Assembly (NCBI GenBank): GCA_963920705.1
Contig: OY987231.1
Location: 22,111,024-22,175,023 of the forward strand
Reading direction: 5' to 3'
Length of the DNA stretch: 64,000 nt
Source of the DNA: Odiellus spinosus
Lineage: Eukaryota; Arthropoda; Arachnida; Opiliones; Phalangiidae
Part shown: piece by piece, positions 1 to 64,000 of the stretch
Layout: every line of letters starts with the position of its first letter
Position numbering within the stretch: position 1 is the stretch's first letter
Translations under genes and position numbers: made by a program
Notes under the pieces: model-generated
What the model was told of the DNA's origin: nothing
Seen by the model: the letters and a program-made list of their open reading frames with translations, nothing else
Database searches by the model: none

Positions 1-27
1 ACCAACTACAAATACTTTTACACGTAG

Positions 28-3000
28 ATAAAAGCGAATGCGTCAAACCAGGAGGATGTGCTAAAATTAACTCCGTATGCAACTTTGAGACCCAAAAATG
101 CGAATGCCCTTGTGGATTTAAGGATATTACTACAGCATGCGAAAAAAGTAACGTTAAATAATTTTATTATCTAACTTGGTGACATACTTGGCTACGAATG
201 TAATTCAAATATTACTCTTACAGTTGAAAGACCACAAGACGTAGCGAAGAACGCTAAATGCGAGCTTAAAGGTTGCGACGCAAAGAAGAAAGAAATCTTT
301 GAATGTACTTGTCCAGATGGTTTCGAACTATCCGCTGATAAAAAGAATTGTTTGCGTAAGTCCAAAATAAATATCACGATTAAAAATCTAGGTATTCAAT
401 ATCAATCTTGGAATGAACTTATATTCCCATGGGAATTACGAAAGGTTTAATAATAGTAATTTATACCTTTCCTAGGCTTTAATTCGGTATAGAAATTTAA
501 TAAATTATTTCACACACGTTTTACATACTACGCCATAATACAAAAACTATATCGAACCGCTTGATAGTAGAATTCAGATTTAAAATTCAGATAATACAGT
601 CCGTATTTAATTCTAAGAACGCTGGTACGTTTGTAAAGTATTAGCATTTCCAATCGAATGATAGCAACAATACAGCCAATAGGTCACTCTATTAGCATCT
701 ACTGATAAGTATGATAACGTTCCGAGGTAGGCGTTTATTAACAATAAGACCAAATGTTTAATCCGCTATGTCTTTACGAAAAAAGTCAAATTATTTCCAA
801 AAGGGCTTAAAACAATGGAAAACTCAAAATTAAGTCGAAATATACATGAAATTCAAGAACATTCATAAGCCTATACACGAACACTTAAGGGAAAATCGTG
901 GACTTATGGTGTTAGACGTATTTTACGACGAATACCTTCGTTTTGGAAGCGCTTACAAAGAACCGAAGTATACTTTACCCTTGAACTTTTACAGTTGTTT
1001 CCTGCGAATTAAAATCAGCCCACAACTGCTCAGAGGGCTGCATAGAGAATTCCACCTTGGCAAGTGGTTTTAAATGCGTTTGTTACGACGGTACTGACAA
1101 AGATCCATGCCGTACGTACACAACTTTGAATGATAAGACAAAGTATTTAATAATATAATTATTAATTAATTAATAATTGAACAGCCACGAATGAATGTGA
1201 CACGTGTGGTAAGGGCGGAATTTGCAAAAATGAGACAACTGGTTCTACGTGCAGCTGCAAACCCAACTTCGTCAAAACTGAATCAGGAGACTGTACCGGT
1301 AAGTACAATATTTTATAAATAAATATTGTAAAACAGTTTTTACATTGCAAACTATTTATATTTAACAATAGAAAATAGCCTCTTTAAGCTTAGTAATTGG
1401 CTTTTTTGTGTCCTTGACTATCGCCCTATAGTGGAAATTTCTGGCCACGTCCAATAATTTGATTTAATTTACGCGATTTTTAATTTCAGACAAGTGCTCC
1501 GCTGGCACGCATCTAAAAACTAACTGCAAAACATGCAACGGGACCGAAGACGAGGATTACGGTTACGAATGCTTAGAATGCGCCGATGATTACAAGAAAT
1601 TGGAGGGCTCTAAAACTACTTGCATACGTAAGTTTCGGAAACTTTCGCGCCAGGAAATCTAGTACTTATGAGGTTGAAAAATGTTTTTTTTTTCCCATAT
1701 TTGTAGTTAAGGACCCATGCAAAGATGGCATAAATGGAGAGATAGGGGACGAAAAATGCGGCGAAGAAAATAAACTGTGCGAAATCGATTCAACAGATAA
1801 AAAAAAATATAAGTGCACGGGCTGCCAAAATGGATTCGAGGAAGTCGACAATAAATGCACAGGTATTTCTGAAAGGGACAATTTGTTGGAAAAACACTTT
1901 TAAAATATTTAAATGCAAAAATAATGTTAAAACCAATAGTAAAACCATATCAAAACAGAAGTTTAATTTTAAATGTGATTTAAAACTCCCGAGTTTAATC
2001 CTTACTTTTACGGCAATGGTCATTTTTTTTTTTTATTATTAATTATTTGTCAACGAAATACGACAAAAAAAAGCACCAAGACCCGGTTGTATTAAAGCTC
2101 ACTGGGGATTGTTTTAAAAATTAAGTCAAATTATTAAATAGGCTTAGCTCTTAACTTTTAGACTAAGGTTTACTATCGGCTTTGGCATTATTTTATCAAT
2201 TTTAATTCCTTTAAATGATTGACGACTTCATTCTCCCTTTAAATAAGTTCATTTTAAAAGCGAAATTGGAATTTTAAATAGATATTTGCAAAAAGTGTGT
2301 CGACAAGAAAGCATTCTGCATTAAAAACCAACAAGGAAATACAGCTACTTGTCAATGCCCGGCTTTATTCTATGACGATGGCAAAGAGTGTACGCTAGGT
2401 AAGTGTAGTAAATTACAATTGGGGAGAAGCAGGATGGCCGGTCTAGTCCTAGATTTTTGTTCCTTTCATTTATTATTGGCAGAGATAAACAAGTTAGGAC
2501 TATAATATCAGCGCGTACGAGCATTCAACTAAATTTCTAGCCCCCTTGATGTTAGCATCCCTGACAAGATCAGTGATTTCAATAGCCTCGGATATTAACG
2601 CCTAAAGTTGCTAGTTATAAGGGTTTGGGGCAATCAAAAGTAGGTTCCTTCTAAAGTTGGATCTAACATATTTTCATACGAATCAATGAGAGAGGTCCAT
2701 TTCTTCATTGATATAATGTTTACTTTCGGAATATTTTTGTAATCACAAAATGAGCTTGATCCCCACTGGGAAATTTAGGTGAGATATTTTTAGAGAATAT
2801 GTTAGTCAAAACGAAATATTTTCGAAATTTAGCCCCGTCGGTCTATGTTTTGGAATTACCTGGTTTGAATACAGAAGCGAGTTCCGCATCATTGTACAAC
2901 TACAATTCAGTCTTCTACGCAGCCGCAGACGCTTTCCCCAAAGCTACTACCAATATCATCTTGCAAGCGGTAATTAATGAATTAGCCTAATTACGTAATT

Positions 3001-6000
3001 TTTCCGTTTAATACTAAAACTTTTTTTTTTTTTCAATTAACAGCTAAAAAATGTTGACGATAGAATTACCGCTGTTAAAATTATCGAACAAAAGTAAAAA
3101 TGCACCTTTTTAATTCAAATTTCGACAAGAACCTATTTTAAACTCTAGAGTTCACGAAGAGTTGGCAACGAATTTTACTTCCCTATGAGGTTTAACGTTG
3201 AAAGTTAATCCGCTTTAGGTTTCCCAGTTTTGCCAACTTTTCTTGATCAAAAGTGAACATTCGTCTATTTAGTGATCATATTCTTAATTTTACAATTAAA
3301 GGAATAGAATAAGCTTTTTGATGATTAAGTAAATATTAAATTAAGTATTTAAAGGGAGAATGCAACCTAATTACAAGTGATTTTTTATCGATTCCTTATC
3401 GTTTAAATAGGCCTAATCCTTCGATAAAAAGTTTACAATACAAATATTAAACTAGAAATAAATTTAAAACTTAACATGAAAATAGGCTTAGCGGGATTCA
3501 TAGAGATCCTGAATCGCGTCCGTGTCAGGTCTAGCGACCAATGAGCGAAGGCCCGTCGTTCACGCGAGATCTCCACGAGACTTACGTCGCGCGCGATTGG
3601 TCGCTAGACCTTACACGCGAGGAAATCAGGACCTCCATGAATCCCACTAAGCCTATTTTCAGGGTAAGTTTTAAATTTATTTCTAGTTTAATATTTGTTT
3701 TTAAATATTTTCAGTAGTGGATTAAGCCTATTTAAACAATAAGGAATTGATAAAAAATCACTCGTTGTTAGGTTGCATTCTCCCTTTAAATAGAATTCCG
3801 TTTAAACTCGCTAAGAACAAGATTACGCCACCACGTAATTATCCAAAGCCCCGTTTTTAATACACGTTTCGGCTTCAATCTCCCTTTAAGCGGTATTCTA
3901 AAATATTCTTATTTTTTCCCTTTAAAGAGCCAACGGTGACACTAAAGTCGAAGTGGTTTTCAAGGCTGAAACGAAACCAGAAAATGCCAAAGAAACATTC
4001 TTGAAACTTAACTGCGAAACCATAGCCGAAACTGACAAGGATACTTGCTTGGTACCTCCCTTTTTGATTGTGAAAAATCAAGCAGCCTTCCAAACTGCCT
4101 TGAAGGCAGCTAAGCCAGCAGACGTGGTCAACAACCCTTGCGATGGGGCTCTAAATCCTTGTGAAGGAGATGGACTAAAATGTAACGTGGATAAAAAACC
4201 TTACCAATGCACTTGCAGCAAAGATGAAGGCTACCAAAAGGAAGGAACAGATACGTCCTACGCGATTTCTATTGAACAGTGCGGAGGTAATTATTATACC
4301 ACTGAATTTACAGTAAACAGAGAAATTTTCACGTAATTGGTTAATTTAGCGGGTATAATTCACAAATAGGCTTTAATTCAAGCTCTTAAGTTTCTCATTC
4401 CAACCATTTAGGGACCATCCACCCTAACTGTGTTCTACAACACCTTTGAAAATTATCCAATATTTTATATCCCAAAAATTTATTCATTTTCAAAAATTTG
4501 GCAACTTAATCTAAGTTCACACTACCACGTTCAAAATCAATTTTTAAGCTGTATTTTCATTTTTGGCAAAGGTTCTTTACAGATGACCCAAAACCTGGTT
4601 TAAATCATTTGCAGGCTGATTTTGGTTAATATTCTGTGTTATTTCATAAAGATTTCAATAAGCTGTATAGCAATTTTAAGGAGAATCGACTGTTTTTAAG
4701 GCGCTTGATAATTAAAAGATTAAAATTCACATCAAATTAATAATTTAATTAGATTTCGACGAGTGCGACGCCAACAAGAACATATGCGTAAATTCAGAAT
4801 GTTGGAATTTGAGCCCAAAACAAGGAAAATATTACTGCAATTGCGCTGAAAATTATAAAAACCAGGATTCTTACAAATGCATTGGTACCAATTTTACAAT
4901 CATAATAATAAAGTGTTCAAAAAAAGTGTTGGCAACTTCAAATCAATCCGATTCAACTTTAAACCATTTTGCCAACGCTTTACAACCAATCACTTAAAGT
5001 CTCGGTATTGAAGTCTAATTATTTCTAATTTAATTAGGGGTTTGCGATGGTATCACGTGCCAAAATGAAGGAAAATGCGTCACTCACGAAAAGAACAGTT
5101 ACAGATGCGAGTAAGTAGCCCGGATGTTCCGTACATATTGATACGATAGTAAAATATCTATCTTCAAAAATAGAAGATCAATAGAAAATAAATATTGTAC
5201 ATTTGTTTATGGGAAAATAGTTATTAACAAGCCTGTAATAATTTAATTGATTAACTAGAATTATCAGCACGCGCGAATCTAGGCTAGCCTTTATCTCTAA
5301 TAAAAACTTTTAATAGAGATAATGATAGCCTAGTTTTGTATGAACTGACAAATGCAAGTAGAATATTATCATTGTCTTTCAAATCGCCTTAGCTTCACCG
5401 TTACCTCATTTTGAGAAGGATATTTTAAGGAGTGTTTTACTGATTTTTGGTTACAGCTTAACTTAAAAACTATTTTTGTAGTTGCGTAAATGGATACTAT
5501 GGTAAATTATGCCAATCAAAAGTAGAGATTCCACCGACCCCGGCGCCGTCATCAGCGAAACTTTCATGTTAGTATTAAAATAATTCGTATTAAGCTTAAT
5601 TGAAAACTTAGAATAAATATGCAAACGCTTATTTACAGCCGCTGAAACTAACGTGATCATCGTCGGAGTCGTTTTGGCTGCAGTTCTATTGCTGACGATC
5701 ATAGTATCGGCTGTCATTATTAGAAAGTAAGATTTAAAATTACCTACCGGTAATTATTTCATTTTAAATTGACAGCGCGCGTAAAGATAGGTTACCGGTT
5801 ATCTACTATATAATTTTTTAACCTAGATATGCGGAAAGAATACCTTCGCGTTTGCTGCCAATTAATGGTGAAATTAACTATTATTATTTCTTCTTTCAAT
5901 TAATAGGTTGAGAGGAAAGCTTAATAAAAGTGGTGGAAACAACCAGGCCATGGATGAATTTAATGTAATTATAAAATTATTGTATCTTAATGATGTTATA

Positions 6001-6276
6001 CAACGAATCTAAAAGAGAATAAGTTCATTATTTATCAATTTTGATGCAGTTATTATCGCGATTGTAATTCTATAGAGCTACTGTTCCGATGGATGCTAAC
6101 CATTATTGTCTAAATTTATAAAAAATTGGGCTTTCAAACTGATTAGTTTTAAACGAAAATTCGTTATAGAACGATTAAGTTCTGTATTGAATATTAAACG
6201 AATATGATTGCTAATGTAAACTACGTTTTTGCAGAGCGGAAGGAGGGGTTACGATAATCCAGCAGGTCCGAGATAA
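28..6276 (+). CDS. Gene A: EGF-repeat / SEA-like type I membrane protein (5' end outside window)
   Basis: Sixteen exons visible: 28-147, 224-355, 995-1111, 1185-1298, 1490-1627, 1707-1862, 2282-2398, 2794-2969, 3044-3093, 3928-4286, 4753-4884, 5038-5110, 5482-5567, 5639-5726, 5907-5964, 6235-6276 (TAA 6274). All have gt/ag borders and compatible phases, giving about 652 residues. The first seven exons are each one Cys-rich EGF-like module with phase-1 borders at both ends, the shuffling-competent type. Exons 2794-4286 encode a stretch lacking Cys at first, with a strand pattern like a SEA domain (LKNVDDRITAVKIIEQ then TKVEVVFKAET), followed by another EGF. Exon 4753 begins DFDEC, a calcium-binding EGF signature. 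Exon 5639 is a hydrophobic membrane segment (VIIVGVVLAAVLLLTIIVSA) followed by RK. Two short exons encode a tail of about 34 residues ending near GYDNPAGPR. The start and signal peptide lie upstream. A cell-surface adhesion or recognition role is inferred; I do not recognise the specific orthologue. The SEA call is by pattern only. Confidence 0.8.
3353..3785. mobile_element. 433-base TTAA-flanked foldback element, copy 1 (gene A intron)
   Basis: The ends AGGGAGAATGCAACCTAA and its complement are flanked by TTAA on both sides (3349-3352, 3786-3789). The arms are near-complementary for almost the whole length, with GGTCTAGCGACCAATGAGC opposite its complement near the centre. It lies in the intron between exons 3044 and 3928 of gene A. 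TTAA duplication fits piggyBac- or Kolobok-type target choice; no transposase is present. Confidence 0.85.
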
Positions 6277-6331
6277 ACCCGAGACTTTCAAGAAATATAT
6301 AGTAAAATAAAAGAAAAATATCATTTAAGTT

Positions 6332-6337
6332 AATAAA
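6332..6337 (+). terminator. polyadenylation signal of gene A
   Basis: AATAAA lies 56 bases after the stop codon of gene A; a poly-A tract follows at 6360. This is a position-based inference. Confidence 0.5.
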
Positions 6338-6461
6338 AAAGTTTTAAGTTTGTTATTTAAAAAAAAAAAAATCGAACCCAAAAAATTGTAAATCATTAAA
6401 ATAAAGTATTTTATAAAGCTTTTTGTATTTTAAATAATTGAATGATACTAATTATTATTAT

Positions 6462-6735
6462 CAAAAGTCCATCACTTTATTCTATAAAAGTAAACAACGG
6501 CATGTAGATTAAAACTATCAGCAAAGGGCCAATTTAGACTAGATATTTTGAGTCGGGATAGAGGGACGGAATTTAGGCGGGCCACGCTTGGCTATATTGT
6601 CTTCCCCCCAACTCAACAAGAGTGATGAATCCGATATCATTATTTACACGGCGTCTGTGGCCGTTAGAGTGTCTCGAATCAGAATCATCCGGTACATTTA
6701 TTTTGGACCTTTACTCATAGTATTAAGCTACGGTT
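6462..6735 (-). repeat. dispersed element, diverged copy of 33052-33402
   Basis: The sequence from CAAAAGTCCATCAC at 6462 through GGTACATTTATTTTGGACC near 6700 is recognisably the reverse complement of 33052-33402. Shared landmarks in order are GTAAACAACG, the GAGTCGGGATAGAGGGACGG region, GGCTATATTGTC, GTTAGAGTGTCTCGAATCAGAAT and GGTACATTTA. It lies just downstream of gene A, and its far terminal repeat is decayed. Confidence 0.6.
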
Positions 6736-6736
6736 C

Positions 6737-6912
6737 TACTCCGATTCGCCCAAAACATTTGGCCCAATTCCCATTTCGCCCAATCCTAACTGGCCCAATC
6801 ACAACTGGCCCAATTCCCATTCAGTACAATTCATTAGGCCCAATCCTATTTCGTCCAATCCCATTTCCCCTAATTTCATTTTTGCCCAATTTTTATTTCG
6901 CCCAATCCACTA
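6737..6912. repeat. degenerate GCCCAAT-rich cloud
   Basis: The words GGCCCAAT, CGCCCAATCC and CCCAATCCCATTTC recur about every 10-25 bases with irregular spacing. An open frame through this stretch is a by-product of the repetition. From 6913 to 7314 I see nothing else. Confidence 0.6.
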
Positions 6913-7314
6913 TTAAAATAGTTATATATTAATATCGGAGTTTTTTTCCTACGAACTTCTTTGGAATCTGTTGGCTGTAAAAAACATACCAGCTTTATTT
7001 ATAATCAAATTAACAGTATTCGCGCCATGTTGCCCTTACATTAACATGTAGCTAGTTTTTATAAAAACATCGCCATGAATATTGAAGTTTATTGAATTAA
7101 ATATCGACACGCGTATTTTGTTATTCGTGAAATTTTCCCATATTTTGAAAGAGTACAATAAATAAAAGCAATACTAAGGCCCAATTAGATTCTATTATCA
7201 ATATCTGGAACCCCTGGAACTAATACATTTACGAAATTTCTATAACAGTAAGATGACTGTATGAATTCTCGTATATCAAGATAAAAATAATTTTAGATTC
7301 CATTGCAATAAATA

Positions 7315-7498
7315 AGCTACGTTCACACTTGACACTTTGGAACCGTTTTCAAACCGTTTCGAAGGTTCAAATCGACTTTTTAAGATTTTAATTTTGTTTC
7401 TTGATCAAAAGATCTACAAGGGTGACCCCAAAATTTTATCATTTGACCTTTCCAAAACGGTTCAAAACGGTTTCAAAGTCTTTAGTGTGAACGTAGCT
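7315..7498. repeat. foldback element with AGCTACGTTCACACT ends
   Basis: It starts with AGCTACGTTCACACT and ends with the exact complement AGTGTGAACGTAGCT, 184 bases apart. The interior also folds back (AACCGTTTTCAAACCG against CGGTTCAAAACGGTTTCAAA). Related ends occur at 38352-38440, 40146-40431 and 50071-50089. No open frame, so it is a non-autonomous element. The 7499-7973 stretch before gene B shows no further feature. Confidence 0.7.
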
Positions 7499-7973
7499 CT
7501 AGTTCATCCATTTAAAGTCTAGAGACCATACATCGAAATGAGAGAAACGGATTCGGTAAATTAGAATCACTCCCAGAGTTTATCTCGATTGTTTTCTGTG
7601 GTTGCACATTTTTTTTGGGCAAATTTTAAACAATTATTACATCAATTTAAAAATTGCAATCTCTGAACTAACCTCGATAATATTATCACGTTATTTCACC
7701 TTCAACTATTGGTTTTACTTCCGTGTTCAAGAGGAATTTGGGCGACTACTTTTCTATATGGGTTTAACATAATGTATCAATAAGCCTTGGTTTTTCTTAT
7801 TATATCAACTCCACCAGTAAACGAGAAATTTGTACATTATCATTTTATCATAACAATCAAAATTATTATTTAATAGATTGCATGTTCCGCTAATCAACCA
7901 GTTGGCTCTCGTACAGAATAGCAAACTATACTAAATTCAAGCCTTTCATTCAAATATTACTCGCGACTTCAAG

Positions 7974-10591
7974 ATGAAATTAATTTTGAGACTTTTCTTT
8001 ATAGTGTTCGCGTCAAATTTGAATCAACTTCAAGCTAAAAGTGTCGAACTTAATAACGAGCTAAGTCTATTGCAACGCGACTGCATCTATGACGAACAAT
8101 GCTATGGGCGAAATACTAAATGCAGCGACCAGGGAATATGCGTTTGCCAAGACAACCACGAAAAACTAAATGACGGCTCTTCCGGAATAACCCTGAATTG
8201 CAAAAAGACACCCGAATGCGTCGCGGACTATCAATGCATGGGGCAAAACACCAAATGCGAAGGAAATACATGCGTTTGCTACGACAACCACGAAGAAATA
8301 AATGACGGCTCTTCCGGAAATATTCTTAATTGCAAAAAGACACCCGTATGCGTCAACATCGATCAATGCACGGGGCAAAACACCAAATGCGAATGGGGGC
8401 AATGCGTTTGCAAAGACAGTAACCATGAAGAACTAAATGACGGCTCTTCCGGAAATAATCTGAATTGCAAAAAGACACCCGAATGCGTCACCAACGATCA
8501 ATGCTCGGGGGAAAACACCAAATGCGAATGGGGAAAATGCGTTTGCAAAGACGATAACCATGAAGAACTAAATGACGGCTCTTCCGGAAATACCCTGAAT
8601 TGCAAAGAGATACCCATATGCGTCTCCCACGATCAATGCACGGGGGAAAACACCAAATGCGAATGGGGAAAATGCGTTTGCAAAGACGATAACCACGAAG
8701 AACTAAATGACGGCTCTTCCGGAAAAACGCTGAATTGCAAAAAGACACCCGAATGCTTCTCCCACGATCAATGCACGGGGCAAAACACCAAATGCGAATG
8801 GGGAAAATGCGTTTGCATAGGCAATAACCATGAAGAACTAAAGGACGGCTCTTCCGGAAATACCCTGAATTGCAAAGATATACCCATATGCGTCTCCAAC
8901 GATCAATGCACTGGGAGAAACACCAAATGCGAAGGAGAAGTATGCGTTTGCCAAGAAAACCACGAATTAGAATCCGGCTTCGGAGCTTCCATAGATTGCA
9001 AAAAGAAACCCTTTACAGAAACGCGGTGCTATGACAACGGACACTGCCCTGGAAGGAACACCGAGTGTAACTATTGGTCGAATACGTGCGTTTGTTTAGA
9101 CGGTCACGAAAAGATTAGTGGAACCGGAAGGAGTTTGGAATGCGAATGGATAGCCACCACATATTGTAAATACTCGTACCACTACTTAAATAGAAGCTTT
9201 AAACTATTTAATCCTTTTTAGCGCCTATAAATGAATGCTGGAACGATTTCGATTGTTCCGGTTCTAATACCAAATGCGACTATAACACTTGCGTTTGTAT
9301 TAACGACGACTACGAGGAGGATTGGGCCAGTGCAATATTCCAGTGCCGGCCAAGTAAGTAAAACATAAAAAGATATATGTAACTATCTGATTTCTTAACT
9401 AGGAAGACGCGTAAATTTTCTAGAATGGGAATGCGAGAGCGATAGCCAATGTTACGGATCCAATACTAAATGCGATAGTTACTCGAAGAAGTGTGTGTGT
9501 AAGGACGACAATCATGAAGTAGTTTCGGGATCGGGTTTTTCGTTGCAATGCAAACCAAGTAAACCAGCCCTTGAAATCTTTATACGGTCTGATTTCTAAA
9601 ATCGAAGATAACGTATCTAGATTATGCCAAGTGGAAATGCGAAAGCGATGACCAATGCTACGGAGCAAATACGATATGCAATAGAACCGGGGACAATTGC
9701 GTGTGTGTGGACGAAAATCACGGAATAGTACAATGGGGAAGCGCGGTCCCCATGCGATGCGAAAGACTACGAGGTAAGCTAAACGTAGAACGCTAAATGA
9801 ACGATACGATTTCTTAACTCGAAAGGTTCGTTACCTTTTTAGAATCGGAATGCTTAAGCGACGAATACTGCTACGGATCCAATACCGTATGCGACGCGAT
9901 CTTGAAGAAGTGCGTCTGCGTCGACGACGACCACGAAGTTGAATCGGGCTTTGGTGTCAATTTGCAATGCATATCGAGTAAACAAGGAAAGTTAAATATA
10001 TAAAAGTTCTTGTCTTGAAAATAAAATAATCCTCTATAGAAATGTGGTGCTCAGTCCATGGAGACTGCCGTGGAAGGAACACTGAGTGTAACTATTGGTC
10101 AAATACGTGCGTTTGTTTAGAAGGTCACGAACCAGTAATTGGAACAGGAAGGGATTTGGAATGCCAAGAGATATCCATTACATTTCGTAAATATTTCTAC
10201 CAAGATTATAATTTATTTTTCACAAATTTAAAAAACTATTTAATCATTTATAGCGCCTATAATGAAATGCTGGAATGATTCCGATTGTCAGGCTTCTAAT
10301 ACCAAATGCGATAATTACAACACTTGCGTTTGCGTTAACGACAGCTACGAGGAGGATTGGTCCAGTGGAATATTGCAATGTAAACCTAAGCCCGAATGCC
10401 AGGTCGATTCAGACTGCGATGGTACCAATAGCCAATGTGACCTGTCGCTACAAAAATGCATCTGCAAGATGGGTTTCGTACCTGACGGTACCACTGAGGG
10501 AAAAAACCTATCCTGCATCGCGCCCAAACCAGCTAATAAACATCGAAGTTTAATTTTGAAATACCTTTACATCAAATATGATGAAAATTAA
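7974..10591 (+). CDS. Gene B: secreted protein with fifteen 6-Cys repeats
   Basis: Exons: 7974-9165, 9222-9353, 9424-9558, 9621-9773, 9843-9977, 10040-10186, 10254-10591 (TAA at end); 743 residues. The Met is followed by a signal peptide (LILRLFFIVFASNLNQLQA). Each module of about 42 residues has the pattern C-x5-C-x6-C-x3/5-C-x-C-...-C, with core words NTKC, CVC, HEE and GSSG. Exon 1 alone carries eight modules, several nearly identical at DNA level (unit about 126-129 bases). Exons 2-6 carry one module each and exon 7 carries two. All introns are phase 1 and short (56-73 bases). There is no hydrophobic anchor, so the product is probably secreted. Cys spacing resembles EGF or EB-type modules but I cannot assign a named family. 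The two modules at the end of gene D are of the same general kind. Function unknown. Confidence 0.85.
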
Positions 10592-10607
10592 ATTACCAAT
10601 GTGATAA

Positions 10608-10613
10608 AATAAA
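10608..10613 (+). terminator. polyadenylation signal of gene B
   Basis: AATAAA 17 bases after the stop codon of gene B. From 10614 to about 11550 there is AT-rich intergenic DNA with no feature I can support. Confidence 0.5.
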
Positions 10614-11549
10614 ATTAAGAGTTTGAATGATACAGTCTTACGTTTCTATAAATTCACAATACTTGCTAACTAATGTAAAAATTTAACAAGGGAAAAACTG
10701 GTGCTCTAAGAAAATAAATTAAACGGTAGGTTTCTACTATATAATTAATTTAGGTATAAAGATAAAAGTAAATATTGTATGTGCGGAGAAAATATACTGA
10801 TAACCAAATGCAAAACGACCAAGAGATTAAACCTTGATGTTTACCATATAGTACAAACGTTTTTAACTTATTTAAGAGCCACAACGTACGCAATCTGCAG
10901 GAACATATATTAAAAGTAATCTTTATTCTAATTTTCCTTTTTTTTTCTTTTTCGCTACTTCCTATTTTTGGCACTAGATTTATTTTCGTAACAAGCATCA
11001 CGAAAAGCAGGACCTTCTTAAGTTCATAAAGATATATAACAAGTTATTTTTAATCGATTTTGGACGTAAAAACCATATCAAAGCTCATCAGATGTTTCGG
11101 GGAGAGTTTGGAGTTAATATCGAAACTTCAACTAAAACTCGTTAAGCCTAAATTCCTATCGAAGTAATTTTAGATGTTCTTTTGAATTAAATTTGAAATT
11201 TCTTCGAGCCTAATTTGGCAACTTCGATCATTAGAATTACTACGAAATCTTTGACGAGCTTTGAAATGCAACAGATAATTTTCTAGATGAAGTTCTGGGT
11301 TTCTTTAAATATATTAAGTTTTGAGAAATCGATGGAAAAACGCCTACAAGTTCCATGTTCGATTTCTTTAAGTCTATATTTCAAAATATTGTTTCAAGAA
11401 TCAAGATACATCGAGTTTAGATTCTATATAAAGGGATCCATAATTACGTCTCAAAGAGAATATTTTGGGCAAAAAAGTAAAATATTCGGGTATTCTCAGC
11501 TCAATACATTTCAAAAAGAATCCAAGACTGTAATAAAATTTCAAAATTA

Positions 11550-11720
11550 TCTAAGATAAGATAGAGAAGATGATTTCTATTAAATATTCGAATAAAAATA
11601 GAAACAATGGAAACTGTCTATCGGATAATGGGGGGTGGATTCGTCTAAAAATTATCTCAAACTTTGACTGAATACAAGAAATTAAAATCTTTACGAAATC
11701 AAAGGGGCGTTATTGAAAAT
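11550..11720 (+). promoter_or_regulatory. candidate upstream element of gene C with GATA motifs
   Basis: TAAGATAAGATAG at 11552 and TATCGGATAAT near 11620 are followed by CAAAGGGGCGTTATTG near 11700. These are weaker counterparts of the AGATAAG...TTATC and AAGGGGGCGTATTGTC blocks upstream of genes D, E and F. The gene C start lies at 11785. Confidence 0.35.
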
Positions 11721-11784
11721 TAAAACAAAAATCTTTCTTCGAAACTTAGGCTTGGAAGATTTTAAAGAGCATCCATCCTTCAAG

Positions 11785-14700
11785 ATGCGAACACTAATTT
11801 TGTTCGCGTTTTTAACCATTTTATCATACGGTATATATTTCAATATAAATCAATAATAAACCTTTAAATTATAATTCAAACTTGAATCATTTTCATAGCA
11901 TCCGGGGCACTAACCCCTTGCACGAATGTCAAAGACGGATGGTTCAAGAATGGCCAGTTCTGCTACAATTTCGTCGAAGAAATTAAGTATCCACGTACCT
12001 GGGACGAAGCCGAAGATTATTGCGTCACTAAATTAACAGCTCATTTGGTCTCAATCACGACTTACACCGAAAATACATTTTTTAGAAACGCTGTAAGTAT
12101 AAGGGCATCACGCACAATGACACATTTTCGTAGGTAAAGCTTGTGCGCGTTAGAAACGGCGACACGAGCGAAACTTTGGTCAGTGGGCAATGCTCTCCAT
12201 AAAAGTTTTGAACAATAATTTCTTTACGTCAGTTGGTAAATGAAAAAGTAATCAAATACCCATCGGCGTGGATTGGTCTGAAAGCGAGTGGCTTGGGGTC
12301 GTCATTCAAATGGATCGACGGAAAAGCCTATAGTTACTCGAATTGGAAGGGATACAGAACGCCCGTTTCTAATTCCAGTAGCTCTTGCGCCTTAGTCTCA
12401 ACAACGACAGGTATTTACTATATTATAAGTTAATTACTAGCTCACTATAAGTTAAATAGTCGTATTCAAATAATTTAGGCAGTGATTTCTACCTGTTTTT
12501 GGCATTATATTCTCAAATCCAAAAAAATAAAATAAAAATCTCTTGGCGTTTGTTCCCCGGCTGGGAAACAGTGTTTAGCAATGGGTGACGATATTCGAAA
12601 TAAAAAATGTTTTTTCTCACTGAACAAACGTGGGCACTTCTATCTTATCTTGTAAGAAATCGCTGGCTACACTAATCAATACGACAGCTACGACACTTAC
12701 TTATGCCCATATATGTGGGGTTTTCGTCTCCTTTGAAATTTAATATGGTCTTAAATGGATATTCAATCGAAAACTAGCCTAAACACAAAGACCCAAGTTT
12801 CTCAGTGCGTATGTTGCAAAACGCTAACAGTACATTTTCCATTTATAACTAAGCAATTGGGTGCAATTGGGTTGCGTATCTTTTGGTGCCCTTCTTTCGA
12901 TTTAACTTAGTTTCAAGAGGAGTTAATGTAAGAGCCCCAGGCGTATATTGATAAACAATTTATTGCCATGGAGAAGAAAGTAATCCGTGCTAACCAGTAA
13001 CTATACACTTGAAAGCGGGAATATATAATACAACGAGTTAAACATACTCCAGAAACATTTCTAATTAAAAGTTTTAAACTTTATTTCTTAGGAGAATGGT
13101 TCGCGTCGGACTGTTCCGAACAGATTCGAGGCTTTATCTGCAAAAAATCCAGTTCCGCGATAGATCCTAATCCCGATCCCCCCGTTAAAGTCGGAAACTG
13201 TCCCGAAGAATGGTATAAATTTAGTAAGTCATAATTATTCGAATTCTATCCTAAGGAATGGTAAAGAAATAAAATTCTATAATAGGGGGAAAATGTTACA
13301 AGCCTTTCGGCAACGAAGCCAAAGATGGAGGTGGAATGACTTTCGACAACGCCAACAAAATCTGCGCAAGATTGAATTCGAATTTAGTTTCGATTCATTC
13401 TCAACAAGAACAAGGTAAGAAGACCTTACGATACGTGACGTCATAACCTATAAGGTATAACAGCTTAAATTTTTAGATTTTCTAACCGCGAGAATGGGTG
13501 AACTAACTACGAACGTTTGGATCGGTCTCAAGACGAATTCTACTAATTGGCGAGCCAAACATTATTGGATCGACAAATCCGATTTAAACTTTGCCAATTG
13601 GGCAACCGGTGAACCAAGTAACGTAAGTTAAAATTATATAGCTTATACCATAATTCTCAAAATAAATACTTTTAACATTAAAATTTGGTTTTGATGTTAG
13701 TAAGTCGAACTAATATGAATATTTCAATATGCAGTTAATTTAAAAAAAAATACTGCTACTTCAAATGCTTAAGCTACTGTTAATGAAGTAGCTTAATGTT
13801 TCTAGGTTTATTTTAGCGATACTAATCGATTGATAATAACAAGTTCTTCGTCTTCATTATCCCTTTATTTACAGCCTCAAAGAGAGCCTTGCGTTGAGAT
13901 GTACAGCCCTGAAAATGCCGCTGGGAAATGGAACGATGTGCTTTGTAACAAATTACTCGGATATATTTGCGAAAAAGAAGTTGGTATGATAAAAAAAATG
14001 AATCCATAGAAAATTAAGAAAATCGCAAAATAACCAAAACATTTTCAGATCCAAATATTCCTGTACCAAAGAATATGACTACTAAAGCTTGTTCCCGCAG
14101 TTTTTTTCAACGCTACAAATCAAGTTGTTATTATTTGGGAACAACGGCTTCCGACTGGCAATCAGCCGATAAAACTTGCAGTTACTATACCGGAAAACTG
14201 GCTTCCATTAATAATACTTTCGAGCAAGCGTATATCAGCTCCGTATTGGCCGACGTTAATGCCACAGTATGGATTGGTTTATCGGACACTGACCAAAGTG
14301 TGAGTTCATCTTCAAACCATACTTGAACCATAAAAAAAGTTGTCTTAATCTTACGTAATTCCGTAGAAACAAGGTTTATTCAGTTGGAGCGATGGATGGC
14401 CGGTATATTACACCAAATGGGACAAGGATGAACCGCAACCGGATATTCTGTACAATCGATGCGTCTCTCTAACCAGCGATAGGACTTGGACAGTATCTAA
14501 CTGCACGGACAAAATGCAGTTTTTATGCAAAATTAATGATGGTACGGTTAACCCTATTTATAAAAAATAAAATAAACCTCTAGATAAGCTATGGGGTTCT
14601 TTATCAAAGGCCAACTTGGTTACTTCGGTCTCATCAGCTTCTAAAGTTACTGATTACATTTAGAAATGAAGGTTCAATGAACAATTAAATCGATTATTTT

Positions 14701-17700
14701 AGAAACTCCGCCGGATGTTCCAACCATAGTAGGAACGTGTCCTGCAACGAATAAAACCGAATGGATAGATGTTGGTAACAAATATTGTTACCATGTCGAA
14801 TACAGAGACAAAGAAAAGTGGAGCGGAGCTGTACGACAATGCGCGTCCTTAGCGCAAAACGTTAAACTAGCTAGTTTCCACAGCGCCCACGAACTGGAAC
14901 TAATGAGACCATACATATTAGACACCAACGCCACCACTGGCAATTTATGGATAGGATTAGTTCAAGACAGTGACGGTATACTTTAAATATTCTTCGTCAA
15001 TATTATTAAGCCTAACTTTCACCATATATCTAGGAGGATATATTTGGCAGGATGGTACAGCTTCCGATTTCGTACCATGGAATAATGGAGAACCAAAGAA
15101 AAACAGATACGACGCCTGTGTTGAAATGTTAGGTCACAACATGAAATACAATAACCTGGGATGTGAACAAACGAGAGGTTATATTTGCGAAGCGCCTAAA
15201 GGTGAGCTTTTGGACATCGTAACTTAAACGCAATAACTAATGTTTGCTGTTTTGGATTTAATTAGCTATTCCTCCGACTACATTGCCACCTCCGACAAGT
15301 ATGTTAATTTAAGGTTTTATATCATATACAATATATAGAAGCAATAGAAAGGTGCACTGAGAATATTGGGTATGTCTGGATACATCTGACGTCAGAGGAA
15401 ACTCGTCACGTTTTGATCCGAAACATACCCTGTTTCAGTCACTGCTTTTTAGCCCTTCTGTATTTCATCCACTTGTTAAAACTTAACTACAACTAAACTA
15501 TCGCATATTACTTGGAAGCTGAACCACCGAGAACCGATTGTGGACCAGAATACAAGGACTGGAAGTATTACAACGATTCTTGCTACCTGATCCAACAAAC
15601 GTGGAGTGGTACTTACAACTGGTACGAATCTAACGACTATTGTAACAATCACGGAGGACATCTCTTGTCTATACATTCCGAAGAAGAGAACGAATTTGTC
15701 TTCAAAGCGGTAAGTACTGAAATGGTCTCATATCAAGTCCAAAGCAAATTGTTGAAATAGTCCAGGAACGGTGTGATCAAAATGAGGGGAAATAATTAAG
15801 TCTAGAAGACCGTTTTATATGGGATAACAAACTAATCAAAACTATTCGTCTTTAGATTACGTCTTCTTGGAGTTACTTCGCGACTTACTGGATCGGTCTC
15901 AGTGCCACAAATGGTCCTTTCGAATGGGCGGACGAAACTATATTGGATTATGACGCTCTTAACGGAGTTTCCGAAGAACTGTTACTCAAAGACGAGAAAT
16001 GCGTCACCGTCAGTCGAATTAACGCCGTCAAAAGAAATTGGAACTTAGATTCTTGCAGCAAGAAACAGTCTTTCATTTGCAAAAGACCTTTCGGTATCCC
16101 ACCTACTACGATTACACCCAAACCAACGACCTCGGCCCCGGGATACTGTCCTGATGGATGGGTCAGAACAAGTATATAATGACCTTTTCACGTTAACGGT
16201 CCAGAATTATATAATTTCATTTAACTTTAGGTAATAAATGCGTCAAGTTGTTTGGAACCGATCCACCCGCCAATTTCGTAAAGGCCTTGGATAATTGCAA
16301 GGGCATGGGGCCTAAAGGCACTCTTATGACCATCCAAAGTGACGCGGAACAATGTAAGTAAATATACTTACATTGTAAGCCTAATAAAGGCACCATTCAT
16401 CTAGTCTTGTACATGACACCCTGGTGGCCAGGAAATGAACAGTTTACGTCTAAGGTTTATAGGCTTTAGAGAATTTATAGGATGGGGTGGCTTATGTCAA
16501 TGGACTACTAGTATTCCTCCTTTGGAGTGAAGCTTTACTACCTTGGAAGGCACCTAAAATTGCATTGGAAAACTCGTTTTCCTCAAGAATTGGGTAGTAA
16601 TTGACCTTTAAATTAATTAAATTTGATCTTTCTGTTACTTAAAGCCCTTGCCACGACGTTACTAATTGGAGTTAAGACCAACGTCTGGATCGGTTTACGT
16701 AAATTAAGTTCCGGAAGAGAATTTGAATGGGCCGACAACTCTAGATACAAATATGCTAATTGGGGAACAGGTCAACCAGCAGATACCTTTCTAAGTGTAA
16801 TCTATTTTAAAGCGCAGTTAATTCAAAAATATTTGTTTGAGAGAGAATTCTTCCTTTAAATCAAATTACGTTGATGACTTAGGTTGGTAAATATCGTCGA
16901 TTCATTTGGTCTTTTTACACGAAAACCCAACGGAAACATTTTAATTATAAAAATATTTCAAGTTATCTACAGTCTTTGTTATTAAGAGACCAATTGCAGA
17001 AAAGATCATATAAGCAGACGATGTTTGCTAAATTAAAACTTAAGTCATATCGTGAAGAAGTATCTCTTTCTTGAGTAGATAATCTTATTTTAAAACCATT
17101 TTTAAAACTCAATTTGGTTTCAGGGTTTATGCGGAGCCATGCAAAGCAGTAGAACGCAACCCGGAACGTGGAAAACGGTTTTGTGCAAAGAGGAGGCGGC
17201 TTACATTTGCCAAATATCACCCAGTAAGTTTTACTAAGTTAATAAAATAATACTCAATTACCGATATGTAATGAATTATAAAACCTTGGTATAAAGGTAC
17301 TAGCGTGGTCACTACGCCAACGCCAAAGCCAGATTGTTGGACAAAGGTCAATGGTTTCGTTAAATACGGTAACTCTTGCTTCAAATTGTACAAGGGGAGC
17401 GATTCTAAGGCAACTTGGAATGAGGCTGAAACCGCGTGCAAAGGAGCCGGTGGTCATTTGGCCTCCCTCAACAGCGGTTTAGAACAGAATCTTATAAATA
17501 CCATAATATATTTCCAAAATGTCACCGAGGAAAGTTTCTGGATTGGATTAAAAGAAAATGTAAGATTACATTACATTTAACATAATCCATTATGTTAAAA
17601 TCAATTTGAAAGTAAACCACTACTTTCAAAAATGAAAGCAAGCATTAATTTTAAAAGTACTGTTAATTAAAACCATTACTTTATAATTACTTTTAGCGTA

Positions 17701-19846
17701 AACCATCAAACTATCCCTTTAAAATATCTTTAACTTAAATCATTAAACCATTCCTTTAAAAATACTTTTAACTTAAACTATACCTTTAAAAATACTCTTA
17801 ACTTAAACTATACCTTTAGAAATACTTTTGACGTATTATATTCCTCTAAAGGATAATTCGAAAATTACTAATAACAAAAATGTCCTCTTACAACAGGAAA
17901 ATCGTTTCAAATGGGCCGACAATTGGCCAGTTTATTACACTAACTGGGCGGATAAAGAGCCAAAATCGGTTGAAATGGGTTTCGATAGATGCGTATATTT
18001 GGACACAGCCTCTAAGCAATGGAAGGCCGAAAAATGCAGTCAAACGAGAAATTTCATATGCGAAACATCAAAAGGTTATCTCTATTCTATATTGAAGATG
18101 GGCTAATTACTAACACAGAAAATCTTAATCTTTTCAGACGAACCGCCCGTAATTCCTAAGGTTTCTAACATGGTATGTCCATCTCACGCTAATGGCTACG
18201 AATGGTTAGACCCTGAAGGTTCCCAGTATTGTTACTACATCGAAAATGGGTATCAATCTTACAAGAGAAAGAGTTGGGGTGACGCTTCCATGGTTTGTTC
18301 GAGTCTCAGTAAGTTAAGATCCACGATAAGACAATACCAATTTCAGGGCTAAGTTAAAAACACTCAAAGTCTACTGATTCTTGTAAGAATTATTCCTTTC
18401 CTAAATCCGTAACGTATATGTTTCGGTTAGGTCAAAATTATGGAGTTCTCACGATAAGAGAGATTTATCTTGAATGTTTTTTGATATAGTTGAACATTGA
18501 CTAATTACTCGTATTTAAATATTCCAAAGACGGCGAAATCGCGAGCTTTCATTCTCAACACGAGATCGACGTTTTGTCCCCGCTGTTAAAACAATCAATT
18601 GGAAAAATATGGATTGGTTTAGTAAAGAAACATCATGGTAAATGAAATATATACTACTTGAAACTAGTTAAGATAATTAACCATTTTAACTAATAAAATA
18701 AAGGTGGCTACGAATGGTCCGATAAAACGCCGCTAGATTTCTTAGCGTGGGATGAAAATCAACCCGGTGAACCTAATAGTTATTACCCTCCATGTGGTTC
18801 TCTTAACCCAAGTAATGGTAAATGGCAAACGGTGTCTTGTAATCAACCACAAGGTTTCGTTTGCAGGCTAATGAAAGGCGAGTAATTATGAACAGAATAA
18901 TTGATGGTTAGTGTAGTTAGAATACTAACAAAGGTTTGTATATATAGTGCAAAGTAACGCTACCACTCCATCCCTAGTCACTACCAAAATTCCGAGTGAG
19001 TAATCTAATAACTGTAATTACACGTAATTTAAGGCTACCTTGATAACTTCTTTTACAAATTTCAAAGGTCCAGCTACTGATCCCAAGCCTCCAGTAACAG
19101 GTATTATGAATATCCTTAGTTTTGAAGCTTAAAACATATAAATTATAATTAAAATTAATTAAATAGCTATGAATATTTAATAAATTGAATTATAACATAA
19201 TTAAAGTTATCTTTAAAATTAAATTTTAGATCCCAGTAAAAAGAGTTCAAATAGTCCTCCAGTAACTGGTTAGTTAATTATTAATAATTAAAACCAATAA
19301 TACATAATTATAATATGTATATATATTTTTTTTAAATGTTTTATCTCATTACGTTAAAATTAGATCCAAGTAAAAGTAGCAAGACATCTCCGGCGACTGG
19401 TTAGTAATTATTATGACGTTAAATATAATTAGTAAAATCCTAATTATAACTAATTTTAATTATAGAACCAAATACCACCCCAACAGTTACAGTAACAGGT
19501 GTGTTTTTATTTAACTTAAAATAAATTTTATTTAAACTAAATATTTTAAAAATTATTAGGGACAAGTAAAACGAATGCTACTGAAAGCAGTATTAGAGAC
19601 ACAAGTACGTAGATTAATTATAAAACTGTAATTGTAATAATAAAACTAATTAACTTTACAGGTAACGCTGGAATGGGAGGCGGTGCAGTCGCGGCTATTG
19701 TAATATTCGTAATATTGGCGGTTATTACGAGTTTAGGTATTGGTTACTACTACTTAAAACGCCGCGCGATGTTGCCGTCCATGCCTAACTTGCCCAGTAT
19801 GTCCTGGTCCTCAAACAAAGCAAGCCGTTTCGAGAATAGTCCTTGA
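11785..19846 (+). CDS. Gene C: eight-CTLD type I membrane lectin-like receptor with mucin-like stalk
   Basis: Twenty-nine exons: 11785-11830, 11899-12092, 12233-12410, 13092-13223, 13286-13414, 13477-13622, 13875-13983, 14049-14299, 14367-14541, 14703-14975, 15034-15201, 15266-15298, 15519-15709, 15856-16171, 16231-16353, 16645-16796, 17124-17223, 17297-17559, 17897-18074, 18138-18308, 18530-18637, 18704-18877, 18948-18995, 19068-19100, 19230-19268, 19364-19399, 19466-19498, 19560-19604, 19662-19846; 1342 residues. Exon 1 is a signal peptide. Eight CTLDs follow, each showing WIGL, a W-x-D/N-W region and paired Cys. CTLD2 has GEPSN and WND; CTLD4 has GEPK; the others lack a full EPN/WND calcium-sugar set. 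Six tiny exons encode a Ser/Thr/Pro stalk, then a GGGAVAAIVIFVIL membrane helix and a tail of about 32 residues. The intron after 18877 has a GC donor; without splicing, TAA follows at 18883. The layout recalls the mannose-receptor family. Surface recognition is inferred. Confidence 0.85.
17690..17850. repeat. imperfect AT-rich tandem repeat in gene C intron
   Basis: The words CCTTTAAAAATACTTTTAACTTAAACTATA recur about four times with small changes, within the intron before exon 17897. No coding content. Confidence 0.6.
18948..19604 (+). other. micro-exon stalk region of gene C
   Basis: Six consecutive exons of 48, 33, 39, 36, 33 and 45 bases, all phase 1 at both borders, encode Ser/Thr/Pro/Lys-rich words such as PSKKSSNSPPVT and PSKSSKTSPAT between CTLD8 and the membrane helix. 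The units look duplicated from one another. They are likely O-glycosylated spacer, and each could be skipped without a frame change. Confidence 0.7.
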
Positions 19847-19917
19847 GACTTAACATACGCACCACGTTGTTCAAATTAATATAATATTCGTAAGGATTCA
19901 TATTTCATTCATAAATT

Positions 19918-19923
19918 AATAAA
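19918..19923 (+). terminator. polyadenylation signal of gene C
   Basis: AATAAA with a second overlapping copy, about 72 bases after the gene C stop. From 19930 to 20270 the intergenic DNA is AT-rich with nothing else recognisable. Confidence 0.5.
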
Positions 19924-20271
19924 AATAAAAATGTACATTTAAAAGTAATAAAACTATTGTTTCATACATCGTTCTATATCTAAGCATAATAATAGAAATT
20001 TGAATTGAAATCCAAATCAGCAATGTATCCAGGTTTACATATCTGAATTTTCTAACTAAATTACGGATAATTAGACATCTGGAAAACAAATGTCAAGGTC
20101 CCTTTAAGGTCACATATTCAAAAAAATAGTTTAACACAATAAGAGGCTCTTTCACGTGTACATGGAATAATAATATTAAAATTAATCAAATCCCGATTAT
20201 CGAAGATGGCAAAAGTTAAAATATCACATTAAAAATACTGATTTTCAAATCAACTTTTGCAAATTACTGAC

Positions 20272-20391
20272 AGATAAGAAAAAAAAATTGGGAGGATTTC
20301 TTATCAATGAATATAATAGCATCCAACTAATTTCGTAAGAAGGAACCATCTTTGAAGATAAAATAGTGATAAAAATCAAAGGGGGCGTATA
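20272..20391 (+). promoter_or_regulatory. conserved GATA-pair promoter block of gene D
   Basis: AGATAAG (20272) and an opposed TTATC (20301), then the box ACTAATTTCGTAAGAAGGAA continuing to CCATCTT (20325-20351), then AAAGGGGGCGTAT (20379). The same order occurs before genes E and F. The block lies about 65-185 bases before the start codon, so it may straddle the transcription start. Confidence 0.6.
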
Positions 20392-20455
20392 GAAAATATC
20401 CAATATAGAGTACAGAATATCGTAATATTATCTAAATGAATTGTTAAGAAGAGAG

Positions 20456-23400
20456 ATGAAGATGCGAGCATCATCATCGTTGCTCGTTTTTTTCTTAATT
20501 TTACCTTACGGTAAAGGACTTAATTCTAAAAATTAATTTATAAAAAGTTTTTAATAATTGAAAATAACTCGTAAATTTAATTCTAATCATAATTTAAACC
20601 ATCTTAAAGTTTCAAATTAACTTTAAAACTATATTTAACTTATTAAAACTGTTGTCTACGTTATATTTTGTTACCAGGAAGGCATTAATAATTTATTATA
20701 ATTGCAGTAATTGGAGAACTAATTCCTTGCACAAACGACAAGGATGGCTGGTTTGCTAACGACGGTTACTGTTATAATTTCATCGAAGAGCAGAAAAATC
20801 CGCGTTCCTGGGATCAAGCGGAAAATTACTGCGTTATTCAATTAAAATCGCATTTGATTTCAATCGCGTCCAAAGAAGAAAATGATTTCATTCAAAGTGT
20901 GGTGAGTATTGAACAGTTTGTACCGAAAGCTTCTCTTTATCCCTAGGGAGATTAGGCTAAACTCGCGTGGTCTTGTAGGATTTAAGGAACCATCCAAATG
21001 AAGAGTTCTTTAGCTGTTGGTTAATCTTGATACCAGCCCAAAACAAATAATTTAATATTTTGACAAATTATCCGCGTGTGAACGGCTTTTTAATAGATTG
21101 AGAATGTAAACTAAATTCCTTTAGATGGATGCCGCTGAACTTATCAAATACCCAACGGCATGGATCGGTTTAAAAGCCAAGGGGATAGGAGCGTCTTACA
21201 AATGGTCCGACGGACTAGTACTGGATTATGGCAACTGGAACGGTAACGGAAGTACGCCAATACCGGACACCAGCACCTCGTGCGTCGTTATGATAACTGG
21301 CGGTAAGCGCTTAATACTCAGTCAAATTGAGTTTATATTTATCTAATGCCAAAAATTCTCCAGGTAAATGGGGCGCCATCAACTGTAACACGGCTATAAG
21401 AGGTTTCATTTGTAAGAAGGACAACGCCACAATCCCACCCGTGACGGAACCACCCATCAAACAAGGGGAATGCTTACCGGATTGGTATAAATTCAGTAAG
21501 TTATAGCCCATCTTCTGTACAAGGTAGCGGAAACTATCGTTTCAAAATTAACAATGTTCGAAAATTTCTAGATGGAAGATGCTACAGGCCATTCAGCAAT
21601 AAGGTCGAAGACGGAGGTGGTCTAGAATACGACGATGCTCTTTATAGTTGTCAAAAATTGAAATCAAGCTTAGCCTCCATACATTCCCAAGATGAACAAG
21701 GTATGAAATCTTTCTATATAGCTTTACACGAAGAAGAAAACGAAAAATGAAATTATTTTCGACAGATTTCTTGACGGCAAGAATGGGAGAATTGGGAGTT
21801 AGTGCTTGGATCGGCCTCAAGAGTGCGCGAGACGGTTGGATGTACAGACATCAATGGATTGATAATACAACTCTAAATTTCGTTAACTGGGCGCCCGGAG
21901 AACCGAGTAACCCTTACGGCGAACCTTGCGTCGAAATGTACGAGCTACCCAACGTTGGTGGCAAATGGAATGACGTCCCGTGCGATAAGAAATTGGGTTA
22001 CATCTGCGCCATGGATGTTGGTATGTTCAACTCAGACAATTAATACCACGTAAAGTCATGAGTGTATTTTATATTGTGGGGAAACAGCGGATTAAGTGCG
22101 TGGAAGGCCAACTTATGCACTTGTGATACTAACTGACTATTTATAAATTGCACTACAGATCCGGCCTTATCACCGGTAGCCAAGAGGAACACGTGCCTCA
22201 ATTCTTACTACGGTTACCAACCATATCGTAAAGGATGTTTTCTAGCTAGCACCGTGAAGAGCGACTTCAACACTGCTCAGGCGGCGTGTAAGCGGCAAGG
22301 TGGAAATTTGGCTTCCATCAAAGACACCTTCGATCAAGCGTTCCTCAACTCTTTATTGGTCAACGTCAGCGGAAACGTTTGGATCGGCTTATCGGATACT
22401 GACGAAAAGAAACAAGGTTTGTTCAGTTGGACCGACGGATGGCCAGTTTATTACACCAAATGGGCCCAGGATCAACCCCAAGCCGAGACTCTATACAAAA
22501 GATGCGTCTCTCTCACCGAAAACAACACCTGGACGGTCACGGACTGTACCGAGAAGTTGGCGTACTTGTGCAAACTAACTGACGCGACTCGTAAGACTGA
22601 TTACGTTGAAAACGTATTTTATAGCTCTATTTATCTAGATTTACTAAATTATTTAAACAGTAAAACCACCAAATATCACGACCATCATCGGGAAGTGTCC
22701 TGTATCGAGCGAGGCCAACTGGAAAGACGTTGGGAACAACTACTGTTACCACATCGAATACCAAAGCACAAAATCGTGGGATGAAGCTTCTAGAACTTGC
22801 GGTCTTTTCGGTAAACCCATAGCGTATAACAATGACATTTTAAATTGGTCTTAATCGAACTTTTTATATACAGGTAATGGAGCCAAAATGGCTAGTTTCC
22901 ATAGCGCGCATGAGCTGGATGTTATGAGGCCCCTGATTGTCGATACGGACAGCACGCACTTGTGGATCGGATTATTGCAGGACGAAGACGGTAAGTTCTA
23001 AATTAATCCTAATATTACGACACTGAATTAAACCGGAAGTCATTTATTCGTAGGCGGATACGCCTGGCAAGATGGTACACCGGCTGATTATATTCCTTGG
23101 GACAATGGCGAACCGACCAAAAGCAGAGACGAGGCGTGCGTCGAGCTTCTAGGTCATAAAATGATGTACAACAATCTTGAATGCGATGATGAACGTGGTT
23201 ACATTTGCGAAGTACCAAAAAGTAGGCGTAGAGCAACTTCGTGGCTCATTTAAATAAAATGATTCTAATCCAGCTTCAATTAATACCAAAGCCTCAAAAA
23301 TCGGACAACAAATTTAAGTCAATTATTCATTTTTAAACTTCTCTAATCTGTCTAATCCAGAAATTAATATCCCTCTGACACGGGCAAAATTTTACAACAA

Positions 23401-23857
23401 ACTTTAACGTTAATTTTAACGAATATTAGACTGTTGAGCTGTAAACGAAACTCGTATTTTTCCATAGTTCCTGAAAAAGATTGCGAACCGGGAAACAAAT
23501 GTCTAGGCAAATTCACCTTATGCGATGCAAACTCTAAATGTCAATGCCAATCCGACAAATACCGGCCGACCGTCAACTCTAGTCTTGGAAAAAAAGACTT
23601 AGTCTGCGAACCAGGTATAAGACAACTACTGACGGACGGATTTGGAAAACTTGATTGAAAATAGTGCACATTTTTTCTTTTTAGTTCCGGACTGCGTATC
23701 TGGACAGAAATGTAAAGGGAACTTCACTATCTGCGATGCGGACGCTAAATGTCAGTGCGAATCTGATAAATATCGGCCCACCAAGGACAGTCTTCTAGGA
23801 AGCAAGGATTTGATTTGCGAACCCGGTAAGGAAACTCTTCAAATATCTTATCTATGA
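20456..23857 (+). CDS. Gene D: four-CTLD protein ending in two 6-Cys modules (3' end unresolved)
   Basis: Exons: 20456-20510, 20708-20901, 21125-21302, 21364-21495, 21572-21700, 21766-22020, 22159-22590, 22661-22810, 22874-22990, 23054-23221, 23468-23614, 23685-23825. The first ten match gene E exons 1-10 in order, and in length except exons 1 (55 against 49 bases) and 7 (432 against 426). Exon and intron DNA are very similar. A second Met at 20462 equals the gene E start. CTLD1-4 are intact (WIGL; CTLD2 with GEPSN...WND; CTLD4 with GEPT and YNN). Instead of CTLD5, two exons encode 6-Cys modules (CEPGNKCLGKFTLC and CVSGQKCKGNFTIC) that resemble gene B modules. After 23825 a good donor (GTAAGG) has no downstream exon that I can find; reading through it reaches TGA at 23855-23857 (709 residues). 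So it is either a secreted short form ending in a retained intron or a truncated, decaying gene. No anchor and no clear poly-A signal. The end coordinate is uncertain. Confidence 0.7.
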
Positions 23858-24198
23858 GGCTTTACATTAAGAATCAATCCGATTCTGTTATTACCATTAT
23901 GTAAACTCGTCGTAGTAGTAGTATTAGTACTCTTAAAACTTAACTATGAGTAAATTAAATTCAAAAATGACGTATCTAGGATAGAACTGATGGTTTAGTT
24001 AAGTCTTTTTGACTATTTAAAGCTAATATAATATTTAAGATAATTTAATTAATGGCCCCATAAAAAACTCACTATATACTCTAACCCAATGTCACCTGGG
24101 AATTAAAGGGTTAGTGTATCGAGCATTTATATTTTAATTATTACACTACTCTTAAGATATATCAAACCTCCCTGATTCAGAATTTATTAATATTTTAT

Positions 24199-24490
24199 CA
24201 AGAAGGATCAGATAAGGAGAGGAAAAGTGGGGCTGCGTTGAGTTAGAGAGAGAAGAGCCGACCTCCCACTCGGGTGGAAAGGGGGGATAGGAAATTCTCG
24301 AGGTAAACTGTTGTCACGTGGTCGCTAGCTAGCGCGTCTCATAAAGGATTCGTTTTACCCACGTGACAACAATTTACCACGAAGCATCTCTACCCCCGTC
24401 TGTCCCCCGTTCTCCCAGAGTGGGAGTTTAGGCCGACGCAGTAGGAGGCGCGCCGTTCCCACTTTTCCTCTCCTTATCTGATCCTTCTTG
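24199..24490. mobile_element. 292-base foldback element with 7-base target duplication
   Basis: The ends CAAGAAGGATCAGATAAGGA and its complement are perfect for about 32 bases, and the whole element is a long imperfect palindrome with centre GTCACGTGG / CCACGTGAC. It is flanked by ATTTTAT on both sides (24192-24198 and 24491-24497). A second copy in opposite orientation is at 41384-41673. No open frame, so non-autonomous. The class is not assigned; 7-base duplications are unusual among common families. Confidence 0.85.
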
Positions 24491-24497
24491 ATTTTAT

Positions 24498-25881
24498 CTA
24501 TATTGTAAATTTTTAAACCTAGTCAATATTTACGAAATCGTATCTACGTAACAGAATAGTTTTTCAAATTGAATACCGCGGACCCTGGGATCCCTTAAAA
24601 CCTATGAAGGGCGCCGAATCGGTTATTATTTCCTAGGGAGGAGGCTTAGGCGCGAAAATCAAATTTATGCTGTCCTCAAATCCCAAAGATTTCTACCCTT
24701 CTCAGCTTCCTAATGGCATCGCAATTACGATGGCGCAATTGTGTTTAAACTCGTATTAGGCCTAACTCTCATTGTCGAAATCAATCACGTGGTGTGGTGG
24801 TAGTAATCTCATAATGACGTCATTAGAATTCTTAAGCCGAATGTGAAAATATCTTTTATTTTCCTGATTACAAAATAATTAAAAATGTTTCTATAACAGC
24901 TATTTTAAAAACCAAATTAAGCCTTGATCTGAAGATACAATAAACTAAAGTAACTATAGAGATGAGTCAGCAAAAATCCTTTTGTTTTTGATGACTCAAT
25001 TCGATCCAACTTTCATTCACACGATATACCTATAGTTGTCCTCTCACGTATTGATTGAGCAACGTTCAGTTAAAAAGTTGTAATTTCTGAACAGGTGGTA
25101 AGGGAAGAGAAGTATCCTAAGGCCAGGGTCTCTGCGCGGTTTTAGGTGGCAGTGAAAACGTTTATAGTGTTATAAAACGATGAGCTATTCCTGGGAAATA
25201 TTGGAACCGACGTAAGGCCTACGAATCCTATAAGGTTATAGTCCCTTTAAAGGGAGAATGAAGAGGAATCTTTTTTTTTTTTTAATTGGTGCTACTTTTA
25301 AAAAATAAAAAAATCGGGAAGATTAAGATTTTGGCATTCAACTACAAGGAAAATCTCCGACTAACCAAAATACTTCCCATGCACCTCTGACTTCATAAAA
25401 TATCCGCGACAGGCGCTGTTCTACGCACGATTGTGCGCGTGTAAATAATAAATAACTACCCCAGATTTAGCGCGGATGTTACTAAGCCAAGTCTTTTCAT
25501 TGGTCGGAGATTCTCATTAATTTAATACCAAATCAGAAAGTTTTCGATTTTGTGTAAAATTCTGAGGCACTTTATTTACCTTTCAACCCTCCCTTTAAAC
25601 TTTAAGAACCTCGTTTAACCCCATTGATCGTTAATTCACGTGTACAAATAGAAAGATAAAATAAATTAATCAATCAAATTGTATTATTTGCACTAAAGAA
25701 TACGGATTACGAATAATATTAATTAATAAAATCTAAGAGTAATGTTATCTCCGGGTTATCAAATTAAGATAAATGAAGATTGCAAAAGTTACAATATCGC
25801 GAGAAAGATATGGAATCGCCTTTTAATTTCATAAACGACCAATATAAAGAGAATTAAATTAAAACAATGAAAATACCTGTC
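24498..25881. other. intergenic DNA between genes D and E
   Basis: No CTLD or 6-Cys exon could be found here, although gene D lacks its expected 3' exons. The stretch 25244-25600 is bounded by TTTAAAGGGAGAATG and CCTCCCTTTAAA and may be a decayed member of the TTAA-flanked foldback family. 23858-24191 is likewise AT-rich without a gene. Confidence 0.5.
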
Positions 25882-26013
25882 AGATAAGAAAAATAGGGGA
25901 GGATCTCTTATCTAAAAGTATAATAATATACGACTAATTTCGTAAGAAGGAGCCATCTTGCCTTATTACGAATAAAATAACAATCAAAATCAAATGGGGG
26001 CGTATTGTCAAAG
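25882..26013 (+). promoter_or_regulatory. conserved GATA-pair promoter block of gene E
   Basis: AGATAAG (25882), opposed CTTATCT (25907), the box ACTAATTTCGTAAGAAGGAG continuing to CCATCTTGCCTT, then ATGGGGGCGTATTGTCAAA (25994). Same order and similar spacing as in D and F, 58-189 bases before the start codon. Confidence 0.6.
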
Positions 26014-26070
26014 ACAAAATTAGTTAGAATATACGATCAAAATTAGTTTTAAACCCAAGAGGAGGCCAAG

Positions 26071-29000
26071 ATGAGAGCATCATCATCGTTGCTCGCTTTT
26101 CTTTTAATTTTACCTTGCGGTAAACTTTAACTTAATTTAAATATTAAACTATCCTAATACTAAAATTTAATTTAGGCAACCGTTTAATAATTAAATACTC
26201 ATGAATTTAAACTATCTCACGGTTTTAAAATTAACTTTGAAACTATTTCTAACTTAACAAAACCGTTGTTTAATTATATTTAATTAGCAAGATGACCTTA
26301 GTTAATAATTACTTATTAAATTTTGCAGTAATTGCCGAACTAATTCCTTGCACGAACGGCAAGGATGGCTGGTTTGGTAACGACGGTTATTGCTATAATT
26401 TCATCGAAGACGCGAGATATCCGCGTACCTGGCAGCAAGCGGAAACTTATTGCGTTAGTCAATTAAAATCGCATTTGCTTTCAATCGCGTCCAAAGAAGA
26501 AAATGATTTCATTCAAAGTGTGGTGAGTATTCAACAGTTGTTACCATTAGCTTCCCTTTATCCATACTAGGCTAAACTCGCGTGGTCTTGTAGGATTTAA
26601 GGAACCATCCAAATGCAGAGTTCTTTAGCTATTGGTTAATCTTGACACCAGCCCAAAATAAATAATTTAATGTTTTGACAAATTATCCGCGTGTGAACGA
26701 CTTTTTTTAATAGATTGAGAATGTAAACTAAATTCCTTTAGATGGATGCCGGTGAACTTATCAAATACCCAACGGCATGGGTCGGTTTAAAAGCCACGGG
26801 TATAGGAGCGTCTTACAAATGGTCCGACGGACTAGTACTGGATTACGGCAACTGGAACGGTAACGGAAGTACGCCAATACCGGACACCAGCACCTCGTGC
26901 GTCGTTGTGATAACTGGCGGTAGGCGCTTAATACTCAGTCAAATTGAGTTTATATTTATCTAATGCCAAAAATTCTCCAGGTAAATGGGGCGCCATCAAC
27001 TGTAACACGGCTATAAGAGGTTTCATTTGTAAGAAGGACAACGCCACAATCCCACCCGTGACGGAACCACCCATCAAACAAGGGGAATGCTTACCGGATT
27101 GGTATAAATTCAGTAAGTTATAGCCCATCTTTTGTACAAGGGAGCGGAAACTATCGCTTAAAAATTAACAATGTTCGAAAATTTCTAGATGGAAGATGCT
27201 ACAGGCCATTCAGCAATAAGGTGGAAGACGGAGGTGGTCTAGATTATGATGGAGCTCTTAAAAGTTGTCAAAAATTCAAAGCAAACTTAGCCTCCATACA
27301 TTCCGAAGATGAACAAGGTACGTGTGAAATCTTTTTAAATAGTTTTACACGAAGAAGCCAATAAATAACGGAAATATTTACGACAGATTTCTTAACGGCA
27401 AGAATGGGAGAATTGGGAGTTAGCGCTTGGATCGGCCTCAAGACTGCGCGAAACGGTTGGATGTACAGACATCAATGGATTGATAATACAACTCTAAATT
27501 TCGTTAACTGGGCGCCGGGAGAACCGAGTAACCCTTACGGCGAACCTTGCGTCGAAATGTACGAGCTACCCAACGTTGGTGGCAAATGGAATGACGTCCC
27601 GTGCGATAAGAAATTGGGTTACATCTGTGCCATGGATGTTGGTATGTTCAACTCAGACAATTAATACCACATGAAGTCATAAGTGTATTTTATATTGCGG
27701 GAAATGAAGTGACTGTGTGAAAGCTCAATTTATGTACTTCTGGTACCAACTGCTTCTTCATAAATTACATTATAGATCCGACCTTACCAGCGGTACCCAA
27801 GAAGAATACGTGCAGCTATTATAACTACCAAGCATATCGTAAAGGATGTTTTCTAGCTGGCACCGTGAAGAGCGACTTCAAATCTGCTCAGGCGGCGTGT
27901 AAGCGCCAAGGTGGAAATTTGGCTTCCATCAACGATACCTTCGACCAAGCTTTCATCAACTCTCTCGTGGTCAACATCACCGGAAACGTTTGGATCGGCT
28001 TATCGGATACTGACGAAAAGAAACAAGGTTTGTTTAGTTGGACCGACGGATGGCCAGTTTATTACACCAAATGGGCTCAGGATCAACCCCAAGCCGAGAC
28101 TCTATACAACAGATGCGTCTCTCTCACCGAAAACAACACCTGGGCGGTCACGAACTGTACCGAGAAGTTGGCGTACTTGTGCAAAATCACTGATCGGACT
28201 TGTAAGACTGATTACGAAACGTATTTCATAGCACTATTAACTAAATTAACAAATACATTTAAACAGTAAAACCACCAAATATCACGACCATCGTCGGGAC
28301 CTGTCCCGTATCGAGCAAGGCCAATTGGAAAGACGTTGGGAACAACTACTGTTACCACGTCGAATACCGAAACACAAAAACGTGGGATGAATCTTCGAGA
28401 ACTTGCGGTCTTTTTGGTAAACCATAATATATGATAATGAGATTTCAAACTAATCCTAAGCGTATTTTTAATACAAAGGTAATGGATCCAAAATGGCTAG
28501 TTTCCATAGCGCGCACGAGCTGGAACTCATGAGACCTCTGATTATCGATACGGACAACACGCAGCTGTGGATCGGATTATTGCAGGACGAAGACGGTAAA
28601 TTCTAAATTAATCCCGATATTACGTAACGGAATTAAACCGGAAGTCATTGAAATTGTAGGCGGATACGCCTGGCAAGATGGTACACCGGCTGATTATATT
28701 CCTTGGGACAATGGGGAACCGACCAAAAGCAAATACGAGGCGTGCGTCGAGCTTCTAGGTCATAAAATGAAGTATAACAATCTTGGATGCAATCAAGCTC
28801 GTGGATATATATGCGAAGTACCCAAAAGTAAGCCTAAAGCTATACTGAATCTCAAACCGATCTTAACTTTTCGATATTTTTTTTAGTTCCTGGACCAACG
28901 ACTCCCGCACCACCAATAAGTAAGTACAGTTAATATTTAAATAATTTACTAAGGAATTAGACTAAGCACGATATGCCGCCTTTATCTTGAAGCAATACCT

Positions 29001-32000
29001 CCACGAACCGACTGCGGACCAGAATTCAAGGACTGGAAATTCTACAACGATTCTTGTTACTATATTCCCAAAATTTCCAGAGATACCAAAGACTGGCACG
29101 AAGCCAGCGAATATTGCAATGTCCTAGGATCGCATTTAGTGTCTATACATACCTCGGAAGAAGATCTTTTCGTATCTAGCATGGTAATTTTGCCTAATTG
29201 TTCGAATTGCGCCTCAAAAATCCATTTTGTCCTAACGCGGCTATTCCACTCCCCGAGTGTCTCTCGTATAATAAACTAAATCCACCTCGCGTCTTGTAGA
29301 TACAAAATAGTTATTACTTCAACGCTTTTTGGATTGGACTGAGCGCGACTGGCGGCGAAAGATTCGAATGGGTGGACGAAACCATACTAGATTTCGACGC
29401 TCGAAATGGAGATTCAAACAACGCTATCGCAACTGATAAAAAATGCGTTCACATGTTTCGATACAACAGCGGAAGACGTAAGTTGTAAACCATGGAGGAA
29501 ATTCAATTATTACGATCCTCTCATATTGGTTTGGTGATTCTTAAAGACCATGACTATTTTTAAACAGGATATTGGTCCTTTGACGATTGCGATGTGAAAA
29601 AAGGCTTCGTATGCAAGAGAGAATATGGAATTACGCCGAGTACAATTACTCCTAAACCAACAACCTCAGCGCCCGGGTGGTGCGAGGATGGTTGGACCAG
29701 AATCGGAAATAAATGCGCCAAAATAATGGGAACAGATACTCCGCTCAATTTTACCGAAGCTTTGAAAGCGTGTAAGGCCATTGGTGAAAAAGGAAGTCTT
29801 TTGTCCATTCTTAACCAGCAGGAACAAGGTACTTGTCCGAATTAAAAGAGATTTCTCAAAGTACGCTTTAAAACTTCTCTAAGATTCTCGTTATTTTTAT
29901 ATAGACATTGCCACTACGCTATTATTGGATCAACCCGATGAAATTTTAATTGGATTGCGAAAAATTGGATATGGCACGTATAAATGGCAGGATGGATCTA
30001 GGTTAAAATTCGTGAACTGGGCAGCTGGTGAACCAACTTCCCTGAGCTACGAAGTTAGTAGATAAAAATTATTTAAGGCCCTTATAACTGAATTGACGTA
30101 TCTAATTTAATTTTAAATATTTCTTGTAAAGAATACTTGCGCAAGAATACAGAGCACTAAGGCCCAAGCGGGAAAATGGAGGGCAGATACGGGTAGTTGC
30201 GCCAAAAATCGACCTTATTTTTGTCAAGTTTCACCAAGTAAGATCATCATCGGTGGTTTTTTCGTACACAATTATTTCTATCGTGCAATGTAAGTACCTT
30301 TAAAACTGAATGTATTGTTTGGGATTCAGGTATCAGCGCCGTTACCTCACCCTTGCCACCCAGCGATTGCAAAGAAGGTTTTGATAAGTTTAGCAAATCT
30401 TGTTTTAAATTATTCGCGGGGGAAGAGAGGAAAAATTGGAAAGAAGCCGAAAACGTTTGCCAAAGAAGCGGAGGACATTTAGCGTCAATTAACAGTGGTT
30501 TGGAACAGAGCTTCATCAATACGCGATTATATTCAGTCAACGATAGCGCCGATTCTTTCTGGATAGGGTTAAGCGAAGAGGTACGATAATAATGTTTAAA
30601 AAGAAGCCCACATTCAAATGATATCTAACTTTTCTAAATCATATTAAAAATTCTATTAACAGAAACGTGTTTTTACGTGGGTCGATAAGTGGCCCATTTA
30701 CTACACAAACTGGGGCGAATTTCAACCTGAAATAAATAACGCTACCCAGAGATGCGCCTTCTTGGACGTAGCAACAAAGCAATGGAACGCTACTAGCTGC
30801 GATGATGAGAGAAATTTCATCTGCGAAGTTACAAACGGTAAGGCTGAAAAACTGTCCGCTTATTTAATCTCGTCTATGATCTCTCGGTGCCAAATACCAT
30901 AACTGATAAATGGACAAGTAGTTTAAGTCTTCTACCTGTTCTTTGGCGTTAATAGATCAAAAGACAACATTAACTAACCAATAAATTGAACCTTCATTGA
31001 ACCTTTTATTTGGAGATGGTTAAAATCTGAACCCCACTTTAACTATTTCACTTACAGCGTATGGAAGCAACCTTCCAATAGATTAAGGTCAAAATGTCAT
31101 GGTCCTAAACTAGTTTCCAAAAATCCTTTTTTTTTCAGAAAAACCGCCAGTCGTTCCCGTAATTAAAAATAAAGTGTGCCCTCCTCGCGCCAACAATGAA
31201 CTAACTGACAAAAAATGGGTTGATCCTGGTACAAGTAGCGACTATTGTTATTACGTAGAATCTGGTAGTACTTATATGACGACGAAGACTTGGAGCGACG
31301 CTCATTTATTTTGCCTTCAAAATAGTAAGTTAATAAAACGCGAAAATATCCGACGGATATTTAAAAACATTAATTTATTCGCAAGGCGCTGAGCTAGTTA
31401 GTTTTCATAATCAACACGAAATTGACATCTTGGGTCCGAAACTAAAAGACGCTACAAAGCCATTATGGATCGGATTGATACTTAAAATTCAAGGTAACTT
31501 AAAATTGATAATTAAATTTGAAGAATTTTAGATTACAGTTAGTTTCCTTTTTGGTATTTTAGGAGAATACGGCTGGTACGATAATTCGCCTTTGGATTTT
31601 GAAGTTTGGGCAAAAGATGAACCTCTTAAAAACGCTTATAACCCTTGCGTAGCTTTGATACCTGGTACGGGGCAATGGGCAGTAAATCGATGCAACCTTG
31701 TTCTTGGATTCATATGCCGTATCCAAAAAGGTAAAATTATTCATTTTACAGGCTAAAGGTCAAAGAGTACTAACGATAATTGCAATTATAGTACAGGGTA
31801 ACGAAACAAATACAGAGGATGATCCTGCAGCCTCGGGTAAACTATTAACTTAATCATATAAAAAATAAATTAAAAAATGGTACAAAGTTGAAATTTTTGT
31901 GATCCAACTTTTAACACAGAAACGTTTCATGGGGGAAAGTTAGAGTGACGTCACAATGGGGCGCTTTTTAAAGGGATACCGATGCGAATATATTAAAGGG

Positions 32001-32456
32001 ATAATGAAGCGTATATTTTAATATTTTGAATTCGTATTATTTTTATTTAAAAGAGAGATTATCAAAGGGATAATAAAGCGAATATTTGATTTGGGTGCGG
32101 GCATTTTTTGTATGCAAAACTGAATTTTTAATTAACCTAATTATACGGTTATAAAAAAGCAAGTGACGTAAAAATCTGCAGATATTTGACGTAAAATTTC
32201 AACTGTTATTGATTTTACGTTATTTAATTCTAATACTACTTTATAAACCCATCATAATATAGGATCTAAAACCGGGTTAAGTGGCGGTGGAGTCGCTGGT
32301 CTTACCATATTCATCATTATAGCCTTAATGGGAATCATGGGAGGAGCCTATTTTTACATGAAACGACGAGAGAACGCTCCTCAGTCCAGTGGTAATAGTA
32401 ACAAAAAAGGAGTTAGTTTCGCCAATGATCTTTACGAACCTGACTTAAAGACCTAA
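26071..32456 (+). CDS. Gene E: eight-CTLD type I membrane lectin-like receptor
   Basis: Twenty-three exons: 26071-26119, 26329-26522, 26742-26919, 26981-27112, 27189-27317, 27387-27641, 27776-28201, 28267-28416, 28479-28595, 28660-28827, 28887-28919, 28993-29183, 29300-29477, 29568-29828, 29905-30053, 30132-30237, 30330-30580, 30663-30837, 31139-31324, 31386-31493, 31563-31730, 31792-31836, 32263-32456; 1280 residues. Exon 1 is a signal peptide (MRASSSLLAFLLILPC). Eight CTLDs with WIGL cores follow, in the same order as gene C. CTLD2 keeps GEPSN and WND, while CTLD6 has GEPT and WRAD, so few sites look fit for canonical sugar binding. A short acidic stalk exon (31792) precedes a GGG-start membrane helix, a KRR stop-transfer motif and a tail of about 30 residues. 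Compared with gene C it lacks the introns at C 13622, 14299 and 16171, has extra ones after 28416 and 29477, and has one stalk exon instead of six. It is the complete paralog from which D and F look like halves. Confidence 0.88.
31960..32095. repeat. AAAGGGATAATGAAGCG-type repeated words in gene E intron
   Basis: AAAGGGATACCGATGCGAATAT, AAAGGGATAATGAAGCGTAT and AAAGGGATAATAAAGCGAATAT occur within 120 bases in the last intron of gene E. They resemble TTAAAGGGA ends of the TTAA-flanked elements and are probably decayed copies. Confidence 0.45.
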
Positions 32457-32557
32457 GATAAACTTTTTTAAAACAAACCAAAATGTCATGTACATATTTC
32501 ATACCTTACTTATACTTGTTACTAAATATTAAATGTTATAAAAATGTATATTGAATG

Positions 32558-32563
32558 AATAAA
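32558..32563 (+). terminator. polyadenylation signal of gene E
   Basis: AATAAA about 100 bases after the gene E stop, followed directly by the inserted foldback element at 32602. Confidence 0.5.
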
Positions 32564-32601
32564 AATATATTTAAGAAAATTAGTATGGTTAATAGTATTA
32601 A

Positions 32602-33037
32602 AGGGAGAATGGAACCTAATTACAAGTGATTTTTTTATCGATTCCTTATCGTTTAAATAGGCCTAATACACCGATAAAAAGTTTACAATACAAATATTAA
32701 ACTAGAAATAAATTTAAAACTTACCCTTAAAATAGGCTTAGCGGGATTGATGGAGATCCTGACTCGCGTCCGTGTAAGGTCTAGCGACCAATGAGCAAAG
32801 GCTAGTCGTTCACGCGAGATCTCCACGAGACTTACGCCGCACGCGATTGGTCGCTAGACCTTACACGCGAGGAAATCAGGAGCTCCATGAATCCCACTAA
32901 GCCGATTTTCAGGGTAAGTTTTAAATTTATTTCTAGTTTAATATTTGTTTGTAAATTTTGTAAATAGTGGATTAGGCCTATTTAAACAATTAGGAATCGA
33001 TAAAAAAAATCACTTGTTGTTAGGTTGCATTCTCCCT
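32602..33037. mobile_element. TTAA-flanked foldback element, copy 2
   Basis: Near-identical to 3353-3785, flanked by TTAA at 32598-32601 and 33038-33041. It sits between genes E and F, 14 bases from the next element. Confidence 0.85.
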
Positions 33038-33051
33038 TTAATTCAATAATT

Positions 33052-33402
33052 CCAAAAGTATATTTTATTTTATTGTAAACAACGCCCCGTACTATCAGTA
33101 TACTTTCGGGTAAATGTACCGACAGATTCTGATTCGCTGACACTCTAGCGGCCGCGGTCACTGTGAAATAGGAACCGCCACTCTTTGAAGAAACTCCGGA
33201 GTTGGGAGGGTGGACAATATAAATATAGCCAAGCGCGGCCCGCCTCAATTCCGTTCCTCTTACCCGACTCAAAATATCAAGAGTACAAATCACTTGAGGC
33301 AAACAAGGGTGATGTTTTTCTGGCTAGTTTTAAGTGATGGGCTATGACGTAATACTATCAGGGCGTTGTTTACTTTTATGGAATAATGTGATGGACTTTT
33401 GG
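33052..33402 (+). mobile_element. foldback-ended element with GTAAACAACGCCC subterminal repeats
   Basis: It starts CCAAAAGT and ends ACTTTTGG. The subterminal GTAAACAACGCCC (33075) and GGGCGTTGTTTAC (33361) are perfect inverted copies, each next to CTATCAG. The GC-richer interior matches 6462-6735 in opposite orientation. An open frame on the minus strand inside it is not shared with conserved coding and is rejected. Confidence 0.7.
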
Positions 33403-33637
33403 TTATATTTATATATTTGAAAGTTAGGCTCTGTAAATTGTAATAACAAATTCGATGATAAATCTAATTTATTTAAGCTAAAATGTGGGAGGACCGCTGA
33501 CCGTTTGATATAAACCATTTTGGGATGGTTGAACTGTAAAATCTCGGGGTCAACTGTAGAGAGAACAATACAGACATAATATTGAAACGTTTTGAAAGGG
33601 TTTAATGTAAAGTGGATTCCTATCTACAATCGTTCTA

Positions 33638-33755
33638 AGATAAGAAAACGAAAAATGGATTTGTTATCTAATATTATAATTAGAACCAACTAATTTCGTT
33701 AGAAGAAACCATCTTGCCTTTCCAATCAAATACAATAGGGGGCGTATTGTCAAAA
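33638..33755 (+). promoter_or_regulatory. conserved GATA-pair promoter block of gene F
   Basis: AGATAAG (33638), opposed TTATC (33664), the box ACTAATTTCGTTAGAAGAAA then CCATCTTGCCTT (33689-33720), then AGGGGGCGTATTGTCAAAAA (33737). The start codon is about 130 bases further on. Box order is the same as in D and E despite divergence between them. Confidence 0.6.
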
Positions 33756-33887
33756 ACAATCCTGATGCTGTTTTCAAATATAGAGATAAAGTTTTCATTG
33801 TCAAAAACAGGAAGTAATTTTAGGAAATTCAACGATAATTATGTATAACACTAAACAAATTAATTTTGAACACGAAAGAAGACCAAG

Positions 33888-36800
33888 ATGCGACCATCGT
33901 CATGGCTGCTAGCTTTTCTCTTCATTTTACCTCGAGGTAACATCAACTTAATTTTAATTTTAACCCAACGGTTTTCATATAAGTGAAAGATTACTAATTC
34001 TATTCCATACGTTATTAGCGTTTTATTTTAACTTAATATTTAATAAATTAACTGTAATTAACTGTAACTTTTAACTCATTAAACCCGTTGTCAGCGGATC
34101 TAAGTAGAAATAAAATCTAATTTTGTATGATGTCTTTAATTAATAAATTTTACTCGTTAATTTTTGCAGCAATTGGAGAACAAATTCCTTGCACTAAGGA
34201 TGGTATTTGCAAAAAGGTCGAGCCACCAATCAAACAAGGTGAGTCTTAACCTAATTAGTACCAATATAATAATACAAATCTGTAAATTCTTCAGATAGTG
34301 AGTCGACCACTTTAGATCCATTATTAAGTACAAGTAAGATATTAAGTAGCTAATATTGAAATAACTTTGTCAATATTACAAGGAATGTCTTTATCTTTAA
34401 GCTCAACCTCCATTACCTGACTGCGGAAACGAATTCAAAAATTGGAGTCGCTACAATGATTATTGTTATTACATTCCCACACGTGCCAGTGAAACCTTGG
34501 ATTGGCACTACGCCAACGAATATTGCAATGCCCACGGAGCGCATCTAGCATCCATACATTCCGAGGAAGAAGACCTCTTCATAGCCGGGATGGTAGTTGT
34601 GACTATTTACCACCAAGTTCTCCGAGTGCAATAAATTGTTTACCCCTCACCACTTTCAGGTAGTCAAACGGAATACCTACAACTTTTTTTGGATTGGACT
34701 GAGCGCCACTGGTGGTGATAAATTCGAATGGGTAGACGAAACAATTTACGATTATGACGTTCTGAAAAACGATTCCCACAAAGCAATTTCAACTGATAAC
34801 AAATGCGTTCATATTTACGTGTACCCCAACAGCGGAAGACGTAAGTTTAAGTATAGTTTTAAGAAGAACCCACTCTCTATCTATATAAAAAGACTCTCCT
34901 GAATATTCAAATCTCGTATGGAAAATAATCTTTAAAATTCTTGATTACAACAGGAGCTTGGTTTTTTGGTCAATGCGACGCGAAAAAAGGCTACCTATGC
35001 AAGAGACGCTTCGGAATCGCGCCGAGTACAATTACTCCTAAACCAACAACGTACGCGCCAGGATTGTGTCAGGATGGTTGGACCAGAATCGGCAACAAAT
35101 GCGTTAAACTCGAGGGAACGGACAACCCGCTAAATTATACCGAAGCATCGAACGCGTGTAAGAACATTGGTGAAAATGGAAACCTCGTGTCCATTCAAAA
35201 CCAGCAGGAACAAGGTACTTGGATTATAACGTTTTAATTAAGAAGACGCCTAAGTATCACATTTTTATATAGACACTATCACTACGCTATTGTTGGATCA
35301 AATCGGTGAAATTTACATTGGGTTGCGAAAAAATGGATATTACAAGTTTAAATGGATCGATGGATCTAGGTTTAAATATCAAAACTGGGGAGCTGGCGAA
35401 CCATCTAACGCGGGTAATGAGGTTAGTGTTATCAAAAAAGGTACACCTTAAAGTGGGACTCTAAACAAGGCAATTGAGAAATAAATTAACTTATTTGTCA
35501 TTTATTTTTTCTTATTTTACCCTTTTCTTTAAAGAATTCTTGCGCAAAAATACAGAGCATGAAAGCCCAAGCGGGAAAATGGAGAACAGACTCGAACAGT
35601 TGCGTCAAAAAGCTACCTTATATTTGCCAAGTTTCACCAAGTAAGATCATTGTAACAAAAGCTTCCGTGTAGACATTTAGAGGCTTATTGAACTGTTTAT
35701 ATCGTATCCAGGTATCAGCGCCGTTACGACACCCTTACCACCCAGCGATTGCAAAGAAGGTTTCGAGAAGTTTAGCCAATCTTGTTTCAAATTATTCGCG
35801 GGGAAAGAGAAGAAAAGTTGGAGAGAAGCCGAAAAAGTTTGCCAAAGAAGCGGGGGACATTTAGCGATAATCAACAGTGGTTTGGAACAGAGTTTCATCA
35901 ACACGCGATTCTATTCACTCAACGACAGGGCCGATTCTTTCTGGATAGGATTAAGCGAAGAGGTATACAATAACATTCGAGTAGAAACTCACATTGGAGT
36001 CGAGAATTTTTAATTATTTTCGAAATTTTTTTATTAAAAGAGACGTGTTTTCACGTGGATTGATAAGTGGCCGATTTACTACACAAACTGGGGCGAATTT
36101 CAACCCGAAATAAGTAAAGCTACCCAGAGATGCGCCTTCTTGGACGTAGCAACCAGGCAATGGAACGCTACTAGCTGCGATGATGAGAGGAATTTCATCT
36201 GCGAAGTTACAAACGGTAAGGCCTTGCTTCCCCATCACTACGACTGAAAATTGTCCACTTATTTAATCTCGTCTACGATCTCTCGATGCCAAATACCATA
36301 ACTGATAAATGGACAAATAGTTTAAGTCTTCTACCTGTTCTTTGGCGTTAACATTAACTAACCAATAAATTGAACCTTCATTGAACCTTTTATTTGGAGA
36401 TGGTTAAAATCTGAACCCCACTTTAACTATTTCACTTACAGCGTATGGAAGCAACCTTCCAATAGATTAAGGTCAAAATGTCATGGTCCTAAACTAGTTT
36501 CCAAAAATCCTTTTTTTTCAGAAAAACCGCCAGTCGTTCCCGTAATTAAAAACAAAGCGTGCCCTCCCCGCGACCAAAATGACCTAACTGACAAAAAATG
36601 GGTTGATCCTGGTACAAGTAGCGACTATTGTTATTACGTAGAGAGTGGTGAGACTGATACCACAATGGAGAATTGGAGCAACGCTAGTTTCGTATGCCTT
36701 CAAAATGGTACGCTATTTGAAACGAGTAACACCGCGAAACATTATTTAAATAAATATTTTATTTGAAAGGCGCTAAGTTAACTAGTTTCCATAGTCAACA

Positions 36801-38009
36801 CGAAATTGACGTCTTGGGTCCAAAAATAAAAGACGCGAAGAAGTCACTATGGATTGGTTTGACGCTGAAAGCTCACGGTAACTTAAAATTCAGGATTATA
36901 TTCGAAAAACCAGAAGCCGATGAAACCCTCCTTTGAAGTCTACTACTCTAATGTTCGATATAGCGCCCCTCTCTGTATGGGTAAAATTCACAATTTTCCG
37001 AAATCGGAGGGGTCCTACTTCATACCCCCTGTCTACGGAAAATTCGAAATTCTCTCTCTCCACAAACGACGACGTTTTTTTGACGAACTCCGAGGCTGCT
37101 AGAGATATTCGCTCGACGAACTCCCGCTCCGAAAATATCTACCGTTAGGAGGCGTACGAATCGCGCTTTTTGAAACTAACCCATACAGAGAGGGGTAGAC
37201 AAGACCAGGGAGTAATAGACTTCAAAGGAGGGTTTCATCGGCTTCTGGAAAAACTTAATGGGGCCAGGAGTTAAACTGTTTTTAGGGCAGAGATTAGCGT
37301 ATAAAATCTATAAAACAATAATTTTGATTATAACTGGGTTTAGGTGAATACGGTTGGAGCGACAATTCACCCATGGATTTCGAAGTTTGGGCGAAAGATG
37401 AACCTATTAAAGACGCTTACAACCCTTGCGTGGCTTTGATGCCCAGTACGGGACAATGGGAAGTCAAAACGTGTAACAACGTACTTGGATTCGTATGTCG
37501 AGTTCAGAAAGGTATATCAATTTCAGAGGTTAAAGTTCAACGGTGAAAGTTACACCTAAAGCTAATTAAAACTATATATAGTACGGAGTAACGAAACGAG
37601 TACGGATGACCCTTCACCCTCGGGTAATTATTAACTTCATCAAATTCTAATTGTGTAAAGTTGAAATTTGCGATGTATAAACCTAATTTCTACCGATAAA
37701 ATATTTTTTGGGATTAGTAAAGCCGAACTAAATACAGTCTTAATTATATTTAAAATTTAGAAGAGCGTTTCAATATATTTAAATTAATTTACGTCATTTT
37801 TCAACTTTTACCGATATAAAGTTATTCGATTGTAATATTTCTCTTTATAAACCAATTATATTATAGGGTCTAAATCCGGTTTAAGTGGAGGTGGTATCGC
37901 TGGCCTTGTAATATTCCTCATCATAGCATTAATTGGAATCATAGGAGGCGTTTATTTTTACATGAAAAGACGAGGGATCGTCCCTCAGTCACGCGGTAAA
38001 CTTTATTAA
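33888..38009 (+). CDS. Gene F: four-CTLD (types 5-8) type I membrane protein, N-half deleted
   Basis: Fifteen exons: 33888-33936, 34170-34238, 34295-34333, 34402-34592, 34660-34840, 34954-35214, 35273-35421, 35535-35640, 35712-35962, 36041-36215, 36522-36707, 36770-36877, 37344-37511, 37582-37623, 37867-38009; 705 residues. The signal peptide (MRPSSWLLAFLFILP) parallels gene E. Exon 2 encodes IGEQIPCTKDGICKKVEPPI: its first half equals the start of the E exon 2 and its second half equals the middle of the E exon 4, so CTLD1-4 were lost by an internal deletion that kept the frame. From exon 4 on, each exon matches E exons 12-23 closely, mostly to the base. CTLD6 has GEPSN but WRTD instead of WND. 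A GGG-start membrane helix and KRR follow, then a short tail ending QSRGKLY. The intron after 36877 carries a foldback element. Likely surface expressed; ligand unknown. Confidence 0.85.
36910..37248. mobile_element. 339-base foldback element, intact copy (gene F intron)
   Basis: Terminal inverted repeats of about 33 bases beginning CCAGAAGCCGATGAAACCCT are perfect at both ends. The second pair of words CCTCTCTGTATGGGT and ACCCATACAGAGAGG is also inverted. It lies in the intron between exons 36770 and 37344. The related copy is at 39357-39675 in gene G. Confidence 0.85.
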
Positions 38010-38086
38010 AATAAACTAAAATGTTAAATACTTATTTAGCTTAAACTTAAGTTAATAAATATTGTATACTTTACAACGATTAAACG

Positions 38087-38092
38087 AATAAA
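38087..38092 (+). terminator. polyadenylation signal of gene F
   Basis: AATAAA about 80 bases after the gene F stop. Confidence 0.5.
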
Positions 38093-38351
38093 CATATATT
38101 TAATGATGTTAATAATAATATTAAGGTCAAGATGTAACTGATCTCAAGGCTTGTAATAACTGGGCACAAACACGAATAAATTAAAATTAAACTGTACAAT
38201 AAAGGACAGGTCTCATTTAAATTCACTTTTTGGAAAGATGCCAAGAAGAATTCACTGGACGCGTCCAATTCAAACCATGAATTAAGTTCAAAGTTAATTA
38301 AATTGATTTGATATCAAAATATATATTTAACCCTTTTGGAAAGGTGAAATT

Positions 38352-38440
38352 AGCCACGTTCACACTATAGCATATCTCAATCGATTTTAATCGATAAAGT
38401 TAAAGATATATTTAAATCGCAATCTGTACTGTGAACTCTA
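38352..38440. repeat. short relative of the ACGTTCACACT foldback family
   Basis: CCACGTTCACACTATAGC at the left and CTGTACTGTGAACTC at the right bracket about 90 bases with internal ATCGATTTTAATCGAT palindromes. It lies between genes F and G. The rest of 38093-38742 shows nothing recognisable. Confidence 0.45.
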
Positions 38441-38742
38441 AAATTAGAAACTTATTTATTGGCCGATTTGGAAGCTGACATTGAACTCAATCAGACTCTC
38501 CTTCATAACCAAAAATCTAATTTTAATCTAGACCTATCCTTTAAAATAAAGGTATATTTTATTTGATCAGACTGTTTAACCTTATTTTCCTATTGCTTAT
38601 ACAGCGAATAATATTTATCAAAAATATATTCTCAATGGGTAATTTAGTAATTTTGGTGATGTAGTCTAGATTCTATTCATAAATCGTGGCTAAAAAATAT
38701 TATTAGTATTTAAATTCTAACGAGAATAAATTTAAATTCGCA

Positions 38743-41700
38743 ATGTATATTAAAACTATCGTTAAACTTAATTTATTATTCGTATACGTTGGTTTAGGTA
38801 AGTTAGGGCTAATTTTCTCGTAGTTTTTTTCGCGACAAATAGGAGAAAGAGAAATAAAAAACAATAATTATTTCTAATTTAATTTCCCCCCAGAAGATGG
38901 TAAATTTTAATTAATTTAATCAATTTTAGCTTCGAGTCTTTCAATGCGGCCAGTAAATGAAACTGAAACGACAACGTTTAAAATTATAGCTAACGCTACT
39001 CGATGTAGTTTATCTTGGAAACATTTTAGTAACTATAATTTCACATTAATTTATTCACATTAAAAACAGATTTGAATCAAATCTTCTTCGTATGATTTCT
39101 TGACCACTATTTTTAATCGTTCGTATCATTATATTTGTTTGAAGATTTGATTTAAATGAAGAAACAGTAATTTTAAGACCCTAAGTAATCTAACTTTAAA
39201 TTTTAACCAATAGAAGGAAAATGCTACAGAATTTACAGTAATGGAATAGAAACGATAGAGAATAAAGATTTCGATGATGCTAGACAATTTTGCGACGGTT
39301 TACAAGGGTCTTTAGCGATCATTACTACCAAACTAGAACAAGGTAAATTAATTTAACCAGAAGCCAATGAAACCCTCCTTTGAAGTCTACTACTCAAATG
39401 TTCCATATAGCGCTCCTCTCTGTATGGGTAAAATTCACAATTTTACGAGATCGGAGGGGTCCTACTTCATCCCCCCTGTCTACGGAAAATTGGAAATTCT
39501 CTCTCTCCACAAACGACGACGTTTTTTGGACGAACTCCGAGGCTGCTAGAGATATTCGCTCGACGAACTCCCGCTCCGAAAACATCTACCGTTAGGAGGC
39601 GTACGGATCGCGCCTTTTGAGAATAACCCATACAGAGAGGGGTAGACAAGACCAGGGAGTAATAGACTTCGAAGATTTAACCTAAAAGAAATTAAAACTA
39701 AAGGTAAATTTCAAGATAAAACAATTTTTCTTTTTTTTTTTATTCAAGACTTTCTTACGACCTATCTTGGAGAACCAGGGATTCGAAACCGAGTTTGGGT
39801 TGGTTTAGAAAAAGATCAGACTAGTTCCGCGTCTTACGAATTCAAGTGGGTGGACGGTACGACTGCCAATTACACAAATTTCGCGCGCGGTGAACCAAAC
39901 GGGGTAATCAATTAAATATATTTTACTTCGTAATTTATTTTAAATGAATTTAATTTGACTTTTAAAAGGAACTTTTCGAGAGATGCGTTCATTTAGATGG
40001 TTCCGAAGCCATCGCTGGCCAATGGAATGACGTTCCTTGCAGCGAAGAAATGGGATTTATTTGTCAAATTACTCTAGGTAGGTTTGTTTCAAATGTATTC
40101 TAAATTATACGATCAAAGGTGGAATGAATTAAGTTAAACTAGACTAAAGTTACGTTCAAACTAGGCCTTGGAATCGATTTAAACATTTCAAAACTTTTCG
40201 CTAGAGTCGTGTGAACTCTCCAATCGATTTGATACGAATTATCCAAAGTGCTTCGGGAACCAGTTTCATACAGATTCAGTTTAAACAACCGATAGATGAA
40301 GCTACTGTAAATCGATTTATAAAGATATCGCGTGAACACGTGACGCTTAAAACGATTCCTGGCGATTTTAATATCAGTTTGATTTTACCGTTTCAAATCG
40401 AATTAGAAATGCTAGTGTGACAACGTAGCTTAAGTGTTTAATTCTCTTTCTCTTGGATATCAGCTGAAAATCACCAGGAAATTGACAAATTATCGGAACA
40501 GGGCGCATGTCCGGCAGGTTTCGAAAAGTACCTTGATATTTGTTACAAAGTAGAAAACGATCCTTCCGATTGGTTCAACGCGGAGGAAAAATGTCGGGCT
40601 AAACACAATGGTCACCTATTGTCCATTTTGGACTTGTACGAGGAATCTTTCGTTAATTTACTGACTGTTCAAAACGAGAATGACTTATGGATAGGACTAT
40701 CAGACACCAACAAAGCGGTAAACGATATATTTCACGCTTTAATTAAAATTAAATACAGAAATTTTACAGACAGAGGGTTTATTTCGATGGTCAGATGGTC
40801 GACCTATTTACCACACTAATTGGGGTCGTAAAGAACCAAGCGATAATAAGGGACAATCCCATAGATGCGTCGCGTTTACTGGCTCCAACAGACAGTGGGT
40901 GGTTAAAAACTGCGAGGATAAATTAAGTTTCATTTGCGCCGTGCATATTAAAGGTGCATTTATCTTTATTAATTATTAATTAGGTTGAATAATTAAAAAT
41001 ATAATTAATTTTAACAGAGTTCCATCCCAAGTCCCATATAACCCCGATAGTGGGATCGTGCCCTACAGATTGGATTGACGTTGGTAATAATCATTGCTAT
41101 CTGATAGAAACGGAGGAAAAGGAACCATTCCTGTTCGCCCATCAAGAATGCAAACAATTTGGTATAAAATCCGCATTTTTGTTTAAAGGGAGAATGCAGA
41201 CTGACAACGAGATATTTTCTAAAGCCCCTTATCTTAAAATCTTGTACAATTCTCTATTACAAAAGGTACAGATATTAAGCTTAGTTGGAGAGTAGGCTTA
41301 ACAAGGATCCGCGAAGAGTTTAACATCTCGAATCACGCGAGAAACGTGCGCTTTAGACCGACCCTAAAACGTTTTAATCAGGGCAAGAAGGATCAGATAA
41401 GTTGAGGAAAAGTGGGAACGGCGCGGCTCCTACTGCGTCGGCCTAAACTCAAACTCTGGGAGAACGGGGGACAGACGGGGGTAGAGATGCTTCGTGGTAA
41501 ATTGTTGTCACGTGGGTAAAACGAATCCTTTATGAGACGCGCTAGCTAGCGACCACGTGACAACAGTTTACCTCGAGAATTTCCTATCCCCTTTCCACCC
41601 GAGTGGGAGGTTGGCTCTTCTCTCTCTAACTCAACGCAGCTCCACTTTTCCTCTCCTTATCTGATCCTTCTTGATCAGGGCCATGGTCAGCCTAAAATTC

Positions 41701-43089
41701 TAGGCCTTGTCATTTCCAAATGTAGGGTCAAGTAATTGTGTGGTAAAGGTAAACCCGTCCCCCATCCCCTCTGACGACGAACCTGTAGGAAATCATTCGT
41801 TATCGGGCTGCAAATAAAATTGTACGTTTGGTTTTCGCTAAGCCTTTGACTATTAATTTCTACAAAAGATAATTTAAACGGTTCTTTGGCCAAGTTTCGT
41901 TCCGAGCACGAATTATTGCAATTACGACCTTATCTAAGACGTTACACTGACCGCAGTTTTGTGATTGGAATTCACGAAGAACATTACGGTATTTAATAGT
42001 AACTAAAATAACAAGTTATTATATAATTATTTTTAAAATTCGGGCAGGTCAATTTGAATTCGTTGACGAAGAAGAACTCGCTAGTTACTTGCCCTGGCAT
42101 AAAGGAGAACCCAATAACAAAGAAAACGAAAAATGCGTCGAATTGTTGACTCATTTAATGCTATACAATAATTTTGCGTGCGATCAGCCAAAGGACTACA
42201 TTTGCCAGATAGATAAAGGTAAGGAATTAATTCCAAACTGAAATAAATTTATCTTCAATGGGAAAAACTGATAAGGATGATACGCAAAGGGTCAGGAAAG
42301 CCAATAGTCAGTTAAACCAGAGGTATATAATAACCCCCTTCGGGGGGAAGTATGAAAGTCCCTATACTACCAATGCTAAAAATCACGAACAACAAGAGCC
42401 CGCTGCTGACTATCTAGGCCACTAGCTCGCGCTGGACTTCTCAATGTCGCTACTCTAGTAAATGGTCTTTGTATAAACAAGACGGCTCGATTTGTGTTTA
42501 GAACTTCCTGTCTCGGGAGTCAGGCTGTCTGCTAAAATGGAGTCGAAGGTTGACTTCAGCTCGCGAGTTCCGGAAGTGCGCGTAGGGAAAATTTAGTGAG
42601 GTTCAAAATGGTGTAACTATTTTTTGGGAGTAAAGCGGTGTGTCGATCCGCCGCGATTTACGCCGGGCACTCGTTGTTCGTCGATTTTGCCTACCTTTCA
42701 TACTTCCCCCCGAAGGGGGTTATTATATACTTCTGGTTAAACCAAGGGATCAAAACATCGTCTGCTTATCAAGACGATGTTTTGGTCGCGGATAGGATAG
42801 TAATCGTAATAACTGTATATATCATATTGAAATAAAACCTATTTTTGCAGTAATTGATCCAAATGTGTCCAAACACCCGTACGCCAGTGGTTTATCAGGA
42901 GGCGGTGTGGCGGCTGTCGTCGTAACAATGATGATAGTGTCGCTAGTACTATCCGGAATTGCGGTATTCTTTTACCGGAAAAAAATATTGGACGACAAAA
43001 TGAAGGCCGGAATTTTTCGATTTCAAAACGAAAATAACGAAGGAACCGCGACAAATCACACCACCGATCACAATTCTTCTCATATTTAA
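38743..43089 (+). CDS. Gene G: three-CTLD type I membrane lectin with EPN motifs
   Basis: Eleven exons: 38743-38797, 38930-39028, 39214-39342, 39749-39903, 39969-40077, 40464-40717, 40770-40953, 41018-41161, 41869-41988, 42048-42218, 42851-43089; 552 residues. A signal peptide (IVKLNLLFVYVGL) is followed by an exon that replaces CTLD1. Three CTLDs correspond by sequence and exon borders to types 2, 3 and 4 of genes C-E. The first shows GEPN (end of exon 39749) and QWND (exon 39969), the canonical EPN/WND set for calcium-dependent mannose-type binding. The third shows GEPNN but YNN in place of WND. A GGGVAAVVV membrane helix, RKK and a tail of about 40 residues ending in NHTTDHNSSHI follow. 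It keeps the intron inside CTLD2 that D and E lack. It is the most diverged member of the cluster. Introns carry three foldback elements plus an ACGTTCACACT-type repeat. Confidence 0.85.
39357..39675. mobile_element. foldback element, 3'-truncated copy (gene G intron)
   Basis: Starts CCAGAAGCCAATGAAACCCT and follows 36910-37248 closely, but the right terminal repeat stops at AATAGACTTCGAAG. It lies in the intron between exons 39214 and 39749 of gene G. Confidence 0.8.
40146..40431. repeat. ACGTTCAAACTAG / CTAGTGTGACAACGT foldback element (gene G intron)
   Basis: The left AAAGTTACGTTCAAACTAG and right CTAGTGTGACAACGTAGCTT are imperfect inverted ends of the 7315-7498 family. It fills most of the intron between exons 39969 and 40464. 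An open frame inside it has no CTLD features. Confidence 0.6.
41384..41673. mobile_element. 290-base foldback element with 7-base target duplication (gene G intron)
   Basis: Second copy of 24199-24490, in the opposite orientation. Flanked by ATCAGGG at 41377-41383 and 41674-41680. It lies inside the intron between exons 41018 and 41869. Confidence 0.88.
42312..42737. mobile_element. foldback element with hairpin-bearing ends (gene G intron)
   Basis: The ends read TTAAACCAGAGGTATATAAT... and its near complement for about 45 bases. Each end contains its own small hairpin, CCCCCTTCGGGGGG. The GC-richer interior has no credible frame. It sits in the last intron of gene G (42219-42850). Confidence 0.8.
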
Positions 43090-43093
43090 TAAA
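43088..43093 (+). terminator. polyadenylation signal overlapping the gene G stop
   Basis: AATAAA starts inside the stop codon of gene G; a 3' UTR this short would be unusual, so another signal may be used. 43094-43688 is AT-rich DNA between the convergent genes G and H with no other feature. Confidence 0.35.
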
Positions 43094-43688
43094 ATTAAAA
43101 ATTGGCACAATTTCTACGTCATCCTAAAATTAATTAACACCAGGCACTTTCGTTTTTGGTTTCATATTCATAAATAACGTTCAAGAACAATTTAAACGAA
43201 AATTAACGTTTTAGGTATAATTAGAAAGTTTAAGAGAATACTAACGCGTACGTATACGCGTAACTACCTTCGATAGAAGTAATCTTGTAACGTTTCCAAT
43301 GCAATCACGTACACGATTAAGTAACTCACTGCTTAAAATAAGTTTTGGCTTCGAAAGAGTTTGAGAAATCGAACGAAGAACGTGTACTTGTAGTTGCCTT
43401 CTAAAATAAATCAGTCACGTGACAAAATGTCTTCTATTACAGCTATATTATTTAACAGAGCAATTTCAAATGAGTCCATTTTCCATTCTGACGTCACTAT
43501 CTCGTTGAATATGTTTTAAATTATTAGCTGAAAATATATTTCATATTCTTGAAAATTTGAAATGACTTTGCTCTCATTTTTAAAATTTCCGCGAATTCTA
43601 TTAAAATATTAAAACGTTAATTTTGACGTTAAATTGTCCTTTAATTAAGGAATAAACTAGTTTAAATAGTTGGTAAAGAATTCATAGT

Positions 43689-46600
43689 TTAAAAGGGTTG
43701 ATGACAATGTTCGTTTTTGACTAAATTGGAGCTCGACGAGGCGTCTCCGAAGCAGAAACTATTCTTGGGTCGATCTCCGCTCGGAGAGGGATGATACTGA
43801 ACGTCTCCGATTAGAGAATTTGTCGGGATGGTGGGTGGACCGGCTCCGGAGACGGGAGAACCCGAAGCGGGAGACGGTGGATAAGTGAAAAGCCATAGTC
43901 TATCTCCGACAAACATTGGTCTAGCGGCGTATAAACCCATAGACGAGTAATAATTTTGGGCTAAATTCTCCAAATCGCTCGTGTATTTTCGTTTCCATTT
44001 CGTACGACGATTTTGGAACCAAATTTTGATCTAGAGACGATTAATTGATTTAAAGGCTCGTTTGTTTCAAAGTTTGAACTACCATAAAGGACTAATCACT
44101 CCTCGAATTTATCACAAAACTTCTCTAGTATCGAAGATTGATATCAGAAATTCAGAAATTATCATAATTTACATCGATATGGTACAGAAATTATTAGAAA
44201 AACATTATTTTCCGATTTTTCCGAAGCTCGTAAAACCTTATTTCCCGGACCCTAAAGGGAAACATTCCCTTAAAAACGGTCTAATTAATTAGACTAATTA
44301 TCGCGGTTGGCTAATTAGCAAAATATCTAATTGGGGATATTTTTCATCGAAATCGCGAAATATCTGATTATGGATATCTAGCATTGCAATCCCGATTAAT
44401 CTAATTAATAATATCCAATATTGAATCCCAAAATTCATAATTAATAATATCCAATATTGAGTCCCAAAATTCATAATAATATCCAATATTGAGTCCCAAA
44501 ATTCATAATTAATAATATCCAATATTGAGTCCCAAAATTCATAATTAAAAATATCCAATATTGAGTCCCAAAATTCATAATTAGTGATATCTAATGTTAA
44601 ATCCCAAAATTCATAATTAATAATATCCAATATCCCAAAAATTCATAATCAATAATATCTAATATTGAATCCCAAAATTACTAATTAGTGATATATTTAT
44701 TATTAAATTAAAACAATTATCTAAATACGTTTTGAAAATTTACATTATTCAAAAATAAAATATCTTAAAAATCCAATATTTCATTCCCAAAATTATTTAA
44801 TATTTACATACCGATAGTGCAATTTCCAAATTTAACAATAAATTGAAACTTGGAGAGTGAACTCGAGTGAGTGATGAGTCCCGCGTTATGGTATCCAAAC
44901 TAAACCCGAAACTAACCTGCGTCTCGGTTAATTTGAGAGTCTTGGAGAGTTGGGTTCTTTTACTAACTGATAAATACTTATTCTTATCAAATTCTGATTC
45001 AAGGGCTTTAATTTGCGACGTGGTAAAAGCCGTACGCGGTCTTTTACGTTTTTCAGAATCTTTTTCATTGTGAGATGAATCTGTAAAAATATTTCGGAGA
45101 AATAATCGCGGCTATATCAAAGTCGAAACAGAGTCGATATATAAACGAAAGAGAAAGCGAGAGTGAATTTTAAAAAGGGTGTGTAACGATTTCTAATAAT
45201 CAATCTAATCGAATCTAACCTTTCAAAAAATACACGAAGGTTAATGAGCGTTATTTAAGAATTCATTACACGAACGATAATGAAGAGATTGATTCGTTTC
45301 ACACAAAGGGGGGCCTCGTTATAGCTCGGTTAAAGGGAGAGTAAATGGCAACTACCGACTTCACCATGGGTTTCAAAACTAATCTATAGAATTCCCTTAT
45401 TAAAGGAAAAATGAAGTTTCACTATGAATTAATATCAATTTCTTATCATTCTCGAGTTGGCAGCAGAGGCATGTCTATTCTCCTTCTATCTCTAATTCAG
45501 TAAATAATAAAGATACAAGATATAGCCTATCTTCGAGCATTTTGCCAAATTGAGGTGGAATTGAGTGAAAAAAATATTTACGCATTATAAAAATGCATTT
45601 TTAACTTAAACTAAGAAGTAGACTAAACACGGTTGAACGTAGGGGCTAATTGAAACTGTCAAGGGCCCCCTATGAAGATAAGATTTCAATTACCTCCATG
45701 AATCCTAAGCCTAATTTATTTTCAGAGTAAGATCAATTTTATTGAATAAGGTCTAAAAACTAAATAGAAAAACATCAATTTTGGATAGTTCATTCTCCCT
45801 TTAACGAATGCATTGATTGGGTTGTGTTCTTTAATAAATTTTACTTCATCGTGCCTTTAAAAAGTTGGCCTCTCTTATGAAGAGTTATTTCTTTTATTAA
45901 AGAGTCGTGTCAAAAACGTTCTTTCGTCACCTTTCCACCAGGCTTTTCGCGCCAATTAAAAGAACTCACTGAGGGTTTTTTTTTGTCTTATTTTCTTTTT
46001 AAAGATAAGTCGAGTTAATTTGGGAATATAATACAGCAGTATACGCAGCTGGTTCAAACGATTCTCACTCCCAAACAGCTATAGGACTCGAACTCGAGAT
46101 TGTTCAACTTATTAGAGTTAAAACTTGCGAAGTAAAAATAGTAATATCTGAATATTAGGTTTTTATACTAAGTTTATAACGTGTATTCATTGGTTCAAGT
46201 AAGTTGAACGATATTTGGTGTATAGTGAAGCTATAGTCGACCCCCAGATGGGTACAATTAGGAAATGGCAGCGCGGGGTGATGACACGCCGTGACGGAGG
46301 AGCGGAGGAGCAAAATAAACTAATGTCACTAATGGAGAGGAGATATCACAGTATCACGGGTGCGTGTCGGGATATTGGACAATTTTAACGGGAATTTTAC
46401 AGTATCGATCATCTACCAACACCTTTGCTCGTAGGCTATCCCAAGAATCTACCTAAGATCATTAACAATGAAACCATAACGATAAAAAAATCGGCCAGGG
46501 TTTATAAGCGTCCTATAACGGCAAACAGTGCAGACAACCACTTGTAAGTTTCTGCCTATATGGATGAAGATTAGGCAGATCCACACTTGGTTTTAGAAGT

Positions 46601-47286
46601 TACTTTTGCATGCATTTTTTGCCGTTAGAGGAAGATTATGAACATTATGTATCAATTAAATAAATTGTTATCCATAGCCCTGTCTTGAAATCATTTATGA
46701 ACCAAAGAACATTGGAAAACAACCTAGCCAAAATTCGTCCGATGGAGAGCACTATGGTGTTTCGTTTATGACTAAGGAATGCATTGTAATTTCTTATTTT
46801 ACTGTACTATTTTTGATTTAGAGGTACTTCACGAATCAACATCTAGAGGATGGCTTTAAAACATATTTTCTCCCATATTCTTACGTGCATAAATGAATTC
46901 TTGTTAAAACAATAACTTTAATCATATTTAAATTGCTCTCTCGCTCTATCTCTCTCATTTCGTATCTATCCGACTACTATTCCAAATTCTATTCTTATAA
47001 TCTCACCATTATTTTCATCATCATCATCGCGAAAGGGGTTAGTCAAAGATTCTTGACTCGACGTAGCTTCGACTTTTTCTGTTTGATACACGTTCGCGTG
47101 ACGCGTTGGGGTCACCGGAACCACGGTACTGGTATCGGAAAGGTCAATTTCTCGACTAGTATAATCACCGTTATAAGGTTTAAAGCTAGAGTTATCATCT
47201 CTTTTAAATGGTCTCGACAATAAACTGTCGATAAAAAACTTAGGGGAAGACTCGGATCTTATAGGGTCCTTCGAATCCGAACTCAT
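43689..47286 (-). CDS. Gene H: ANTP-class (NK-like) homeobox transcription factor
   Basis: Three exons on the minus strand: 47286-47007, 45080-44917, 44030-43689; 261 residues with phases closing exactly (280 + 164 + 342 bases). The homeodomain starts with KRPRTAFTTSQIKALESEF and its recognition helix is IKIWFQNRRTKWKR; the second intron falls just before IKIW, a common position in ANTP-class genes. The N-terminal exon has SPKFFIDSLLSRPF, an eh1-like Groucho-binding motif (F-x-I-D-x-L-L). Directly after the homeodomain, LENLAQNYYSSMGLYAARPM and GDRLWLF form a family-type C-terminal motif. The ATG context is AAAATGAG. A CTCCTCTTCAG tract just upstream on the minus strand could be an acceptor for a non-coding 5' exon. 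I place it among NK-like genes but cannot name the orthologue. Nuclear DNA-binding repressor is inferred. Confidence 0.88.
44393..44690. repeat. ~36-base tandem array inside the homeobox intron
   Basis: About eight copies of a unit like AATATCCAATATTGAGTCCC followed by AAAATTCATAATTAAT, one with a short deletion. It lies in the intron that splits the homeodomain. The minus-strand frame it gives (repeated EFWDSILDI) is a by-product. Confidence 0.8.
45334..45800. mobile_element. diverged TTAA-flanked foldback element (homeobox intron 1)
   Basis: TTAA (45330-45333) then AGGGAGAGTAAATGGC; the right end GTTCATTCTCCCT then TTAA (45801-45804). The interior CTCCATGAATCCTAAGCCTA and TTTTCAGAGTAAG match the 3' arm of the 3353-3785 family, so it is an older member. 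Confidence 0.65.
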
Positions 47287-49289
47287 TTTCGGATTTTTAG
47301 GAAAACATACTGAAGAGGAGAAAAATCAGAGCGAAGAAAGAAGCCGATGGGATTCTAAGAGGCAGTAATGACGTCTCTTAGTATATTTGAGTGACATTTC
47401 TTGCAGCCAATCAGAGAGTGTTACTATTACCCTCCTTCCATTCCCTTTTTTTTATTTTTTTTGTTCATTTTGGCAAACCCGAAGCCCAAAGTGTTGGAAT
47501 AGCAAACACACGAAAAAAATCAAAGCTTATTTGAAGGGAAAGTCTCAAATTTGTTACGTTAATTTTAAGTACATTCATAGATGGGTGGATTTAGATATAG
47601 CTGAGAACTTTAAATGAGTTTCTTTACAGAAAATCAAATAATTTTAGTCAACCCCATAAGTTCACTATAACTTCTAAAATTAAAAAAATAATTTTTATTG
47701 AGACTTGTACTTTTGAGGTTGAGTAATTGAAAGTTAAGATAGGATACGGGATGGTTCGTAGTGGGACCATGATACCGACAAAGAGTATGTATAGGACCCT
47801 CGGCTCAGCTTATTTAGGGACTGGGCGGGGGTGAGAATGATATTCAAAGACGCGAAAGAAAGAATTACCGAAAAAAAATTGCAACTTTTCTTTAACGAGT
47901 TTCCGCCGAGGATTGCGAGGTCCCTAGAGGTGGATAAAACTAAACCCTAAGAATATCGAGTGACATATCCCCCGTAGGCCGAGCGCCATTTAACATTTTC
48001 TTACAATCTTGAAAGGAACCCAACTCTCGTAGGAAAATCACTTTGTCCGTGATAATTTAAGTAACTTACAAGGTTGTGACTAAGTATCGACATAGCCATA
48101 CTGAAAGCACGCTGTAAAAAATATTTTTTTGTTGGTTTTGCTTCGGGTTTGCTCGGATTTACTAGGGATATATTTGAGAGTTAAGTCTTCGTGGAATCAG
48201 AGCGTAACTGATAGTTCATGATGAGGGGCTTTTACGAGCCAAATAATAAGAAAAATCTCTATTTTATAATTGATTCCATCTGTGAATTTAATACGATTTG
48301 GAAAAAAAATTCAAACTGCTTTGTTTTAGAAGTGACACGGATATGTTACGTTTCAATTGTGAAGTTGACAGACGTATTCATTCTATTGGTTAGTTTTTAA
48401 AAATCAGCGTACAATTTTAAAATCATTTCTTTTACGCTAACCTGAATTTATTTATTCTAATATAATTTATGCAAAACAATAAATAATTTAAAGACTCTTC
48501 GTGGTATTTTTCTACCAGTAAATAAACCGAGAACCCTTTCGTAGAAATTTGCGTCTCAAAAAGAGTCATATCCCCAGTCTCTCGTTAAATCTATTAATAC
48601 TGGCCTAAGAGACGTTTAAAAAAGGTTTTTGTAATGCCAAAAATGCATACCATAAATAAAAAAATCTACCCATCCATCGGAAGCCACGAAAAGAAAAAAA
48701 AAAAAAAAACTACAGAAGAAGATGAGCCAATTTAAAAACGTTTACGCCAAAGTGATTAATCATAGTCGGACTTCCGAGGACATCTCGTTTTCAAAGCTAT
48801 AGGATCCCTAAGCGCCGCACTTGGAATATAGAACCGCGGGAGAGCGGGAAAGAATCCAAAAGATGGTCCGACGCCACTAGGTCGCCCTTATTGCTCGTTA
48901 TACGAGAGAGTTTAATAATTGGACGCGAAAAAATGTAACATTTCCATTTTTCCTTTTTTTTTTTTTTTGTTTTTGTTTTTGCTTAGCGCTCGACTAAAGG
49001 ACCATTCCCCCGAATTACAGATTGGCGTCGAAGCTTCCGTTAGACGCCGTCAGGGGCCTCTGGCTCCGTTTTAACCCGGGCTTCCTAGACGCTTTAGAAC
49101 TTTGAAAAAGTCAAATTCGCGACTCGACTCGGAGCCTATAGAAAAGATCATCGGAGCCAAAAAACTCGAGTTGTTGATTCTCTGGAGACATCAACGTTAC
49201 GTATCCCGGGCGAAAAATGGTTTGTTTTTCGTGATTACGACTTTTAGTGCCGTTTAAATTCGAGAATGAGGGGAAACGAGGGATAAGAC
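47287..49289. other. region upstream of the homeobox gene, no gene found
   Basis: No supported coding region. It holds the likely 5' UTR or promoter of gene H (TGACGTC CRE-like motif at 47369) and GC-richer patches at 48760-48905 and 49010-49220, which stand out from the AT-rich background and may be regulatory. Confidence 0.4.
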
Positions 49290-49293
49290 TTAA

Positions 49294-49617
49294 AGGGATA
49301 CTGAAACCTAAATAGCTATGATGATTTTAAATTAATTATAAGAGTGATATGATTGTTTTAAAGCGCCCTTTTTAGTAAAAATTACATAATTGTCGTACCT
49401 TTCGTTTCAAAATTATCTTTAATTAAGTTAATTAATATTAATTACGTAATATATCGAGAAAAGAAAGACGTTTTTGAGTCGTCGTTAAAATAAAAATTTA
49501 ATTATTTTATGATTTAATTTAAATTTAAATAGATAATTCGTTTGATTCTATTCCTATATGGTATGGGAATATAATTAATAATAAAAATAATATTTGTTGG
49601 TACGTTTCAGTATCCCT
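49294..49617. mobile_element. 324-base TTAA-flanked element with AGGGATACTGAAAC ends
   Basis: TTAA-AGGGATACTGAAAC at the left and GTTTCAGTATCCCT-TTAA at the right: perfect 14-base inverted ends with a TTAA duplication (49290-49293, 49618-49621). The interior is AT-rich and non-coding. Related to, but distinct from, the AGGGAGAATG family. Confidence 0.8.
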
Positions 49618-50070
49618 TTAAAGACTATTTTAGCGTTATAGAGACGCCGCGCTAACTAAAAGATCGTATATTTCCCTGCTGAAGAATTAAGAAGCTAGTT
49701 TTCTTGGCGCTTATCCCGCTATCCATAAATTAAGTTTTTAAAAGCCATCAGGATTAAGAAGTCAAGTTAAAGAGGAGTTTATGCCATTTACAAATCGATA
49801 AATTCAGCTAGGGGTTCGGGAAATTATTTTAGGGAATCTTCGAAGCAAAGTTAACTAACCCTAATTTTTTAATCATAAAAACAATTAAATTTACGCTATC
49901 ATCAGGTCTTCGGCATGAAACGCTGGTCTATTCTTTTAATGTTAGGCTGAAATAATATGATTGGTCCGAAATTATATTTAAAATGACCCATAGCAGATCG
50001 GTTTGAAAAACGCTGTAGAATTATAACCTGAAAAAAACTGATTTGAACAATCAAAACGCTTTGAAAACGT

Positions 50071-50089
50071 GCCTAGTGTGAACATAGCT
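50071..50089. repeat. right end of an ACGTTCACACT-family element
   Basis: CCTAGTGTGAACATAGCTA matches the terminal repeat of 7315-7498. The left end is decayed; internal words CGGTTTGAAAAACGCTG and AACGCTTTGAAAACG fit the family. Confidence 0.45.
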
Positions 50090-50339
50090 ATATGATATAT
50101 AGATCAAAATTTGTAAAACAATCTCTAGAAACAAAGCGTAATAATTATTTGATGTGGGCGTATAATTCACGGTCTAAATTCTTAACCTCTTCATCACAAC
50201 CCATATTATTTTAAATATATAAAAATAACAATATAAAACTATAAAAACAAAGCTATTAGGTAAAATCAAGGGTTTTTTTTTTTGGACAAAAGGTCATATC
50301 AAGGTCAAATCCAAGCCTGGTTTTAAGACATTGTTTACC

Positions 50340-50770
50340 CGAACTATAAAAAGTGACGGTTCACACGCGCGTGCCACGTACAAAATAACCCATGACCAGA
50401 AGGTTGGCGCCAAACGGTCCCCGGTGATTTTTTCCCGCTAAAATATAGCCTATGGCTTCGCCTACCCTAGTAGTATCACCCCGTGTTATTTTTCCATTTA
50501 CCCTAGTTCTATCAAAGGCGGGTAGCTGATATTACTCTATAAGCCCCAGACATTATTAACTACCGGGTATATACACTATAAAAGCTCGTATACGAATCAG
50601 AATGACTGATTATGGCAAAATTGGCGCGAACGTGATTTCCCCCGCTGTCTTAACATTTCAAAGCCTGACTATACCTGCGGGATCTTCGAGCCCAAATTAA
50701 AGCCTATTTTTTATTGTTTTATATTGATAAACAACGTTGGCGCCAACTAGGATGTTCTGAACTTTTTTAT
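50340..50770. promoter_or_regulatory. GC-richer patch with TTGGCGCC motifs and a TATA box
   Basis: TTGGCGCCAA-type words at 50404, 50618 (TTGGCGCGAA) and 50738 (GTTGGCGCCAAC) resemble E2F sites, and ACTATAAAAGC at 50575 is a good TATA match. No coding region follows on either strand, so this could be a promoter of an unseen transcript or part of a repeat. Confidence 0.3.
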
Positions 50771-51807
50771 TCCCGGGCCCGACGTCGGGGGAACCCCCCA
50801 AAAAAAATAACATTAATTTTATTAAACAATAGAATTATCGAATATAGACACGATTGTGTTTGGTAAATTGAGTTCTTTAGGGAGTTTCATAACTTTCTTT
50901 GTAAACTAACGTAGTCATATTTGTAAATTCTAAATTTATTTTCTTCAGTATTTGCATTTTATTTATTATTCATTCTAAACTATAGAAATAATTAAGTTTA
51001 AGATGAGTTGGCAATAGAGGAAAGAAAAGCGCGGAATGATACATAGTGTTAATTTTCATAGTCGTTTAGTCATCTGTGGTGTGAAATTTTAAATTATTTT
51101 TAAAGAATATATAATTATTTAAACTTATTTCATTCTAAATTATAAAAATTATTATATTCAAGTTAAGTTAGTAATAATAGTTAAGTCATGTGTTTAGTGG
51201 AAATTTCAAAATTATATTTTTCAGTAGAAGCATTTAATTTATTTAATTTTATTAGTAAAACTTAAAAATTATTCTGTTCAAGAACAATTGATTTAGAAGA
51301 AAATTAGTTTAAATTAATAAATTTTTGTTATAGTCGTACTGAAAATCTCAGTAGAAAATACACAATTTTCCCACGAAAAGACTTGGTTTTAAATAGAGAG
51401 AAATATCAGAGCTTAAGTTATTTTATTAGATTTAAAATCAGGCTATAATTTAATCAAAAATAATCAATTTAACGAAGATTTGGTAATAATATTTAATCCA
51501 ATTTAAACATGATTTTATTAGGATCAACTTAACCATGGGAATGACCTGCCCCTTTAAGCTATATAGAAAAGATCTAATATAATCGCACGGTCAAGTTATT
51601 GGGATGATTTAGCGTAAGAGTCAGTGTCCTAACTTACGCTAGTAATAGGGAAATAGCTAATTACAAAACGGAGACAATCGGTTCATATTTCCAAGAAATG
51701 ATGCCAAATTTTTGTCTGGCTGTCTACACACGGTCTAAAGGAAAAGTCTCACGAAATTACTCGTTTTTAAAGTAACTATAAATATTCAAATCCAGCCAAT
51801 CGCGTGA

Positions 51808-52078
51808 AAAGCGCGCGCTTTATTCCGACAATAAAACGTAAATTAGGCTTAAGAAGCGCGCGCTTTATTCCAAAACGTTGTAAATTAGGCTTAAGAAGCG
51901 CGCGCTTTACTCCAAAACGTTGTAAATTAGGCTTAAGAAGCGCGCGCTTTACTCCAAAACGTTGTAAATTAGGCTTAAGAAGCGCGCGCTTTACTCCAAA
52001 ACGTTATAAATTAGGCTGAAGAAGCGCGCGCTTTATTCCAAAACGTTGTAAATTAGGCTTAAGAAGCGCGCGCTTTTG
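51808..52078. repeat. 42-base tandem array
   Basis: Seven GCGCGCGCTTTA words, mostly 42 bases apart, with unit GCGCGCGCTTTATTCCAAAA then CGTTGTAAATTAGGCTTAAGAA. The first unit is slightly longer. Because 42 divides by three, all units share an open frame, but there is no ATG or gene context. 50771-51807 is AT-rich without features. Confidence 0.85.
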
Positions 52079-52884
52079 CGCCAGATTTCGAACTCTCCAT
52101 GGATGCGTGTTAAGCCTACTTTCCTAGTAACTGATTTGTAATTTAATATTGTTTGAATTCGATTACGCAAACACTTCTTTAAATTTTTCTAGAGAAATTA
52201 AGAAATAGTATTTTTAATCTTAGAATTAAATTCGTAACTATTTTAATAATGGTCCGATTTTAACGCAATTTGTCTTATTTTGAAGCTTATTCTTCTTACA
52301 TGCTTGTCCTTTATTATTTGCTGAGATTGTTAGTGAAAAATGAACCATTACAAGCTCGCACGCCTCCCCCCCCCCTTGCAGACTAGGATTTAATTACTAT
52401 CATTGTAGTTAATTGTTTTTTATTCTTTTATGAAAATGAATCCATATAGATGCCGAATTTTTAATGGGCTATCAGATTAATTAGCGACATTGTACCACCG
52501 TAACGTCAACAAATAATTGTACGGCTATATTATAATATCCCCATTTTAAAATTTTAATTGAGTTTTAGTTTGATTAGGTAAATACGGCGTATAAATGATA
52601 AATTCCTAAAAAGGTTAATTTTATGTTGGAGCTACCGCATTGTTTGAAATAACTGTATAGTTTCTAGTAGGGATTTCTTGTAATTTAAAGTGTAAATTAA
52701 AATAGCGTATTTTTTTCGTTAAACAAACAAGAATTTTCTAATAACGAGTTGTGATAACTTTACAGAAAGTTAACTGGTAACAGCAACAATAGTTTTTGCA
52801 GCGCATTATTTAGAGGCCTACCCACAATTTTGCTTGGCGATAGGTCTTTAAACAAGGTTAACACGAACCTGGAAATTTTTTAAA

Positions 52885-53168
52885 TAGTCCTGGTCGATTT
52901 CCAAAACCGGAAGTCTAGAGAACCTCGCGAAAATTTTGGCGGGGAAAACTTTTTGTCACGTGATCGTCCGCCATCTTTTTGTAGTGTGAAAATAGCTACA
53001 GACTAAGCAACGCCTCCTATACTTTATCATATAGGAAGCGTTGGACTAACAACTTGAATTTGGTTTGTGGGAAATAAAATTAGAAATAGTCTGGCAACCT
53101 GTTACTACAAAAAGATGGCGGCGCGGCTATGAGACAAGGGCCCATTTCCGGCAAATCGACCAGGACTA
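52885..53168. mobile_element. TA-flanked foldback element (GTCCTGGTCGATTT ends)
   Basis: TA-GTCCTGGTCGATTT at the left and AAATCGACCAGGAC-TA at the right, with further inverted words GCCATCTTTTTGTAGT / ACTACAAAAAGATGGC and AACGCCTCC / GGAAGCGTT in the interior. TA duplication suggests a Tc1/mariner-type target; non-autonomous. 52079-52884 is otherwise featureless. Confidence 0.75.
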
Positions 53169-54232
53169 TTAGGGAAATATGTTAACACGGAGTAACAAGG
53201 GAAAATAGTAATAATTTGGGAAAAACATTGTCAATCAAAAATATTCTTTTTGGCATGAACAGAGAGGTTAATCATTTATCTATATTTAAAAAAACCTTGA
53301 TTAACTAATTAACAGCCTTTGACAATGCTAAAAACATACTCAGTTACGTAATCACTTTTGAACAATCAAATTTACAGGATTGTAACTCATTAATTGGAGT
53401 GATCAGCCCTTGACATATGCAGTAACGATTTTCAATTTGGTGGCAAATTTTGAAACCTATTGTAAATCTATCAAATATAAGTTTTAACATAATTTCAATA
53501 TTTTTAACATGCAGATTAAAATATAACAGTACTCCTCTATTCGTTAATAAATTACCAAAACTTGTCCTTAGACTAATATTAAATTTAATATTTGAATTTG
53601 AAAGTAGTTCAATTATACACTAGCCAACGAAACATAAATAGATAAATTAGAGATCTTTTAAAATCAACATTCATTTTAAGTGGTCTCAATTATTGTTACG
53701 TCGCCTCGAGTCGCGAGGATTTAAATTATTCGAATACATTAACACCGCGTCGCTAATCGCTTAATTTAAATCTAAAGAGTTTAATAATATCCGACACGAT
53801 CGTTTGCGCGCGTAGTAGCGAATTAAATTTGCATAAATAGAATCTGATGAAAACGCAATTCTTAATTTCTCGTGCATATTAAACGATACAAAGCGGTGTT
53901 CGTCTAGTTTTCCGTATCTTACAGAAATCAGAATGATTTAAAAAGAATTAAAAAAAAAAAATAATAAGCTACGGAACTGGTTTTTATCCCCATATTTATA
54001 TATATGACCCTTTTCCTAATTATACCTTAGGTAGAGTCGACAAAAATTAGGTTTTTTAATGAAGTCTTATAATATATTTATAAGGCCCGCTTCTAAATCC
54101 AAAAGACTATCGCACCCAAGAAAATATTTAATAATATTATATTAAATTAGTTTATTTAAAATATATCCCTAGAACTTAAATATAATTTCGATTAAAATTA
54201 AGGGGGCTGTAATGCGTTGGTTTTATTTTAAA

Positions 54233-54255
54233 TTTCAGGTGTATTACACCTGAAA
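54233..54255. promoter_or_regulatory. 23-base palindrome with AGGTGT half-sites
   Basis: TTTCAGGTGTA-T-TACACCTGAAA is a perfect inverted repeat around one base. AGGTGT/ACACCT are T-box half-site-like. It stands alone in the non-coding region upstream of gene H; 53169-54232 shows no gene. Confidence 0.4.
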
Positions 54256-54974
54256 AACAAATAAACAAGATGGGTGGCCGCGTGTTAAGAGGAAGGGATA
54301 AACCAGGAGGTCATGTGATTAGCAGAACAAACCGCAGTGCCATCTAGAGAAGGGTTAAGGATTATGAGATAGTTCTATTATTTTATTGGCTATATTACGT
54401 AGTCTGCTAATTTTTCTAAAACTACATGAACTAGGCCTAGACGATATCAAGACGCTATTATAGAAGTAAATAACCTTAAAAGATTACATTGACGTTTCTT
54501 TTATCAACGTCAATTTTTTTCTTTTAGTTACCAGTAATAACCTAAATCACGATAATATTAAGTTTTGAGATTTAATATCTATTAATCAATAAAATAATAT
54601 TGATATTACCGAAATCGCCATAGGACTTTGGAAATGTTACAGACAATCTATAGGAGAAGACAGATACAGTTTTTTTTTTTCTAAACTCAAAAAAGCAGTC
54701 TTTGCGCAAGACAAAAATCAGCCAATCAATCGTTCCCTTCCTCATATATTTCCCGGCAAACTAGACTGAGGCCGTTAGAATATTTCAAAGCATTTGTTTT
54801 TCAGGTGTATATGATGCCTTATAATAACCAAAGTAATCGGCTTACCCAATGAGGAAAATTCTTTTAATTTCGTCAAAAATTGTTCAACAAAATTCGACCA
54901 GAAATAGCAAATGAAAAAAGTGGACCAAAATTTGAAATAACAATAATTTGTTCTATTTGTTTGTAAATATACGG

Positions 54975-55115
54975 TATCGTCCCAATTGATCGACTTTTAA
55001 GTGATCGAAACCAGTTTTTTGGATTAAATGATCGAAATATTTAGGTTAGGTTAGGTTAGGTTAGTTTTTTAACTCAATCGATCATATGAAATTCGATCAT
55101 TTCGACCCAAATCAA
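54975..55115. repeat. GATCGAA-rich cloud around a (TTAGG)4 block
   Basis: AATTGATCGA, AGTGATCGAAA, AATGATCGAAA and ATTCGATCATTTCGA flank four TTAGG units at 55041-55060. The same combination appears at 62300-62860. Confidence 0.7.
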
Positions 55116-55457
55116 ATATACTGTTGTAATTTTACAGTTTGAACCATTTTTCACCAAAATGGAAGATTTTCGTCAATAGGAAAGCCCCTTTCGGTACTCA
55201 AAGGGGACATATTGAAATTAAAAGTAAAACCGACGTCACGCGAACGTAAAAACAACCTTAGGAATTAAATTTCTTGGGATTATGTCTATTGAAACGATAT
55301 AAGGAAACGATAAATAATTTCTTGTTAGATTACATTATACCTTTTAACACGCAGACTAGATTTGATTGTACAATTTCTTATGGTCAACGTCGTCTGCTAA
55401 ACAAGAAGATAAGGTGGCTTTAAAGGGGCTATACAAATCGTGGATAGTCCCTTTTAA

Positions 55458-55879
55458 AGGGAGAATGCAACCTAATTACAAGTGATTTTTTTATCGATTC
55501 CTTATCGTTTAAATAGGCCTAATCCATCGATAAAAAGTTTACAATACAAATATTAAACTAGAAATAAATTTAAAACTTACCCTGAAAATAGGCTTAGCGG
55601 GTTTCATGGAGATCCTGAATCGCGTCCGTGTAAGGTCTAGCGACCAATGAGCAAAGGCCCGACGTTCACGTTGGGATCTCCACGCGATTGGTCGCTAGAC
55701 CTTACACGCGAGGAAATCAGGACCTCCATGAATCCCACTAAGCCTATTTTCAGGGTAAGTTTTAAATTTATTTCAAGTTTAATATTTGTTTGTAAATATT
55801 TTCAGTAGTGGATTAGGCCTATTTAAACAATAAGGAATCGATAAAAAAAAATCACTTGTTGTTAGGTTGCATTCTCCCT
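55458..55879. mobile_element. TTAA-flanked foldback element, copy 3
   Basis: Near-identical to 3353-3785 and 32602-33037, flanked by TTAA at 55454-55457 and 55880-55883. It has a small central deletion. Confidence 0.85.
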
Positions 55880-55883
55880 TTAA

Positions 55884-58800
55884 GTTTTATAACGATGCTT
55901 CCTAAATAGAGATCAGGGGCCCTCAATAAAGGTCGCTTTAAAAAAAACGAAAATAGAATAATGAGCGACGCGCTTAAATCTATCGAAAATATTTTAATTC
56001 GAAGCCTCGGCTAAAATGGGAGGGTTATCTAAGGGATCTTTTTCCTTCTTCTTCGGTTGACTTTCTTATAGCTCCGTCGAATCTGGTGCTTTAGAAAAGC
56101 CACACAGCGGGTTTTAAATTTCTACGAATTTGAGTCGATCTAAAAGTACGCCTACTTTTTCATAGGAAGCCTTTTTATTAGAGCTAGACTTAATTTGGCG
56201 TAAGAGGGAGAAAAGGGAGCTATCTATCTACGAAAGAAGATCGAGATATCCGCTTAGACGCGGATAATTAATGAAAACGCCTTAATGCTAATTATATAAG
56301 ACAGACGAGTAAGTTCTTAGTTACGATCGAGAGATTTTTTTTTTTTTTTTTTTTTATCAAAATGCCGCGGATTTGAAAGACTTATCGGTATAGGTTTTAA
56401 TCTGGAAAATAACCGGGGTTGCGTAGCGAATGGATAGATTATTACCTATATGATTAGTACATTTGATTAATAATCACGAAACCGTGTAAGAGTCGAGTAC
56501 CGGGTATCAATTAAAATCGGAGAAGTTTAGATTTCAAATTTTTATCTAAAAAAATCTATATCGCGTGACATTACGCTTGAAATTAGAGAAATTTGGACAA
56601 AATAATCCCCAGATATTTGGATAATTTAATTATTATTAATAATATTTTGATTTATCAAAGACTTCCAGTAGATAATTTCAAATTATGAATAAAGATCAGA
56701 TATATCTTGTCCAAACCCTTAACCCGAGAAACCTTGCAATTTTGAGGGCCCCAAATTAACTTTAAGAACTAAATTTTACTTCAAGGCATGGGCCCTCAAA
56801 ATCTATTTAATTTTTATGGTCCCAACATTCCTTATAAAGTAAAAAATAACATGGAAAATGGAGACTCATGATAATTATTATTTAGGAAACATAAATCACG
56901 GAAATTCTTTGGATAAATTGATTATTATAATTAGTTTATATCTATTTATCCTGATAGATTTTTTAATATAAATTAAATTAACGTTGAATTTCTTTGAAAT
57001 GTATGCATCTTATTATATCTTTAATATCACGAACTTACTAATATACCACACATTACATAGCTCCCAAAAACCTCCAAATTTTGATATTTTTCCGTAAAAT
57101 TTCGATCAAATGAGAATATATCATTACGCGACTTACTCTAGCATCCAGAAATGAAGATTTTGACGCTTAAAATGAATAGTTAAGGCTAAGGCGGATTAAT
57201 ATACAATACTACACCTCATTAAGAATAAAAGTAGTTGTTCCTTTTTAAAACACTATCATAATAACAGAATATTAAAAATATTCTAAAGTAGGAGGAGCTT
57301 AAATTATCCATATAAACGAAACTGAGTAAAACAAGGATGAATGGAGAAAGAGCTTATACTTCAATAACAATTGTTCCACGAATAAAATCCTAGTTTCATA
57401 ATCTACGAGCTTTAATATTGCGTATTACTCCGCTTAGGTTATACGCTCATTGTAACACTCCTCGCGAACGAAACTTATAGTTTGGTTTCACCTAACTGGC
57501 TTACAGCTTCCAGGATGATGGATTGTTAGGTATCAGAAGGTACTCGCGCCGAGACCATGAAATCTATCTAGCGCAACGGACAGTCGTGACTATATGTTCC
57601 CCCCTCGACGTAATATTATAAAATTTATTATATTGGGAAAAGCGTTAAGCCTATTCGCTGTACTCATTACCAATGGCTAGCTATTTACTAAAAAAAAAAA
57701 AAAGATCTCCGGAAATTAAAAATTGCCCTAGCTCCTATCTTGTTTTTATTTTCAAATTAAATTAGTAGCGTATACGAAGGTACTTGGTCAGTTTATTAGT
57801 TAGTACATAAACTTGTACCTAGCTTTGTTACGCGCTATAAATTGAAGGTGAAAATTACTACAATCGAGTTGGATAATCACAAAAAGCGGACGGAATTTTA
57901 AATAGATTAATATATTTAAGTGATCGTGTACAACTCGTAGGCGCCGCTAAGACTAACCAAATAGTTATTTGGTTAGTATATATATACGTGTTATTACAGA
58001 TATAAAGAATTTTCGTTTAAAACTAATTAATTTCATGATATTCAAATTTTAAAAATAATTATTAATAGCTAATTAGTTGATTATTATTAAAACAAAATAA
58101 TCGTGGTTGAAAATGTATATAGTTTTATTGAAATTTAAACTTTAATTATGATTTAAAAATATAATTTAATATTCAAATTTAAAAATAATTGCATCTTTAA
58201 GGTTTACATTTTTAAATTCATATTCAATTTTAATCCCTTTTAAATTATGCAAATTACTCGTCGATAATTATATCGTACCAAAGATGGATAACTCGAAATT
58301 TAAGTAATCGTTATTTAACTATTCCTAATTAAGTTTTACATTAAATATTAATTTCATTATTCCTTTAAATTATGCAAATTATTTATCGAAAGTAATATTG
58401 TATCAAAGATTGATGAATCGAAATTAAAGAAGGTGTATTCTGAATTTTATTTTTATACCCAGTTAATTCTATTTCGCGCGGTTACGACCTTTATTTGACA
58501 GCGGGTACAAATCTATAGGTACCTTTTATCTCTGTGTAAAGAAATGATTGTGATTAACAGTAGCATATAGCTTTCGACGTGCTAACAAATAATTTCGAAA
58601 TAGACTTAAAGCTAAGTTGAATGTACTAGCGAACCATGAAATCGTAAAAAAAAATAGTCGCTTAGAGCATCTTTAATTAAAGACCATTAAAATGCAGAGA
58701 GATATTTAGTTTGTCCATCGAATTTAATACAATATAGACTAAAGGCAGGAAAAATAAATAAGCGTACAAGGATATAATGATATCAATACTTGTTTTTCTT

Positions 58801-59430
58801 TTCCTTCCTGTCTTTAAATTATATTGCATTTATTCCAATGGATGAACTATAGACCGAATGAGTTTATGTTGACAGTGTCTGCGAAGGTATAAGCCCACTT
58901 TATCTCTATCTCTTTTAGTATGGGAAAGTCTGGTTAAAAGCGTTTCACGTACTGAGCAGTAAAACTGATATTAAATGTAGAAAAAAGAACTCGGACCGCG
59001 TGAGACTATTTAATATAATTATGGTCATTTCATCAACTTGATTTTTTTTTTTTTTCTTATCCTTTATTTCGAATTGAAACACCCCCTAAGACGGTTTTCC
59101 GAGAATTAAGAAGTCAGCGAGTGATATTTGAAAGGAGGATTAGCAGACGATTCGCGTGACCAATCACGTAAGCGATCGCATAAACGCAAATATATTTAAT
59201 TTAAATTTTATTAATTGTAACAACAATTTGAAAAAAATAAATATTTTTTAATTTAATTTTAAGCTGCCATTGTTATCAGGATCCGTTGAAGCAATTTGAT
59301 TGATTTAAAACCAGGCGATTTATACTAGCTAACTTTCACAATATCTAAGTGAGATTGCTAGCATTGACGCCCACGTGTATTAGGTTAACTTTCAGGGCTA
59401 TATGATACAATAATAATAGAAGATTGGAAC
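55884..59430. other. non-coding AT-rich region
   Basis: No supported gene, RNA or array on either strand. It contains long homopolymer T and A runs (56336, 57690, 59042) and mixed AT-rich DNA. A GC-richer patch lies at 56050-56200. Confidence 0.4.
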
Positions 59431-59435
59431 AGATC

Positions 59436-59790
59436 AGGGTTGCCACAGTTTTTTCAGATTCAAATTCCCTTACTTTTTCAGGTTTTTCCCTGACCTTTTC
59501 CAACGATTTTCCCTGACCGTCTCAACTAATACTACCCAAATTTTAACCTTTTATTGTTTTATATAATCGTGTTCGCCAAACTTTGTTGCAGGCGTATCTT
59601 TGTACTAATCTATACAACTGACACTGTCAGCTGAGAATCTTTTCCGCAGATAATTGTAATTTCCTGGTTTCTTGAAAGATCTTTAAATTCCCCGCCTTTT
59701 CCTTGACTTTTTAAAATATCTTAAAAATATCTTTTCAAATTCCCTGACTTTCCCTGATTTCCCTGACCCACGAGGACCATGCCAAGCGCT
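59436..59790 (+). repeat. CAGGGTTGCCACAG-type dispersed repeat, copy 1
   Basis: Begins CAGGGTTGCCACAG, then repeats CCCTGACTTT-like words. The inner marker CAGCTGAGAATCTTTTCCGC is shared with copy 2. The right end is not recognisable. The terminal word resembles hAT-type non-autonomous elements, a tentative assignment. Confidence 0.55.
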
Positions 59791-60789
59791 CAATAAATCC
59801 GACAATGTAATAGGTTCTTGAAATCAGAATAAAAGGGCCCTAAAACAAACTAATATATTTTTAGTCTGAAATCAGAGCAAATTCCAGTTAAAACTATAAA
59901 ATCATTTCACTATCACTTTAACCCAAAAGATAATTTACATTTCAATCGATTTATTTTGAAAAAAAAAACTAAACTAGCAGCTGAAATTCACAAAGACCAA
60001 TTTTTTTGATAAAAACAATAGATAATGATTACTATTGATATCATATTTCATTTTTGATGAACCTTAAACTAACAATTGGTCTGTATAATATATTTCTTTT
60101 TTTCTCTTTTTATTACCCAGGTGGATCAATAATACCGTCTGAAAGCTTCGAGTTTAATTAAAGAAAATCGCTTTTTTTTTTTTTTTTTTTTTTTAAACCG
60201 ACAAAAGAATTTTCAAAAATTATTCTAACCCTTTTTTTCAGTATTATAACGTACAAGTCCATTAATCAAATCAATTAAAAAAATGTATACTTATCTAAGC
60301 ATCATCTAAGGTAGCCTATTTTAAAATTCTATAAAGTTCCACGGAAGTTTTAATAATTGGACCAACGAAATAAATTCCGCCCCAAAGGCGTTGCGTTTTT
60401 TTTTTTTTCTACGCGGAATTATTTTTTTCAATCTAGATATATTTGATTAATTGTTAATGCCCGCCACTTTTTTACGATCAGTTGACAGTGGGAGTGGCGG
60501 AACGCGAGCTTTAATAAATTAATTATTCATTATACCAATTATAAAGAAGGGGAAATAGCCCCGCGAGAAATTTGATACGAGAAGTTTGGATAGTTCCGTT
60601 TTTGGTTAAAGGATGGCGCCACTGTCATACGAAAAATTGATAAAAACGCGCCAAAGTTTCCCGCCTAAAAATCTATATTTCACGCGATTTCTTTACTTAT
60701 TTTTAAAAACACCATGTTGATGATTTTCTAAGCCCAAATTAATATTTTTATATGATATTTATGATAATTTATGCCTAAATTTTAGTTTG

Positions 60790-61755
60790 AATAGGTTTTT
60801 ATATTTTTTATGATATTATTTTCGCTCAATATTAATGTTATTTCAATACTAATTTTAATTTTTGGCGAAATATTAATGTTATTTCAATACAAATTTAAAT
60901 TTTTGGCAAAATATTAATATTATTTCAATACAAATTTGAATTTTTGGCAAATTATTAATATTATTTCAATACAAATTTAAATTTTTGGCAAAATATTAAT
61001 GAATTTCAATACTAATTTAAATTTTGGCAAAATATTCATATTATTTCAATACAAATTTAAATTTTTGACAAATTATTAATATTATTTCAATACAAATTTG
61101 AATTTTTGGCAAATTATTAATATTATTTCAATACAAATTTGAATTTTTGGCAAATTATTAATATTACTTCAATGCTAATTTCAATTTTTGGCAAAATATT
61201 AACATTATTTCAATACAAATTTGAATTTTTGGCAAAATATTAATATTATTTCAATACAAATTTAAATTTTTGGCAAAATATTAATATTATTTCAATACAA
61301 ATTTAAATTTTTGGCAAAATATTAATATTATTTCAATACAAATTTGAATTTTTGGCAAAATATTAATATTATTTCAATACAAATTTGAATTTTTGACAAA
61401 ATATTAATATTATTTCAATACTAATTTGAATTTTTGGCAAAATATTAATATTATTTCAATGCAAATTTAAACTTTTAGCAAAATATTCATATTATTTCCA
61501 TACAAATTTTAATTTTTGGCAAAATATTAATATTATTTCAATACAAATTTGAATTTTTGGCAAAATATTAATATTATTTCAAGACAAATTTTAATTTTTG
61601 GCAAAATATTAATATTATTTCAATACAAATTTGAATTTTTGGCAAAATATTAATATTATTTCAAGACAAATTTTAATTTTTGGCAAAATATTAATATGAT
61701 TTCAATACAAATTTGAATTTTTGGCAAAATATTCATATTATTTCAATATATTTTT
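60790..61755. repeat. 41-base tandem array, about 23 copies
   Basis: The unit AATATTAATATTATTTCAAT followed by ACAAATTTGAATTTTTGGCAA repeats head to tail for nearly 1 kb with point changes (for example CAATACAAATTTAAA, CAAGACAAATTTTAA). Some adjacent units share the same variants, suggesting higher-order copying. 59791-60789 has only poly-T runs. Confidence 0.9.
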
Positions 61756-62299
61756 GTTCAACACCTAATTTAAATTTTTAAATATATTAATTCTAAGCCT
61801 AATTATAATTTACCCACCTATAATTTAATTTTATATTTCAAAGTGCAATATCATATAACACGGAAGGCTACCGATTTAAAATTAATACCGATAATAAAGA
61901 AAATAAATTAATATTCACTAAACTACTCGGCTTTCAAATTTTTGATGGATTAGGATCGAATTTGTTCGCGTTTTTTTTTTCCCTATAACTTTATGGAAAT
62001 TTGAATATTGCATCGCTATAAAATAAAATGCACGGGGAAAACTTTTGTATGCATTTTATTTTTAAAAAAGTAAATTATTTTGATTTATGAGTTACCGCTG
62101 AAGGAAAAATATTTCGACGCGATTATTCCGGTTTTGCGTAGGAAAACGATGATATTTCCTGGATATGAATTTATATTAGAAATAAATAATAGTAGAAGGG
62201 TGCTTCTAATGTAGATAATTATAACAAAAGTCTGGCACGAACTAATCGGCCTTGTTAAATATTATTTGCTCAAGTTCAAATATGTATAGGCTTAAGCCT

Positions 62300-62860
62300 T
62301 TAAGTTCGATTGGGGTCGATTTGATCGAATCCCAAATGATCGAACGCTGTCTCAAATGATCGAAGGTCATATGATCGAAATTATTTGGTTTTAAAGGTAG
62401 TCTCAATTGATCGAATATCATTTGATCGAAGTGTCATTTGTACGAATGCTTCCTGATCGAAATCAATTTTAGGAGGAAACTTCTAAGACTTGAAGCCCTG
62501 CCCGTTTACGCTTCCCTTCCATTGGACCTAACCTAACCTAACCTAACCCAACGTAACCCAACCAAACATAGCCAAGCTTAGGCTTAAGTATTTTTTTGTA
62601 CAAAAAAAACTACTTAATTAGTTCGATCATTTTAGGTTCGATCTAATGAGAATAATCCCTAAAGGATTTAGTTCTACTACAATAGTATTTTAAATACTAC
62701 TACTTCGATCAATTGTAATTCGATCCAATGGACATCGATCAAATGCCACAAAAGTTAAAACGAGAATAAAATAAATTTGATCGAATTCGATTCGATCATT
62801 TGAAACAAAATTTGATCGAATTCGATCAGACATTTTTCGATCTAATGGAAATAAACCAAC
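62300..62860. repeat. GATCGAA-rich cloud around a CCTAA block
   Basis: Over fifteen GATCGAA/TTCGATC words in about 560 bases (TTTGATCGAATC, AAATGATCGAACG, CAATTGATCGAAT, ATTTGATCGAAG) surround ACCTAACCTAACCTAACC at 62526. It is the inverse arrangement of 54975-55115. Confidence 0.7.
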
Positions 62861-62869
62861 TGGCACGCC

Positions 62870-63028
62870 GTCAGCTGAGAATCTTTTCCGCGGATAATGA
62901 TTGTAATTTCCTGGCTTCTTGAAAGAACTTTAAATTTCCCTGACTTTTTAAAATATCTTAAAATTCCCTGACTTTTTTTGGTTCATTTTCAAATTCCCTG
63001 ACTTTTCCCTGGTCTGTGGCAACCCTGA
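62870..63028 (+). repeat. CAGGGTTGCCACAG-type dispersed repeat, copy 2 (3' part)
   Basis: GTCAGCTGAGAATCTTTTCCGC, TCCTGGCTTCTTGAAAG and AAATTCCCTGACTTTT words match copy 1, and it ends CTGTGGCAACCCTG, the inverted terminal word. The 5' end is missing. 63029-64000 holds nothing I can support. Confidence 0.6.
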
Positions 63029-64000
63029 TAGTCTAAAGCACTGTAGGGACACTTCTGGTATTAGTATACTTCTGATTATACTTGATTATAAAGCGCGAAT
63101 ATGGCCTTAAGGAGAATTATAATATAGCGTGTTTGGAATTAACTTTAAGGAAACATACACGAATTAATTAAGTAAAAATTGTCGATTAGCTAAAAAGCTT
63201 GCATGCGCGTTAAAATAAACCTTGAACCTATATTATGCTAATTTTCTCTTAATAGATTCAATATGATTTAGAACTTAAAAAAATATATATTAACGCCCAA
63301 CGAAATATGGCCTAAATCTAAGTATTGCCTCATTTAAACAAACTTCAAAGACGAGTAACCGAATATAACCTTCTGAATTATTCAGGGTTTCAACCCATGA
63401 ATTGTTAATTTCCCTGATTTTTCTATGAATTCCATATATTTTCTAGGTTTTTAATTATAATTAAATTGTGTTTGCTAAATAATTTTAATTAAGGTTGGAT
63501 TCTTTAAAAGGCACGATACAGCCTGGGATAAAAAAGTGGCGACTCCAGGAGGGCCCAAAATATATACTAGGAATCATGTTGGAGGGGCCCCAAATTTTTG
63601 CTCTATTGCAACACTATTCGAACCAAAAATAGGTATCTCGATCAATACTGCAATCTACAATACATTAATATATATCAAGTAAAGTAGGGCAAAAATATCG
63701 AATAAAAAATGATATATAAAATCATGGGAAAAAAAAAATTGGGGGTGGGTTTTTTTTTCCTAACAGCTCGTTCATCTTTTTACAATTTTTATGCCCATGT
63801 CCCTCCTCTTCCCGCAGACGGTACGCGCGTTTTTTTCCCAGAACTAACGCGAACGTATAACGTCTAGGAGCTTTCGTAGGAATTCGAGGAGGTGCCATAA
63901 TGGTGCGTCATTAGACAAAATCAAAAAAAATATATATATATTCTTCAAAAAATAAAAAAAATAAGAATGATTCGAAGCATTATCGTTCGGCTGAAAGACA

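Follow-up and report, generated by a model that had tools for sequence, protein, structure and literature searches.

Receptors of the mannose receptor family (MRC1, PLA2R, DEC-205, Endo180/MRC2) carry, like gene E of the locus described here, eight (or ten) consecutive CTLDs, one membrane pass and a short tail, and the family is defined in the excerpted text of PMC7948739 by an N-terminal cysteine-rich domain and an FNII domain in addition. Shortened forms occur in Fugu, where four of the five mannose-receptor paralogues have fewer than eight CTLDs; they are termed fragments, and complementary blocks or a 4+4 structure are not described in the excerpted account (PMC514892). The invertebrate family members RpMR1-13 of the Manila clam, found by a Lectin_C search, span one to 14 CTLDs per protein, with no half-gene series described in the corresponding excerpt (PMC12321717). 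Among the literature matches listed, none reports a 4+4 block origin of such a receptor, and in PMC10140915 'tandem' alone of the terms sought is present, once, in the reference list. A receptor gene with a linked gene for its outer part is found in Brassica, where the S-locus glycoprotein is linked to SRK and highly similar to its extracellular part; as a plant S-domain and kinase system it resembles D and E in arrangement only, as far as the excerpt goes (PMC10316313).

The locus analysed here is located in a window of 64,000 nucleotides of the Odiellus spinosus genome (GCA_963920705.1, contig OY987231.1), with all features on the + strand and coordinates counted from the first letter of the window. 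The mitochondrial reading frames, inspected by eye, agree with the invertebrate code 5 and with a gene order ND2-COX1-COX2-ATP6. Unlike in the mannose receptor family, half genes are present: E, with 23 exons (26071-32456) and 1280 residues, is flanked by D, which keeps the first four CTLDs, and F, which keeps the last four.

Gene E and its two four-CTLD blocks

The exon models of D, E and F were rebuilt manually with splice-site and frame checks; all 47 modelled introns are GT-AG, the shortest measuring 56 bases, and every frame is open. Four stretches in D, eight in E and four in F match Pfam Lectin_C (PF00059) above the curated cut-off, which identifies all three as CTLD proteins, while at an E-value of 0.01 solely Lectin_C, UL45 and Xlink are found in the models, Podoplanin in F being below cut-off. 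A long-form CTLD possesses six cysteines, and wherever a domain of E was compared with its counterpart in D or F, eight domains in all, the full six are shared.

According to exon models, domain trees and scores, E consists of a signal peptide exon (exon 1, 26071..26119), an N-type block with CTLD1-4 (exons 2-10, 26329..28827), a 33-base linker joining the two blocks (exon 11, 28887..28919) and a C-type block with CTLD5-8 (exons 12-21, 28993..31730), followed by stalk, membrane segment and a tail with SFANDLYEP (exons 22-23, 31792..32456; hydropathy and motif). Eight contiguous CTLDs and one membrane segment align E with the mannose receptor family, as opposed to D and F with four CTLDs, and the best solved-structure matches are members of this family. 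The tail endocytosis motif FxNxxY, matched ten times on the + strand of the window, is present in the tail of E (32418) and in none of the tails of F, C and G. No cysteine-rich or FNII domain was found in the E model (Pfam at an E-value of 0.01), CTLD1 following directly after the signal exon. Domain-by-domain descent from vertebrate mannose receptors is not supported either, as profiles of the four domain types against DEC-205, the IgY receptor and PLA2R matched the second CTLD best in 12 of 12 comparisons, with one near tie, and not the CTLD of the same number.

E looks like a doubled four-CTLD block in which CTLD1 corresponds to CTLD5, 2 to 6, 3 to 7 and 4 to 8. Exon lengths run parallel between CTLD1-4 and CTLD5-8 (194/191, 178/178, 132+129/261, 255/149+106, 426/251+175, 150/186, 117/108 and 168/168), and CTLD3 of gene C, with exons of 251+175, shows the pattern of E CTLD7. 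The best partner of a domain is found four places off for all eight domains of E (mean 78 bits vs 44-52 at other shifts) and for six of eight in C (77 vs 34-64). Trees of 24 and 32 domains join CTLD3 with 7 (97/99 and 100/99, respectively), 4 with 8 (100/98 and 100/99) and 1 with 5 (85/92 and 97/97), CTLD3 being nested within the CTLD7 rows rather than beside them (82/76 and 84/70); the pairing of CTLD2 with CTLD6 is supported in neither. As entire strings, N-type and C-type blocks part at 100/100 (eight strings, six genes), D matching the N-type and F the C-type block of E. Phase-1 introns flank the signal exon, the four-CTLD blocks, the linker and the anchor exon, so that loss or gain of a block would leave the frame intact. 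Intron 18 was considered as a mobile element in E and F and rejected: its full length is matched by E and F alone, and the other 25 of 27 matches are confined to query positions 122-212.

Relatives are found within and beyond the window. Gene C (11785..19846; exons modelled to 18877, membrane match at 19670-19819) is an eight-CTLD gene, and gene G (38743..42984; exons modelled to 40717) combines a signal exon, CTLD2-4 and a membrane match. Stand-alone four-CTLD blocks also exist at other places in the genome. Counting the window, eight loci were found overall, two of full length, four with the first block (one of them typed by best hits only) and two with the second. One stand-alone first-block gene, here N, and G, itself a long branch, both fall outside C, E and D (87/95), and the two may on this ground be ancestral halves.

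Architecture of genes D and F

Gene D reproduces E exons 1-10, with two cysteine-rich exons behind them. Its signal peptide exon (20462..20510, with an in-frame upstream ATG at 20456) and exons 2-10 with CTLD1-4 (20708..23221; exon model, Pfam and likeness to E) share 88.5% protein identity with E. Exon 11 (23468..23614, phase 1-1) and exon 12 (23685..23825, where the unspliced frame stops at 23857) encode one cysteine-rich module each, similar to an array 27 kb upstream; the pair has no Pfam match at an E-value of 0.01, and we take it to be 'EB-like'. F repeats E exon 1 (signal peptide, 33888..33936) and exons 12-23, as the C-type block CTLD5-8 (exons 4-13, 34402..37511; exon model and Pfam) and as stalk, membrane segment and a short tail without FxNxxY (exons 14-15, 37582..38009; hydropathy and motif).

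The equality of exon lengths proposed in the first-pass annotation was reproduced: D departs from E exons 1-10 in exon 7 (432 vs 426) and in exon 1, which measures 49 bases in both genes from the second ATG at 20462 and 55 in D from the ATG at 20456, while F exons 4-15 depart from E 12-23 at E exon 13 (181/178), the stalk (42/45) and the membrane and tail exon (143/194). The common promoter block is equally real by sequence comparison, upstream of D (20272..20390), E (25882-26005) and F (33638-33747), and its AGATAAGA and GGGGCGT tokens are present upstream of gene C too. Beyond what had been described, D possesses the two extra cysteine-rich exons, F a chimeric second exon, and the window the relatives C and G.

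A complete receptor beside an N-half and a C-half, as annotated earlier, stands as anatomy, and the membrane-bound nature of F is supported by the hydrophobic segment of exon 15; solubility of D is likely only. No E-like anchor exon was recognised 3' of D, the sole candidate being a 31-residue hydrophobic open stretch in the D frame directly 3' of the stop (23858..23950, hydropathy scan), which could be a membrane anchor. Its splicing would take an intron of 33 bases, below the 56-base minimum. It is kept on record rather than dismissed given how rare or common such segments are in control stretches (one at KD 2.85 in 47,804 strand-bases, 17 at KD 2.0). A search for relics of lost CTLD5-8 behind D (23860-25850) gave a best protein match at an E-value of 0.11. 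On the DNA level (E-value < 0.01), the relic searches behind D, between E and F and within F together returned a noncoding 54-base match of 25247-25300 to E intron 22 (8e-6), one 34-base inverted match (0.002) and the F scar itself.

This scar is F exon 2 (34170..34238), in which an E-like exon 2 start is fused to an E-like exon 4 end. Its pieces score 34 and 35, with none of 1000 shuffles as good for each, and in a scan of 1273 tiles across the window the highest scores fall on exon 2 and exon 4 of D and E (45/34 and 35; next best 22 and 27); the intron part by itself has no match (889 of 1000 shuffles equally good). F exon 3 (34295..34333) is a short linker whose position, rather than its weak sequence likeness, equates it with E exon 11. 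With a promoter and signal exon of its own, and with pieces of exons 2 and 4 in the scar, F would derive from a full-length copy. Relics of lost CTLD1-4 between E and F (32480-33880) were not detected (best protein E-value 0.42), and within F a 9-residue match was obtained at 34180-34400 (0.015).

Distances, gene conversion and alternative histories

D (20258-23234) and E (25868-28840) are 87% identical over 3 kb, introns included, and E (29317-31525) and F (34677-36909) 78%, DNA identities that greatly exceed chance. Synonymous distances are 0.139 for D/E and 0.458 for E/F (dN/dS 0.42 and 0.35), 5' block distances 0.27 and 0.31. In 463 mostly noncoding columns D/E were closest in 1845 of 2000 bootstraps and E/F in 155. 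The order of the genes rests on these columns and on dS, which is disturbed by conversion; of the two copies, F is probably the older. The exons may make D look younger than it is, since D and E differ more in the 463 columns (27%) than at the synonymous sites of their exons.

Gene conversion between D and E and between E and F is indicated by tracts of near identity. On the D side, 20953..22049 is 95.7% identical to E over 1097 columns, with 208 identical columns at 21307-21514; on the E side, 30684..31259 is 96.1% identical to F over 560 columns, with 235 identical columns at 30919-31169. Neither run was reached in 1000 permutations, a test which treats columns alike, although exons are more conserved. 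Between the Brassica S-locus glycoprotein gene and SRK, gene conversion is known.

Rather probable, with steps of differing strength that rest on sequence, is a history in which the four-CTLD block serves as the modular unit of the receptor. An old doubling would have given the eight-CTLD form with N-type and C-type block before C and E separated. F would have arisen when a full-length copy, driven by its own promoter, lost CTLD1-4 and retained the fused exon 2/4 scar, and D, probably later, from the 5' half of E with a break in intron 10, gaining two cysteine-rich exons of a type present in the nearby array. Later gene conversion would have made parts of D and E, and likewise parts of E and F, alike again.

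That D and F are complementary halves of one split, a single E copy duplicated with complementary loss, would agree with the common boundary of the two at the exon 10-11 linker and with the similar 5' block distances, but is hardly credible: F bears the marks of a full-length origin, synonymous distances lie threefold apart and E sits between the two. In view of the F scar and the unequal distances a one-time fission was discarded, and separate events fit instead. Decay of D and F as functionless partial duplicates is unlikely, though of the alternatives it deserves most weight. Both evolve faster than E when polarised by C (21 vs 12 changed residues in D, 32 vs 22 in F), the 3' end of D is not clear and the tail of F is short; on the other hand, 697 codons of D and 705 of F lack a frame break, all modelled splice sites conform to GT-AG, and the dN/dS ratios, the retained cysteines and the retained promoter block speak against it. 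Quite doubtful is a larger transcription unit in which the phase-1 last exon of D is spliced to exons of E or F. The donor of D exon 12 is good (gtaagg) and shares its phase with the acceptors of E exons 2 and 23, and hydrophobic, cysteine-module and CTLD scans revealed no terminal exon 3' of it, but E starts, about 2 kb further on, with a promoter block and a signal exon of its own.

Sugar-binding motifs and candidate roles

Calcium-dependent sugar binding by CTLDs goes along with an EPN/QPD-like triplet and WND. This combination is present in four of 30 domains examined, CTLD2 of C, D and E (EPS and WND) and CTLD2 of G (EPN and WND), and in none of 13 CTLD5-8 domains (one partial). CTLD2 is the sole E domain with the canonical motif, kept in D and absent from F. 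This pattern agrees with a partition in which the D block binds sugar and the F block does not; the reading does not extend to every N-block, WND being absent from CTLD2 of the stand-alone N gene. We infer that E is an endocytic receptor. D would most likely be a secreted lectin acting via CTLD2, its only EPS and WND domain, and F most likely a membrane protein devoid of classical sugar binding and of the FxNxxY signal.

It is conceivable, at low probability, that D is a secreted decoy competing with E for ligands. The close retention of E CTLD1-4 and the seemingly conversion-matched parts of CTLD1-2 would suit such a role, but D would serve just as well as an opsonin or an ordinary secreted lectin, and the added cysteine-rich modules suggest a separate role. 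Just as speculatively, D as secreted sugar block, F as membrane block lacking both the sugar site and the FxNxxY signal, and E as complete endocytic receptor might form one conversion-matched system in which D-coated targets are passed to F or E; more broadly, the eight-CTLD receptor might have been built from N-type and C-type four-CTLD genes and later taken apart several times.

With the modular history, the locus would show a large lectin receptor evolving by entire four-domain blocks, both halves existing as intact-looking separate genes adjoining the whole receptor gene. By CTLD counts alone the three genes would be assigned to unrelated types; together they may provide a natural dissection of the receptor into a sugar-binding block, a non-binding block and the contribution of their join.

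Complementary half genes and the marks they carry

Genes D, E and F, three of the CTLD lectin-receptor relatives of the window, were modelled one exon at a time, with GT-AG in every modelled intron and all frames open, and by Pfam contain four, eight and four lectin domains respectively. The first-pass annotation had described D and F as halves of the 23-exon gene E, which exon models, domain counts and DNA identity confirm: D exons 1-10 agree in length with E exons 1-10 save exon 7, and save exon 1 when translation is taken from the first ATG, the lengths of E exons 12-23 recur in F exons 4-15 save in three of them, and DNA identity is 87% across 3 kb between D and E, introns included, and 78% across 2.3 kb between E and F.

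Very likely F was once full length, since its exon 2 (69 bases) joins pieces resembling exons 2 and 4. The start of this exon matches exon 2 with a score of 34 (E) or 45 (D), and a segment made of its end and the first bases of the following intron matches exon 4 in both D and E with 35; none of 1000 dinucleotide shuffles reached the scores of the E matches, and when 1273 window tiles are compared the runner-up places have scores of 22 and 27. By itself the exonic end is near the limit (28 versus 27 for the best shuffle and 27 for an unrelated tile), and the intron part by itself has no match to E.

Exon modelling also places two cysteine-rich exons behind CTLD4 of D (23468-23614 and 23685-23825), absent from the first-pass annotation. 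Modules related to them make up an array of units 27 kb upstream, outside the window. The 38 genome matches to the D exons comprise D itself (2), C7:22100704-22107493 (32, top identity 61%) and contigs C8 (3) and C1 (1). One DNA match (71%, 149 bases) agrees with the bounds of D exon 11 within three bases, and a second (63%, 23514-23830) covers both exons and the intervening intron, so that the pair may have been copied as a two-exon piece. Tandem cysteine-rich modules lie at 8082-10380 as well as in the upstream array, where units are spaced by ~202 bases and many give an identical match score. Past exon 12 the frame of D hits a stop at 23855-23857, directly followed in the same frame by a hydrophobic stretch of 31 residues, which may be a coincidence of a GTA repeat or a lost anchor; control regions held one equally strong segment in 47,804 strand-bases, and splicing D to the stretch needs a 33-base intron, shorter than all 47 modelled introns.

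Among the repeats, 36908-37227 (F intron 12) and 39355-39674 (second intron of G, a CTLD2-4 gene) are 95% identical, and 24197-24490 (behind D) and 41384-41675 (G intron) form an inverted pair, 97% identical. Three copies of a foldback-type element (3344-3799, 32594-33053, 55453-55883) are ~92% alike and also match inverted at ~81%, and minisatellites lie at 44402-44694 (36 bases), 51838-52076 (42) and 60828-61748 (41, 22.5 copies).

A probable doubled four-CTLD block

Exon lengths and domain comparisons indicate that the receptor is a doubled four-CTLD block. The series of exon lengths of E CTLD1-4 recurs in the same order in CTLD5-8, and the best-scoring partner is the domain four places off for 8/8 domains in E and 6/8 in gene C, the second eight-CTLD gene (exceptions CTLD1 and CTLD5). 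A tree of 24 domains pairs 3+7 (97/99), 4+8 (100/98) and 1+5 (85/92), and the same pairs recur once two remote genes contribute their eight domains, as 3+7 (100/99), 4+8 (100/99) and 1+5 (97/97). The CTLD2/CTLD6 pairing is not recovered in these trees, and CTLD3 is placed, with weak support, within the CTLD7 rows, contrary to what would be expected of a clean doubling. When CTLD2-4 and CTLD6-8 are treated as strings (eight strings from six genes, leaving out those at C5:22.74 Mb and C11:23.34 Mb), their tree sets the N-type (CTLD1-4) apart from the C-type (CTLD5-8) with 100/100; 16 and 22 of 500 label shuffles clustered as strongly.

In D and E (27387-28201) the CTLD2 and CTLD3 exons are single, with 255 and 426 or 432 bases, while gene C splits them into 146+109 and 251+175; as E CTLD6 and CTLD7 are split like the gene C exons, loss of these introns probably predates the separation of D and E. 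The intron after gene C exon 18704-18877 seems to start with GC, not GT.

E would work like a protein of the mannose receptor family. It is not placed in that family, because searches of E gave neither a cysteine-rich nor an FNII domain and its CTLDs have no one-to-one correspondence with those of the family.

Likely order of events and probable gene conversion

The eight-CTLD form predates D and F, as gene C is full length and branches, where resolved, outside D/E and E/F. Synonymous distances (dS 0.139 for D/E, 0.458 for E/F) and the shared 5' block of 463 columns, which differs by 27% (D/E), 31% (E/F) and 35% (D/F) and in 2000 bootstraps has D/E as the closest pair 1845 times, E/F 155 times and D/F never, make the order of D and F origins likely but not certain, because gene conversion reduces exon distances. 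In 100-column windows D/E identity is 95-100% from 20979 to 21529, and E/F identity is 96-100% in windows starting at 30857-31072 and 52-95% elsewhere. Identical runs of 208 columns (D/E) and 235 (E/F, largely within intron 18) were matched by 0/1000 permutations.

Predicted functions and half genes elsewhere

The EPx triplet and WND motifs are marks of calcium and sugar binding. Both occur only in CTLD2 of C, D, E and G (4/30 domains examined), in 0/13 CTLD5-8 domains, and not in CTLD2 of the remote gene N. Endo180 also uses CTLD2 (PMC9033714). On the window's + strand FxNxxY has 10 matches, one in the E tail, two in CTLD1 of D and E and seven outside modelled exons; by this placement E looks endocytic, F looks anchored without the signal and D looks to be without E's anchor. 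The dN/dS values (D/E 0.42, E/F 0.35) speak for D and F being in use, although both evolved somewhat faster than E.

A genome search with E, in which 36/95 candidates were scored, found the window cluster and loci at C5:22.74 Mb, C7:20.61 Mb and C11:23.34 Mb. (Several long COX1 copies bearing TAG stops on contig C17 of genome G000 are likely nuclear copies of mitochondrial DNA.) Gene N (C7:20.61 Mb) has CTLD1-4 and a membrane segment, with no match to CTLD5-8 within 4.5 kb behind it and a single weak match, on the opposite strand (E 0.007), in the following 5 kb. Gene K (C5:22.74 Mb) has CTLD5-8, with no CTLD match upstream at E 0.05 across 7.9 kb. In the domain tree the N domains fall with types 1/5, 2 (80/62), 3 (100/99) and 4 (96/85), and those of K with types 5 (98/96) and 6 (98/94), the last two lying inside the type 7 and 8 clades at positions not resolved there. 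The C11:23.34 Mb gene has CTLD2-4 (best hits, partly ambiguous) and a membrane segment, and G keeps CTLD2-4 with a membrane match. At least eight loci, counts by block type being lower bounds, comprise two of full length (C, E), four with the N-type block in whole or part (D, G, N, C11) and two with the C-type block (F, K), and half genes, judged by these domain assignments, recur in the genome of Odiellus spinosus.
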